A stretch of 64,000 bases of DNA. Source: Morinoia aosen. Lineage: Eukaryota > Arthropoda > Malacostraca > Amphipoda > Talitridae. The stretch is taken from assembly GCA_030386875.1 (NCBI GenBank), contig CM059562.1, forward strand, positions 76,504,095 to 76,568,094, given 5' to 3'. The notes beneath the pieces were generated by a model, which saw only the letters and a list, made by a program, of their open reading frames with translations, was not told where the DNA came from and did not search any database. The stretch's first letter is position 1, and every line of letters begins with the position of its first letter. The position numbers were made by a program, and so were the translations under genes. Below, piece by piece: positions 1-64,000 of this stretch.

Positions 1-115
1 AAAAACTAAAGACAACTGTGAAAATGAAACTAAAAACTAAAGACAACTGTGAAAATGAAACTAAAAACTAAAGACAACTGTGAAAATGAAACTAAAAACT
101 AAAGGTAACTGTGAA
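1..115. repeat. 31-bp tandem repeat at window edge
   Basis: Three exact 31-bp units (1-31, 32-62, 63-93) start with AAAAACTAAAGACAACTGTG, and a fourth diverges after about 20 bases. The array probably continues to the left of the window. Confidence 0.95.
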
Positions 116-394
116 TAAAAAAGCGATGGAGAAATAGAAGCTCAATGAAATGTCCCCCGATGTGCTTCCATCCAACGGCATGGAGAAAAACAAGGAGTGG
201 CTTGCCTAATTCCTCTAAAAACACGCCTTGACTCTCGCTTGCGCAGGTTTTCAGTTCAAGCAACGGGAAAGTTTCAGAACTTGTGTTCTAAATTCGTTTC
301 ATTCCAGGGGATATGAAAATATTTCTGAGATTCAGTATTGATTTTTTGTATGAGACCTTCGTATCTCAGTCAGCGTTTTGAATTTCGTTCAAAC

Positions 395-740
395 ATCTTC
401 ATTTCACGTTGAATGAAGGTTTTTATATTTTGTTGAGTAAACATTTTAATTCCGTGTTTAGGAAACATTTTCATTCCGTTTTGAACCAACATTTCCATAT
501 CATTTCTAAACAATATTTTCATTTCCTTTTGGATAAACTTTTCATTTCACATTGAATAATTATTTCCATATAATTTTAAACAAACTTTTCATTCCATTTT
601 GAGGAAGAATTTTAATTCCACTTAGAATGAAGATTTTCATTTAGACCAAACAAACTAACTTTATTCTGAAAAAACATTTGGTTCCATTTCGAGTAAACAT
701 TTCCATATAATTTTAAAAGAACACCTTCATGTTTTGAACA
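395..740. repeat. Degenerate minisatellite, unit about 28-30 bp
   Basis: Diverged units of the form AACATTTTCATTCCRTTTTG recur about every 28-30 bases with many substitutions and indels. It looks like an old, decayed array. No coding signal was seen. Confidence 0.6.
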
Positions 741-1027
741 AACTTCGAAGCGAAATTCCTCGAATGCAACCTATATCATTCCCCGTTTCACTTCTGTTAT
801 TCAAAGGGAATACATGCCGAAGTAACTTTATGAGATATCCCGCCCGCCTCCCACACCAACGCGGCGCTGCCCAGCGCCGTCGTATCGTGCGCACCACCGA
901 ACTCAGACGCCATTTAAAAGTGCATTTTTGTTCCTAATGGCACCGCAAATTTAGCTTCTATTTCGTGCTAAAAATTTCGGCTTTCCCATCTCGCACTGCG
1001 AATTTTTTTTGCCGTCGTTCTATCTAC
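741..1027. other. Unique spacer, locally GC-rich
   Basis: Positions about 840-915 are clearly GC-richer than the surroundings and contain CpG-rich text. The short open frame here shows no recognisable domain. Nothing else was recognised between the two repeat regions. Confidence 0.4.
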
Positions 1028-4000
1028 CCATTTTTTCTCTCCATTATGACTCTCCAGTTCGTGTCTCCATTTCGTCTCTCCATTTGGTCCCTCCATTTGG
1101 TCTTTCCATTTGGTCTTTCCATTTGGTCTCTCCATTTGGTCTTTCCATTTGGTCTTTCCATTTGGTCTTTCCATTTGGTCTTTCCATTTGGTCTTTCCAT
1201 TTGGTCTTTCCATTTGGTCTTTCCATTTGGTCTTTCCATTTGGTCTTTCCATTTGGTCTTTCCATTTGGTCTTTCCATTTGGTCTCTCCATTTGGTCTCT
1301 CCATTTGGTCTTTCCATTTGGTTTTTCCATTTGGTCTTTCCATTTGGTCTTTCCATTTGGTCTTTCCATTTGGTCTTTCCATTTGGTCTTTCCATTTGGT
1401 CTTTCCATTTGGTCTTTCCATTTGGTCTCTCCATTTGGTCTCTCCATTTGGTCTTTCCATTTGGTCTTTCCATTTGGTCTCTCCATTTGGTCTCTCCATT
1501 TGGTCTCTCCATTTGGTCTTTCCATTTGGTCTTTCCATTTGGTCTTTCCATTTGGTCTTTCCATTTGGTCTTTCCATTTGGTCTCTCCATTTGGTCTCTC
1601 CATTTGGTCTTTCCATTTGGTCTTTCCATTTGGTCTCTCCATTTGGTCTTTCCATTTGGTCTTTCCATTTGGTCTTTCCATTTGGTCTTTCCATTTGGTC
1701 TTTCCATTTGGTCTTTCCATTTGGTCTTTCGATTTGGTCTTTCCATTTGGTCTTTCGATTTGGTCTTTCCATTTGGTCTTTCCATTTGGTCTTTCCATTT
1801 GGTCTTTCCATTTGGTCTTTCCATTTGGTCTTTCCATTTGGTCTTTCCATTTGGTCTTTCCATTTGGTCTCTCCATTTGGTCTTTCCATTTGGTCTCTCC
1901 ATTTGGTCTTTCCATTTGGTCTTTCCATTTGGTCTTTCCATTTGGTCTTTCCATTTGGTCTTTCCATTTGGTCTTTCCATTTGGTCTTTCCATTTGGTCT
2001 TTCCATTTGGTCTTTCCATTTGGTCTTTCCATTTGGTCTTTCCATTTGGTCTTTCCATTTGGTCTTTCCATTTGGTCTTTCCATTTGGTCTTTCCATTTG
2101 GTCTCTCCATTTGGTCTCTCCATTTGGTCTCTCCATTTGGTCTCTCCATTTGGTCTTTCCATTTGGTCTTTCCATTTGGTCTTTCCATTTGGTCTTTCCA
2201 TTTGGTCTTTCCATTTGGTCTTTCCATTTGGTCTTTCCATTTGGTCTTTCCATTTGGTCTTTCCATTTGGTCTCTCCATTTGGTCTCTCCATTTGGTCTC
2301 TCCATTTGGTCTTTCCATTTGGTCTTTCCATTTGGTCTTTCCATTTGGTCTTTCCATTTGGTCTTTCCATTTGGTCTTTCCATTTGGTCTCTCCATTTGG
2401 TCTTTCCATTTGGTCTTTCCATTTGGTCTTTCCATTTGGTCTTTCCATTTGGTCTTTCCATTTGGTCTTTCCATTTGGTCTTTCCATTTGGTCTTTCCAT
2501 TTGGTCTTTCCATTTGGTCTTTCCATTTGGTCTTTCCATTTGGTCTTTCCATTTGGTCTCTCCATTTGGTCTTTCCATTTGGTCTTTCCATTTGGTCTTT
2601 CCATTTGGTCTTTCCATTTGGTCTTTCCATTTGGTCTTTCCATTTGGTCTTTCCATTTGGTCTTTCCATTTGGTCTTTCCATTTGGTCTTTCCATTTGGT
2701 CTTTCCATTTGGTCTTTCCATTTGGTCTTTCCATTTGGTCTTTCCATTTGGTCTCTCCATTTGGTCTCTCCATTTGGTCTTTCCATTTGGTCTTTCCATT
2801 TGGTCTTTCCATTTGGTCTCTCCATTTGGTCTCTCCATTTGGTCTTTCCATTTGGTCTTTCCATTTGGTCTCTCCATTTGGTCTTTCCATTTGGTCTTTC
2901 CATTTGGTCTTTCCATTTGGTCTTTCCATTTGGTCTCTCCATTTGGTCTCTCCATTTGGTCTCTCCATTTGGTCTTTCCATTTGGTCTTTCCATTTGGTC
3001 TTTCCATTTGGTCTCTCCAGTTCGTCTCTCCAGTTCGTCTCTCCAGTTCGTCTCTCCAGTTCGTCTCTCCAGTTCGTCTCTCCAGTTCGTCTCTCCAGTT
3101 CGTCTCTCCAGTTCGTCTCTCCAGTTCGTCTCTCCAGTTCGTCTCTCCAGTTCGTCTCTCCAGTTCGTCTCTCCAGTTCGTCTCTCCAGTTCGTCTCTCC
3201 AGTTCGTCTCTCCAGTTCGTCTCTCCAGTTCGTCTCTCCAGTTCGTCTCTCCAGTTCGTCTCTCCAGTTCGTCTCTCCAGTTCGTCTCTCCAGTTCGTCT
3301 CTCCAGTTCGTCTCTCCAGTTCGTCTCTCCAGTTCGTCTCTCCAGTTCGTCTCTCCAGTTCGTCTCTCCAGTTCGTCTCTCCAGTTCGTCTCTCCAGTTC
3401 GTCTCTCCAGTTCGTCTCTCCAGTTCGTCTCTCCAGTTCGTCTCTCCAGTTCGTCTCTCCAGTTCGTCTCTCCAGTTCGTCTCTCCAGTTCGTCTCTCCA
3501 GTTCGTCTCTCCAGTTCGTCTCTCCAGTTCGTCTCTCCAGTTCGTCTCTCCAGTTCGTCTCTCCAGTTCGTCTCTCCAGTTCGTCTCTCCAGTTCGTCTC
3601 TCCAGTTCGTCTCTCCAGTTCGTCTCTCCAGTTCGTCTCTCCAGTTCGTCTCTCCAGTTCGTCTCTCCAGTTCGTCTCTCCAGTTCGTCTCTCCAGTTCG
3701 TCTCTCCAGTTCGTCTCTCCAGTTCGTCTCTCCAGTTCGTCTCTCCAGTTCGTCTCTCCAGTTCGTCTCTCCAGTTCGTCTCTCCAGTTCGTCTCTCCAG
3801 TTCGTCTCTCCAGTTCGTCTCTCCAGTTCGTCTCTCCAGTTCGTCTCTCCAGTTCGTCTCTCCAGTTCGTCTCTCCAGTTCGTCTCTCCAGTTCGTCTCT
3901 CCAGTTCGTCTCTCCAGTTCGTCTCTCCAGTTCGTCTCTCCAGTTCGTCTCTCCAGTTCGTCTCTCCAGTTCGTCTCTCCAGTTCGTCTCTCCAGTTCGT

Positions 4001-4550
4001 CTCTCCAGTTCGTCTCTCCAGTTCGTCTCTCCAGTTCGTCTCTCCAGTTCGTCTCTCCAGTTCGTCTCTCCAGTTCGTCTCTCCAGTTCGTCTCTCCAGT
4101 TCGTCTCTCCAGTTCGTCTCTCCAGTTCGTCTCTCCAGTTCGTCTCTCCAGTTCGTCTCTCCAGTTCGTCTCTCCAGTTCGTCTCTCCAGTTCGTCTCTC
4201 CAGTTCGTCTCTCCAGTTCGTCTCTCCAGTTCGTCTCTCCAGTTCGTCTCTCCAGTTCGTCTCTCCAGTTCGTCTCTCCAGTTCGTCTCTCCAGTTCGTC
4301 TCTCCAGTTCGTCTCTCCAGTTCGTCTCTCCAGTTCGTCTCTCCAGTTCGTCTCTCCAGTTCGTCTCTCCAGTTCGTCTCTCCAGTTCGTCTCTCCAGTT
4401 CGTCTCTCCAGTTCGTCTTTCCAGTTCGTCTTTCCAGTTCGTCTTTCCAGTTCGTCTTTCCAGTTCGTCTTTCCAGTTCGTCTTTCCAGTTCGTCTTTCC
4501 AGTTCGTCTTTCCAGTTCGTCTTTCCAGTTCGTCTTTCCAGTTCGTCTCT
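1028..4550. repeat. Giant 13-bp tandem array, 271 units in three blocks
   Basis: The array is 3523 bp, exactly 271 x 13, and stays in register from end to end. Four diverged units (1028-1079) lead into 149 units of CCATTTGGTCTYT (1080-3016), then 107 units of CCAGTTCGTCTCT (3017-4407), ten of CCAGTTCGTCTTT (4408-4537) and one last CTCT unit (4538-4550). The first block mixes T and C at position 12 and carries two CCA-to-CGA unit variants 26 bp apart near 1730-1755. Neither strand of the unit creates a stop codon, so very long open frames of 13-residue period appear in several frames on both strands. I read these as a by-product of the period, not as genes. Confidence 0.97.
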
Positions 4551-5640
4551 CCATTTTCTCAGCTCATTGCATCACACAGTATCGCTGCCGACGTCAGCTC
4601 AGCAGCACCGGAAGCCTCCGTAGTTTTTGCGTCGTTTACATTGCTATCGACGAGAGACGTGAAGTTGAGTCCGACTTTACTCTCCACTTCGAAAATAAAG
4701 GCGAACAGCTCGTTGCCGTGAGAGCACATCAGGCTCAACTCACGCAACAAAATTGCACACTACGGAAAAAAAATGCGCTGCCACGCTCCTGACAATTTTT
4801 GAAAGACGTCGTGCGCTATTCTGCAAGGATTTGTTTTTCATTTCCCGTGGTATTAATGAGGAGAAAAAAGTGTGAAGCATCACTTACAGGTAAGAACGAG
4901 ACCGTGGAGCGTGAGTCTCGCGGAGTCGGTCGGAGCTAATGAGGGTTTGAAGAGATCGTTAGGGTCTCCCGTCTCGCACAGGTCGCCTGAGAGCGTTGTT
5001 AAGCTCTATGTGTCCCTCAGGAGTATCTTTGATACACAGCACAAGTATACCAAAGGGCCGTGTAATTTGCGTGTTCTTAGGTGAGGGTAGTCTTATTTCT
5101 TGGGTGCCTTACTGTGTAGTTATGAGGTAAAACGGGAATTCTTCCCCTGTGCTCTGATTTTCACGTTCGTCAAGAAAAAAACGTGTTTTATGAATGAGTG
5201 TTTTCGGTATATGCGTGGTATTTTATGCAAGGAACTTTTTTTAAGCTTGTAATTGGAATTAATAACTTTCTTGAGACTACCACACAGGGAAGTAAAGTAA
5301 AATAGGCTGCTTATTTTTCAAAAGTTGCAATTATCAGTTAATAAGACCTTAGACCTAAAAAATTATTGATTCCGGCAATCACTGAAAGCCTACAGTATAC
5401 AGACAAAAAACACATGCTGCTCTTAATTTTCTTGAAATGTCTTTGTGTGTTCAGATAAATGAATAATACAGTTTTCTTTTCCCAAGAAATATTTCACAAA
5501 AGTGCATGATCAATGCAGTATTACGCTCACTGTTGTGAAAATCCGTCCGTCCTTGTGCAAATCTATCTATTCCTATTCAAAGAATACTGAAACGTAGGAG
5601 TATTAACGGCGATGTCCAGCGTAGTCAATAAAGAAAGTAT
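4551..5640. other. Intergenic sequence right of the 13-bp array
   Basis: No recognisable gene. A strong consensus 5' splice site, CAG|GTAAGA, has its GT at 4890-4891 and follows a non-repetitive stretch (4560-4790) with short open frames on both strands. This could be the end of an untranslated or noncoding exon, but nothing else supports a transcript. The rest is AT-rich with no repeat that I recognise. Confidence 0.3.
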
Positions 5641-5745
5641 AAAGGCACCATTCAGGATGAAGTTGAGAGAACGCAGAATCTATGCATACGGTGTGTTCCC
5701 ACACAAGATCCCCTCCGCATAGAAACAGTAAGTTGAGAAGGAACG
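5641..5745 (-). repeat. Dispersed repeat family R, partial inverted copy
   Basis: The reverse complement matches the central and 3' part of the family seen at 8517-8886, including the TTGTGTGGGAACACACC core and the TTTCTATGC motif. It is the only copy in the window on the minus strand. Confidence 0.75.
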
Positions 5746-6714
5746 TCATGTAACTCAACTGTTGGGATCACCTAAACTTATGAACTGGCTGCCTGCAGCT
5801 CTTGGCGGCAATATTGACTGCCTTTCTAAAGAAAAGGAAAACCAGTTTAATTTTGGTAGAATTGATACATAACATGTATAACAGTGTTTTTTAAGAAAGA
5901 AAAGAAAAAAATCTAATTTCGGTACCATAGCATGCATAACATTGTTTTTTAAAATGCCTTAACATGAAGGTAAATCATTAGTGGCGAACCGTACTCGAGT
6001 GTCGTAGGAGCCCTTCCAATGTTTGTCCAAAAGATTGAGAGGAAAGCTCAGGTGACATCCCCGAGATTTCTAAAGAGGGCTAAGCTTTCAAAATAGTTCT
6101 GAACTAATGACGGACCACAGAGAACCGTTATTTATTTTCCTTAAATAAAAGCTGAGCCGTAATACTTAAGCCATCCTGCTGTCATCCTTATTGTGACGTT
6201 ATGCTCGTAAAAGGAATTTTCTAAAATTATCTGTTGAATAAACATCGTGCAATGAATGCACATAATCGATAATATGAATTCTTCAAAGACGGAATCGATG
6301 CTTTTCTAACGAAATGAGGTTTGAACGAATGTTTTAAAGTTATTTTATTGTTCGGTATGATCTTGTTATTTCATTTGAATGGAATCCGTCGTTCCGAGTA
6401 AAGAGTTTTAAAATCTATATATTTAAACACGTAAAAAATGTATTCATCGCATTTGCATTTTGATAAAACAGTGATGCTGGCTTAGAAATCCATGAGGAAA
6501 TCGCTTTGCATTTCATATTTCCAATTCGTCACAAGATGGTAACAACGCAATGGTTTACCGCAAATAAAGTTCTTTCTTCATTTTTAACACATTTTCATGA
6601 TCACTTCTGCTGATTTTTAATAAATAACTTGAAAACAATCGCACTCTAAAGCAAGAGTGAAAAGACCTGTTATTATTTCTTAGAAATTTTTACTTCACGC
6701 CTTGTCACGTTGAC
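5746..6714. other. AT-rich intergenic sequence
   Basis: No gene, RNA or repeat was recognised. Stop codons are frequent in all frames. Confidence 0.4.
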
Positions 6715-6715
6715 T

Positions 6716-7017
6716 GCGATGGGTTAAACTGAAGTTCATTATATAACTCAAATTTAAAATCGAAAGTTAGCATTTTCATAAATACTAAATATTAACTGGG
6801 TCCAATAGAGACCACTAATTTTAAAAGATTATTAAAATATTTCAAACGACCCATCGATTAGTCGTTTCGTAGCAGGAAGGACTTAAGCACGACCCATTTA
6901 AAATCGAATGTTGTGAGCATTTTTATAAATATCAACTGGGTCCATTAAATAATAATTTTGAAAGATCATCAAAATATTTCAAACGCCCCATCGATGGGTC
7001 GTATAGCGAGCCACGTG
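6716..7017. mobile_element. piggyBac-like MITE family B, two joined copies
   Basis: The left end reads CACGTTGACTGCGATGGG and the right end CCACGTG followed by TTAA (7018-7021). An internal TTAA near 6882 separates two similar halves that both contain the AACTGGGTCCA and CCCATCGAT segments, so this looks like two copies inserted next to each other. TTAA flanks with inverted CACGTTGACTG-type ends are typical of piggyBac-derived MITEs. No coding capacity. Confidence 0.65.
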
Positions 7018-7197
7018 TTAAATGAACCTAACTCAGCTTTAAAAGATGAATAGGAGAAATTGAACACGTGTTCTCGCCTCACAACCATCCTCGACGCAAC
7101 GTACGTGAGATTGTAGGCTCTGTTCGCCAACAATTATGATTGCGCTAATTATTTTATGATTGAATTTGTTTTGAAGGAAGGAGGAGGTCATGACAAT

Positions 7198-7308
7198 ATT
7201 CTTCCCGTCTATCGACCCGTCTATCGACCCGTCTATCTATCCCGTCTATCTATCCCGTCTATCTATCCCGTCTCTATCTATCCCGTCTATCCCGTCTATC
7301 GATATTCA
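7198..7308. repeat. CCCGTCTATCTAT-type short tandem repeat
   Basis: Irregular tandem units built from CCGTCTAT and CTATCGAC, about 8-12 bp each. Low-complexity minisatellite. Confidence 0.85.
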
Positions 7309-7834
7309 GTTGAAATTGGTTTGGGCTAAGAGATTTGTTATTGGACTCTGTTATGACACTTCTGAATTTCGAAATTTAGTCATTAGTTATCAAACAAGTG
7401 CACTTGAAAATCTAATCACAACATATCCATCAACTTACACGGAATAAATAGTTCATAATTTTAGGTTGTCACAAAACAACAGCCTTTATAGCGAAACATT
7501 TTCAGTACATTGAAGAGATTTTTACTGTACTGGAAAATTGATGTGTGCTCTTGAACATATTTAAGATGGAAAGTAGCCTTGAAAAATATAAATTGGTTAT
7601 TTATTAATTATTAAATATAATAAAGAAGATATGCATCGAATTTCCTCGCGTGAGTTAAAGCTTAAGCACAATGCGTCTTGAAAAACTGCTAAATTCAATA
7701 GTATTTAGACGGCACCTCAAATGGTAGAACAAGAAATTGATACGAATGATTAATTTAGTAAGTGTGATTAGAGCGTTGAACCTGTAAAGGATAGACGGCC
7801 ATGGTGTTCTAACAAAAACAAATGAAAGTAACTG

Positions 7835-8460
7835 TTGAGTAAAATCCACGCAAGATTGTCAGAGAAATGTCTCGGACTGATGGTGTCGATACTGCAACAG
7901 CATCGATTTTCAGATGCTTGGTGTTGGAGAAAATACTCGATAAAATTGGTCCCGCGCGGGCTCAATGAAGATCAAGAAGCTCGGCGTTTTGAAGTGTGCT
8001 CGATGCTCTTTTCCTCCGGGCAACGCAAATAATCTCTCTCTTGATCGAATAGTCACTTGTGGCGAAAAGTGGAATTATCACTATGATCATAAGCGTTACT
8101 GGCTTGATCGTGACGAGTCCATGAAACATTTCCCGAAGCCAAAGTTGCACCAGCGGAAGATTATGATGACTGTCAGGGGTTCTGCGAATGGTGTTGTCCA
8201 CTGCAGCTATCTGGAAGCCAATCAGCGCAGTGTAGCAGAGATTTATATTACTCAACTCGTTGAAATGCGTGTTTTCTTGCTACAAAAACGAGACCTGCAT
8301 TGGTAAATCGGTGGGGCCCAATTCTGCTCCACGATCAAGCGCGACCACATGTTACAAGAAAGACATTGCAGAAACTCCAGACGAGGGACACCAGACTGCA
8401 CAACTACGTCCTCCATGTTCTTCTGTTCTTTCGCCAGCTGACTACCATTTTTAAACACGT
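7835..8460 (+). pseudogene. Decayed mariner transposase
   Basis: Frames on the plus strand together give a mariner-like transposase broken by frameshifts and stops. The linker region (VPRGLNEDQEARRFEVC) starts near 7950. The first catalytic block reads IVTCGEKW where mariners have IVTGDEKW, so the first Asp is lost. The second block is HDQARPHV with its Asp kept, near 8331. The last block, SPADYHF, lies near 8430-8450 in yet another frame. Mariner transposases (about 345 residues) cut and paste at TA sites. A possible left terminal repeat starting TTAGGTTGTCACAAAA lies near 7461. The right end seems to be lost where the dispersed repeat at 8517 begins. It cannot make a functional enzyme. Confidence 0.85.
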
Positions 8461-8516
8461 AAGCATATTTTTGAATGGTAAAATTTTTAGGGAATCAGAT
8501 TCCAGATATTTTGCCT

Positions 8517-8886
8517 CTGGGGGATACAACTATTGTATTTATATAGGAATATGTGATCCCAGGGCGGAAATGGGAGGTACCGAGCTGTGAGGTTGGTAGG
8601 CCTTCTTTTTGTTGAAATAAAAATGTTTTATTTTGTCAATTTCAATTACCATCTTTTATCGGTTCACTGCTGTCTTATTTTCAGAGCCTTACCTTTATTC
8701 TTTAAGTTATTTAGTTTCATAGCCTGCCTTCTCAACCTGCTGTTTCTATGCACTGGGATCTTGTGTGGGAACACACCTTGTGCATGAATTCTGCGTTCCC
8801 TCAGCTCCATCTTGGATGGTTCCATCATCCTCCCTCTCTTTAGAACGTCATTGTTGCGGTTAGGGAGGCTCAAACTAACTTATCTA
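8517..8886 (+). repeat. Dispersed repeat family R, near full-length copy
   Basis: One of about twelve copies in the window. The family starts with a CCTCAGGGGGATACAACTAT-type head and a GCGCTCCCAGGGGGA hairpin. It continues through GTAGGCCTTCTTTTTGTTG, a TTTTCAGCACC segment, TTTCTATGCAC and TTGTGTGGGAACACACCTTG, and ends in GGGAGGC followed by an AT-rich tail. There is no open frame, no clear RNA polymerase III box and no convincing inverted ends, so I leave it unclassified. Confidence 0.85.
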
Positions 8887-9900
8887 ATTCCATTTATTAC
8901 ATTGCGTTACAGGCAGTTAGTTTTTATGATCGATTACAAGTAATCTCATTGATCGATGGCAAAAATATATAAATGCTCAAAACCCTTATTTTTACTAAGT
9001 TAAGTATGTTTAATGCTCATTTTTCCATTATGAAATTAATATGTACGGGGTAAAATGAAACGTTCAAAAATTCATGGTATGGTCGAACATTCTCGTTCTA
9101 GAACAAAAGAAATAAATGTTCTAAATTGTGTAGCCTTTTAAGTTATTAGTGTTCAACTTTAAAAAAAGGATGAAGGAACATCGTGAGTTAAGCCTTTCGT
9201 ATTAATAAATGTTTTAAATCAAGAGATGATCTGGATTGGGTGTGATAGTGCACTTTTAGTAAAAGCGAGAACTCGAGAATGCTTCTTACATAATGGCGGG
9301 CTACCTCTTTTTGCAGCAACCTTCATCGACATCCGTGACCAATTTTTTTCCTTATGAAAACGAAAGTTTGCTAATTTTTACTATGTGCGCTAATGAAAGA
9401 AAGACTTTCCATCAGCTTAATGTAGGCAGAATAATCGATATAAAATCCACTTTTTACCAATGATCCTTAAAAACAAGACACGATCGTTTTCTTTGCTAAC
9501 TTTTTTCTTGGCTGTTACTTGCTCGACTCGCACTACGAGTGTAGCGAGCTTCGGATTATGAGACAAGTTCTCAGATCTTTCACTACGTAGAGTATTGAAT
9601 TTCACTTCTTTGGGTACCGAATAATCTCAAAACATGTTTGTATAGACATGGGCTTCGTTCGCGTCTAGATCTTTTTATTCAAACGTAAATTTTCAGTTAT
9701 TTTTAAGCGTTAGCTATTAACAATTTATTTCTCACGACAGTTAAATTTGTCAAAGTGAAGAATTTGTGTTTTAAGACTGCAATTGTGAGAATAGAAATTG
9801 ACTAACAGAAATTGTTTTAAAAATTTGAGTAAACAATATTTTGAAAATTTATTTCACAGTTCTTTATTTTATGACACCTTATCAAAGCTAACGTATTTAG
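8887..9900. other. AT-rich intergenic sequence
   Basis: Nothing recognisable. Short open frames only, with no domain similarity that I can see. Confidence 0.4.
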
Positions 9901-10255
9901 CTTAAGTCTGCCTTGTTTCATTTAATTCTGCCTTTTTTCTCTAATTTCGGCTTTTTTTATTTAATTCTGCCTTTTTTCACTTATTTCGGCCTTTTTCACT
10001 TAATTTTGCCTGTTTTCACTTATTTCTGCCTTTTTTCACTGAATTCTGCCTGTTTTCTCTTAATTCTGCCTGTTTTCATTTAATTCTGCTTGTTTTCACT
10101 TAATTCTGCTTGTTTTCACTTAATTCCGCCTTTTATGCTGACTTCTGCTTTTTTTACTTAATGTTGTCTTTTTTCGCTGAATCTATTTTTTTTTCGCCTA
10201 ATTCTGACTTTTTTCGTATAATTCTACCTTTTTCGCTCAATTCTGCCTTTTTTAC
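9901..10255. repeat. Degenerate pyrimidine-rich minisatellite, about 20-bp unit
   Basis: About 17 diverged units of ATTCTGCCTTTTTTCACTTA with small length changes. The plus strand is strongly T-rich. Confidence 0.85.
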
Positions 10256-10525
10256 TGCCGATAACGTAGCAGAAAAAAATTCCTGCAGATTGTTTAAATA
10301 ACGATCACTCGCTTCAATTAAAGTGTTTGGATAATTTATACGTAATTACTGCGAGTCTGTGTTCAATGGTTCTTAATGACTTCACATTGTAAACATGATA
10401 CCAATAGCTGTGATATTAATACTAAAATGTTCTTTTAATGTAACCGGTAAATTTTGTTCTTAAATTAAGCGAGTGCTTGAAGCGTTATACATTTTTTATT
10501 CTCAAACGCCTCTTCATTGAACAAA

Positions 10526-10745
10526 ACTATTGTATCCATGGGAATTTACCCTCACAGGGAGAAAATGTTAGGTCCCGAACTGATATGTAGGTGGTCGTTC
10601 TTTTTTTTTTGAAAGAGAATAGGCTTTTTGGTTCAATTAGGGACCATCTTTTTTCGGTAATTGCTTTGCTGTTCTCCAGCACCTCTGATTTTCTTCTTCA
10701 ATTTTTGTTGGTTCACAACCTCTCATTTCAACTTAGTGTCTCTAT
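10526..10745 (+). repeat. Dispersed repeat family R, 3'-truncated copy
   Basis: Matches the head (ACTATTGTATCCATGGGAATT), the polypyrimidine/GAATAGGC block, the GGACCATC block and the segment up to TCTATGCG, then stops before the TGTGTGGGAAC core. Confidence 0.8.
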
Positions 10746-11947
10746 GCGTTGACAAAAACGAAACGTGGCACTGACGCAGAGATAGGAAACAGTCAACAGT
10801 TTAGGTTAATTTATTTCATTGACTGCCTGAATAATGACTAATTTTTCATCCCGCGAATGGCCGGAAGAAGGACGAGACCGAGATGCCAGCACGCCCATAG
10901 CGCCCCTCCAGCACCGTGCCACGATCATTGTCACGAGAGAATAAATATTTCGGAATTGGAAGAAATAGAGTCGATAACGACTGCTCAAAAATTTAATAAT
11001 TAAAATGTTAGTTCAACATAAATTTAGGTCACGCCGCAAAATTCGACAAGTCAGAAAGACCGCGCAAGTAATTTAATTAAGAATAGTGACGCGAGAATTA
11101 GGCATTTGGTGAAAGCCTAGTCTTGCAGAAAATAATGCAGGGCTAGAGAGTTTAGCATAAATAGTTATTAAGTAATTGCTAGGATTAGCTATATGAAGAC
11201 TAGTTCAAGTCTCGCAAAATGTGCTAAATCCTACGTTAATAGTAATTAAATATAACGATACATTAGTATTAATTTCAGTTATCTAACTTACAACACAAAA
11301 TTTAATAATAATTTAAAGAGAAATTTTGAGTAACAATTGCCGTATTAATATAAAATAAGAATTAAATTGATTTATGGCAACATTACTAGAAAATTTTATT
11401 TTCCAATTTTATTTAAGGTAAGTAAGGCAAGTTCTGTAGAACTGCAATTGACGTCACTACGTAAAAATGTGGCGCTAGCCATTACGGTGACTTACATCAG
11501 TTAAGCAGCCGAACTCGAGTGGCGAAACAGAAGCCAAGCGCAGGGAGGCAGAAGGTCGGCAGAGACGTCTAGTCGATCATGGCACCGTCAGGACCCTCTC
11601 GATGTAGGAGAGATGAGCTGAAGACAGTGGCCCCGACACCGGCCACACTCAGGAGAATGTAAATCTTACGTCGGCTTATCAATATTGAAGAGAAGTGCAG
11701 GTGGTCAAGTGCGCTGGAAGGCTGGTAGACAACAATGCTCAAGCTGTGGCAAAGGCTGCAGAGGTTGCTTATTCTCCGGTGTATTCGAGAAGAAGAAGAC
11801 TTTACTGTACAGTACACCGAATGGTTGCGCTTCATTTAAGTTAATTTTTAGTGATGTTTTTGTTTAATTGTACTTTAATTTTTACGGTAGTCTTTTATAA
11901 AGAAAAAAAATCTGCCATAAAGTCCGGAGAAAAAACATTTGGTTTTT
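10746..11947. other. Intergenic sequence
   Basis: No supported gene. Open frames of up to 88 codons near 11569-11867 have no recognisable motif. A locally GC-rich patch lies near 10855-10925. Confidence 0.35.
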
Positions 11948-12083
11948 CTACATGCGTAGAGGGGTCTTGTGTGGGAACTCCCCTTGTGCAAAGAATCCGC
12001 TTTCGCATAACTCCAAACTGAATGGTGCCTTCATCCTTCACCTTTTTGGAACACTTTGTTGTGGTTAAGGAGGCGGAAACTAA
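11948..12083 (+). repeat. Dispersed repeat family R, 5'-truncated copy
   Basis: Begins in the ATGCGTAGAGGGGTCTTGTGTG region and runs to GTTAAGGAGGCGGAAACTAAT, so only the last third of the family is present. Confidence 0.8.
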
Positions 12084-13239
12084 TTTTCAATTTTACATTT
12101 TCAACAATTATTCACTTATTACGGAAACTTATTTTCCATGTAAAATTGATACTTCAGTAATGAAACTTCCTCATCGAATTGCAAACTGCTTTTGCAATAA
12201 AGAGTAGCAGCCGTAAATAGAAGCAGACAAATCATTCCTGTTCCAGCCTCAATGAAAAGAGGGACCGCGATCTCGATCAAGAAGGCCCATCTTCCTTGCG
12301 GTCTTTAGCGCCACAAAAAACTGGATTCGTGAAATTCGACCCGCAAAAAGCTGCGCCCAAAACTGGATCTCAGAGCCGGGCCTGGATGGGTGCCCTGCAT
12401 GCGCTTGAGGGGGGGAGAGCGACCCTTCTCTAGGCGGTGGCACCTTCAGTTTCGTTGAAGTGGTTCCTTAGACAACATGGTACGTGTGGTCCAGGTGAGT
12501 GGGTAATGTTTGGCTAAATAACTCCTTCTTTGAGCAGGTTTCGGTTTCTTGTATCGCAAAATTTTCCGCGTCCGTAGTTGCAGAATGCGTTCTGAATGTC
12601 CTTAATCTTGCCGAGCTACTTTGTGAGTGGCTTTCACGCGGAAAAATTTCAGTCCGGTTGTATGACATCGTGTGTTGGTGTGAACAAAGTGGCACTAGAG
12701 ATTTCTTCCCGCAATATATCCTTGATCTTTATTAAAAAGTTTATCGTTAGAGCTCTTTTAAACGGTTTTGATCACAGTTTCCTCTCATATGAGTAATTAA
12801 GGTCATTTGCTGGAAACAGCAAAGTCGAACCAACCCGTTGTAGATTTAAACGACTCAGGGCCACAGCAAGGGGAAATTTTTGACATATCAATGATTTGAC
12901 AAATTTCATCTAACTTGGAGAAAAAGTTACTACGAACGTTTGAGCTTACCTTTAAAATTTTGAAAAAATTACGGGAAATTTTGCGCGTTCGTTAGTCAGT
13001 CAATAATAACTCATGTTACCGAAGATTATCACGGATGTAAATTAAAAGGGGCTTTACTTTTTACCCTAAATTATTGTTTTATTCAGGGTAAAAGTTGACC
13101 GACAAGGTTTGCAAGGTACGGTCCACGGGGATGAGTTCGATGCTTCTCCCGCCTAATCCGTACTGATCTGTACGGATCTCAAGGTGAATTTTAAAAATAA
13201 AATGCGCGATATCATTCTGTACTTACGTTTTACACTGTA
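12084..13239. other. Intergenic sequence
   Basis: No gene could be supported. A GC-rich patch lies near 12260-12450. Short open frames (60-78 codons) lack recognisable motifs. Confidence 0.35.
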
Positions 13240-13608
13240 CCCTCAGGGGGATGCTATTATTCTATCTATGTGAATTAGCGCTACCAGAGAGAAGATTTGG
13301 TGTCCCGCGCTGAAGGTTAAGTAAGACTTCCTCTGGTTAAAATTGGATAGGTTTTTGTTCTGGTACGGCTCATTTTTTTCTGATAACTACGGTCCTTCTT
13401 ACAGCACCTCTGAATTTCTTCTTCCATTTTTACCTTATTTCGTAAACTTTTTTTTAACTTACGGTTTCCGTTCGCAGGAAGTCTCGTGTGGCAACACACC
13501 TCGTGCAATAATTTTCTTTTCCCTAGGTTCCATACTAAATGGCGCCCTCCCCCTACCTCTCTTTGAAACACCATTGTTGTGCTTAGGTAGGCCTAAAATG
13601 ACATCTAA
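13240..13608 (+). repeat. Dispersed repeat family R, diverged full-length copy
   Basis: Head CCTCAGGGGGATGCTATTATTC, then TTTTTGTTCTGGTACGGCTC, CTCGTGTGGCAACACACC and CATACTAAATGGCGCC, ending in GGTAGGCCTAAAA. More diverged than the copies at 17.5 and 18.5 kb. Confidence 0.8.
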
Positions 13609-16600
13609 TCTGTTTTATATTGCTTTATGTTACTTTTATTACAGAAGAAGTATTATAGCTCATGCGTTTATCGGTAATGCTGCAATGTAACCGGCTGCTA
13701 TGCCCATTTAATTTCTTCAATTGGCTCGGTGTCAGTTCAAGACGAATTGTAGGACTATTTCATTTCGCAATAAAATTAAGGATCCGTCAGTTGCGGGAGC
13801 TGCCCAAGTAACGCAATTTGATATGAAAGCGTGAGCATTTTTTCATGCGTTCGCTCTCGAGCAACGCCTCGGTTGTGCAGGTGTGTAGGTTTGTACAACG
13901 CCGTCGTGTATACCAATTTGCATTCGAACAAAACTTCAAAACATTTTTTCAAGATACCGGTGAAGCTACCTTTTAAATTTAGAACATTGACAAAAAATTT
14001 CAGGAATTGACATGAAAATTAAAATGAAATATGCAACGGCGTACAGCGAAAACAAACTTGCTGACCTAATTCGTCAACAGAAATGAAACCAAAAGAGGGA
14101 TTGCTTGCGGTACGTAAGCTCATCCGAATAAAGCGAGCATTTTTTTGAACGAAAGTTCATGAGGTGATTCCCTTGATTTAGAAAGGGCTCGGACTAACCG
14201 TAATAGCCAAGAGCTAGAGATGCTTTCTTCTCGTCGCATCCCGTCCGTCCTATTTCCCCACAGCCTACCCCCATTCCGACCCCTGCTCTGAGTCTTCCCT
14301 TATCCCTCCACCCCACAAAAACACACGACACAAACCAGATCAAGGCTTCATTAACTTCCTTTGCCGCGAATCACGCTGGAGAACTGCTGCTGTACACCCA
14401 GAAACGACCGCACTTTATCTAGCTAATATGGACCCGGTTCGTGACCGCTCCTCGTCATCGAGTTCGACTTTGCCGTTGGCGTAAAGTTTCAGGGAAATAT
14501 ACTATTCAAGTACACAAATCTATTCTGTCATAGTGTTGTTGATATCTCATGACCACTTTAAATGAGTGGCAAATGTGTCATTGGGAAAATTGCACTTACA
14601 AATCCAATATTATGAAGTTTTTGCAATATATTTAAAACGTTATATAGAGAAAATTTCAAGTATCAGTTGCATGTCATTGAAAAAAATTACGGTTGAATTG
14701 TCTCCTGAGTTGACATTTACCGCTGAAAAAATGATATACTTAGAAGAGAAAGTTCAGCAGAAAATTTAACACGTCTAAGTCTATGAATGCTCTTGAGATT
14801 GGCATGGCCACAATGGCATTCGTATAATTATTATATAAGGCACCCAAAAAAAATTCTTTTTATTCCTGGCAAATGAGTACTCGATGTACAATATGTTAAA
14901 ACTAACGAATTTCTTTCGTACACTTCTGAACTAAGTGAAGAAAATTTTTTGTAAAAGAGGAAACATTGTCAAGAGTGAAGGCTTTCACTCTTTACGTAGA
15001 ATTGAAGATTCAACGAAATTAAAATCTAAATTAATTTCATTAAAATATTAATAGCTACGACGCCATGCACAAATTTTCAAACGCAGCAAGATTGTGTGTC
15101 CGTTACGAAAAAAGAAAGTGGGAGAATTCATGAACAACCCTAACATCAAGCCCTTAGTTTATGATTTCATAACGGAAAAATTGAAAGAATATTGTGCGTC
15201 AGTCGAACGGAAATACGAACTTTCATCCTAAATAAATACATAAAAATAAGTTCGTATTGGTACATTTGTCGTAAATAAACCACTTTCATTTTCCATTCTA
15301 TCACATTGAAGACACAAGTCTGTCTCCATTTCACTGTCGCATCAATGATGCAGTCTGCTTACGTTACAAATGTTGCCTTACTCCGAGCGTGATCCCTGGG
15401 AGCCGCAAGCACATGCCTCGAGCAGCATATCGTGCATCTGTGAGTTATGTTACCCAATCCCTTATGCCATTGGCCAGTCCCGTTCAATCCAACGCTTGAC
15501 ATGACACAAGCGAGATGCACGTAATGTCATTTCCATGCGAGACCATCTGAGCTGAAGCAGCTTTTTCTGCGGAGTTTCTAATGCTCGGAGTCCCCAGCGG
15601 CAGCGGCGAACTCTAGTCTGTTCTTGCAGCCTCTCCTCAAGATCGTGTAGCGGACCAGTAACTTTTTACTGAATTTTCTCCGTTAGCTCGCGTCCGACCC
15701 CTCTTGCAGTGATGCTTTCCAATATATAACAGCAATCCGGACTGCGCTGCTACCTCAGCATTTGCAGCTCAAAGCCCATAATCCCACTCAAACATTTTGT
15801 TGAATGGGCGGAGATTTTATCCATAATAGCGAAAGCATTCGATGATGTTAGGAAATATGTTTATTCGACCTTACAGTTCGAGAAATGTATGTGTTCAAAA
15901 TTTACTTTCACCAGCATTGTCGTCTTCAATAGATCAATGACTACAGGAACGGCAGAGTCTTTGTTTGGCTTGGTAGCCGAGCTTTCAACTGTGCGCGTTT
16001 CGAGACCTCAAACTGCACCTGCACTTCACATGCGCTAAGAGGACGAGTAAAGCCGTGCTCTAACGAAGGTAATCCTTCAAGTTTCATGGATTACAATCCG
16101 AATACAAGGAAAACGAACTTCACTCGCCGAAGTTTCAATGATATTGCAACATTCCAGTTTTAGAATTGGCAAAGTACCGAATAACTGGTTATTTTAATTT
16201 TTTATAGAAATCAAGACGCGTAAATATTACCCGCTGTTAAATATTAGCGTATCTCACAAGTATTTCGAAGTTATTAATGCATACATTAAGGGTTGTCCAA
16301 ATTTTTACAGTAGTTAAGTTATTCCCTTAAGGAATATTCTACCCCTAATTGCATTTTTTTATCCATTCCTTTAGTATTCCTACTTTTCAGCACTATTCTA
16401 TCTAGTTCAATTAATTTTTCAAACTGAAAATAAAAAGAAGCATAACGTTTCCCGTGGAGCCGCAAGTACATTACTTGGTTTTGTGCTACAAATTTTTGTC
16501 TGGACAACTTAATTAATAATAGTTTCAACAGCTGTCGGATGTTTGTATTTTTTTCTTTGCTGTTACTTTTGTTATCTAGCTGACTAGAGGAATTAGTTCT

Positions 16601-17070
16601 GATGTTTTAGCTCACTTTTGGGGTTTCGAAAGTTTTGCCGCAATGATCGCCTTGGAATCGGCAACACGTAATTTACAAGCCTGTGAAGAGCATGATTTTG
16701 CGCTTTAAAATTTCGCACCACAACGTAAGGGAAGTTTCGTGCAGCTCTGGCAACGATATTGGTATCTAGAAATTATATCTCAATGTAGTGTCAACAACGG
16801 AGTTTTTTCGCCTCAACAAATAGCGGAATGTAATTTCTATTTTCTCTAAGTCTTTCTGGAAGTCTTCATACAGTAATAATTTTGGCACGAAAAGTGTCCG
16901 CTGTTAAAGCGTGTGGCAAAAATGTTAACATTTTTACCCTTTTGGACGACTGAAACCATCATTTCCTGCAGACTGGCGGTAAATTTTGATTGCCGTCGAC
17001 TGCTAGCGAAAGTTTGTGCGGGAGACGAGACTTGGCTGTCATGTTGGAAGGGCGAGGCGAGGCCATTTGG
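13609..17070. other. Long intergenic stretch without recognised genes
   Basis: I found no gene, RNA or repeat with support. Two stretches are less AT-rich than average: about 14220-14470 (CCC-rich) and about 15290-15800. Either could be a regulatory or noncoding exon region, but no splice or promoter signal persuaded me. Open frames are 60-70 codons at most. Confidence 0.35.
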
Positions 17071-17450
17071 ATTTAGCCGAATTGAATTTAAATGAAATTA
17101 GATTTATGTGAATTTGAATTTAGATTTATGCGAATTTAGCTTTAGGCGAATTTAGCTATAAATGAATTTGGATGCAGGCGAATTTAGATTTAGGCGAATT
17201 TGGATTTCGGCGAATTTGGATTTAGGCGAATTTGGATTTGGGCGAATTTGGATTCGGGCGAATTTGGATTTGGGCGAATTTGGATTTGGGCGAATTTGGA
17301 TTTGGGCGAATTTGGATTTGGGCGAATTTGGATTTGGGCGAATTTGGATTTGGGCGAATTTGGATTTGGGCGAATTTAGCTTTAAATTAATTTGGATTTA
17401 GGTAAATTTAGATTTAGGCGAATATAAATGGATCTATTTAGATTTAAGCG
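17071..17450. repeat. 16-bp minisatellite
   Basis: Units of GGATTTGGGCGAATTT repeat about 23 times. They are near-identical in the centre (17216-17380) and decay towards both edges. The 16-bp period makes an apparent 16-residue repeat (NLDLGEFGFGRIWIWA) that I do not regard as coding. Confidence 0.93.
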
Positions 17451-17518
17451 AATCTTATATCGATTACATTCACTATTATTTTCTTGATAGTACTGATATT
17501 GCTTTATTTGTCTATGAT

Positions 17519-17870
17519 GACCCCTCAGGGGGATACAACTATTGTATCTATGGGAATTAGCGCTCCCAGGGGGACTATGTGAGGGCCAGAGCTAAAAAGT
17601 TAGGTAGGCTTTCTTTTTGTTGAAACGGAATAGGTTTTTGTTTTGTTACGGACCATCTTTTTTCGATTCACTGCTGTCCTGTTTTTCAGCACCTACTACT
17701 TTCTTCTTCAACTTTTTCTTGTTTAGTGATCTTCTTTCTTAGCTTACTGTTTCTATGCACCTTATGCATAGATTTTACGTTCCTTCGACTCCATACTAAA
17801 TGTTGCCTTCATCCTTCCTCTCTTGGAACATCTTTGTCGTGGAAAAGGAGGCTAAAACTTTCTTATACAA
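17519..17870 (+). repeat. Dispersed repeat family R, short subfamily copy
   Basis: Well-preserved head CCCCTCAGGGGGATACAACT and GCGCTCCCAGGGGGA. It lacks the roughly 25-bp TTGTGTGGGAACACA core: TTTCTATGCAC runs almost directly into the CTTATGCATAG segment. This deletion is shared with the copies at 18551 and 21843. Confidence 0.85.
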
Positions 17871-18550
17871 TAATAATAATTTGTCTATGATGAATATTAT
17901 GACTCATGAACAAGAAATTTATTATTGTCAATAACGATTGACTGTAGTTAATTTCAAATATAGACTGAGGTAATATTATACATTAACTTATATATATTGT
18001 ATAACAGTTAACATTTCTCGATCACTATTGTTTCATTAAATATAATGCGTTAATGAACTCAGCTAAAAAATAGGTATGTATGTAACTGATCATTTAAATT
18101 AGTTTTTCTGATCCATTTTACCTTGTTCCGTTCCCCATAAAGATATAAAACCTTCCAGAGCACTTGAATAATTATAACAGATAATTGTCGTTATTCAAGC
18201 ATTATGATTTTCAAATATTCTTATCTTTCACGAAGTTGACACCGATGACGTCCCTGGTTCACCACCCGTTTTCATGACGACTGAACACAGCCGCACCCAA
18301 CACACGTGGCACGGGAATGCTCTCCTGATGATTAGCAATATTTCATAACAAATTTTAGGCTCATAAATCATAGGGTTTTCCACCGCATGCTATAAGGCAT
18401 ATCCGAAATTATGCGCCATTTTCCGATGAAATAAATCAAAATCTTCAATTACGCTTTACGTTCCACTATTCGCATTGTTTACGCACGTGTTGTATAACAG
18501 TGTAAATTTTCCTATCTCTAAGTTATGGTGAATATTATGTGGCTCTTTTT

Positions 18551-18916
18551 TACCCCTCAAGGGGATACAATTATTGTATCTTTGGGAACTAGCGCTCCCA
18601 GGGGGACAATGTGAGGGCCCGAGCTGAGAGTTAGGTAGGCTTTCTTTTTGTTGAAACAGCATAGGTTTTTGTTTTGTTACGGACCAACTTCTTTTCGGCT
18701 CGCTGCTGTCCTGTTTTTTCAGCACCTACTACTTTCTTCTTCAACTTTGATCTTGTTTAATGATCTTCTTTCTCATCTTACTGTTTCTGTGCCCTTTCTG
18801 CATAGATTCCACGTTCCCTTAACTCCATACTAAATGGTGCCTTCTTCCTTCCTCTCTTTGGATCTCATTCGTTGAGGATAGGGAGGCTTAAACTCACTAA
18901 TAATCTAATAATCTAA
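18551..18916 (+). repeat. Dispersed repeat family R, short subfamily copy
   Basis: Very similar to the copy 1 kb upstream, with the same internal deletion, and ends in a tail of TAATCTAA units. CCCCTCAAGGGG at its start is a small perfect hairpin. Confidence 0.85.
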
Positions 18917-19424
18917 TCTATGTGGCTCTTTAGATGATGCTGCCGGCAGTATATTGACCTAATGACATTTATAGGACAGATTTTCCTTGTGCATCTTACC
19001 TTCTCGCGCTTTTACTCAAAGCGATGAAACAATGTCACACTTCAAGCTGATTTTTATAAAGTTGTCAAAACCTTTTGTCGTTAATAACTGCAAATTGCAT
19101 AAGTTGCATCTTATGTTAATTTCTCAACTCGTTAAAAGTTTCTAACCCTTTTTTAAGGTTTCTCTATGTATCTTCTGAAGTTTTGCACTTAAATACTTGA
19201 ACATTCTCATTGTATGTGAGTTTCCGAGTAGAATTTAGTTCTTTTTATTCTTTACCGCTTGGTTTTCTTAATTTAATGCTGGTGCAACGTGGGGGTTATT
19301 TTGTGTGCAAGACCAGTTTGATGCGAAAAAACAGTTTTCATGAGCACGGGAAAAGTTATTCTGAAACACACGTAAGGTGGCCGGTCTTCTCTAATGCTAA
19401 GAAAGCTTTGAATATCTACATTAG
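18917..19424. other. Intergenic sequence
   Basis: No supported feature. An 81-codon open frame (19210-19455) runs into the AT-rich repeat and has no recognisable motif. Confidence 0.35.
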
Positions 19425-19690
19425 ATCAAACAATTTAAACAATTTAACAATTTAAATAATTCAACAATTTTAAGCAATTTAACAATTCAAAAATTTAAGC
19501 AATTTAAACAATTTAACAATTTCAACAATTTAAGCAATTTAACAATTTCAACAATTTAAGCAATTTAAACAATTTAACAATTTCAACAATTTAAGCAATT
19601 TAAACAATTTAACAATTTCAACAATTTAAGCAATTTAAACAATTTAACAATATAACAATTTGAACAATTTAAAAATTCAACAACTTAAAA
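19425..19690. repeat. AT-rich 9-bp minisatellite with about 35-bp higher order
   Basis: Units of AACAATTTA, AGCAATTTA and AACAATTTC alternate in a fixed order, giving a higher-order period of about 35 bp that repeats about four times around 19510-19650. Confidence 0.92.
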
Positions 19691-20436
19691 AAATCATTTA
19701 CCACAAGCGATACAGTCGTAGGTTGTTTCTTAAGTCTAGTAAAATGGTCGCATTTGAGCACAACTACTTCTGAGCCCGAATAAGTTCAGTGACTTCTAGG
19801 GCATCCTATCATCAAGGCTATTCTAAGGTGTACAATTGTTTGACTAAATTCGCTTAACCTAGTTGCAAACTAGCCTGATACTAGCCTGATCAATGAATTA
19901 GTTCACTTGAGATTCGATGCTTAATTTTACACCTCCCTCTTCCATGCTTTAGCGTTTTTCCCTTAACAGTGGCGCTTTTTTTACGAGCTTTTCGATTTGT
20001 AAAGCAATTACCCGAGTTTATACAAGCTGGAATATTCTGAAGAGTTTTTACCACGGAAACTTTGAACTTCTCCGATATTTGGTTTGATACCGTGAGGCTA
20101 TTCAGGTGAAAGTGATCTTTTTTATATAATTTACTGTTGGATTGCTGAAAACGTGACAATGTGGACCCTGAAATTTTTATGCTTCCATTTTTATTATTTC
20201 TTCAAAGCTGGACGTTATGAAACTTTTTATTCAGAGTTGATGAACCACCGAATTTTCGAGTTTTCAACTTCAAAACCCATGGCTTTTGCCACTGTTGAAA
20301 TTTTCTATTGAAATTGCACTACATAGAGTTTTTCATTTCGTGACCACTCGCAAGTTAATTATTTCCCTGTGAACAATATTTAATCAAGTTTCGATTACTT
20401 CTGACTTGAAAAATATTTGAAATTTCTTCATGCAGT

Positions 20437-20850
20437 ATGTCAAGCAAAGAACAAAACCGAATCATTTTAGAACTGATTTAGACCATCACGGACTTGAATA
20501 AAACAATCGCAGACTTGATCCAGACAATCGTGGAGTTGAATCAGGCAATCATCCTCACGCCGTCAGCTCCCTGTATCGGTCACCCTAACGTTGTCACTCC
20601 TAGTATTGTCCAGCCTCGCGCCGTCACCAGTATTGAGTCTAGACACCAGTTGTATTGTCCAGCCTCCCGCTGTCAACTTCTAGTATTGTCCAGCCCCCGC
20701 TGCCGCTCCCAGTATTGTCCAGCCTCCCGCTGTCAACTCCTCGTACTGCTCAGCCTGAACTTTGAGGCCGATAACTCCACAAGTTCGTACGTTCATGTCT
20801 ACGCAATCACTGGTGGCGCCTGCGTCCCCGCGCGTCCGGAAGGCTAATGT
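20437..20850 (+). pseudogene. Possible broken coiled-coil ORF
   Basis: An ATG at 20437 opens a frame reading MSSKEQNRIILELI, then an in-frame TAG (20479-20481), then TITDLNKTIADLIQTIVEL, which continues open to 20847. Hydrophobic residues fall at 3/4 spacing (I/L every 3-4 positions), as in a short coiled coil, and the degenerate TITDLNKT/IADLIQT/IVELNQA units repeat every seven residues. A proline/serine-rich stretch follows, built on a tandem repeat. This resembles the N-terminus of some retroelement Gag-like proteins, but no diagnostic motif is visible and the family is unknown. Confidence 0.3.
20625..20760. repeat. About 34-bp tandem repeat (CCAGCCTCCCGCTGTCAACT)
   Basis: Three to four imperfect units containing GTATTGTCCAGCC and CCGCTGTCAACT, inside the possible broken ORF. 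Confidence 0.8.
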
Positions 20851-21842
20851 CAGGGTGGTATGCGGCGCGTCTCGCTCATTTTTACGATCGTCCTAAACGT
20901 TGTTCTGGCCGGAGCTTAGCGACATTTTTACAGCGCACGCCAGAATTGGCCTCTCGCTTCATGGGCCCAGGACCATGCCATGTCCTGGCCCTGGGACAGG
21001 TTACGCTGTCCCTCAAAATTGCCCTCTCCAGCGCCGGTGTTTGAGTTTGGGAGGCAATGATCAGTCTTTCCCAGCTTGTGGAAATGCGATGTCAATGATT
21101 TATTGAACTGGTGAGTTTGGTGCACTTCATCTTTAATTTATGAGAGTAATTTACGAATGAGTAGTGAAAAGTTTTGTCATTGATCGTTGGATGTAACGCA
21201 ATTTTTTTCGAGTTGGCAGAAAGGGAATTCGACTCGTCAATGTAACAGGATCAGTGAGTCGCGATTTGGTTTTCTATTCTTGTTACCTGGAATCATGTCA
21301 AACTGAGTTAGCGATTGCAGGAACCTTGGTAGCGCAGTTGCACGGGAAAATGCATTGACATTATCGAACGATTGTCGGAACCAAAAAGTTATTATCGGAA
21401 ATCGTTGCCTGCTGTCGCTATGACGCGAGAAAATCGACAGTCATGTTATTCCTCTTGCCCATTATAGTTTTGCTTCAGGAGTTACCGACAAAAAAATATG
21501 GGAGGAAAACGGCACCTGAAAGTCTCTCTAAGCAAGAAAGTGTAAACTTTCGATGGCTTTGGATTTTCTTATCGAATGGGATAGCAATTTTTATTTGCAA
21601 ATGAGATGAGCTTTTATTCGTTTTCCGAAGGATTTCTGGGCTTTTAGCACCTCGTGCGATTGAGCAAATTATAACTGTGTTCATAAACTATAAGCAGCGA
21701 GGAAAAGTTTGAGCGATTCTGAGCTCCTGCTCGGAGATAATTCTGCTGATGAGCCCCGGAAGGGCGCACTGATGCGGGCGCCGCGGTGCAAGAGCAGCGA
21801 TCTTCCACACTTCCCTGGGCCTGAGCCAAGAGGATTGTTTTT
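20851..21842. other. Intergenic sequence
   Basis: Nothing recognised. Moderately GC-rich up to about 21050. Short open frames without motifs. Confidence 0.35.
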
Positions 21843-22110
21843 TTGAGATGTAGGCCTTCTTTTTGTTAAAATAAAATGTTTTCGTTTTGTTGAGGACCAT
21901 CTTTTTTCTGTTCACTGCTATCCTATTTTTCAGCACCTTGCTTCTTCGACTTTGATCTTGTTTCATAGTCTTATTTCTCAATTTACTGTTTCCATGCCCT
22001 TTCTCCTCAGATTCCGCGATTCCTTTAACTCCATACTAAATGGTGCCTTCCTCCTTCCTTTCTTTGGATCGCCTTTGTGGCGGATAGGTAGGTATAAACT
22101 AATAATCTAA
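21843..22110 (+). repeat. Dispersed repeat family R, 5'-truncated short-subfamily copy
   Basis: Starts at GTAGGCCTTCTTTTTG, lacks the head, has the internal deletion of the short subfamily and ends with TAATAATCTAATC. Confidence 0.85.
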
Positions 22111-22163
22111 TCTAGTCGACATTTACCTCACCGAGATAACTTTCCTCAATACAATCACCGAGA

Positions 22164-22327
22164 TGAGTTAAAATAAAATTCAGTATTCAATTCAAATTTG
22201 AAGTTAAACGTTGTCAGCAATTTTATGAATATCAAACAGTAACTGGGTCCATTAAATGCCATTAATTGTAAAAAGATTAACATATTTCGAACGGCCCATC
22301 GACGGGTCGTATCGCAGCCGGAAGGAC
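22164..22327. mobile_element. piggyBac-like MITE family B copy
   Basis: Carries the family B segments AACTGGGTCCATTAAAT and CGGCCCATCGACGGGTCG and ends GCCGGAAGGAC next to TTAA (22328-22331). The left end is diverged. It shares this TTAA with the family A element that starts at 22332. Confidence 0.6.
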
Positions 22328-22331
22328 TTAA

Positions 22332-22549
22332 CACGTTTTCTGCGGCAGGTGAAACTGAAGTTAAAATGCAACTCAAATTTAAAGTCATTTTTATTAAGCA
22401 ATGTTGGTAATAGTAAACATTAACTGGATCATGCTTTCATTTAGTTCTTATCAAGTATTTTTTAAATTGAGTTTGTGACTACTGGTTGGTCAGCAACATA
22501 ACGAAAACTCCCTCAGTGACTAAATATGGCCCACGTCGCAGTCAAAGTG
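22332..22549 (-). mobile_element. piggyBac-like MITE family A copy, TTAA-flanked
   Basis: 218 bp between TTAA at 22328-22331 and TTAA at 22550-22553. The ends are CACGTTTTCTGCGGCAGG and CACGTCGCAGTCAAAGTG, imperfect inverted repeats. TTAA target choice and CACTTTGACTGC-type ends are hallmarks of piggyBac transposons and their MITEs. No ORF, so it would need a transposase made elsewhere. Confidence 0.8.
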
Positions 22550-22553
22550 TTAA

Positions 22554-24086
22554 CATCTGATTTAATCAAGATCTGAAACAAAATCCTGTAGTAAAGGAGT
22601 GAATTTTTCAAGCTCGCTTCGAAATTTGAAAGTTAACTAAGCCGTGTAATTCTCGGGAAATCGAGATGTGAGGTACCGAAATTTATAACATCAGTTCAAA
22701 TCTGAAGGATTCGTTCGATATAAGAAAAAATGTAAGTCGAAGTTATACTTCATGTTTTTAAATATTGGTGAAGGTGGTCTTTGATGTATTGAATTAACAA
22801 TCATTTGAAATTTTTTTCTCTCTTAATCCATGTTTGTCTCACGGTTTTTCAGTAAACTGCTTTCGCTTATAGGTTAAAGAAATTCATTACGGTTCGCCCA
22901 AACTATTTTAAAGCCTGCATGGCTCAAGCTTTCTTAGGTAAATTTATAATTTGTAATCTAAATCTAAAAAAAAAGCATTTTATTCAGTCACTCTTTCATT
23001 CACCAAGTCTCTTAAAAAATACAAACATTGCTCGAAGTTTACATGCTTAAAAGATTGAGTTTCATTTTATCTGCATATCAGTCGTTAGAATTTGAAATAT
23101 AATCGAATGTTTAAGCGTATTTTGTAAGCTTATAAAACCCTGGAAATCGTATTTGTTTACTTAGCTATCGCTGTACAAGCTCTCCTTCCACCAGTACCAT
23201 AGCACAAATTTCGACACTCTCTTTTCAATATTGTGATAAGCAAATTGACGACCTGTTTTTGGTAAAAACATAAAATATAATTCAACTGGCTGTGCATTCT
23301 ATAAAAAATTAATTTTTTACTGTTACGAAAGATGAATTACATATTATTTTTGGTTCAATTTATTATAATAATCCCATTCGCTGTACAGTGAGGTTGAACG
23401 ACCTAACAAACGTTCTTTCTACGAGAAATATTTCAATCACATGAGCAAATTTTATAAAAAATCAACTTATGATGAGTAATCTTACCCTCGCATAAAGCAA
23501 GATCATCCACTAAATTCTTGGTCTAATAGTGTCCATAAACAGCAGGACCTAACCAAATGGTCACAGAAGTTGTCCATATTTCAATTTTGTTCGTGTTTTG
23601 TCCGTCCTTACATTACATTTTAAGGTTGAAGCGGTATCATAGTTACGGTTGACTGTCGCAGCAAGGGTCAACTGTCGGTCGGTACACTGAAAATTTAGGG
23701 TTAGATCAAGAAACTCTATTTAAACTCAAGAAAGTTTAATTTAGGTTAGGGTATGTTATGCTAGGAAAAGGAAGGAGAGGATGTGATAGGCTAATAATCG
23801 TTGGATATGTTTGGTTAGGAGAGGTTAATCTAGGTTAGATTATGATTGAATGAGAAAGGTTTAAATCGGTTAAAATGGGTTCAATAGATTGGGGGTAAGT
23901 GGAATTAAGTGATTGTTTCTCGGGTTCAACCGACTATATTCTAATTCCGGTCGCACTTCGCTTGTCCGTCAGTCAGTCACTCTTGCAACACGCTTTCCAA
24001 TCTTATGCATACACACACGTCTTCAACTCACAGTATCTTTAATAATTAAAATCAAAAAACTCCTTACACCAAACTAGGAATGAATA
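22554..24086. other. Intergenic sequence with TTAGGTT-like motifs
   Basis: No gene was recognised. Scattered TTAGGTTAGG-type motifs occur at 23741-23850. These resemble the insect telomere repeat TTAGG, but they are short and irregular, as is common in insect intergenic DNA, and are not a telomere. Confidence 0.4.
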
Positions 24087-24857
24087 CGAGGCCTGTCGAA
24101 AAAGTATCCGACCTTAATTTTTCCCGCGCAAAGTAGTGATTCTAAGGCGGCGCCACTGTGCACGGTGGAAGGAGGAATCTTAATGCGCATGCTTGACTTT
24201 TTTCACCGCATTCACTTGGGCCAGTCACTGGCTGGTGGTCGCCAAGTAAGGTGCTGTTCTAAGTGTTTGTCGGATTTAGTTTTCTTGCAAGATGACTGAA
24301 CGAATTGAGCAAAGACACTGCATCAAATTTTGTCAAAAGCTTGGTGATTCTCAAATTGAAACAATTCGTAAGATTCAGCAGGTGTTTGGGGAAGATGCTA
24401 TGGGTGTAACACAAATTAAGGAGTGGTTCAACCGATTCAAAGATGGCCGCACATCAGCGGAGAGTGAGCAGCGTTGTGGCAGGCGTTGTGGCAGGCCGCA
24501 CATTCATCCCATTTGATCCGCAATTTCTTGGCCAAACATGGAATTACGACCGTTCGCCAACCTCCCTACTCTCCAGACCTGGCTCCTTGCGACTTCTGGT
24601 TGTTTCCAAAATTGAAGACACCACTGAAAGGATCCCGTTTTGAGAGTAGAGAAGAGATAATGCGGAACGCGACGACAGAGCTGAACACCATTCCAAAAGA
24701 AGACTTCCAGAGGTGTTTCCGGCAGTGGAAGGATCGGTGGGCTAAGTGTGTGGAAGCACAAGGAGCCTACTTTGAAGGGGATTAGGGTCCCAACCCCGTC
24801 AGGTTGTTGAAGTATTTTTTCTGGCCAAAGGTCGGATACTTTTTCGACAGGCCTCGT
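24087..24857 (+). mobile_element. Internally deleted mariner with perfect inverted ends
   Basis: A 771-bp element flanked by TA (24085-24086 and 24858-24859). The terminal inverted repeats begin CGAGGCCTGTCGAAAAAG and match perfectly for 29 bp (24087-24115 against 24829-24857). Full mariners are about 1.3 kb, so roughly 0.5-0.6 kb is missing from the middle. The perfect ends suggest recent movement, which must have relied on a transposase from another copy. Confidence 0.93.
24292..24785 (+). pseudogene. mariner transposase, central part deleted
   Basis: The N-terminal helix-turn-helix region is intact from the ATG at 24292 (MTERIEQRHCIKFCQKLG ... VTQIKEWFNRFKDGRTSAE) for about 64 residues. 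The sequence then jumps, with a frame change, to the C-terminal third: HGITTVRQPPYSPDLAPCDF with the third catalytic Asp of the D,D34D triad, then WLFPKLK and a tail ending YFEGD at 24785. The first two catalytic Asp blocks are missing, so it is catalytically dead, although the DNA-binding half might fold. At the junction (24472-24495) the 12-bp segment GCGTTGTGGCAG is nearly duplicated, a likely scar of the deletion. Confidence 0.9.
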
Positions 24858-24859
24858 AG

Positions 24860-25666
24860 ATACGATACTTTAGCATAAACATACATTTCATGTGTGCTTT
24901 GTTATTTTGATATCGTTTGTTTCGTCTCGACATTGACAAGCAAGTCATTATTTTGCGACCACTATATTTTACACCGGTACTTTCTTGAGAATCGATTTTG
25001 AAAATATCTGATCGACTGCGGGTATCCTAACGAATACAAGATTTCGCTTCAAATAAAGTTTCACCGCCCAAGTATGTATTTTCAGCACATTAATGTTCTG
25101 ACTACTGCATTTTCGGTTATATTCAACTTCAACATGCATCACCGAAAAAGATGTTTCCAACAGACGCGGGAAAGACTATGCTGATACAGAGCCAGACTGA
25201 GGGAGTATCGAAGTACACATACAATGATCAGAAAAAAAGCGGAGTAACTGCAAAGACGAGCAGGAAGGAGTCGCGATGGAAGAGATTGATACAAAATAGA
25301 CTTAAACTTAAATAAGGAAGAATTAAAATTACAGATGATAAATACCAACAATGTCTTCGAAAGAAAAGCCGGTTCAATAGGAGAAAGAAACAAACTTGAC
25401 CAGCGAACAGAAGTTACCATCAGAGCAAGAAGCAATGAACTAGGTTTCGCTGATTTATTGTTATTTTTGAGCAATGGGATAACTTCACGGATTGAAGGCT
25501 GCAACACCAGCGACGATGATGATAAAATTCCCATTGCATCAAGTGTGAGTGATTCCATAGGAGAAGAAATTCACAGCTGTGCAAATAAGGAACTAAAAAT
25601 GCAAGAGCTATACCTATTGCCGAGGAACGTCGACTGCTCATCACTGAATAACGAAGTCTTTATCAA
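24860..25666. other. Intergenic sequence with an unsupported 134-codon frame
   Basis: Open frames overlap on both strands (25139-25558 minus, 25335-25739 plus). The plus frame is hydrophilic and ends inside the neighbouring MITE. No motif or splice context supports either. Confidence 0.3.
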
Positions 25667-25885
25667 ACACGTTAACTGCCATGTGAGCCACCGGTGGTAC
25701 ATGGAGGGAATTTTCATGATGCTGCTAAGCGACCAGTAGTCACAAACTCAATTTTCTTACATAATTAATCAAAGCTAAATGAAGGCACAATCCTTAACGT
25801 TTGAAGTTTTCAAAATTGTTTACTGCATCTGACTCTGAATTTGAGTTAATATTGAACTATAGTTTAACCCATGACTGTTAAAGAG
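25667..25885 (+). mobile_element. piggyBac-like MITE family A copy
   Basis: 219 bp. Left flank TCAA (a mutated TTAA) and right flank TTAA (25886-25889). The ends read ACACGTTAACTGCCATGTGAGCC and GACTGTTAAAGAG. The body matches the family A elements at 22332, 30091 and 53261, in the same orientation as 53261. Confidence 0.75.
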
Positions 25886-25889
25886 TTAA

Positions 25890-26678
25890 TACTCAGCTCG
25901 TCAGGAGTATAGCACATACTTCAGAACAGACAAGGTCCTTCCCGATGATCCAACAGCGGCTGACTGCTATCCAGCTGATTTTTTAATTTACTTGTGCCTT
26001 CCGGGATGAATGCCACCTAATAGACTTCAATTGAAACCACAATCGATCATGAATCTTACTAGAATAGAAACATGTGAATTCGAATGGTTTATGCAATGGC
26101 CCCAGGTTCGACGTTCTGTGATTGCATCCACAACATTCAATAATTGAAGCAACTGATATCAGCGGTAATTTGATCGCCAGAAGCGTGTTGATTCCGAGAC
26201 TAAAGCTCGATCGCACCAGATGATACGAAAATCCCATGTATACCGGTAAGGACGCAATTTTTAGTGAAACTGTCATGCCATGACGGTAAACAAGAGTCAG
26301 GGACAAACGTGTGACAAAGTTGGCTTTCCATGCGTTCGTAAGCAGGAAGATGGAAAAATTGTAGTAATTGACTCAGATAAAAAAGAGAATGTGGCGGCAG
26401 AACAGTCGCCAAAAAATTTTTGCAGACAAATATTAGCATGCCTTTAAAGAAATCCTTTGCACTGCTTTAATTAGACTTTGAAATCTATACTAAATCAGAC
26501 TGTAAATAAAACTTTCTTGATTACTTCTGTATTCAAAACATTTTTGACAAAACCGTTGTCGAAGGATAATTCTCGACTGTGGTACTTAATGATTAATAAA
26601 ATACATAAAATTCGATTGTAATATCGATCGTGAAATTTAAATGGTACTGGCTGGTCTATAATAATTAAATCGTTCACT
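25890..26678. other. Intergenic sequence
   Basis: No supported gene. Minus-strand frames of up to 107 codons (25983-26306) show no recognisable motif. Confidence 0.35.
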
Positions 26679-27048
26679 CCTCAGAGAGATAAAACTACTG
26701 TATCTATGGGAATTTGCGCTCTTAGGGGGAAAATGTGAGGTCTCTATATAGCTGGAGGAAGCGTAAGCCTTCTTTTTATTATAACAAGATGGGTTTTTGT
26801 TTTGTAGTGGGCCACATTTTTCGGCTCACTACTGTCCTGTTTTTCAGCCCTTATTACTGTCTTCTCTAACTTTTATCTTGTTTGATAAACTTTCTTTTCT
26901 TACTGTTTCTATGTGCAAGGGATTTTGAGCGAGAACACGCCGTGTGCATATGTTCCAAATCTCTGAGCTCCATGCTAAATGGTGCCTTCATCCTTCCTCT
27001 CTTTGGGGCACCTTTGGTGTGGTTGGGGAGGCCTAAACTATCTCATGA
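26679..27048 (+). repeat. Dispersed repeat family R, full-length copy
   Basis: Head CTCAGAGAGATAAAACTACTGTATC through TTTTTCAGCCC and the GCGAGAACACGCC core to GGGGAGGCCTAAACT. Near complete. Confidence 0.85.
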
Positions 27049-27132
27049 TTTAATTGTTCAAAATCCCGTTGTAGCAAATCAATGTTCTCTTATAATGTTA
27101 CTCAGGCTTAAATAAAGATTTACCATGTGGGC

Positions 27133-27341
27133 CGCAGCGTGAGCCGCCGGTGTATATATACGAAAGGAATTTTCATAGCGCTGCTGACCGTCATGTAGTC
27201 GCAAACTTAATTTTTGTAAGTACTTGATCAAAACAAAGTGAAAGCACGATCCAGTTAATGTTTGCTACTTTCAAAATGACTCGCAAGAATTTCAAATTTT
27301 AATTGAATTCTGACCTTCGGTTCAATTAACCTATCGCGTGT
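27133..27341 (+). mobile_element. piggyBac-like MITE family A, diverged copy
   Basis: Carries GTGAGCCGCCGGTG, TTTTCATAGCGCTGCTGACC and CCAGTTAATGTTTGCTA in family A order and ends CGCGTG before TTAA near 27342. The left end is not well preserved. Confidence 0.6.
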
Positions 27342-27632
27342 TAAAGCAGCTGTTTGTCTGTGTTCGCTGCTCCATCGCAAGCCAACCTTTCCCTAAATTT
27401 AAGGTCGGTAGCACACCTACCGCACGCAGGTCCCTCCAGCGTGTCGCTCTCTCGCCCGAGGTTGGCGAAGAAAATCCCTCGGTGGCAAAAACAAGCGCAA
27501 CTTTAGCGCAGTTTCGCGGAGGCTAAAAACTGAGGTGGTCGTAAAACGCGAACTACAGTAGATCCTCAACCCGAGCTGCGTGCTTGAACGGAGCCGATGT
27601 ACGAGTTTAAAAGTGAACCTGGTGCTTCTTAA

Positions 27633-27803
27633 CACGTTGACCCTGTTGGGTTAAACAGATGTTCAATTTTTAATTTAAAATCAAAAATTGTCTGCAATTT
27701 TCTAACTACCAAACATTGACTGGGTTCATTAAACACCTTCGATTTCAAAAGATTGTTGAAACTTTTCAAATGACTTATCGATGGGTCATATCACAAGCAA
27801 TAT
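27633..27803. mobile_element. piggyBac-like MITE family B copy, TTAA-flanked
   Basis: 171 bp between TTAA at 27629-27632 and TTAA at 27804-27807. The left end is CACGTTGACCCTGTTGGG. The body contains AACATTGACTGGGTTCATTAAA and ATCGATGGGTCATATC. Noncoding. Confidence 0.75.
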
Positions 27804-27807
27804 GTTA

Positions 27808-29040
27808 ATATGGGATTCTGATTTTTGTTGTGCCCTTCACCGTAAAAATTTAGTTTCTTTGTACGGCAACGTGAAGAGTATGAATGATGTCCAGCTACTT
27901 TGGTATCCAAATTTTAAGGTACAGACAATTGTTAAGTACGTCATAACATTCTTCGCAGAGCTGCACCAACCTAATATAATTTGCTCTGTACATGCAATGA
28001 TTTAACGTTCCTTGAAGACAAATACAACCAATTCGTTCAATATATTCGAATTTAACTGGTTTAACAAGTGTTGTATTACATTTACAAATAAAAGCGTTGT
28101 GTTCTGTACATAAATGAATACTAATTAAAGATTTTTTTGATAGCTTATGCATTACTAAGAACGATCATTAAAGACAGACAGCTCTGAATATAATCCGATA
28201 AATTCAAAATTAATCTGCTAATCAAAGCACGCAAGAATTTACGTCCAAGGTTACTAAATTTTACGGCTCTCAGCGCTCCGAGATAAATTTCGTCCATTTT
28301 CATGGAAGTTGATTACGAACTGTCTGAGCTTCATAAAAACAATATTCAAACGAGGGAGATAAAGACTGTGGCTCGCACAGGAGTCTCCGTCTGTCGAGTA
28401 CGGGCGGTTGTCTCCGGGGAGGAATGTTTTACCGGCGTGCCGACATCTGAATGTGCGCTGAGATGAATGAGTGAGCAAATAAAAATGTGAAACTGGAGCG
28501 AGCTTTTAAAAGGGCGTGAACAATGTGTCCTCATTGCAACGAGACGTGCTGTACAGCAAATAAGATTTTACGGTTAGATAAAATGACACAGAAGCACTCT
28601 TAATACCGACTTTGCTGATAACGGCCCTTTTTGGGCAGTAGACAAAATTTCCGTAATGATGACTGTGTTCAATGCAGCTATAGGTTGTCTTGGTGGACGT
28701 AGCGCACGAGGCAGGCTCAGAAGAAAGTATACCGCGCGAGTGAGCTACGCGTCACTGTTCTGTGTTCACGCAAAAGATTTTCTGCTGAGTTGGTCTGGAT
28801 ATTGTTTCTTCAGAATGAGTGTTTTCGTTGCGAAAATTGGAAGGAGTTCAGTAAAACTACCAGAATCGTTTTAAGAGATCACTATTTTGTTCTAGCTACA
28901 GTGCAATTGAATCGGCCAGCAATATGCGTCCCAAAAAAAAGCCTGCAAAAATTATGGTGTTCTGTTAGAAAAACTTCATTGTGAAACGTTGAAGGTCTTC
29001 TTCTCCAAGCACACCACTTAGCCGTACTGCGATGCGAGAT
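27808..29040. other. Intergenic sequence
   Basis: No supported gene. Several 60-85 codon frames on both strands without motifs. AT-rich apart from short patches near 28370-28450. Confidence 0.35.
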
Positions 29041-29059
29041 TAGACTTTGAAAACAGAAA

Positions 29060-29730
29060 CCAAGGCTAGACCTGCGCACCACACCTAGGAATTGTACAAG
29101 AAAGCAATACTGGACCTGTGCACCACACCACACCTTGGAATTATACCAGAAACCAAGGCTAGACCTGCGCACCACACCTAGGAATTGTACCAGAAAGCAA
29201 GACTGGACCTGTGCACCACACCAGACCTTGGAATTATACCAGAAAGAAAGACAGGACCTGTGCACCACACCACACCTAGGAATTGTACCAGAAAACAAGG
29301 CTAGACCTGCGCACCACACCTAGGAATTGTACCAGAAAGCAAGACTGGACCTGTGCACCACACCACGCCTAGAAATTGTACCAGAAAGCAAGACTAGGCC
29401 TGCGCTCCACACCTAGGAATTATACCAGAAAGCAAGACTGGACCTGTGCACCACACCTAGGAATTGTACCAGAAGGCAAGACTGGGCCTGTGCACCGCAC
29501 CACACCTAGGAATTGTAACAGAATGCAAGACTAGACCTGCGCTCCACACCTAGGAATTATACAGAAAGCAAGACTGGACCTGTACACCACACCTAGGAAT
29601 TGTACCAGAAAGCAAGACTGGACCTGTGCACCACACCACACCTAGGAATTATACCAAAAAGCAAGACTGGACCTGCGCACTACACCAGGAATTATACCAG
29701 AAAGCAAGACTAGACCTGAGCACCGTCATA
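29060..29730. repeat. About 49-bp tandem repeat with CCTAGG core
   Basis: About 15 units alternate GACCTGTGCACCACACC, CACACCTAGGAATTGTACC and AGAAAGCAAGACTG segments. Unit length varies (about 40-52 bp) because the CACAC part is present or absent and the G(C/T)GC(A/T)CC block varies. Apparent open frames across it on both strands come from the repeat. Confidence 0.93.
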
Positions 29731-29822
29731 GGAAGTGGCAGCGAAGTTGCTTCAATCCCAGACCTGCGCTTACGCACCGCCGGTCAGCATCACCGCGCTG
29801 CGTGGCTCTCGAGTCGAAACCA

Positions 29823-30065
29823 TTCTGAAGCTCGTTTGTGGTAGATATTGGTTTGTCCAGTGGCTGCAACATCGGCCAGCTCCTATTTCAATGTGAGGAA
29901 ACCGTCGGACACGCGTTCACGCGTTGTCCGGATACTGCGACGTTTGTTGCTTTTGAGGAGCCGAACAAACAGATAGGATTATTGTTGTGGGTAACCACCG
30001 CGGCTCCCTTCTAATATACAGTTGGAAGTTCTGGCACAGAGGAGCTTAATTTATCTTTAGACCCG
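29823..30065 (+). pseudogene. Possible LINE C-terminal zinc-finger remnant
   Basis: One frame reads CNIGQLLFQCEETVGHAFTRC, which has the Cys-x(n)-Cys-x-ET-x2-H-x4-C spacing seen at the C-terminus of many LINE polymerases, including ORF2 at 45586. It is not close to that element in sequence. Short and unsupported by flanking homology. Confidence 0.3.
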
Positions 30066-30090
30066 GAACTAGGGTTCTGTTCTGCCTTAA

Positions 30091-30311
30091 CACTTTGACT
30101 GCGGCAGGTGTTACTGAAATTTAATATTTAACGCAAATTTAAAGTCGATTTTAGTGAGCAAGGTTGAAAACAGCAAACATTAACTGGATCGTGCTTTCAT
30201 TTAGTTTTGATTTTGTACTTATGGAAATTGAGTTTGTGACTACTGGTCGGTCAGCAGCATTAAAAAAACTCCTCCAGTGACCACCGGTGGCTCACGTGGT
30301 AAAAGGAGTGT
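30091..30311 (-). mobile_element. piggyBac-like MITE family A copy
   Basis: Left flank TTAA (30087-30090) with CACTTTGACTGCGGCAGG. The right end is degraded (GGAGTG then TTGA). The body matches 22332-22549 in the same orientation. Confidence 0.75.
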
Positions 30312-32229
30312 TGAAGCATCCCCAAACTCTCGTTTAGATAAACTTAATTACTTTGAAAAAAGGAGCATTTTTTCCGTTTTCGTCCTTCCAACTTTCGTAC
30401 CAATAGAAAGTCTATTAAAAGGTTCAGTTATAGCGATCATTTTTATCAGGTCTTCCATTCAAACTGGAGGATTAGTTTCAGACGTTTGAAACGTTTGTGT
30501 TCGTTTTTAAATAAACAAATACGAAGTGTTATTATCACATGTTTTTCAAAAGTTGGAACCAATCTTATTAATTATTTCTCTACAAGATTCTCGTTTCTAT
30601 ACGTCAGTTTTTCGAAACTTTTCCGTCACTAATAAACCTCCACAGACACATCGCTTGAGCGCCCAAATTTCACATTTTTAGACTCAGATGATTGATCAAA
30701 GTTTCCGAAATTAATGTTAAGCAATTCTGGGGTACTACGGCTGAATGAAAATCCTCTCAGTTTCATCTTTTTTACTCTATCATTTTAACAGAATGCAAAT
30801 ATTTTTGGAGCTCCCAACTTTTATCACTGGAGGTAACTATAGGCCTACCCACTACTGTTTGTCATATTTTGGCTAATTTTTTTGCGTAAAGCCATACTCG
30901 GTAAAACTTTTACAATTCTCCTCGTACTTTCGCTACTCGTAGTATTACCTCAAACTTCCCATTTCGATAGCGTAGTACTTTCATTACGAGAAAATTCTTT
31001 GCGAGCTAAGTGAAAAATATACCCTATCATTTTATACATATCGAGATTATGTATGCTACGGTACCCTCGTTCAATAAAAAGTTGTTCTTTTAATCGCAGC
31101 GTTTTCAGTAGACCATTCTATAGTTCGCCGAGCTGAACTACGATGTCCAAGAGCTCCTAGCTCACTATGTCTTCTGAGTATTTCCAGAGGTGTGCTGCGT
31201 AATAATTCATCTATATCTTGCGAAGTTAGTTACCCTAGGAGGATTTGATAAGATTGCTAAGCCGCTTTAGAGCAGAGGCATACGACAGATGTGCTCTCTA
31301 GTCGGCTTACCTGTGGAACTTTGCTCTCCCCACAGACAGGCGCGAGGATGCGAGTTGCAGGATGTTCCTACTTAGGAATTCATTTTTCTCTCCTTTTATT
31401 TCTTATTCTTCAGTGACGAAAGTCACCGTATTCCACATAGTCTGTTCACAATTGTCTCATGTCCACTTCTTCTAGCATTTATTCAGTTCATTAGCATAAA
31501 GATGAACACCTTTTGAAATGCCATTTCGGTAGCTTTACCAGTAATAATGTATATGTATGTAATATTTTCCTGAATTCGTCGCCCGCATGGATTCTACTCA
31601 AATATTCAGAGTTATCCATTTACTTTTCATGCCAGGCTTAAAGATAACGTACTGAAATTACAGCGGCTTAGCTCAATCAAAACAACCATTTTCCAGCTCA
31701 TTATTCACTGATAAATGTACGCGTCGTCGAAAACCCCAAATTGATACACCTTGCTACAACACAGAAGTACCCCAAGTAATACGAAAGTTACCCCAGGTAA
31801 CATTAACTACAGTTAATTTTACCTTAGGTAGCATTAATCACACTCCCTGCGTGTACACAGAAATATCCCTATATAGTAAAACGCCAAGTGTCCCTCGCTG
31901 TAGACCCTTCGACAGTTGCGTCTCGTCTGCCAAGTTGCGCACTGCGAGCACTCCTTTCATATTTTAGGCCAGACTTGTAATCAAACTTCACAAGATTCCA
32001 CTCAAGAGTTAACAAGTTTTGAGCCGCAAACTTTCAGCGGGTGTTTCGAATTAATCTTCCATTGCCATCATGCGAGAGATTTTTTGATGACGCCAGTACG
32101 CACTCGCATGTTAGACGAGCCAAATGTCGAGTTTCCGGCGGAGATGTCCTCTTCTCGGGGGCATTGCTTCAGTTTTTCGATGGTTTTGTTGCTGTTTTGG
32201 GGAGCAGCGATTGTGAAAATATAGTGCTG
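30312..32229. other. Intergenic sequence
   Basis: No supported gene. Frames of up to 102 codons (31916-32224) lack motifs. Irregular TTACCCCAGGTAA-like words recur at 31765-31840. Confidence 0.35.
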
Positions 32230-32231
32230 TT

Positions 32232-32455
32232 GTGACTCTTAGCTTACCTGTTTGCTTGCCTGCTTGTTTGCCTGCCTGCTTGTTTGCCTGCTGCTTGCAT
32301 GCTGCTTGCCTGCTTGCTTGCCTGCTTGTTTGCCTGCTTGTTTGCCTGCTTGTTTGCCTGCTTGTTTGCCTGCTTGTTTGCCTGCTTGTTTGCCTGCTTG
32401 CTTGCTTGCCTGCCTGCTTGCCTGCTTGCTTGCTTGTTTACCTGTTTGCTTGCCG
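32232..32455. repeat. TGCTTGTTTGCC 12-bp minisatellite
   Basis: Tandem TGCCTGCTTGTT units (4-bp subunits TGCC, TGCT, TGTT). Overlapping Cys/Leu/Ala-rich frames in three phases, and one on the other strand, come from the short period. Confidence 0.93.
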
Positions 32456-32553
32456 ACCAGTGTGGCACCAGCACCCAGTGTGGCACCAGCGCCCAGTGTG
32501 GCACCAGCGCCCAGTGTGGCACCAGCGCCCAGTGTGGCACCAGCGCCCAGTGT
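32456..32553. repeat. 18-bp tandem repeat CAGTGTGGCACCAGCGCC
   Basis: Just over five units with one early variant (AGCACC). The plus strand can read APAPSV six-residue repeats, but the same DNA is also open in other frames, and there is no start or splice context. Confidence 0.93.
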
Positions 32554-33375
32554 GGAGTTTGAACTAAATTAGAAACATTCACCCGCTTGACCCAGTAATT
32601 TGCTTAAGACGCTGATTCCAGTTCGGCGTGGAAAAAGTTTCATCAATCGAGAGTTCTGTAGGATATAAGCACATCATTGCATCAAAATCGGACGATACTG
32701 AATGTGAATTTACTGATTTCATTTTTATCTGATTCAATTGGGCAATACTTCAAGGATTAAGGATGTTATTTCACACACGTGAGCACTTTTCATACTGACC
32801 CATTGTAATTCCTTAATTTTTAATAATCATTGGCTCTGCACTACACATGTAGTGTGTGGAGTTGATCACAATTATTTACATACGTTAGGTATTGGGTTTA
32901 CTCCCACTAGGTTCAAAGATAATTGGCTTCCCATCAGTGTATATATTTTCTTGAACCTCTATGTGTTTCAACATCGTCAGCTGCGCTCTGTTCAATATTT
33001 ATTTAAGGATGGTTTAGTCGAAGACTCGTTTCAAAATTTTCTCTTCGTTTAACATAACAAAGCATAATGCTGCAGTCAGAGCAGCTCCTCATTGGTGTAA
33101 GTCCGTGTAACCGAAGAAAAAACCTTTTAACTCATTTTTCAGAAATATTTTTTCTGTTCGTTTAACTAGTCATGTCACATTCAGTTCACTTTTTCGCCCG
33201 GGCCACCCGTAAGGCGATACAGGATGAGGGCCGACACGACACATGACGTATTTTTTTCAGTCAGTTGCTTTCAAGCTGCAAGAAATACCGCCTGATTCTT
33301 TTGAACGCGTCGTTGAGAACGATATGAGCGCATAGAGGGCTCACCAGGACAGAAAATTCGGAGTGTCCCCCTGCA
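32554..33375. other. Upstream region of the secreted-protein gene
   Basis: No gene was recognised. This is the likely upstream regulatory region of the gene whose TATA box is at 33376. I could not identify specific factor sites. Confidence 0.4.
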
Positions 33376-33410
33376 TATTTAATGCCGAGGTTTGCCCATA
33401 TTTGCAGTCA
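33376..33410 (+). promoter_or_regulatory. Predicted core promoter: TATA box and initiator
   Basis: TATTTAA at 33376-33382 lies 30 bp upstream of the A (33406) in GCAGTCA, a near match to the arthropod initiator TCAGT. Transcription from 33406 would give a 5' leader of only 26 nt before the ATG at 33432. Short leaders are common in insect cuticle and secreted-protein genes. The start site is inferred from spacing only. Confidence 0.5.
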
Positions 33411-33431
33411 GGTCTCGGTCATACAATTGTG

Positions 33432-36400
33432 ATGAAGGTAATTCCTCTTCCTTCTCGCTCTCCGTGTTGACTTCTGCAAAACGGCCAACTTTTCTCCACT
33501 GCCGGGCTTTCGTCGCCGAGTTTTCGGGAGGTTCTCAAATTGAAGAAACACTGACGACTTGTCGTAGAATTGCGTCACCATTTTTCTTGCACCTGCAGTA
33601 AAAATTGTTTTCTAGAGGTGCAGTCGACGATTTGAATTGTGTTGAAGTTTTTCTTTTCCTATAACTTTTCCTATTTCCTATAGATATAATATATTATAAA
33701 ACATTTTAAATGATCAATTTCTTGGTAAATATTTTTTTTATTTCTGCATGAATATAAAATGTCTAACAACAAACTAGCTAAAGTATTTCCACATTAAGAT
33801 GTCTGTGCAGCTCCAACGACAGCTTTCCACATGTTCATACGAACACCAAATGGCATAGAAATCACGGCTCCTACCCATTAAATTTCGCGCCATAAATTTT
33901 TGAATTTTTTTACTAATTTTTAACATATGCCAAATAATTGATGATGTTAGGGAACACCGTGAAGTACTACATCCCTCTTAAAATTCAGCAGAACAATAAA
34001 TAATGTCAAAGATGATTTCGAGAAAATAGGTGACACTGCTGGGATTTCGACAGAAGATAAAATATTATTGCGAAGTACGGCAATAAATGAATAATATTAA
34101 GAATTGTAGCAAATGAGTAAATATTGTTCAAGACCACATCATAATCTGTTGATTGCGAGTGTATTTCTGTTGATTTCCATTGTTATCACTCCTACTTAAG
34201 CACAAGGAAAAATATTTAAACAACTGTAAAACATCCAAAATATCGATGACGCTACTGAAAGAAATAACTGGTGAAATTAACCTCCATCCTTTTTTAGATC
34301 CAATTGTTGCGTTTCACTATCCTCAAGCTCTTGATTAAATTTACTCTAAGTCTTTAATATTATGTAGCGCTTTTGCTGTATAAACATATTTCTAAAATAC
34401 TTTGTATTTCAGGTCTCCTTGCTCTGGATCTGCGCACTGCCGACTCTTGCTCTCTACTGCGCTGCATTCGAAGACTACAAAGACGACGGCGAAGGCCTTG
34501 CGGAGGAAGGGCATCAGTTTGACGACCGGTATCCGGCTTTTCAAGGCACTGCCAGGGATCATCGTAGCGTTCCCAAGACTCTAGGAGATCTTCAAGACTC
34601 GCAGACAGCTGACACGAGTCACAGGCAATGGAGCACTAGAATAGACTCCAATAATGGGCCCAGGGCTTACCGAAGCAACTGGAGAACACTTGATGGCAGG
34701 TCCAAAGTCGCCAACTGGCAAAGTCCGAGCTTCGCTGATGAAGTCGAAAATGTAGGATTTGCAGTTTACGATGATGAAGATTACTATCATGATCTGGACG
34801 GCATATTAGACAGATCAGTTTATGATGACTTGAACTGGAATTTAAATTCTGATTACGATGCTCAGTATGAATATACAGTTCCTGTTTTGAGGAGCCAGCG
34901 AGGCAAAGATGGTCCTTTCACTAGAGCTTTGGGTGCTTTCATTCAACCTCAGAAAGATTTTCCCAATGTACGGCCTAATCATCCACGCCCGTGGAATACG
35001 GTAATAAATACCTTCTCTCCCACTCAGTCTCGTGAGAAAAATTTGAATGTACATCGAAGCACAAGTTCTGCTTGGGGACCTCCACAGTCCCAGTTGCTCG
35101 CCTCAGCACCAACTATCCCTGTGAGGATGAACTCTCCACCTAGAGTAAGGGGAGCGAACTTTGGCTCTAAATTTATGGTTCAAGATGTAGGTGATGGTAT
35201 TTATACGTCACCATTTACATATCCCGCAAACTTCCCCATTAATGATCGAAGTAAAAAGAAGAAAAAAAAGTTGAGCTCGAATCCGCTGATTAGGATGAGA
35301 GAGTTTCTTCTAGGCGGTTACGAGCAGCAAGATACTGAGGAAAAACAAAACGATGAACAAGAACAGTTGGGAAATAACTTCTATTATTCGATAGCCCGAG
35401 AAAGAACCCTGAAGGATGAAAACACTTCTACCGATTCAGGAGGAAAAGCGAATATTTTACTCGTAGTCAATAAGGAAGGAGAAGATTCAATGTCCAAGAA
35501 ATCATCCGTTCCAAAATTCCCCCAAGGCCGCCCATACTTCGATCCAAAGTCATCAGCAAAGCCAATTGATTTCGATAAAACAGAGCAAGGAGAACCATTA
35601 ATCATAATCGACCTCGAGAAGGTCACGAAACTTGTAAAACAAGACGACTCTTCCGTTCAACCTGAAAGTGATAAGAAGCCTACAGATAACAAAAAGCCAA
35701 TTCCAGAAAATACAAGGAAGCCATTAGAAAATGTCGACTACACTGTACCAGTTCTTCCTCCGCGTTTACCCCACATAGAAGATTATTACGGATCTCTTGG
35801 AAACAATGACGTACTTCTTCTCTCACCACCGATAGGTGACAATTCTGATAGTGTTCAAAATTTACAAGATGATATGTTAGGCGCATTCTTAAATCCATTT
35901 TTGTACTCCGATGAGCTGCACGATTACAATCTGAACGACGACTTTAGCTCAGATGCTTACCCTCACCAACCAACATCTGATTCAATTTCTGTCAGCCCAC
36001 ACATGCCCTTCCGTAAAAACGTTTTGTTCAATCAACGCCCTCCTTTTTCTTCAGGCCTCCGACGCGTCCACGCAACTCAACCCAAGAAAATTAAAATCGT
36101 CAAAACGGGCGTCAGACCCTCGTTTCTACGCAAACCTCCGCGGCCTTACGGTTACCCTCAAACACATTTGCCTTATCCTCCTCTTCCAGTAACAAAGCCG
36201 TACGCCCCAGTTCACAATCCTCCGCTCTACGGTCACCACGGACACGGACAAAAGCCCCTCTTCAAGCCCCCATATTTGCATCACAAAGACGCTCACGGCT
36301 CTGGACAGGCACACAAGCACCATAATAAAGGTAGTTCACTGATCATTCTAGAAAATACATACCCTAAAGGGGATAGTTATTTTCCTAAAAAACCGGGTGT

Positions 36401-36923
36401 TTACAATTACGAGCACGAGTCCTTAGGCGTTTCTCCTTACGACCACAATACTTACGTTAAGGAGTTCAGTCACTTTTTGCCTAAGGATGATCACAAAGAC
36501 ATCCTGCTGGAATACGAAGCTAATAAGAAAGAAGATATCAAAGGCGTAGCTCTTCTGATTGCACGAGGACATGAACAACAGAAGACTTTTCTGCCGTATG
36601 AGAATTATGCACCCCACAGTTCCAATTTACGCAGGCGGAATTTTGATGTTAATGACCCCAAACATGATGCATCAACCTACTTTGCCGAGCTAGAATTCAA
36701 AAATAGAACCTCTATCCTATCCTCTGAACAACTGTATCTCGAAAATGAAGCGCAACTGCCCGAAGAGGATTTGGGCCACCGCGACCAAAATTCCCGGGGC
36801 AGAAGAAGGAAAAAAATTCGAGTTATCGAGCCCGGCAGTTTCTCCTCTCTGGAAGAGTGGACTGAAGACTCATCGACAGTCATCAAATCAGGAGGAGGAT
36901 CTATTCCGGAAGTTTCTGAGTAG
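33432..36923 (+). CDS. Secreted cysteine-free His/Pro/Tyr-rich protein, two exons
   Basis: Proposed structure: exon 1 codes only Met-Lys (ATGAAG, 33432-33437), followed by the donor GTAATT. The intron is 33438-34412, ending TTTGTATTTCAG. Exon 2 is 34413-36923, ending TAG. The joined start reads MKVSLLWICALPTLALYCAA, a textbook signal peptide cleaved before FEDYKDD. The protein is about 838 residues. I see no cysteine after the signal peptide. An acidic, Tyr-rich N-terminal part is followed by a six-Lys run (residues about 283-288), a Pro/His/Tyr-rich stretch encoded around 36100-36330, an NRTS glycosylation site and an RGRRRKK run (about 797-803) that could be a furin-type site near the C-terminus. 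The motif YTVPVL occurs twice (residues 156 and 445). This suggests a disordered extracellular or cuticle-associated protein. I do not recognise the family. Exon 2 is secure; the exon 1 assignment is inference. Confidence 0.8.
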
Positions 36924-37003
36924 GTGCAACAGCTAAAGAACTATATCCACCTCGGAAAGATTTTTTCTACCCCCCATTTTCAGTGCCTGGTTAAGATGTC
37001 TCA

Positions 37004-37362
37004 ACCTCTTTATGAGAATTAGCAATCCCAGAGAGAAAATGTGAGGCCCCGAGCAGAGAGTGAGGAAGGCCTTCTTTTTGTTGGAATAGAATAGATTTTC
37101 TGCCTTCTTACGGACCATCTTTTTTTGGTTCACAGGTGTCCTGTTTTTCAGCACTTGGCTTTCTTCTACAACTTTTATCTTGCATCATGAACTTTCATCT
37201 TAACTCACTGTTTCTATGTGCAAGTTATCTTGGGTAGAAACACACCTCATGCATAGATTTATTTCACTTTCCTCTGACTCCGTGCTAAATAGTGCCTTCA
37301 TCCTTCCTTCTTTGAAGCATCATTGTTGCGTTTAGTGAGGCTTGAACCAACTTATTTAATTT
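37004..37362 (+). repeat. Dispersed repeat family R, copy downstream of the gene
   Basis: Runs from TATGAGAATTAGCAATCCCAG through GGCCTTCTTTTTGTTGGAATAG and GTAGAAACACACC to GTGAGGCTTGAACC. It lies about 80 bp after the stop codon in the same sense as the gene, so it may be part of the 3' untranslated region. Confidence 0.85.
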
Positions 37363-37636
37363 AATAATGGGTGTTTCAAAGAACACTGGAGCAAAATATT
37401 ATTCATTCGTTACAGTTATGATCTATTATCCTAATGAGTGTATACTGTATACCAGATGTCCCGCAGTTTCAAGGTGAAAACCAAGCAGGTACAATCACCA
37501 ATGAATGCGACTGTGAATCAAATTCAAAATCGGCAGGTTTGTGCTGCGTCCAAGAGTATACTAGTGCAGAATGTTCCTACTGTGTTCTGCGAAGTTCACA
37601 ATCTTATGTATACCGTTAAGCAACAAAAAAGGAGTA

Positions 37637-37656
37637 AATAAAACGAAATAAATAAA
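37637..37656 (+). terminator. Cluster of polyadenylation signals
   Basis: Three AATAAA hexamers start at 37637, 37647 and 37651. They are the first such cluster I found after the stop at 36923. If used, the gene has a 3' untranslated region of about 740 nt containing the dispersed repeat. No transcript evidence. Confidence 0.35.
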
Positions 37657-38994
37657 ATAGTTTGTACGTGCGGGGAAGTTTCCGATTTCCAAACGCTTCT
37701 CTTTCTTTACCTTCAAGTTACAGTACACGTACTTTATTTATTGCGGAGTCGGCAGAAAATTACGATTGCAGGTACGCGACTACAGGCAGTGTCCAGAGTT
37801 GCCGTGTAAGGGTTTTTTCTATCGAAAACATAACTGCGATTAAAATTTTAAGTGTTCGTTCCCCGATATTTTTGAGCAAACATCAGAAAATAAAAATCTT
37901 TTCTTCATTTTCTGTTTATTGTTGCACCCTTTCGCTCAAGTAGGTTCAACGCCCTTTAAATATTCATCAGTTCCTTATCTTTCAAAAAGCGCGTCACTAT
38001 TACTAAATCATGTTATTCGTACAATCAAGCACTAATTTGCCTTAACAAATTTAAATTCAAAATTATAGAACGTTTCTGCACTCATACCACCACTTTAGAT
38101 TTTTTCTATGGCTCCTCGTGTTCTGCAATAGTAGATAAAAACCATTCAAATAACATCATAAAACCTCTGAAATGCTCGAATAGATCCATTAGCCTCTCAT
38201 TCTCCCAGAGAACAGAAAAATCATTCTCGTGGGGGAAAAATAGAAAAAGCAGAACCTTAAAACCGCCTAGGTCCTGAACTGTGGCTGTCGAGAACAAGCC
38301 TTCAGAAAAACACTCGAGAATAGTGGTCATAAAATTGACAAAGTGCGGTATTGGGCCAGGGCAGAGCTCGAGACTGTCTCCCTCATACGGAAGCAATTTT
38401 CCGGTTACCGTCGTAGTGTCTCTGAAGCGATGCAGGCTGTAGCGGCGGCCATCCGTGCCAGTCGCATGGCCAATCCTCCTTGAAAACCGTTTTATTTCAA
38501 GAAGAAAGCCCTTCGTTCTTCACGGCTAGAACTTTAATGAAGAATAGGAAAAAGAATTCCATGTTCTAAATGAGTCATACTTGTGGACCTAGGGAAGTAT
38601 AAAAGCATAAAAACTCGGAATTACATGTAAGATTTTTCTTGTTCAAAGTGCTGCAAGTTTTCCTAGTTTATAGGAAAATATCTCTTGAAGAACTGCAAAA
38701 TTTCTCAAGAAATCGCTGACGATTTCATTTACAAAATTATGTAATTACTTTCCCAGCATACACTATGGAAGTAGGTAAACCCTGCAAGTATCTTAGACCG
38801 TCAAAACGTTACGTAGACTGCAGGAAAATGTTCTTCAGCAAAGTTTATATTGCAAGCTACTCGTATAAATGGTTTTGTACTCTGATTGTCTCGGGTCCTG
38901 GACGATCATCGCAAACCCTTAGCGCTGATTATGATCTTTTTGCCAAGTTCACATGTTCTTAGAGGCGCGTACAAACTCATAGCTTCAATGAAAA
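37657..38994. other. Intergenic sequence
   Basis: No supported gene. The 96-codon minus-strand frame at 38106-38396 has no motif or splice support. Confidence 0.35.
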
Positions 38995-39290
38995 ATTGTA
39001 GATGATGGTTACTGATTCTAGAGGTCACAAAATGATAATCCCTGGTTCTGTTTGATGATCAAGGATTCTGAGAGATAATCGCAGATTCTACGTGAAGATT
39101 ATGGAATCTGAGCGATGAGCAAAGGCTTTGAGTTATTGGCAACCAATTGGTAGAAGTAACCGATTCTGTGTGATTATCTTGGTTCCAAGGGATGATCACG
39201 GATTCTGAATGAGCATTGCTTATTATTATCAGAAATGATCATTGGTTCAGAGCGTTGGTCTATGGTTCTGAGTGGTGATCACACCTACAC
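38995..39290. repeat. Degenerate minisatellite (GATTCTGAGNGATGATC)
   Basis: About ten diverged units of roughly 25-30 bp combine GATTCTGAG and GATGATCA. Old and irregular. Confidence 0.65.
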
Positions 39291-39828
39291 ACGTACGTAC
39301 TGCTAATCAGAGGCTGTGGATGTTGAAAACCAGTTTAGAAATCAATAATTCAACTCACGCTTTACCAAGTCTCGATTCCTAGAGACACCTGGCAGCGGAC
39401 GTGTGCGTGTAATACACTCGGTGACCATATAATATGAATTTAATTTACTTCACAAATTTAGCACTGAAGCAATATTACAGAATTTATCGGCTGACTGCCG
39501 GCAACTAAGGCCAATGGATAGCACATACGCTGAATATTTGCGAACTGTTAATAACATATATTAGGTAAATACTTCATTATCGTGAGTATCAATAATGTAT
39601 TTGATTTTGAATTTGGAATACCTTATGGCTTCTTCTAACAAAATTCTCGCACTTATTTTACGCACACGGCTGCGTACCATTTATTTTATTTATACTTAGG
39701 CTCTACCAATGGGTCACTGATTCCAAATCAGTCACCAAAACGGTGTGAAGATCAGAAACGTCAGTAATTCTAATTTAGAATATGCGATGGCATTCTAGCT
39801 CACTTCCAGCACCGTAGCTCAACAGCAT

Positions 39829-40100
39829 TTAAGATATTGTCATAAGAAATTCAGAAGAATTGAAATTGCATTTCTTCAACGTATCCAAGCGTTCTGTAGA
39901 AGAAACTTCCACGTTCGTCGAGCTTCCAGGCGCCTTTAATCTGCCAGACTGAGCCATGGAACGCGTCATCGAAATTGAGTCTTGGTAAGGATTATCAAGT
40001 TGGGCGCTGTTGTCCGCGGCAAAACTAATCGGATGAAGGCTCCGAGGGCGAGCTGATGTTGCTGCTCGGCCGATCCATGCCACGAAATGACGCATTGCGC
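39829..40100 (-). CDS. Candidate terminal exon of an unknown gene
   Basis: On the minus strand an acceptor-like TTCTTTAAAAGTTTAG precedes position 40100. The open frame then reads AMRHFVAWIGRAATSARP and continues through a Ser/Thr/Arg/Asn-rich segment to a TAA at 39829-39831, about 90 residues. Codon usage and base composition are richer and less biased than in flanking DNA, as expected for a coding exon such as a cytoplasmic tail. The frame also stays open upstream of the acceptor for 46 codons. No family was recognised and no partner exon was found. Confidence 0.3.
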
Positions 40101-41483
40101 CTAAACTTTTAAAGAAGTTCCGTCCGTCGACGAATTGTTCAGCCCCGTTGAGAAGGATGTGCATAAAATATTCAATGCATGCAATTGTCAGAGTTATGTA
40201 GTTGACAAAATTTTCATCACATCTGATTATACGCGAATACATCAGCCAGTTATTTAGGTTCTAGAAGAAATTTTACATTGGGTAGTCAATGACTTAGCAA
40301 ATTGTTTTCGAAATTTTATTTTAATTGCGTATGGTTGTCGAAAATTTTGGATTAGTCGTGTTCGCTTTCAGTGGATAATTTTTAACTTGAATTGCGTTCA
40401 AAGCTCTGAAATTATTTTGCTCTTCGAGTGTCTTGACACGGTATGTAAATAAGCAAGTACGTCTTCATGCAGTTCTTATAGTATCTGTTGGATGCTGAAG
40501 AATGTTGTTTCAGGGAATAACAGGATGGTATGAAAACTACAGAGGGTATTCTCATGATTCAAGAGTTATGGATTATTTGTCCAGACGTTGATAAAAAATA
40601 GATATCATTACGGACGTTGATACTGATATGATTACTGATTTACATCACAATTTAGTGAAGCTCGTGAGTGACGCTGACATGAATTGTGTATTTTACTAAT
40701 AAAATGAAGTCGGAGTTACATCTGCAACAAGGCTAGGACAAGACTCAATCATGCGGAAAAAGAAATTACCAGGAAGGACTGGCACTTGAGTTCTTTTCAA
40801 ACAATCGAAGTGGACAATTTTGAAAGAATGTTGGAATTCGAATAAAGTGGATTCTCAGCGCCTGCCTAAGCAATGCAAAATTTTTCCACGAAAGTCTAAA
40901 AAACGATTCGTTAGAACTCTACTCTGTCTCTGTCTCACGAGTTCTGAATAAAGATTCAAGACGAGTGAAAAAATAGTTATTTTCAAATCCGACCATTCTA
41001 AAAAAATTACAGAGAAACGTACCCTGATGATCTCATCACATATAACGCTTTTTTCATATATTATTAATTTTCTTGAAACGTTTGACGCTGAAAGTCACGT
41101 TCCATAATCGAAGTCTCTGCAGTAGGACTTAATAAACTGAAGAGCAGCAATTGGCGATCAATAAATCTGGTGGGAGTGCTGCACGATCAGTGTTATGCTG
41201 TATAATTGCATAGTTTTCTCTTAAAGCTGAAGAATCGCGCAAGTAAAAATTGAAAAAATGGCATTTAAACTTATGTAATTAGGCATAAAAATGTAGATTA
41301 CTCTCATACAAATGTACTTGAACATATTTAAGAAAGTATGATCTAAACTTTGTCCCAAGCAAAAAAAAATTCCTGGTTTTAAGTCATCGATTACTATACA
41401 TCACAGATATTCCGGTGCACCGGATTTCTCGGCCTCGATTATTTTGATTTAAACTCGTCCGGTTAGGACGAGCAACTGCTCGC
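40101..41483. other. Intergenic sequence 5' of the LINE array
   Basis: No gene was recognised. The sequence immediately left of copy A contains the palindromic word GAGCAACTGCTC. The original LINE insertion site lies at 41483/41484. No target-site duplication could be identified. Confidence 0.4.
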
Positions 41484-43661
41484 TTTATACAAGGTAATGA
41501 TAGAGGTAGTGAAGTTCAAGTTGATGAATTAGTAGTCAATGGTTGCAGTGTGCAAGATAGGATGCAAATGGTGAAAGCAGTTGAAGAATACTGGGAGGAC
41601 ATTGGTGGAATGAATGAGCAGGTTACAGATGATGAACCAATAAATTTTCTGATAGATGAACATGAACTGCAAATGGAAGACGAAATCACTTGTGAAGAGA
41701 TTGTAAGTTTTTTGAAGAAAGTGAAAAATGGAAAGGCATGTGGTCCTGATAAGATACCATATGAGTTCTATAAATGTGGAGGAGAGAGTGTAGTCAGTAT
41801 GTTGAAATGTTTATTTGATGAGATATGGAAGAGTGAAAGAGTACCTGATGACTGGAACAAGTGTAATGTAGTTCTGTTGCATAAGGGTGGACATAAGAGT
41901 ATGAAAGAACTTAAAAATTACAGACCAATTGCACTGGGTGACACCGTATGTAAGATCTTTTGTGGTATTTTGAATGAGAGAATGAAAAATTTAGTTGAGG
42001 AATTAGGAGTCCTGGGAGAAGAACAGAATGGTTTTAGGCAAGATAGACGGGGGGAGGATAATCTGTTCGTAGTGAGTGAAATAATTGAGCGAATGAAGAA
42101 GGATAACAAGAAGGTATATTTAGCATTCATGGATATTGAAAAGGCGTATGACAGAGTGGATCGGGTTAGGCTGTTTGAAATTTTGAGAAAAGTTGGTTTT
42201 AGCAGAAAAATAGTGAACATTGTACAGAGTCTGTATGAGAACACAAGTGCTATCTACAGGTTAGGAAATTTGGAAACAGGGCAAGTGAGGAGTGTTAGAG
42301 GAGTGAGACAGGGCTGTACTCTGTCCCCCCTGTTGTTTGGATTGTACACAGAAGAATTAGCAGTTCGACTGAGAGGGAGTGGTTTAGGACTGAAAGTTGG
42401 TAATGAGAGACTGAGCTGTTTGTTGTATGCTGATGATGTGGTTGTGGTTAGTGAATGTGGTCATGAACTACAAAGGATGCTTGACATTGTGAATGGATAT
42501 AGTACAGATTTCAAGATGAACTTTGGTGCCGATAAAAGTAAGGTCATGGTTATAAATAGTGATGAGACTGATAGAGACAGACTGTGGAATATTGGAGAAA
42601 TCAGAATAGGTAGAACAAAAGAATACAAATATCTAGGTTGTATGATGAGTGAAGATGGATGTACTAGAACTAAAGGTGAGAAAGTGGCTAAAGCAATGCA
42701 GTGGAGTGGACGGTTAGGTAGTGTGGCCAGATACAGAGCAAACAAGTACGAATGTGTGAGAGGAATGTGGAAGTATGTTGCTGTACCTAGTGTCATGTAT
42801 GGTATGAGTGCTCTTGCTTGGAATGGAAGTGATCCTGAAAAGCTGGATGTGATACAAAATAAGGTAGGACGTGTAGCATTGGGTGCTCCGAAATGGACAG
42901 CTATAGAAGCCATTAGAGGTGACCTAGGGTGGAGCCTATTTTCAGAAAGAATAATGAAAGCTGTGCTGAATTATAAGGTGAGAATTGAAAGAATGCAGAA
43001 TAGCAGGTGGGTAAGGCGAATCTTTGAATGGAATCTGAGTGTAAGCTATTGGGAGAAAGTATGTTGGGGGCATGCAAGGAAACTCAGTATGCAAAAGATT
43101 ATTCATGTTAGAATTGGGAGACCTGTGGATGACTGGAGTTTAATAAATGCAGGAGGTGTAGGGCCTGAGTGGGACTGCAAGAGGTGGAAGAAAGAGATTG
43201 AGAGACAAACAAAAGAGTATGGATTGAATAAGTGGAAGCTTAGCATGATGCGGAAGCCTACACTTAACTGGTATATGAAAAAGAAAGCACCTAAGTTTGA
43301 GCTGTTCTATGATGGTAGTTTTGGAAGTCAACTCTTGTTTGCTGTGAGGTGTAAGTCATTAAGTGTGAACAGACGTACTTGGAGATGGAATGAGAATAAT
43401 AACAGATTATGTCAGCAGTGTAATAGTGGAGTAGAGGAAACAATTGAGCATTTTGTGCTGGAATGTAGTAAGTATGAGCAAGAGAGAGAGAGTTTTATGA
43501 ATGTGGTGTCTGAGCAGTATGGAGAGAATGAGTGGAATGCCAGATGTGCTGAAGATGATTGCGGTATGAGCTGTCTTGCTGGATTGGATCAGGAGTGTAA
43601 TGCGAGTATCACTGAGGCTATGAAATTGTTTCTTGTGCGTGCCTGGAGTAAGAGACAGTGA
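41484..43661 (+). pseudogene. LINE ORF2 of copy A, lacking the endonuclease
   Basis: Open from the truncation point (FIQGNDRGSEVQVDELVVN) to the TGA at 43659-43661, about 725 residues without a stop. It contains the reverse transcriptase domain with DIEKAYD (motif A), GVRQGCTLSPLLFGLY (motif B) and LLYADD (motif C), then the C-terminal CCHC finger. Only about ten residues differ from copy B. There is no natural start codon; a GTG occurs at 41550. Open but truncated, so dead for retrotransposition on its own. Confidence 0.9.
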
Positions 43662-43914
43662 CTGGAATGAGCCAGTCAGGTAGAATAGGCTGTAATGACC
43701 CAATGTGCCTGGGGATGGTGTTTTGACACACTGGCTATCCCAGTGACGCCATCCAAAGGCAGCTTGTGACAAGGATTGGTAGATCCTGAGTAGTTTAGTG
43801 GACAAGTCTGGTACCAGGCGCTGAACTCTTTGTGTGATAACTGTGGAGGGAATTGTAGGCCGTTACAAAGGCCCCGACGCTGTCGGCCCTCAATTTCAAG
43901 TTCAAGTTCAAGTT
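41484..43914 (+). mobile_element. LINE copy A, 5'-truncated
   Basis: First of five head-to-tail copies of one CR1/L2-like LINE. It matches the full-length copy B from B position 46827 to the end, including the 3' untranslated region with the hairpin CCGACGCTGTCGG and the tail ending TTCAAGTTCAAGTT. The endonuclease half is absent. Because later copies lie inside its former tail, A was probably the first to insert here. Confidence 0.93.
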
Positions 43915-44385
43915 AGTGCTAGCCGGCACCGTATTAGTTGGTTATTTCAAAGTGTGTCTGTGAACATCTTTCCGACTTCTGTTCCGAGCGGTGTGCACGT
44001 GTTTCTGGGTCCTCCGACGAATATTGTGGTGAATTAAAGTGAAGTTGCTAAAAACTGGTATAGTTTGTATATTCACGTGAGTAAAGTGTGTGACTTTGTA
44101 TGGAGTGCTCGTGAGAGTAGTTTTTTTGTTGCGTGAGAGTTGAGACTGAGCATTGGACTTTGGTGTGGTGACTTGCAATTTTTGACTGAGGTGTTTTGAC
44201 TGGTAGTTAAGCTTTCTTTGCATATAAAGAGTATAGTGTTTGACATTGTAGAGAGTGACTGTGAGTAGTAGGAAACGTTTTTGTTTCTTTTTTTTTTTTT
44301 GATAACTTGATTTTCAGTAGATTTGGTGAGTGAAGACTCCTTCTGCCTGTGAAATTTGTACTGAGATAGAAGTCTGTGTCTGAGG

Positions 44386-45585
44386 ATGGCAAGAAATAGG
44401 ACTGGTCGTAGGAAGGGAGGTGCAAGTGGAATGGATGAGGAGATTGAGTGCATGACTTGTAAAGAGTGGGTAGATATAGATGCATGCAAAGGTTTGAGAG
44501 AGATGAGTCGGAGGAAGTTGAATGATCTTGTGTTTACGTGCTGGAAATGTTTGAATGACGAGAGAAAGAAGTTGGAAGAGGAGGTTGAGAGATTGACAAT
44601 TCTGATGGTTGCTTTAGAGGCTGATTTGAAGGATGGAAGGAAGTTGAATGAAGGAAAGAATGAGAATGGTGCAAATGCAGTGAATGAAGAGGTAAATGGT
44701 GGTGGTGCAAGGAGTACAAATGAAGTGGATGATGGTGCAAGGAGTGCAAATGAAGTGGATGATGGTGCAAGGAGTGCAAATGAAGTGGATGATGGTGCAA
44801 GGAGTGTGAATGCAATAAATGAAGTGAATGGTGGTGCAAATGTGCCAGATGAGAGTAGAAGGATGAATGAGCATGATGAAAGAAGTACGAATGGGAAGAG
44901 AGTGAAGGAGCAACCTGTTGATATGCCACATGAGGTGCAGGCGCCTGTAGTGGAAGTGAATGTAAGGAAGATGGATGGAAAGAGTGATGTGAGTGGAAGA
45001 GTTGAACGAAAGAGTAGTATGAAAGGGAGAGTGAGACCTACGATTAGAATATGTGGTGACAGCATGGTGAAGAATGTGGATAGGTTTGTGAGTATGACTG
45101 ACCGTAGTGGATGTACGAGCATGAGAGGAAAGGGAGTGAATGAGATTTGTAGGCATGCTGAGGAAGTGATAGATGGAATGGATGAAGGGATGGTTGTACT
45201 GCAAGGAGGTGGCAATGGATTGCTTGAATGTGGGAGAGAGCGTACGGTGAATGCAATTATGAATGTTGTTGAAAGGGCGCGAAAGAAGAATGTAAGAGTG
45301 GCTGTGACCAGTCTGCTGAGAAGGCCTGCATGTGGTGAGGAGTATGAAAGGGTGCGAAAGGAGGTGAATAGGGAAGTGCATAAAAGGATCATGAGTATGA
45401 AAGCTGAGAGTATGAGAAAGCGTGAAATGGGTTCCAGCTTCCTTGATATGGATAACCTGATCCAGAGTGGGTGTTTTCGTGGAGATGGAGTCCACCTTAC
45501 TCAAGAAGGTGAGATGAAACTCTCCAGGAGATACATCCAGTGGATTGGGTGTACTCATATTGTAATGGAAGGTGGAACTGGATGA
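44386..45585 (+). CDS. LINE ORF1: PHD-like finger, coiled coil and SGNH esterase
   Basis: 399 residues. The ATG at 44386 has a good start context (A at -3, G at +4). Residues 22-55 hold a PHD-like zinc finger: C22-x2-C25-x2-W28, C34, C52-x2-C55. A Glu/Lys/Leu-rich coiled-coil helix follows (about 58-80), then a low-complexity region with the 10-residue repeat NEVDDGARSA. The C-terminal half is an SGNH/GDSL hydrolase: GDS with nucleophile Ser226, GGGN with oxyanion Asn277, and DGVH with Asp367 and His370. PHD plus esterase ORF1 proteins are known from CR1 elements, where they are thought to help the RNP bind membranes or RNA; the true substrate is unknown. The stop UGA is directly followed by the ORF2 AUG in the same frame. 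Confidence 0.92.
   Translation: MARNRTGRRKGGASGMDEEIECMTCKEWVDIDACKGLREMSRRKLNDLVFTCWKCLNDERKKLEEEVERLTILMVALEADLKDGRKLNEGKNENGANAVNEEVNGGGARSTNEVDDGARSANEVDDGARSANEVDDGARSVNAINEVNGGANVPDESRRMNEHDERSTNGKRVKEQPVDMPHEVQAPVVEVNVRKMDGKSDVSGRVERKSSMKGRVRPTIRICGDSMVKNVDRFVSMTDRSGCTSMRGKGVNEICRHAEEVIDGMDEGMVVLQGGGNGLLECGRERTVNAIMNVVERARKKNVRVAVTSLLRRPACGEEYERVRKEVNREVHKRIMSMKAESMRKREMGSSFLDMDNLIQSGCFRGDGVHLTQEGEMKLSRRYIQWIGCTHIVMEGGTG
44702..44820. repeat. 30-bp in-frame tandem repeat inside ORF1
   Basis: Just over three near-identical units of GAAGTGGATGATGGTGCAAG plus AGTGCAAAT encode a ten-residue repeat. The period preserves the frame. It lies between the coiled coil and the esterase domain, so it may act as a length-variable linker. 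Confidence 0.9.
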
Positions 45586-48500
45586 ATGGAAAGCTGTCAG
45601 AGCAAAAATGAAAAATGTTGTGAATTGTCCAATAGTGTTGTAAGGTTTGGATGTATAAATGTGCGTGGATGGAATGCAGGAAAGTTAAATGACCTTGTAG
45701 CAGAATTTGAGAATGGAGATTTGGATTGTGTTGGTGTAGTAGAGACCCAAATGCGTGATAGAGTCAGTTTAAAGTGTAAGGAGAGTAAGTACTACATGAT
45801 TGGAAAAGGGCGTGTAAGTTGGCAAAAAAGAGGTGGTGGAGTTGGTCTCATTGTAAAAAATGCTCTAAATTGGAAATTAGAAGAAATTCCTGTTGGAAAT
45901 GAACCTGAGAGTGAAGATCTGTTAGTAATAAAGTGTGAAAGAATGCATGCCAGAGAATGTGTTATTGTGGTTGTATGCTATATGACAACTGATGGTTTTT
46001 TAGCTCATCAAGAGAATGTAAAAAAGTATGAAATATTAACAAGAATTGTGCAAGAGCATTGCAGATGCCCTCTGATTTTAATGGGTGATATGAATGGCCA
46101 TGTTGGTATACTGGGTGAGCCTGTGAATGCAAATGGACAAAAATTGATTGATTTCTGTGATGAGAATGAACTTGAGAACCTAAATGTAACAATAGGAAAT
46201 GGCTTGCATACATGGCAAAGCAGGGAATGTAAAACTGCAATTGACTATATGATAGTGAATAGTAGAGCAAGAGAGTGTGTCAAAGAAATGTTTGTAGATG
46301 AAGATGATTTTGATATTGATAGTGACCATAAAATGCTTGTACTAGAATATAATTGGGGTGGAAAGGAGCCGATGCAGAAGGCCAGCAGAGTAAGAGAAAA
46401 TTGGCGTATTAAAATGGCAAACTGGGAAGAATTTAGAAATGAAGTGAGTAGATGTAACTGGAACAGGTGTGGAAATGTAAATGACCTAAATAAGGAGATT
46501 GCAAGAACCTTGTATGATGTGGCAGAGCAAAAGATCGGTAGAATGAAATGCAGGAAAAGTACAGGGAATGCTAGGTGGTTTACGAGTGAGATAAAGGAAG
46601 AACGAACGAAAAGGAAGACTTTAAATAAAAAACAACGCAGTATGAGGAAAATGTATGAAAGACGCAGAATTACTGAGGATGAATGGCAGAGTGTATGGAA
46701 TGAGTACAAGGACCAGCAGAAGAAAGTAAAGAGAATGATCAATGAGGCTAGGGTTAAAGAAGAGAGACACCAAGTTGAAAATCTAAGAAAGAAAGGTCTA
46801 GATGGAATAAAAGATTGGTATAGGTTTATACAAGGTAATGATAGAGGTAGTGAAGTTCAAGTTGATGAATTAGTAGTCAATGGTTGCAGTGTACAAGATA
46901 GGATGCAAATGGTGAAAGCAGTTGAAGAATACTGGGAGGACATTGGTGGAATGAATGAGCAGGTTACAGATGATGAACCAATAAATTTTCTGATAGATGA
47001 ACATGAACTGCAAATGGAAGACAAAATCACTTGTGAAGAGATTGTAAGTTTTTTGAAGAAAGTGAAAAATGGAAAGGCATGTGGCCCTGATAAGATACCA
47101 TATGAGTTCTATAAATGTGGAGGAGAGAGTGTAGTCAGTATGTTGAAATGTTTATTTGATGAGATATGGAAGAGTGAAAGAGTACCGGATGACTGGAACA
47201 AGTGTAATGTAGTTCTGTTGCATAAGGGTGGACATAAGAGTATGAAAGAACTTAAAAATTACAGACCAATTGCACTGGGTGACACCGTATGTAAGATCTT
47301 TTGTGGTATTTTGAATGAGAGAATGAAAAATTTAGTTGAGGAATTAGGAGTCCTGGGAGAAGAACAGAATGGTTTTAGGCAAGATAGACGGGGGGAGGAT
47401 AATCTGTTTGTAGTGAGTGAAATAATTGAGCGAATGAAGAAGGATAACAAGAAGGTATATTTAGCATTCCTGGATATTGAAAAGGCGTATGACAGAGTGG
47501 ATCGGGTTAGGCTGTTTGAAATTTTGAGAAAAGTTGGTTTTAGCAGAAAAATAGTGAACATTGTACAGAGTCTGTATGAGAACACAAGTGCTATCTACAG
47601 GTTAGGAAATTTGGAAACAGGGCAAGTGAGGAGTGTTAGAGGAGTGAGACAGGGCTGTACTCTGTCCCCCCTGTTGTTTGGATTGTACACAGAAGAATTA
47701 GCAGTTCGACTGAGAGGGAGTGGTTTAGGACTGAAAGTTGGTAATGAGAGACTGAGCTGTTTGTTGTATGCTGATGATGTGGTTGTGGTTAGTGAATGTG
47801 GTCATGAACTACAAAGGATGCTTGACATTGTGAATGGATATAGTACAGATTTCAAGATGAACTTTGGTGCCGATAAAAGTAAGGTCATGGTTATAAATAG
47901 TGATGAGACTGATAGAGACAGACTGTGGAATATTGGAGAAATCAGAATAGGTAGAACAAAAGAATACAAATATCTAGGTTGTATGATGAGTGAAGATGGA
48001 TGTACTAGAACTAAAGGTGAGAAAGTGGCTAAAGCAATGCAGTGGAGTGGACGGTTAGGTAGTGTGGCCAGATACAGAGCAAACAAGTACGAATGTGTGA
48101 GAGGAATGTGGAAGTATGTTGCTGTACCTAGTGTCATGTATGGTATGAGTGCTCTTGCCTGGAATGGAAGTGATCTTGAAAAGCTGGATGTGATACAAAA
48201 TAAGGTAGGACGTGTAGCATTGGGTGCTCCGAAATGGACAGCTACAGAAGCCATTAGAGGTGACCTAGGGTGGAGCCTATTTTCAGAAAGAATGATGAAA
48301 GCTGTGCTGAATTATAAGGTGAGAATTGAAAGAATGCAGAATAGCAGGTGGGTAAGGCGAATCTTTGAATGGAATCTGAGTGTAAGCTATTGGGAGAAAG
48401 TATGTTGGGGGCATGCAAGGAAACTCAGTATGCAAAAGATTATTCATGTTAGAATTGGGAGACCTGTGGATGACTGGAGTTTAATAAATGTAGGAGGTGT

Positions 48501-49002
48501 AGGGCCTGAGTGGGACTGCAAGAGGTGGAAGAAAGAGATTGAGAGACGAACAAAAGAGTATGGATTGAATAAGTGGAAGCTTAGCATGATGCGCAAGCCT
48601 ACACTTAACTGGTATATGAAAAAGAAAGCACCTAAGTTTGAGCTGTTCTATGATGGTAGTTTTGGAAGTCAACTCTTGTTTGCTGTGAGATGTAAGTCAT
48701 TGAGTGTGAACAGACGTACATGGAGATGGAATGAGAATAATAACAGATTATGTCAGCAGTGTAATAGTGGAGTAGAGGAAACAATTGAGCATTTAGTGCT
48801 GGAATGTAGTAAGTATGAGCAAGAGAGAGAGAGTTTTATGAATGTGGTGTCTGAGCAGTATGGAGAGAATGAGTGGAATGCCAGATGTGCTGAAGATGAT
48901 TGCGGTATGAGCTGTCTTGCTGGATTGGATCAGGAGTGCAATTTGAGTATCATCGAAGCTATGAAATTGTTTCTTGTGCGTGCCTGGAGTAAGAGACAGT
49001 GA
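45586..49002 (+). CDS. LINE ORF2: APE endonuclease, reverse transcriptase, CCHC finger
   Basis: 1138 residues, fully open. The N-terminal apurinic-like endonuclease has N25 (INVRGW), E53 (VETQ), D168/N170 (GDMNGH) and D247-H248 (SDHK), which is the complete metal and catalytic set. A basic linker (about 290-420) leads to the reverse transcriptase: NYRPIALGD, LDIEKAYD with catalytic D630, GVRQGCTLSPLLFGLY, and YADD at 728-731 with both Asp residues. A thumb-like region follows, then a CCHC finger (C1056-x2-C1059-x9-H1069-x4-C1074) near the end. The enzyme nicks target DNA and copies its own RNA there. It starts one codon boundary after the ORF1 stop, in the same frame, so expression probably uses reinitiation or stop-codon bypass. 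Confidence 0.95.
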   Translation: MESCQSKNEKCCELSNSVVRFGCINVRGWNAGKLNDLVAEFENGDLDCVGVVETQMRDRVSLKCKESKYYMIGKGRVSWQKRGGGVGLIVKNALNWKLEEIPVGNEPESEDLLVIKCERMHARECVIVVVCYMTTDGFLAHQENVKKYEILTRIVQEHCRCPLILMGDMNGHVGILGEPVNANGQKLIDFCDENELENLNVTIGNGLHTWQSRECKTAIDYMIVNSRARECVKEMFVDEDDFDIDSDHKMLVLEYNWGGKEPMQKASRVRENWRIKMANWEEFRNEVSRCNWNRCGNVNDLNKEIARTLYDVAEQKIGRMKCRKSTGNARWFTSEIKEERTKRKTLNKKQRSMRKMYERRRITEDEWQSVWNEYKDQQKKVKRMINEARVKEERHQVENLRKKGLDGIKDWYRFIQGNDRGSEVQVDELVVNGCSVQDRMQMVKAVEEYWEDIGGMNEQVTDDEPINFLIDEHELQMEDKITCEEIVSFLKKVKNGKACGPDKIPYEFYKCGGESVVSMLKCLFDEIWKSERVPDDWNKCNVVLLHKGGHKSMKELKNYRPIALGDTVCKIFCGILNERMKNLVEELGVLGEEQNGFRQDRRGEDNLFVVSEIIERMKKDNKKVYLAFLDIEKAYDRVDRVRLFEILRKVGFSRKIVNIVQSLYENTSAIYRLGNLETGQVRSVRGVRQGCTLSPLLFGLYTEELAVRLRGSGLGLKVGNERLSCLLYADDVVVVSECGHELQRMLDIVNGYSTDFKMNFGADKSKVMVINSDETDRDRLWNIGEIRIGRTKEYKYLGCMMSEDGCTRTKGEKVAKAMQWSGRLGSVARYRANKYECVRGMWKYVAVPSVMYGMSALAWNGSDLEKLDVIQNKVGRVALGAPKWTATEAIRGDLGWSLFSERMMKAVLNYKVRIERMQNSRWVRRIFEWNLSVSYWEKVCWGHARKLSMQKIIHVRIGRPVDDWSLINVGGVGPEWDCKRWKKEIERRTKEYGLNKWKLSMMRKPTLNWYMKKKAPKFELFYDGSFGSQLLFAVRCKSLSVNRRTWRWNENNNRLCQQCNSGVEETIEHLVLECSKYEQERESFMNVVSEQYGENEWNARCAEDDCGMSCLAGLDQECNLSIIEAMKLFLVRAWSKRQ

Positions 49003-49257
49003 CTGGAATGAGCCAGTCAGGTAGAATGGTCAGTAATGACCCAATATGCCTGGGGATGGTGTTTTGACGCACTGGCTATCCCAGTGACGCCATCCAATGG
49101 CAGCTTGTGACGAGGATTGGTAAATCCTGAGTAGTTTAGTGGACAAGTCTGGTACCAGGCGCTGAACTCTTTGTGTGATAACTGTGGAGGGAATTGTAGG
49201 CCGTTACAAAGGCCCCGACGCTGTCGGCCCTCAATTTCAAGTTCAAGTTCAAGTTCA
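49003..49257 (+). promoter_or_regulatory. LINE B 3' untranslated region, hairpin and hexamer tail
   Basis: This 3' region is shared by all five copies. Near its end lie GGCCGTTACAAAGGCC, able to pair GGCC with GGCC, and CCGAC-GCT-GTCGG, a perfect 5-bp hairpin, just before the tail CAATTTCAAGTTCAAG... The 3' structure plus short repeat is what the reverse transcriptase of CR1/L2-type elements is thought to recognise. The functional role here is inference. Confidence 0.7.
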
Positions 49258-50270
49258 GGTATAGAGGCCATTAGAGGTGACCTAGGGTGGAGCCTATTTT
49301 CAGAAAGAATGATGAAAGCTGTGCTGAATTATAAGGTGAGAATTGAAAGAATGCAGAATAGCAGGTGGGTAAGGCGAATCTTTGAATGGAATCTGAGTGT
49401 AAGCTATTGGGAGAAAGTATGTTGGGGGCATGCAAGGAAACTCAGTATGCAAAAGATTATTCATGTTGGAATTGGGAGACCTGTGGATGACTGGAGTTTA
49501 ATAAATGTAGGAGGTGTAGGGCCTGAGTGGGACTGCAAGAGGTGGAAGAAAGAGATTGAGAGACAAACAAAAGAGTATGGATTGAATAAGTGGAAGCTTA
49601 GCATGATGCGGAAGCCTACACTTAACTGGTATATGAAAAAGAAAGCATCTAAGTTTGAGCTGTTCTATGATGGTAGTTTTGGAAGTCAACTCTTGTTTGC
49701 TGTGAGATGTAAGTCATTGAGTGTGAACAGACGTACATGGAGATGGAATGAGAATAATAACAGATTATGTCAGCAGTGTAATAGTGGAGTAGGGAAACAA
49801 TTGAGCATTTTGTGCTGGAATGTAGTAAGTATGAGCAAGAGAGAGAGAGAGGTTTATGAATGTGGTGTCTGAGCAGTATGGAGAGAATGAGTGGAATGCC
49901 AGATGTGCTGAAGATGATTGCGGTATGAGCTGTCTTGCTGGATTGGATCAGGAGTGTAATGCGAGTATCACTGAGGCTATGAAAGTGTTTCTTGTGCGTG
50001 CCTGGAGTAAGAGACAGTGACTGGAATGAGCCAGTCTGGTAGAATGGGCTGTAATGACCCAATATGCCTGGGGATGGCGTTTTGACACACTGGCTATCCC
50101 AGTGACGCCATCCAATGGCAGCTTGTGACAAGGATTGGTAGATCCTGAGTAGTTTAGTGGACAAGTCTGGTACCAGACGCTGAACTCTTTGTGTGATAAC
50201 TGTGGAGGGAATTGTAGGCCGTTACAAAGGCCCCGACGCTGTCGGCCCTCAATTTCAATTTCAATTTCAG
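49258..50270 (+). mobile_element. LINE copy C, 5'-truncated, ORF frameshifted
   Basis: Begins inside the C-terminal part of ORF2, equivalent to B near 48242, directly after the B tail. The former coding part ends at TGA 50018-50020. A one-base deletion near 49793 (GTAGGGAAAC against GTAGAGGAAAC) and two extra bases in the AGAGAG run near 49845 break the frame and destroy the CCHC finger. The tail is a variant, (AATTTC)n, ending TTTCAG. Confidence 0.9.
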
Positions 50271-50284
50271 GTTTGAAGTCAACT

Positions 50285-52461
50285 TGTGGCCCTGATAAGA
50301 TACCATATGAGTTCTATAAATGTGGAGGAGAGAGTGTAGTGAGTATGTTGAAATGTTCATTTGATGAGATATGGAAGAGTGAAAGAGTACCGGATGACTG
50401 GAACAAGTGTAATGTAGTTCTGTTGCATAAGGGTGGACATAAGAGTATGAAAGAACTTAAAAATTACAGACCAATTGCACTGGGTGACACCGTATGTAAG
50501 ATCTTTTGTGGGATTTTGAATGAGAGAATGAAAAACTTAGTTGAGGAATTAGGAGTCCTGGGAGAAAAACAGAATGGTTTTAGGCAAGATAGACGTGGGG
50601 AGGATAATCTGTTTGTAGTGAGTGAAATAATTGAGCGAATGAAGAAGGATAATAAGAAGGTATATTTAGCATTCCTGGATATTGAAAAGGCGTATGACAG
50701 AGTGGATCGGGTTAGGTTGTTTGAAATTTTGAGAAAAGTTGGTTTTAGCAGAAAAATAGTGAACATTGTACAGAGTCTGTATGAGAACACAAGTGCTATC
50801 TACAGGTTAGGAAATTTGTAAACAGGGCAAGTGAGGAGTGTTAGAGGAGTGAGACAGGGCTGTACTCTGTCCCCCTTGTTGTTTGGATTGTACACAGAAG
50901 AATTAGCAGTTCAACTGAGAGGGAGTGGTTTAGGACTGAAAGTTGGTAATGAGAGACTGAGCTGTTTGTTGTATGCTGATGATGTGGTTGTGGTTAGTGA
51001 ATGTTGTCATGAACTACAAAGGATGCTTGACATTGTGAATGGATATAGTACAGATTTCAAGATGAACTTTGGTGCAGATAAAAGTAAGGTCATGGTTATA
51101 AATAGTGATGAGACTGATAGAGACAGACTGTGGAATATTGGAGAAATCAGAATAGGTAGAACAAAAGAATACAAATATCTAGGTTGTATGATAAGTGAAG
51201 ATGGATGTACTAGAACTAAAGGTGAGAAAGTGGCTAAAGCAATGCAGTGGAGTGGACGGTTAGGTAGTGTAGCCAGATACAGAGCAAACAAGTACGAATG
51301 TGTGAGAGGAATGTGGAAGTATGTTGCTGTACCTAGTGTCATGTATGGTATGAGTGCTCTTGCTTGGAATGGAAGTGATCTTGAAAAGCTGGATGTGATA
51401 CAAAATAAGGTAGGACGTGTAGCATTGGGTGCTCCAAAATGGACAGCTATAGAAGCCATTAGAGGTGACCTAGGGTGGAGCCTATTTTCAGAAAGAATGA
51501 TGAAAGCTGTGCTGAATTATAAGGTGAGAATTGAAAGAATGCAGAATAGCAGGTGGGTAAGGCAAATCTTTGAATGGAATCTGAGTGTAAGCTATTGGGA
51601 GAAAGTATGTTGGGGGCATGCAAGGAAACTCAGTATGCAAAAGATTATTCATGTTAGAATTGGGAGACCTGTGGTCCTGTGGATGACTGGAGTTTAATAA
51701 ATGTTGGAGGTGTAGGGCCTGAGTGGGACTGCAAGAGGTGGAAGAAAGAGATTGAGAGACAAACAAAAGAGTATAGATTGAATAAGTGGAAGCTTAGCAT
51801 GATGCGGAAGCCTACACTTAACTGGTATATGAAAAAGAAAGCACCTAAGTTTGAGCTGTTCTATGATGGTAGTTTTGGAAGTCAACTCTTGTTTGCTGTG
51901 AGATGTAAGTCATTGAGTGTGAACAGATGTACATGGAGATGGAATGAGAATAATAACAGATTATGTCAGCAGTGTAATAGTGGAGTAGAGGAAACAATTG
52001 AGCATTTTGTGCTGGAATGTAGTAAGTATGAGCAAGAGAGAGAGAGAGTTTTATGAATGTGGTGTCTGAGCAGTATGGAGAGAATGAGTGGAATGCCAGA
52101 TGTGCTGAAGATGATTGCGGTATGAGCTGTCTTGCTGGATTGGATCAGGAGTGTAATGCGAGTATCACTAAGGCTATGAAAGTGTTTCTTGTGCGTGCCT
52201 GGAGTAAGAGACAGTGACTGGAATGAGCCAGTCTGGTAGAATGGGCTGTAATGACCCAATGTGCCGGGGGATGGTGTTTTGACACACTGGTTGTCCCGGT
52301 GATGCCTTCCAATGGAGGCTTGTGACAAGGATCGTAGATCCTGAGTAGTTTAGTGGACAAGTCTGGTACCAGGCGCTGAACTCTGTGTGAAAATTGTGGA
52401 GGGAATTGTAGGCCGTTACAAAGGCCCCGACACTGTCGGCCCTCAAGTTCAAGTTCAGTTC
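50285..52461 (+). mobile_element. LINE copy D, 5'-truncated, ORF broken
   Basis: Begins inside the reverse transcriptase region, equivalent to B near 47080. A nonsense change makes TAA at 50819-50821 (GAA in B). An 8-bp tandem-like insertion near 51673 (CCTGTGGTCCTGTGG) and two extra bases in the AGAGAG run near 52045 shift the frame. It keeps the YADD motif sequence but is dead. The tail reads CAAGTTCAAGTTCAGTTCAG. A 14-nt filler (50271-50284) separates it from the tail of C. Confidence 0.9.
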
Positions 52462-53049
52462 AGTTTTGGAAGTCAACTCTTGTTTGCTGTGAGATGTAAT
52501 TCATTGAGTGTGAACAGACGTACATGGAGGTGGAATGAGAATAATAACAGATTTTGTCGGCAGTGTATTAGTGGAGTGGAGGAAACAATTGAGCATTTTG
52601 TGCTGGAATGTAGTAAGTATGAGCAAGAGAGAGAAAGTTTTATGAATGTGGTGCTTGAGCAGTATGGAGAGAATGAGTGGTATGCCAGATGTGCTGAAGA
52701 TGATTGCGGTATGAGCTGTCTTGCTGGATTGGATCAGGAGTGTAATTTGAGTATCATTGAAGCTATGAAAATGTTTCTTGTGCGTGCCTGGAGTAAGAGA
52801 CAGTGACTGGAATGAGCCAGTCAGGTAGAATGGTCAGTAATGACTCAATATGCCTGGGGATGGTGTTTTGACACACTGGCTATCCCAGTGATGCTATCCA
52901 ATGGCAGCTTGTGACAAGGATTGGTAGATCCTGAGTAGTTTAGTGCACAAGTCTGGTACCGGGCGCTGAAATCTTGGTGTGAAAATTGTGGAGGGAATTG
53001 TAGGCCGTTACAAAGGCCCCGACGCTGTCGGCCCTCAAGTTCAAGTTCA
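52462..53049 (+). mobile_element. LINE copy E, shortest 5'-truncated copy
   Basis: Begins at AGTTTTGGAAGTCAAC, equivalent to the last 115 codons of ORF2. It stays open with the CCHC finger intact to TGA 52804-52806. The 3' untranslated region and tail end at CAAGTTCAAGTTCAA, after which unique genomic DNA begins. It shares with B the residues NLSIIEAM near the end and the GGTCAGTAATGAC 3' variant. Confidence 0.9.
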
Positions 53050-53260
53050 ACATTTGACTGAATAAAAAATCACTACTAAACGCCGCCTACGCAGACGTAT
53101 TGAAAGTTTGCCTTGAACCCGATGATATGTAAAATCAAAAGCGACTGTGCTGGAGAACAAAGGAAGAATAAATTAGATGTTCATTCGTTTCTAACAGCTC
53201 GTTCAAGTCAGGTGAGTGGGTAGTTGCTTCCTTTGGAGTGAATAATTTTTGTACGATTAA

Positions 53261-53480
53261 CACATTTCCTGCGAAGTGACCCACCGGTGGTCACTTAGGT
53301 GACTTTCATAATGCTGCTGACCCACCTGCAGTCACTAACTCATTTTTTATAATTAATAAATGAAAGCTAAATATAAGCCCAATCCAGTTAATATTTGCTA
53401 TTTTCGAAGTTGATTATCACAATTGACTTTAAATTTGAATTGAATATTGGACTTCAGTTTTACCCCTCACAATTTATGTG
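53261..53480 (+). mobile_element. piggyBac-like MITE family A, intact TTAA flanks
   Basis: 220 bp between TTAA at 53257-53260 and TTAA at 53481-53484. The ends are CACATTTCCTGCGAAGTG and ACAATTTATGTG. Best-defined family A copy, lying 200 bp after the LINE array. Confidence 0.8.
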
Positions 53481-53484
53481 TTAA

Positions 53485-53739
53485 TTGCTCAGAAACATAC
53501 ATGAATGTGTCTTGTCCTAAGGTTTTGTGTTTTCTTAGTTACTTTTATTTAAATGCACTGTCAAAATCAGATTACGTAATGAAAGGAACTCATTTTTTGT
53601 TGTGCTTTTCTGTCAGTCACTTTTTGTTTCAACATTTTACAAGAGTATTACGATACCGATATGAAATTATCAACTAAGATGTTAATGTTAAGATATTTTA
53701 AAAACCAATCTTAAACATTTTATATTTGAATTCTATTGG
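53485..53739. other. Intergenic sequence
   Basis: AT-rich. A short open frame (53447-53677) has no motif and starts inside the MITE. Confidence 0.35.
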
Positions 53740-54289
53740 TGGTAAATCTGAATGATATGTCAGTTATCAATTTTCCACTTTTTGGTGCCTGAACTTAATT
53801 AATTGAATCAAAATAAACAAGTTTTCGTCTATGCGCTTTACGTCTCAAATGATTATTTTACAATTTATAGCGGTAGGTTCAGTGTCGTCTATGATGAGGA
53901 ATGCGCTTGAATAAACAGCTACTCACCGATTTTCGAATTTTTATTGCTTGAATCATGGTAATAACATCAAGATAAACAACTTTTCTTCTATACACTTTTT
54001 TCGTCAAATGAGTATTTAACGAGGTATAGCGGTAGGTTTGGTTTCGTCTTTGATGACGATCGCACTGGAAGCAAGTGCGCATTGCAGTGTTGCTGTCTGA
54101 CGTGCTCCTTGAATAACTTGCCACTTCAAACACTGGAGTTGCGGTAAGTCATTTACCGCTATAACTAATAAAATACTCATTTGAGATGAAAAGTGCATAG
54201 AAGAAAACTTGTTTATTTCGATCTAATTAACTATGCTAAGGCATCGAAATTTACAAAATCGATAACCGACATATCCTTCAGATTTACCC
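53740..54289. mobile_element. Foldback element with about 150-bp inverted arms
   Basis: The left arm (about 53740-53881, GGTAAATCTGAATGATATGTC inwards to TTATAGCGGTAGG) and the right arm (about 54145-54289) are imperfect inverted copies. A third, directly oriented partial copy (about 53950-54045, ending TATAGCGGTAGG) lies between them. Noncoding, and able to form a long hairpin. Family unknown. Confidence 0.75.
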
Positions 54290-54601
54290 TAGAGGCTGGG
54301 CAGGTTTTCCTGATGTTGAAATAGAAAAAGTATTTCAGTTTATTTGTTCGTTTGTTTTGTTACGGACCATTTTGTTGCAGTTCACGGTTTTCTCTTTTTC
54401 TAGCCCCAATTTTGCTCTCCTTAAAATTTTGTCTATTCCTAAACTTTTTTCAACCTTGCTTTTTCTATGCTTGAGGAATCCTGTAAGGGAATGTAGTTAT
54501 GCATAGATTCCCATTCTCTTAATTTCATACTAAAAGGTGCCTTTCTTTTTGTTTTCAAGGGAATATATTTTACACTGTTATGGAAGATTGAACCAACTCC
54601 T
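54290..54601 (+). repeat. Dispersed repeat family R, diverged copy
   Basis: Contains GTTTGTTTTGTTACGGACCATTTTG, GCTTTTTCTATGCTTGAGGAATCCTGT and TAATTTCATACTAAAAGGTGCC in family order. Starts immediately after the foldback element. Confidence 0.75.
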
Positions 54602-55458
54602 AATCAAAGCACAGTTTTTCTATGGCATTTAAATTATTTTGAATATCTTTTTAATTTAGTATCTCCAAATTTTGATAAAAATTTCAAAATTTTATTCTTC
54701 CACTTTCTCTTAGAAATCTGTTATAGTGAATCTGATTATCTCATGAGCTTATCAATTTCACAGATGAAGTTGACATTAATATTTTGATTGGAGCTTCCTG
54801 TGCAATATAGCCCAAACTAAAATTTTTTTTAATTTCTAAAGCTTCACAAAACGTCCTGATCAAAACGCATTAAGGATGTATTCTTTGCTGTAGATTATGC
54901 ATTGGTATCCATAGTAGTTCTGGCATGAATTGAACTTTATAATCAGAAATATTTTCTGAGGTGGCATTTTCTGAGACAGGATCATCATTGAATGAAAAAA
55001 AACATCAATTTTTATTCAACTGAAAACCTAAGCAAAGCTGCGTTTCTGCTTAGCCAATGCTCTGTAATCTTAATAAATTATCTGTAGAAAATTAGACAGT
55101 CTTGAATTTTTATTGTTGGTGAATGTTGAATATAAGTCCTTCATTTCAGGCTTGCATTAATATAAGCCTTTATACCCAACTTCAATTAAGATCCTGCTTG
55201 GATAGAGCCTCATTTGTTATGCACAGCTTTTGTTATTTCTTGAGCATTGTCAAAGTACCTAAAGCATGCTACAAGAGCAAAACCGTTATTTACTGGGTTA
55301 CTTTAACCATTTTATTTTAATATAAATACTTTAGAACAATTGTGTTACAAAATTTTGGGTTCTAGGCAAATGATCACCAAGGAGAGAAAATACGCATATT
55401 CAGAAAATATAAAATTGGAAAAAAGTATAACCGCTTCAAATTAAGAGAGAAGTTTTGA
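54602..55458. other. AT-rich intergenic sequence
   Basis: Nothing recognised. Confidence 0.35.
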
Positions 55459-55981
55459 AGGTCAATATTTACTTTAGTGCGTTCAACGTTTTTCAAAATT
55501 TTGTTCTCATAATTCGGTAATAGGACACATTATAAGACGTTTTACGCGAATGACACTATGCTCACAAATGCTTACTTTTCGAGAAATTCAAATTTAAAGT
55601 TACAGGAACGTTGCATATAAAAGTGAAGAAACGGACACGTAAATATGCTGTAACACGGTATTGACGAAACGATGGGTAAGGTTGGGTAAGGTAACGTCAA
55701 GTAAGTTAAATAAACTAACCTAAGTAAACCTGAAATAACTTACCTTAGCCATACCGAAACTAATGTTTTCCCGCCGAAAAACCTGTTCCAACAACGCAGC
55801 AACGACGCAGTTGACATTATAATGTTATCCGTACCTGAACGTTATTAATGTTATATCTCGAAAACTAAGCATTTGCGAGCCAAAATGCCATTCGTGTAAA
55901 CATCTTAAAATGTACCCTGTTACCGATTTATGAGAACAAATTTTTTAAACCGTTGAACGCACTGAAGTAAATATTGACCTT
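55459..55981. mobile_element. Inverted-repeat element, about 523 bp
   Basis: The left arm (about 55459-55600) starts AGGTCAATATTTACTTTAGTG. The right arm (about 55850-55981) is its imperfect inverted copy, ending CAGTTC-like GAAGTAAATATTGACCT. The centre contains TAAGTTAAATAAACTAACC-type words. No ORF. Consistent with a MITE or foldback transposon; no clear target duplication was seen. Confidence 0.75.
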
Positions 55982-58901
55982 ATTGAATCCCAACAATTAT
56001 TGGTAATCGTCATCGTAGGATTTCAAATCGTAGACATGTTACCAGCGTAACTTTCATGCAAAGATTATGAACCTGAGTTTCAATGAAGGAGCATTGAAAT
56101 GGTTACTTTTCTATTCGATTGTATTTTACATTTTCGAGCTGTTAGATATACCTTTTTGCCGGTACTAGATACTGTTACTTGATGCGGACCTAATTTACTT
56201 GAACTTTTTAGCATAAATTACGTAAGAAGATTACTGAAGATGGGAAGTAAATATAATATTCACGAAATAAATCACACCTAAAAATGTTGTATACCCAGGA
56301 AGCCCCCAATGTTGCACAATTTTTTCCTGCATCACCATGACCTACAATTTTTTATCATTTTTTTTATATATCGATTAGCGATTTAGGTAGAATTAATTAC
56401 TCGACTTGCATTGATACCCATCATGAATTTTCATTAGGAGTTCATCGCACACAAATTATAAACAAAAATTCAAACTTACATTGCTGTCGCTTCAACACTT
56501 CAACAGAAAGTACGGCATGAATCATGAATGTCATTTTTGGATTATCACCTATCGTAACCTGTACTCAGATAGTATAATAAAATATTGTTAAAAGTGTTGA
56601 AAACGTATTTTCCCGATTTTGAAATGAAAATAATTCCTGACCATAGTACAGAGAATTCATTTATCTAAAGGATGTTTTTTCAAGATGTGTCTCACAGCAT
56701 ACCTGCTAGAACATTTCTGACATATTGGTGATCAACCCAGAAACTTAACTCCTGAAATTCACAACCGCTCAAATCAGTACTGATGTCACTGCGGTGGTAT
56801 TGCTTAAAATAGGATAAATAATAATAATAAGAATAATAATAATACTCGAAATAATCCTCATCATTGCTTTATGGTTACGGGCTCCTTATCCATTATTTTT
56901 TAATTCAATCGAACCAAAATCTAATTTACCTAACCTAGCACCATCCTATTCTAACTTAACCTAACTTATAGTCTGTGTTTAAACTTCACACGAGTCGTAA
57001 CAGATCACATTCCCCTCTCAGGCACATGGCCAAAATATAAGTTAAATTTTGGCAATGGATTTTGGGTCACGAGGGCTCGACGGCAGAGTGGGCATGGGTA
57101 GTAGAGCTAACGTAAGAAATTTTGGCGCAGCGGATGCCTTGACACGTTCACTGCCGATTTACTACTAGGTACATTACTCATTTACGTATCGGTGTGAATG
57201 AAAAGGATTTCAATTATTTCAACATCTTTTTTGAAATATATTTAAGCAAACGAGGTAAAATATCATACTGTTATATTTTGATACATCTTTGGAAAGATTC
57301 AATTTTTTTTCGAGCAGTAAAGTCGTTTCTTAACTTTCCTACTTGTAAGCTAACTCAACGTAAGACCGCTCGAGGCACATATGCGTCCAGCGGAAGCGAA
57401 CGTTTTAAATAGCTGAAGACGGAAACAATTATCACCAGCGTTTGTTTAGGGGGCAGACTATGTTTTCAGGCTTTTCTCGAAAACCAGCTTCATTTTTGGT
57501 TTACCATCGACACCATAGAACATACTCAACCTTCCCTGACCTAAAATCATACTTAACACTACTTCACAACGTCAACTTTGCCAGATTTTTCATCTCTAAG
57601 CGTCATCATACACGAAATTTATTCATATTTAAATGGGTCAAACCCAGCCATACTTAGCCTGACCGTACGGACTCTCACCCTTGCTGCTCTATTTCAACCA
57701 TAAAATACAAAAATAAACCGAGCAGAATATCGAGGCAGCTTATCCTAAGAAAATTTGCACATAAATTTCAGTTCGTTCTTCATGCAACGCGCTTCCACGC
57801 GCGTGGTAATCTCACGGCGGAAAATTTTAGTATTGTGAAGATCCAAAACGGGAGGGAAATGAAATATTACTATGATATTCTTGATATTGAATATTATTAG
57901 TTACAAGTAAAACTAGTCATCGTACACTCTCACGGAGTTGTAAATATTTTCAGGGAGAGAATTAGAAATTTATGTGCATGGCATAGTTTCATAAATTGAC
58001 TTCGTTGAAAATTCGTCGCCTTCTGGGGAATCACAGCAAGAAGGCACAGAAGACAGACATTTCGCTCAACAGCTAAGCAAAATTATTTGCCTAGATTCAT
58101 AGTTTTTTCAGTATTATTGCGTATTTAAACAAAAATTCTTGAATACAGCCTCTGCTTTTAAAATAGAATGCGTGAGGTGCAGAATTTCTCCACCTGCGTC
58201 TCGCTACAGAATTCATACTTTAAAACTGAACTCGCTATTGCAAACTCGGCCTGCAGAAGTGTCGTCAGAATTCTATCGATGTATAAAAATGACCGACAGC
58301 CAAATTTTTTTGTGTAACGTTAGGCTCGATGCAAGAATTTAGTCAAGAATTTCCTGGACGAATGTTGAGGAAAACTATTGCTAAATGCAAACCAAAGGTA
58401 TGAATTTCATTCATTTCTTTCTAGAAGGAAGTTATCAGCGAGCATTTCTGTACAGTAAGCTAATGACAGAATACAAGTCGCCTCCTTCGTTGAAGCGTAG
58501 TTTCGCTTTAATATAACTGAAGTCTGAAAACCTTTGCAGCATCATTGCTCCTTTGATTGTGCTTGTAAAATTTAGGATCTAATGAAAACAACAGAGCATC
58601 TGCTTCCTTTACGTCTGTACAGCAGTAATAGGATTGGATCGGTGATGCCGAGTAAAAGAATAGAAAAAAATTTTGATTTGTTGCGTAAAACATTAACTAT
58701 TTTGTCGGTTTACGAGAAAGTCATGAGAATATCTTCGAATTCGTTTAAATTGACTTTTACGAGTATGTTGATGCTGTGAAATGTGTGGTGATGTATTCAC
58801 GCTTAATCACAGTAGTATTTAACGGTATATAAGGAAGTTTGGAAGCTCTAAACGAATAATAAGGGTTGTGTTTCAAATTCCGGCCTAAACACAAATATAA
58901 A
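55982..58901. other. Intergenic sequence with a small microsatellite
   Basis: No supported gene. An (AAT)n microsatellite with one interruption lies at about 56818-56848. CCTAACCTA-type words, the reverse complement of TTAGG-like motifs, lie at 56928-56972. Open frames do not exceed about 72 codons. Confidence 0.4.
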
Positions 58902-59591
58902 GACTATCATTAAGAATTTAAAGATGAAGAATACAGTACGGAGAGGTATCATATTTAATAGAATTTAACGAAGCTAAATTTAAAATATCTGAATTAGTCA
59001 ATTTTAAACGTTTCGGAGACCAGCTCCATCTTCAGTAAGTCTGAAAACATAAAAACCAAAATTGGTTAGTTCATGACAACAGTGAGAAAAGTGACAAAGT
59101 GATCGTCAAGAAGAAAAAAAAAGTTAGGATCGCCCAGCACCGCGGAGTTAGCTTTCGTATCGGGAGACCTTTAGCTCAACCTCCTCATTCATCATCTGTC
59201 TTCATACCGAACAGTGTAGCAGCCGTATTTCCGAAGACAATTTTTTTATTTTATGCTCTGCTCCTAACGAGTTAGTTTTGCTCATTTTAGAATCCCTTCG
59301 CATTGCAAAAGAGAAGCCACCTTTAAATAATGCTAATAGTGCATATCTCTTAGAAATGTTTGTATACATTTTTTTTCTTCTTTTTACCGATCACTTTGTC
59401 ACTTTTCTCACTGTTGTCATGAACTAACCAATTTTGGTTTTTATGTTTTCAGACTTACTGAAGATGGAGCTGGTCTCCGAAACGTTTAAAATTGACTAAT
59501 TCAGATATTTTAAGTTTAGCTTCGTTAAATTCTATTAAATATGATATCTATCCGTGCTGTATTCTTTGTCTTTAAATTCTTAATGATAGTC
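58902..59591. mobile_element. Long inverted-repeat element with about 220-bp arms
   Basis: The left arm (58902-59124, starting GACTATCATTAAGAATTTAA) and the right arm (59369-59591) are inverted copies with only scattered differences. They enclose a unique centre of about 245 bp with no ORF. Both arms contain CTGAAGATGGAGCTGGTCTCC followed by GAAACGTTTAAA, a phrase that recalls the terminal regions of some Penelope-like elements, but there is no polymerase here. No clear target duplication was identified. Confidence 0.85.
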
Positions 59592-61847
59592 CGACTAAGG
59601 AGTGTTAATTTTATGGAAATATAAAGACCGTGCAAGCTGCACAGGACAATTTTAACCAATGCAAATGAGGGTATAAGAGAAGTCTAACTTTTGCACTTAC
59701 TCGAATTGTTGAAAATACCGCAGATTCAGATTTTGGAAAGACGAATTAGAGAGACGTCGAGATAAAGACGTATAGCTGTGGTATCACAATAAAATTTATA
59801 GTGATCGTTCATAATTAAGTGGAGACTACGAATGTGTTAATAGGTCCTTAACTCAGCTCTAAAATGGTCATATCCAACATCTGGCTCTCATAATCGTGAA
59901 TTTCAGGTTCATCACTAATGAAATTCCAGAAGACCAAAACCTTGGCAATAACTCACATTTGCAGTTCCTCTGATAAGTTCATTTTCTCTGCGAGGAATTC
60001 ACGCTTAAATCAACTTCATTAAGAGCATGAGAGTATATGCACTTTCTGCTTATGAATGTTAATCTCACATTTCTGAAAGAGCTCAGATGCATTCTCACTA
60101 TTTTAGTGTAGAAACTCTGATGTTTTAATTGAAAACTTATATATGAACCGGTAGCACATATTGCTTTCGTTCCTAAAACTGTTCATCTCTCGCATAACCG
60201 AACCTTCAGGTCATTGTCCGCTTCATAAAAATAAAGCGCTTTATAAAATCATGGTTATAGTTGCGTTCACTTGATCCTTGGTATACTGAGGATGCTTTCA
60301 AACTCAGTCATTGCAGCACTAATGTCATTGCAAGAACTAATATCGTCAACGTGATCTGTTGTCGACAACCGAACTAATACAATCATATCATGCGTGACAG
60401 CCACACGATAATGTGCTCCATAATGTCATTAATGATTATTCGTTATAGCAGACAGGAGCAACGAAACAAAAGATGTTTTTGTGGCGAAAATATAACAGTA
60501 ACAAATATCTATACATTTTGGCAAAATTGTACAAGCGTTCCTGTTCTAAAAATCTAAAATAGGTTAGTAGTCATGAATTAATAATAATAAGTATTCACAT
60601 TTGTAAAATGCTGCTGATTCGTCAAATAGTTTCTTGTTTCTTTGCTTGATCTGTATTATTTATTAGATAATTACTGACCGGCCACGGACCTCTGTAATGT
60701 TGGCATCTTCTCTCTCTCTACCCATTTGCTGCACACCTGCGTCGTAAACAGCGCCCTCTCACCTTATCTTTATTTGGGCTGCGGCCGACGGCTCGGGTCT
60801 CTCATCGTTGCTAAAAATATACACACGTGCTCATAAATTTCTGCCAAGCTCTTAAGACTTAACAAATTTGTGATACATTTTAGGACAAACGTACGTTAAG
60901 AAAATAAGCGAGAAGCATTACCTGTAAAATTGATCAACGTTATTAGAGTTCAAAGATTTTCAGAATTTCTTTAGAAGGAAGTTAAGGTTTGTTTACTTCT
61001 GTGAAGAGAAATCTGGTCTAATTGGGTGTCTTTAGGACCAAATTTAAAGTATGCAGCATCATAAATAAACTACAACTTAAATGAAAATTTCTACAGGAGA
61101 AACTCATAAAATCAATTTGATACGAATTTACACATAAAATTCTATAACTCGTAATTTACAGTTCAGTTTACAATTCAAGATGTATTATCTAATTGAGGAG
61201 TGATCGAGAAAATATTATTTTCGATTCAGATTTACGTTCTTAGGCCAGCGTCATAGAACCAAAAAATGCTACTTAAGTAGATGCTAACACACTTCTCAGT
61301 TGTTCTGCCACTGAGGTCCAGCTGGTGACGGTACTTGTGAAAGATAAAAGGAAAAAAACGTTTATTTCCAAAAATTTGATCCATGAGATGTAATACAACA
61401 CTTTGGATTCTAAAAAAATATACTAGCCCTGAACACACCTCGTTACCTTGGCAGTATTTTATAAATATAGTATCATTTCAGCTCATCTAAACCGAGCTCG
61501 ATATTCGAATAGGACGATGTCAGACCCACGGAGGCGCTCTCCTGACCGCCAACTGGCAGAAGCAGCATCAAATAATACTTCTAAGAAAAATGGCTACCCA
61601 TGTGAAAACCATTTCCCAATTCTCTTTTGTTCAAGTAGAACAAAGAGCCCTGCATATACTTGCTAATTAGTCTACGTATTGCTTCCGTACGTTGTAATCG
61701 ATTCCTAAATTTGAAGAACGACCAGTAAATAATTTATGATCTTGGACTGTTCTGTCGATCACTGTAAGAATGCAAGTTGACAGTCTTGCTAAGCCATGAA
61801 AATTGAATTTAAAAAATTTGAACAAAATAAAATTTTGTTTAGTGACG
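59592..61847. other. Intergenic sequence
   Basis: No supported gene. A patch richer in G and C lies at 60740-60810. Otherwise AT-rich with frequent stops. Confidence 0.35.
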
Positions 61848-62212
61848 CCTCTTCAGGTGGTATAGGGTAGGTATAATAGGCTATAGCTAAGTTTGTCTAC
61901 CTTATGCCATAAGAACTGGCTCCTCCAGAGTGATACTGTTGAGTTATTTTAGCTATTGCTAGGTTTTTAGCGCTTCTAGCTTTCATGCTGACTTCGTTTC
62001 TATCAGTTTTCGAGCCTTCATTCATATCTCTTCTTTGTCTTCTCTTCCTCTGGCTTTCTCATTTGCTGCTTCTATGGCCAGGATATCCTGTATGAGAACA
62101 TACCTTGTGCTTAGGCTCCTCGTTTTCTACAGTCCATACTAAGTGTTCCCTTCCATTCGCTCTCTTGAGATCGGCTTTGTTGTGGCTAGGGAGTCTTAAA
62201 CAAACTAACATA
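61848..62212 (+). repeat. Dispersed repeat family R, most diverged copy
   Basis: Shares GCTTCTATGGCCAGGATATCCTGTATG with the core region, AACATACCTTGTGC, the CAGTCCATACTAAGTGTTCCC segment and GGCTAGGGAGTCTTAAACAAACTAA at the end. The first half is only weakly similar. Confidence 0.65.
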
Positions 62213-62516
62213 ATTATGATCTGCTAAGGAACGGAATATCCTGCGAGAGCAGAAGTTATTAGGAATAACAAATATTCCCTCAACATAAATTTTCATTATA
62301 TTTAATCATCATTCAAACTAAAGTATCTCAATAGTTCACGCCATACCGTCAAACATTCTATAATAAAAGTTAATTATTTCGATATCCTCGAGAATCAGGT
62401 ATCTAATTTAGTGTGAAGAGAAAAATGAAATATGCTAATGCTTCGTGACGATCTTACGTAGTTTACTGCAGCCATCATATAATATATATGTAGCCATCAG
62501 CTGTGCTCAAAATGCA
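62213..62516. other. Intergenic sequence
   Basis: Nothing recognised. Confidence 0.35.
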
Positions 62517-63046
62517 GCACCAGCTGTACCCAATGTACAGCACCAGCTGTGCCCTTTGTACAGCACCAGCTGTGCCCTTTGTACAGCACCAACTGTACCC
62601 TTTGTACAGCACCAACTGTACCCTTTGTACAGCACCAACTGTGCTCGTTGTACTGCATCAACTGTGCTCTTTGTACAGCATCAACTGTACCCTTTGTACA
62701 GCACCAGCTGTGCCCTTTGTACAGCACCAACTGTACCCTTTTTACAGCACCAGCTGTGCCCTTTGTACAGCACCAGCTGTGCCCTTCGTACAGCACCAGC
62801 TGTGCCCTTTGTACAGCACCAGCTGTGCCCTTTGTACAGCACCATCTGTGCCCTTTGTACAGCACCAGCTGTGCCCTTTGTACAGCACCAGCTGTGCCCT
62901 TTGTACAGCCCCAACTGTACCCTTTGTATAGCACCAACTGTACCCTTTGTATAGCACCAACTGTAACCCTTTGTACAGCACCAGCTGTGCCCTTTGTACA
63001 GCACCAGCTGTGCTTTTTGTATAGCACCAACCGTACCCTTTGTACA
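62517..63046. repeat. 23-bp hairpin-forming minisatellite, 23 units
   Basis: Units begin TGTACAGCACCAGCTGTGCC and end CTT. One unit (near 62960) is 24 bp. Each can form ACAGC-ACCA-GCTGT, a 5-bp hairpin. Two unit types dominate, CAGCTGTGCCC and CAACTGTACCC, with few mixtures. The period makes long apparent frames on both strands, which I do not accept as genes. Confidence 0.95.
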
Positions 63047-63049
63047 CCA

Positions 63050-63733
63050 CCAGATGCGTCCGGCATGCGCAGCCCACCCTGTTGAGCTGGCCAGTCTCAT
63101 TTCCTTTTCCTCGAGTTTTCCTTGCCGAGAATTCCCCTGTCAAACCCACGGCTCTGCCCAACATCCCGGGGCAGTTACTGGTGGGAAGGTCCGAAAGTTG
63201 CTGGTGAGGTTGTTTATGAGTTTGCTGGGAGATGCTTTTTTTGTGTATTTATTGCACTTGTCAATTAATTTGCTTGTTGAGTCGTTGGGGAATTTTTTGA
63301 TAACTGTAACGATGAGGTTGCTGGTTGGGTTGCTTGAGTGCATAATGACAGAATTGCGATGGGGTGTACGAGTGAAAATGATAGCGAGTTTTCCCCAGAG
63401 TTCGATTAAATTTTCGCCCCCGCTGAGATCGGCGTGATTAACACTCATGTTCCACTAAGTAGAGGCAAGGAACAAATAGTAAATTAATCCAAGAACACAG
63501 CAAATTGACGCGCGCAAGTCCACTCTTCTCTCACGTTAATTCAGCTCATTTGCAGCTGTCAGTTGAACATGCGCCAACTTCACATTTTGCTGAAGCACTG
63601 CCAAGTTATACTTCTTAGGCATTAATTAACTCGCCTGACTTAATTAGTCTCTTTGGCAGAGTTTATGTCCGGGCGGCGGCCGTGCCGGCGCCTCGCTCTC
63701 TGGGGCGACCGAGCCGCCCCCGCCTCGGTGGTG
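63050..63733. other. Intergenic sequence with GC-rich end
   Basis: Overlapping frames on both strands (63140-63448) have no motif. GC-rich, CpG-containing sequence at 63660-63735 may be the start of a promoter or exon region that continues beyond the window. Confidence 0.35.
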
Positions 63734-63988
63734 CCTCTGCAGAGGGCAACTCCATGTCGGCTTTTTCGGGTGAGCATTAAGGAGTATCTATTATTTGTTT
63801 GTTGTTTTGAAGGGTATCATAATCAGGAGTTTTTATATTGGTTACAAATGAAGTTCCATGATTTTGTTGATAATATTACTGGTGAGACTAATCTTTGTCG
63901 CTTTGGTGTCTTGCTGTTCTGCGTTTCTGCAGAGGGCAACTCCATGTCGGCTTTTTGGGGTGAGCATAAAGGAGTATCGATGATTTGA
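63734..63988. repeat. Direct repeat of about 57 bp, possibly a duplicated small exon
   Basis: CTCTGCAGAGGGCAACTCCAT at about 63734 recurs as TTCTGCAGAGGGCAACTCCAT at about 63925. Each continues through GTCGGCTTTTT(C/G)GGGTGAGCAT to GGAGTATC, spaced 191 bp apart. Each copy has a CTGCAG acceptor-like start and a GGTGAGC donor-like end. Could also be part of a longer tandem repeat leaving the window. Confidence 0.7.
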
Positions 63989-64000
63989 TGTCTTGAAGTG

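Follow-up and report, generated by a model that had tools for sequence, protein, structure and literature searches.

Head-to-tail arrays of an APE-type LINE in Morinoia aosen, possibly grown at the 5′ edges of its own resident copies

Most head-to-tail LINE arrays described so far have, to our knowledge, an evident cause in a fixed target site (rDNA) or in their position at a chromosome end. In Drosophila, R1 forms tandem arrays of same-strand copies; it is specific to a 28S rRNA site, a target-site duplication (TSD) with a constant length of 14 bp lies between its copies, and incoming R1 elements apparently use that TSD, at the 5′ end of a resident R1, as their insertion site, so that growth is on the 5′ side, in the account given by PMC2718515. 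Zepp of Coccomyxa forms nested clusters of one LINE, described in the available text of PMC3446292 as one cluster per chromosome, probably centromeric. HeT-A/TART/TAHRE, MoTeR, FoTeR and the Giardia elements GilM/GilT form head-to-tail arrays with 5′-truncated members and short junction repeats, located at chromosome ends or telomere repeats in the descriptions offered by PMC5537684, PMC7367193 and PMC12857005. Bov-B LINEs, as portrayed in PMC13295347, are APE-type and have a short-repeat 3′ end.

The array described here shares something with each of these. It consists of same-strand copies in tandem like R1, it belongs to a family with nested clusters of one LINE like Zepp, it has the truncated members and short junction repeats of the telomeric elements, and its element is APE-type with a short-repeat 3′ end like Bov-B. 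Unlike R1, the sites differ from one another, the spacing ranges from none to ~70 nt, and neither a fixed target nor a constant TSD, spacer or motif was found. Unlike Zepp, the junctions are spread over many contigs. The original prediction was reminded of telomeric retrotransposons, and that likeness is one of shape only, because other DNA flanks the array on both sides (its place is 76.5 Mb along a contig of 90.1 Mb) and the window holds no run of at least three TTAGG, TTAGGG, TCAGG or TTGGG units. A literature search, partly loose, recognised no description of such arrays.

The window, meaning the whole 64,000-nt stretch of DNA that was analysed (assembly GCA_030386875.1, contig CM059562.1), contains five same-strand copies of one LINE at 41484–53050, as established by self-BLAST and inspection of the junctions. 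The element is 5323 long; c2 is full length and the other four copies are 5′-truncated, each at a different point. The features are as follows.

41484–43914, plus strand: c1, 5′-truncated copy (element 2911 to end), 98.7% identical to c2 over 2431 bp
43890–43914, plus strand: tail of c1
43915–43969, no strand: private DNA of ~55 nt, from the c1 tail to the conserved 5′ start of c2
43970–49258, plus strand: c2, full-length LINE copy, both ORFs open
44386–45585, plus strand: ORF1 of c2, 399 aa, with a GDSL/SGNH-like domain
45586–49002, plus strand: ORF2 of c2, 1138 aa, with APE-type endonuclease, reverse transcriptase and zf-RVT
49231–49258, plus strand: tail of c2
49260–50268, plus strand: c3, 5′-truncated copy (element ~4330 on), 97.1% identical to c2
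50249–50268, plus strand: tail of c3, a TTCAAT variant
50269–50284, plus strand: left copy of the TSD of c4, repeating the first 17 nt of c5
50285–52461, plus strand: c4, 5′-truncated copy (element ~3167 on), 96.9% identical to c2
52443–52461, plus strand: tail of c4
52462–53050, plus strand: c5, 5′-truncated copy (element ~4742 on), 95.4% identical to c2
from 52462, plus strand: first 17 nt of c5, the right copy of the duplication of c4
53035–53050, plus strand: tail of c5

Each of the four internal junctions coincides, as had been claimed, with the (TTCAAG)n-type tail in which the upstream copy ends; given insertion within the array, four such junctions would arise by chance with a probability of ~1e-7, a rough and post hoc figure. 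Elsewhere in the window, neither a part of the element nor an AAGTTC tandem was found again. The claim that no unique DNA separates the copies needs qualifying, as c2 is preceded by ~55 private nt and c4 by the 16-nt repeat of c5. The ~55 nt look private because other copies match c2 only from further in and their 5′ flanks differ: the match begins only at element 56–74 in 10 of 26 youngest-type copies for which both ends were read (L011, L012, L014, L020, L021, L028, L029, L033, L036 and L038), and the sequence 5′ of the conserved start varies among 20 further 5′ ends. The 16 nt before c4 agree with the first 17 nt of c5 at 15 of 17 positions, a score equalled at none of 52,408 plus-strand positions and at no minus-strand position outside the array. 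Because the first 17 nt of c5 recur before c4, c4 is the later arrival and came in where c5 has its 5′ edge. A TSD was also sought between the outer flanks of the whole array, and none was seen.

The copies differ in condition. The frame of c1 is open from its own start to the ORF2 stop, and the 3′ part of c2 is 100% identical to several genomic copies; the frame of c3 is broken by a 1-bp deletion and a GA insertion, and that of c4 by a stop and by 8-bp and 2-bp insertions. In total, c3 and c4 carry five ORF-breaking changes in 2692 nt versus none in 6795 nt of c1 and c2 (p = 0.0018, or 0.023 once an insertion common to c3 and c4 is removed). Private changes are similar in number in c1, c2 and c3, and the window does not single out c1 as the youngest copy; 21 of the 41 private coding changes in c1–c4 are synonymous, against a fraction of 0.20–0.29 expected without selection.

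An ORF combining an AP-endonuclease-like domain with a reverse transcriptase, together with truncated copies that share a 3′ end, identifies the element as an APE-type non-LTR retrotransposon. ORF2 matches Exo_endo_phos_2 (6.3e-10), RVT_1 (1.4e-31) and, below the cut-off, zf-RVT (0.0031) in Pfam, and LINE-1 ORF2p and R2 in PDB. ORF1 has CxxC pairs at 22 and 52, a match to Pfam Lipase_GDSL that lies under the gathering score (E = 5.7e-4), and a match to PDB 4iyj (E = 8.6e-4). It also carries GDS at 224, GGGN at 274 and DGVH at 367, which we take to be GDSL/esterase-type motifs. This sub-gathering GDSL-like match, with the motifs, is the point of comparison with CR1/L2-group LINEs that have an esterase ORF1; within the Jockey-superfamily set surveyed in PMC4120745, the available text places an esterase ORF1 in two vertebrate groups only. 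A structure model of ORF1 had a mean pLDDT of 51.5 and was not taken to a fold search. The RNA structure of the 3′ end was not notable (z = −0.76), searches of the window against Rfam and of PHROGs gave no match, and no relatives were found in viral_contigs or genome_contigs, either by protein or by a 3′-end pattern.

Across the 1.99-Gb host assembly, such arrays are frequent, and the self-association that the original prediction saw in one array is a property of the family. We compared a youngest-type sample, whose 3′ ends match that of c2 without a difference over 158 nt (the best 40 of 877 first-look candidates), with an older c5-type sample (the best 40 of 169). Neither is a random draw, each being made up of best matches, and removal of the window's own locus (L016) and of c5 itself left 39 in each. 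A same-strand family copy follows the tail, directly or within ~70 nt, in 13 of 39 youngest-type 3′ ends (best of 877) versus 2 of 39 older c5-type ends (p = 0.003). With both flanks read, nine of 26 youngest-type copies have such a neighbour, against 0.126 expected from the local LINE density, and the 90 nt next to the tail hold same-strand neighbours at ~70 times the density seen in 74 kb of flank elsewhere. Copies at sites free of neighbours had been named as the counter-case: about a third of youngest-type copies have a downstream same-strand neighbour and about two thirds do not.

On the other side, a family tail directly precedes only one of the 26 youngest-type copies; among the first 20, the counts are eight with a downstream neighbour versus one with an upstream tail (p = 0.039). 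The 26, being copies with both flanks read, do not include L009, L010, L018 or L039–L048. The 5′ end of L018 is nevertheless visible, with no neighbour on either side, and would give 9/27 and 1/27; L010 does follow a tail, in a nested case where it is the resident, and adding it gives nine versus two. A family tail immediately precedes five full-length 5′ ends in a set of 20, including L151 and L152 with their near-identical flanks, and lies within 28 nt upstream of three of the 17 older c5-type copies whose 5′ end was seen. Left out of the neighbour counts were L041 and L045 (where a family copy follows 40–85 unaligned nt), L011, L021 and L022 (70–81% relatives) and, in the second sample, L064, L066, L087, L090, L093, L094 and the antisense L058. 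The reversed version of the tail-to-5′-start pattern gave no matches, a count that is no control for distance. Nor is anything learned from the AAGTTC pattern in reverse order, since it is the same repeat in a shifted phase. Other arrangements occur as well: L029 and L030 lie head-to-head with their 5′ ends ~140 bp apart, antisense neighbours are present at L019, L027 and L035, L117/L058 show antisense nesting, and L061/L062, L146/L148 and L151/L152 are duplicated segments.

Five loci show a newcomer nested ~10–55 bp inside a resident's 5′ end: a 5′ piece of the resident precedes the newcomer, and the remainder of the resident continues after the newcomer's tail. These are c4 in c5 (17 bp), the L009 array (41 bp; element 1460–1500 is left upstream and the resident restarts at 1498), L031 (53 bp), L035 (55 bp) and L023 (~10 bp), the last being the weakest. 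Addition at a resident's 5′ end, as in R1, is thus seen in these five loci, in L023 weakly. The newcomer–resident overlaps are uneven, at about 2 to 17 bp. The residents look older than the newcomers, which match c2 at 99.9–100% over a compared stretch of 1658 bp. The resident of L023 holds a ~541-bp insert with an 8-bp overlap, and no LINE turned up near where its 3′ end should lie; the resident of L032 ends at element 5096, tailless. Identity to c2 was tried as a measure of age and set aside, because several residents belong to other young subfamilies. The youngest-type sample was picked by 3′-end identity to c2, so that partners tend to look different. In six pairs chosen otherwise, the upstream copy is, in our reading, younger in three and older in three. 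An apparent long TSD at L028 proved to be a tandem repeat with a period of ~65 bp. Solitary copies show no clear TSD, and 28 upstream flanks share no motif.

We give roughly even credence to the arrays having been built by serial, same-orientation target-primed insertion at or beside the 5′ edges of resident copies. On this reading, the tail found at a junction would be that of the upstream newcomer, abutting the resident's 5′ end, and would not be the target; arrays would grow mainly on the 5′ side, R1-like, at edges of varying sequence. We infer that the remaining junctions have the same origin as the nested loci, with growth mainly 5′-ward, a general direction that the data only suggest. 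As to what might mark the edge, we suppose either that the upstream half of the resident's used site stays beside its 5′ end and is reused, or that an unfinished 5′ junction acts as primer.

The original prediction had the newcomer entering the resident's (AAGTTC)n tail; on such a model, that tail would pair with the tail of the LINE RNA. The four tail junctions of the window fit this, as do the positions of L013 and c2 behind a tail and the start of the c4 duplication at the tail/c5 boundary. Backed by the window alone, it was dropped on the wider sample: we gave it up because an upstream tail was found in only one of 26 youngest-type copies (nine have a neighbour in front), while the older c5-type tails, longer exposed, have a downstream neighbour in only 2/39 and the four further nested cases lie within LINE 5′ ends, not tails. 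We now regard it as distinctly unlikely. Nor did the microsatellite hold up as an independent target, since 568 (AAGTTC)4 places were counted and the eight that were read all proved to be tails of this element; the upstream flanks contain no AAGTTC-type repeats except behind family tails, and insertion into a pre-existing simple repeat, the mark of microsatellite-targeting LINEs, is not what we see. Template jumping, in which the reverse transcriptase stops copying one LINE RNA at a random position and resumes at the 3′ end of a second LINE RNA, would lay down several copies per event and account for varied 5′ ends on 3′ tails without host DNA and for mixed subfamilies. The R2 enzyme jumps templates in vitro, as reported in PMC2718515, and the neighbours at L009 and L017 are almost equally close to c2. 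Yet this leaves resident sequence on both sides of the newcomer at c4, L009, L031, L035 and, weakly, L023 to be explained, along with residents at L023 and L032 that are damaged beside newcomers intact in sequence identity, and the unequal ORF-breaking changes of c3 and c4 versus c1 and c2. It also predicts equal frequencies behind a tail and in front of a neighbour, against the 1 versus 9 of 26 seen, and we consider it rather unlikely.

A LINE drawn back to the same host sites by their sequence, structure or chromatin, without recognising the resident, could explain the head-to-head and antisense arrangements, and the left flank of the window array does hold a 14-nt perfect palindrome (reached by 3 of 100 shuffles; 0.03); the N-terminal CxxC pairs of ORF1 could even, as a guess, form a PHD-like finger. 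The adjacency is too sharp to sit well with such clustering, no 7-mer is common to more than four of the 28 upstream flanks and their inverted repeats are mostly not above shuffles, which makes it very unlikely in our view. Origin at the DNA level, by duplication, unequal exchange or assembly error, we find barely credible. Duplicated segments do exist, and the shared sites 48943 and 49179 conflict, all four combinations being present, which suggests some recombination or conversion among copies. But the truncation point differs at each junction and the private changes show a synonymous excess; with the repeat of c5 flanking c4, these bear out the earlier view of separate insertions. An assembly artefact is unlikely because the same architecture recurs at many other loci, with different partners, truncation points and flanks.

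In its wider form, serial insertion at 5′ edges would mean that a LINE without fixed sequence specificity favours the 5′ edges of its own copies, each insertion seeding the next, and that interstitial arrays grow 5′-ward and take in about a quarter to a third of sampled copies; this we hold tentatively, a little short of even confidence. Tail-joined arrays call for caution, as the tail is not necessarily the target. If true, scattered arrays at edges that the element itself created by earlier insertion would show by what route single LINE copies become clusters, and would offer a natural setting in which to study what a LINE recognises at a junction as it integrates. The element is often stacked with itself and so helps to build its own clusters, and in several of these stacks an older copy carries a newcomer at its 5′ edge.

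Self-comparison of the window and inspection of the junctions bear out the original prediction of a head-to-tail array in which five copies of one LINE, one full length and four cut at differing 5' points, lie on the same strand at 41484-53050. The copies (c1-c5, in 5' to 3' order) begin at positions 2911 (c1), ~4330 (c3), ~3167 (c4) and ~4742 (c5) of the 5323-nt element, and c2 is full length, with a GDSL-like ORF1 of 399 aa and an ORF2 of 1138 aa carrying an APE endonuclease, a reverse transcriptase and zf-RVT. A (TTCAAG)n-type tail is found at every junction, and a search of the rest of the window for the element and the tail repeat found neither outside the array. ORF1 (44386-45585) has a GDSL/SGNH-like domain with 3/3 sought motifs, preceded by two CxxC pairs; PMC4120745 reports esterase ORF1s, within its set, from vertebrate groups only. 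The window also contains:

1028-4556: long tandem satellite (13/26/39-bp), ~3.5 kb
7944-8303 and 24468-24782: mariner-like fragments, Transposase_1 and DDE_3 (DDE_3 below cut-off)
17520-17877, 18552-18912, 21850-22111, 26673-27054, 37011-37368 and others: one family of dispersed repeats, copies ~68-86% alike, several in the first 38 kb
34368-36920 (+): stop-to-stop open frame of 851 aa, secreted-looking start, no match when searched against Pfam
58902-59122 / 59371-59591: inverted repeat, arms of 221 bp, 95.5% alike

Separate insertions, rather than one copy duplicated, are supported by the differing truncation points and by an excess of synonymous changes. Among the private coding changes of c1-c4, 21/41 are synonymous, versus 0.20-0.29 if no selection had acted (p 1e-5 to 1.4e-3), and thus these copies derive from separate sources under constraint. 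Per kb, private substitutions number 27.5 in c5, 13.9 in c4, 5.5 in c1, 5.0 in c3 and 4.6 in c2. All four combinations occur among the copies at sites 48943 and 49179, which suggests that lineages have to some extent recombined, undergone conversion or switched templates.

The host genome (1.99 Gb, 29 contigs), in which the window is C7:76504095-76568094, was searched for further copies, and 40 of 877 first-look candidates were scored, each with a 3' end identical to that of c2 over 158 nt (youngest-type). A same-family, same-strand copy lies directly or at most ~70 nt behind 14/40 of these ends (13/39 without the array's own locus):

First 30 ends: 11 with a downstream neighbour (L009, L013, L014, L015, L016 (own), L017, L019, L023, L031, L032, L035)
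Remaining 10 ends: 3 with a downstream neighbour (L040, L042, L046)

Where both flanks were fetched, 9/26 copies have a neighbour within 70 nt, with 0.126 predicted from 4 same-strand LINE segments in 74 kb of other flank (P 2e-14), and at least four loci hold three or more copies (L009, L013, L015, L019). The genome has 307 exact conserved 5' starts; AAGTTCA stands 56-86 nt upstream of such a start at 17 distinct places, and the family tail lies just upstream in 5 of the first 20 starts listed (L151, L152, L156, L160, L162), a count in which L151 and L152 have near-identical flanks.

Were the tail the target, as originally proposed, youngest-type copies would be expected behind tails. Insertion into the tail of a resident (earlier) copy was not borne out, as only 1/26 youngest-type copies (L013) lies behind a tail versus 9/26 ahead of a neighbour. 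L010, outside the 26, also lies behind a tail; its coordinates make it copy three of the L009 array, where it is the resident in a nested arrangement. Among older, c5-type copies, 2/39 non-own 3' ends have a close same-family, same-strand downstream neighbour (L070, L082), and of the 17 whose 5' end is visible, 3 (L118, L121, L125) lie at most 28 nt behind a family tail. c3's tail and c4 are separated by 16 nt, which agree at 15/17 positions with the opening 17 nt of c5, directly behind c4's tail. Nowhere in the window outside the array is that score equalled, 0/20,000 random non-array 16-mers reach the score, and the 63/20,000 random LINE 16-mers that do so are the element's own copy of the stretch. 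The simplest account is that this repeat is a target-site duplication and that c4 inserted at c5's 5' edge, later than c5. Nesting at the resident's 5' end was found at four further loci:

L009: element 1460-1500 stays upstream, resident resumes at 1498
L031: 3246-3298 stays upstream, resident resumes near 3285-3294
L035: 2172-2226 stays upstream, resident resumes at 2221
L023: basis of 10 nt only

Residents in L023 and L032 are damaged (interrupted or without a 3' end). The direction of growth is shown at these individual loci; for the family as a whole it is only suggested, since junction partners were found by selecting for one young side, in six unselected pairs the upstream copy was, by our reading, the younger of the two three times and the older three times, several residents belong to other young subfamilies, the window array showed no target-site duplication at its two outer ends, and a search of 28 upstream flanks found no motif. 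Solitary copies likewise gave no clear target-site duplication.

Other arrangements were also observed. At L015 and L032, 14-16 nt matching another part of the LINE adjoin the upstream copy's 5' end, patches perhaps made by template switching. L029 and L030 are two young copies standing head to head with ~140 bp between their 5' ends. LINE copies at L124, L126, L129 and L023 are interrupted by several-hundred-bp inserts with 8-bp overlaps of LINE, the footprint expected of a DNA transposon or MITE that makes 8-bp target-site duplications.

Target-site duplications are reported as 3-5 bp in L2 and CR1, 10-12 in RTE and ~15 in L1 (PMC4245944), and the overlaps in these arrays, about 2 to 17 bp, do not single out a clade. 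Zepp clusters and telomeric arrays look similar, but are bound to probable centromeres and to telomeres, respectively (PMC3446292, PMC5537684, PMC7367193, PMC12857005). In R1 tandem arrays, new elements appear to enter the target-site duplication at the resident's 5' end (PMC2718515); although this LINE has neither the fixed site nor the constant spacer of R1, its arrays appear to grow in a like manner.
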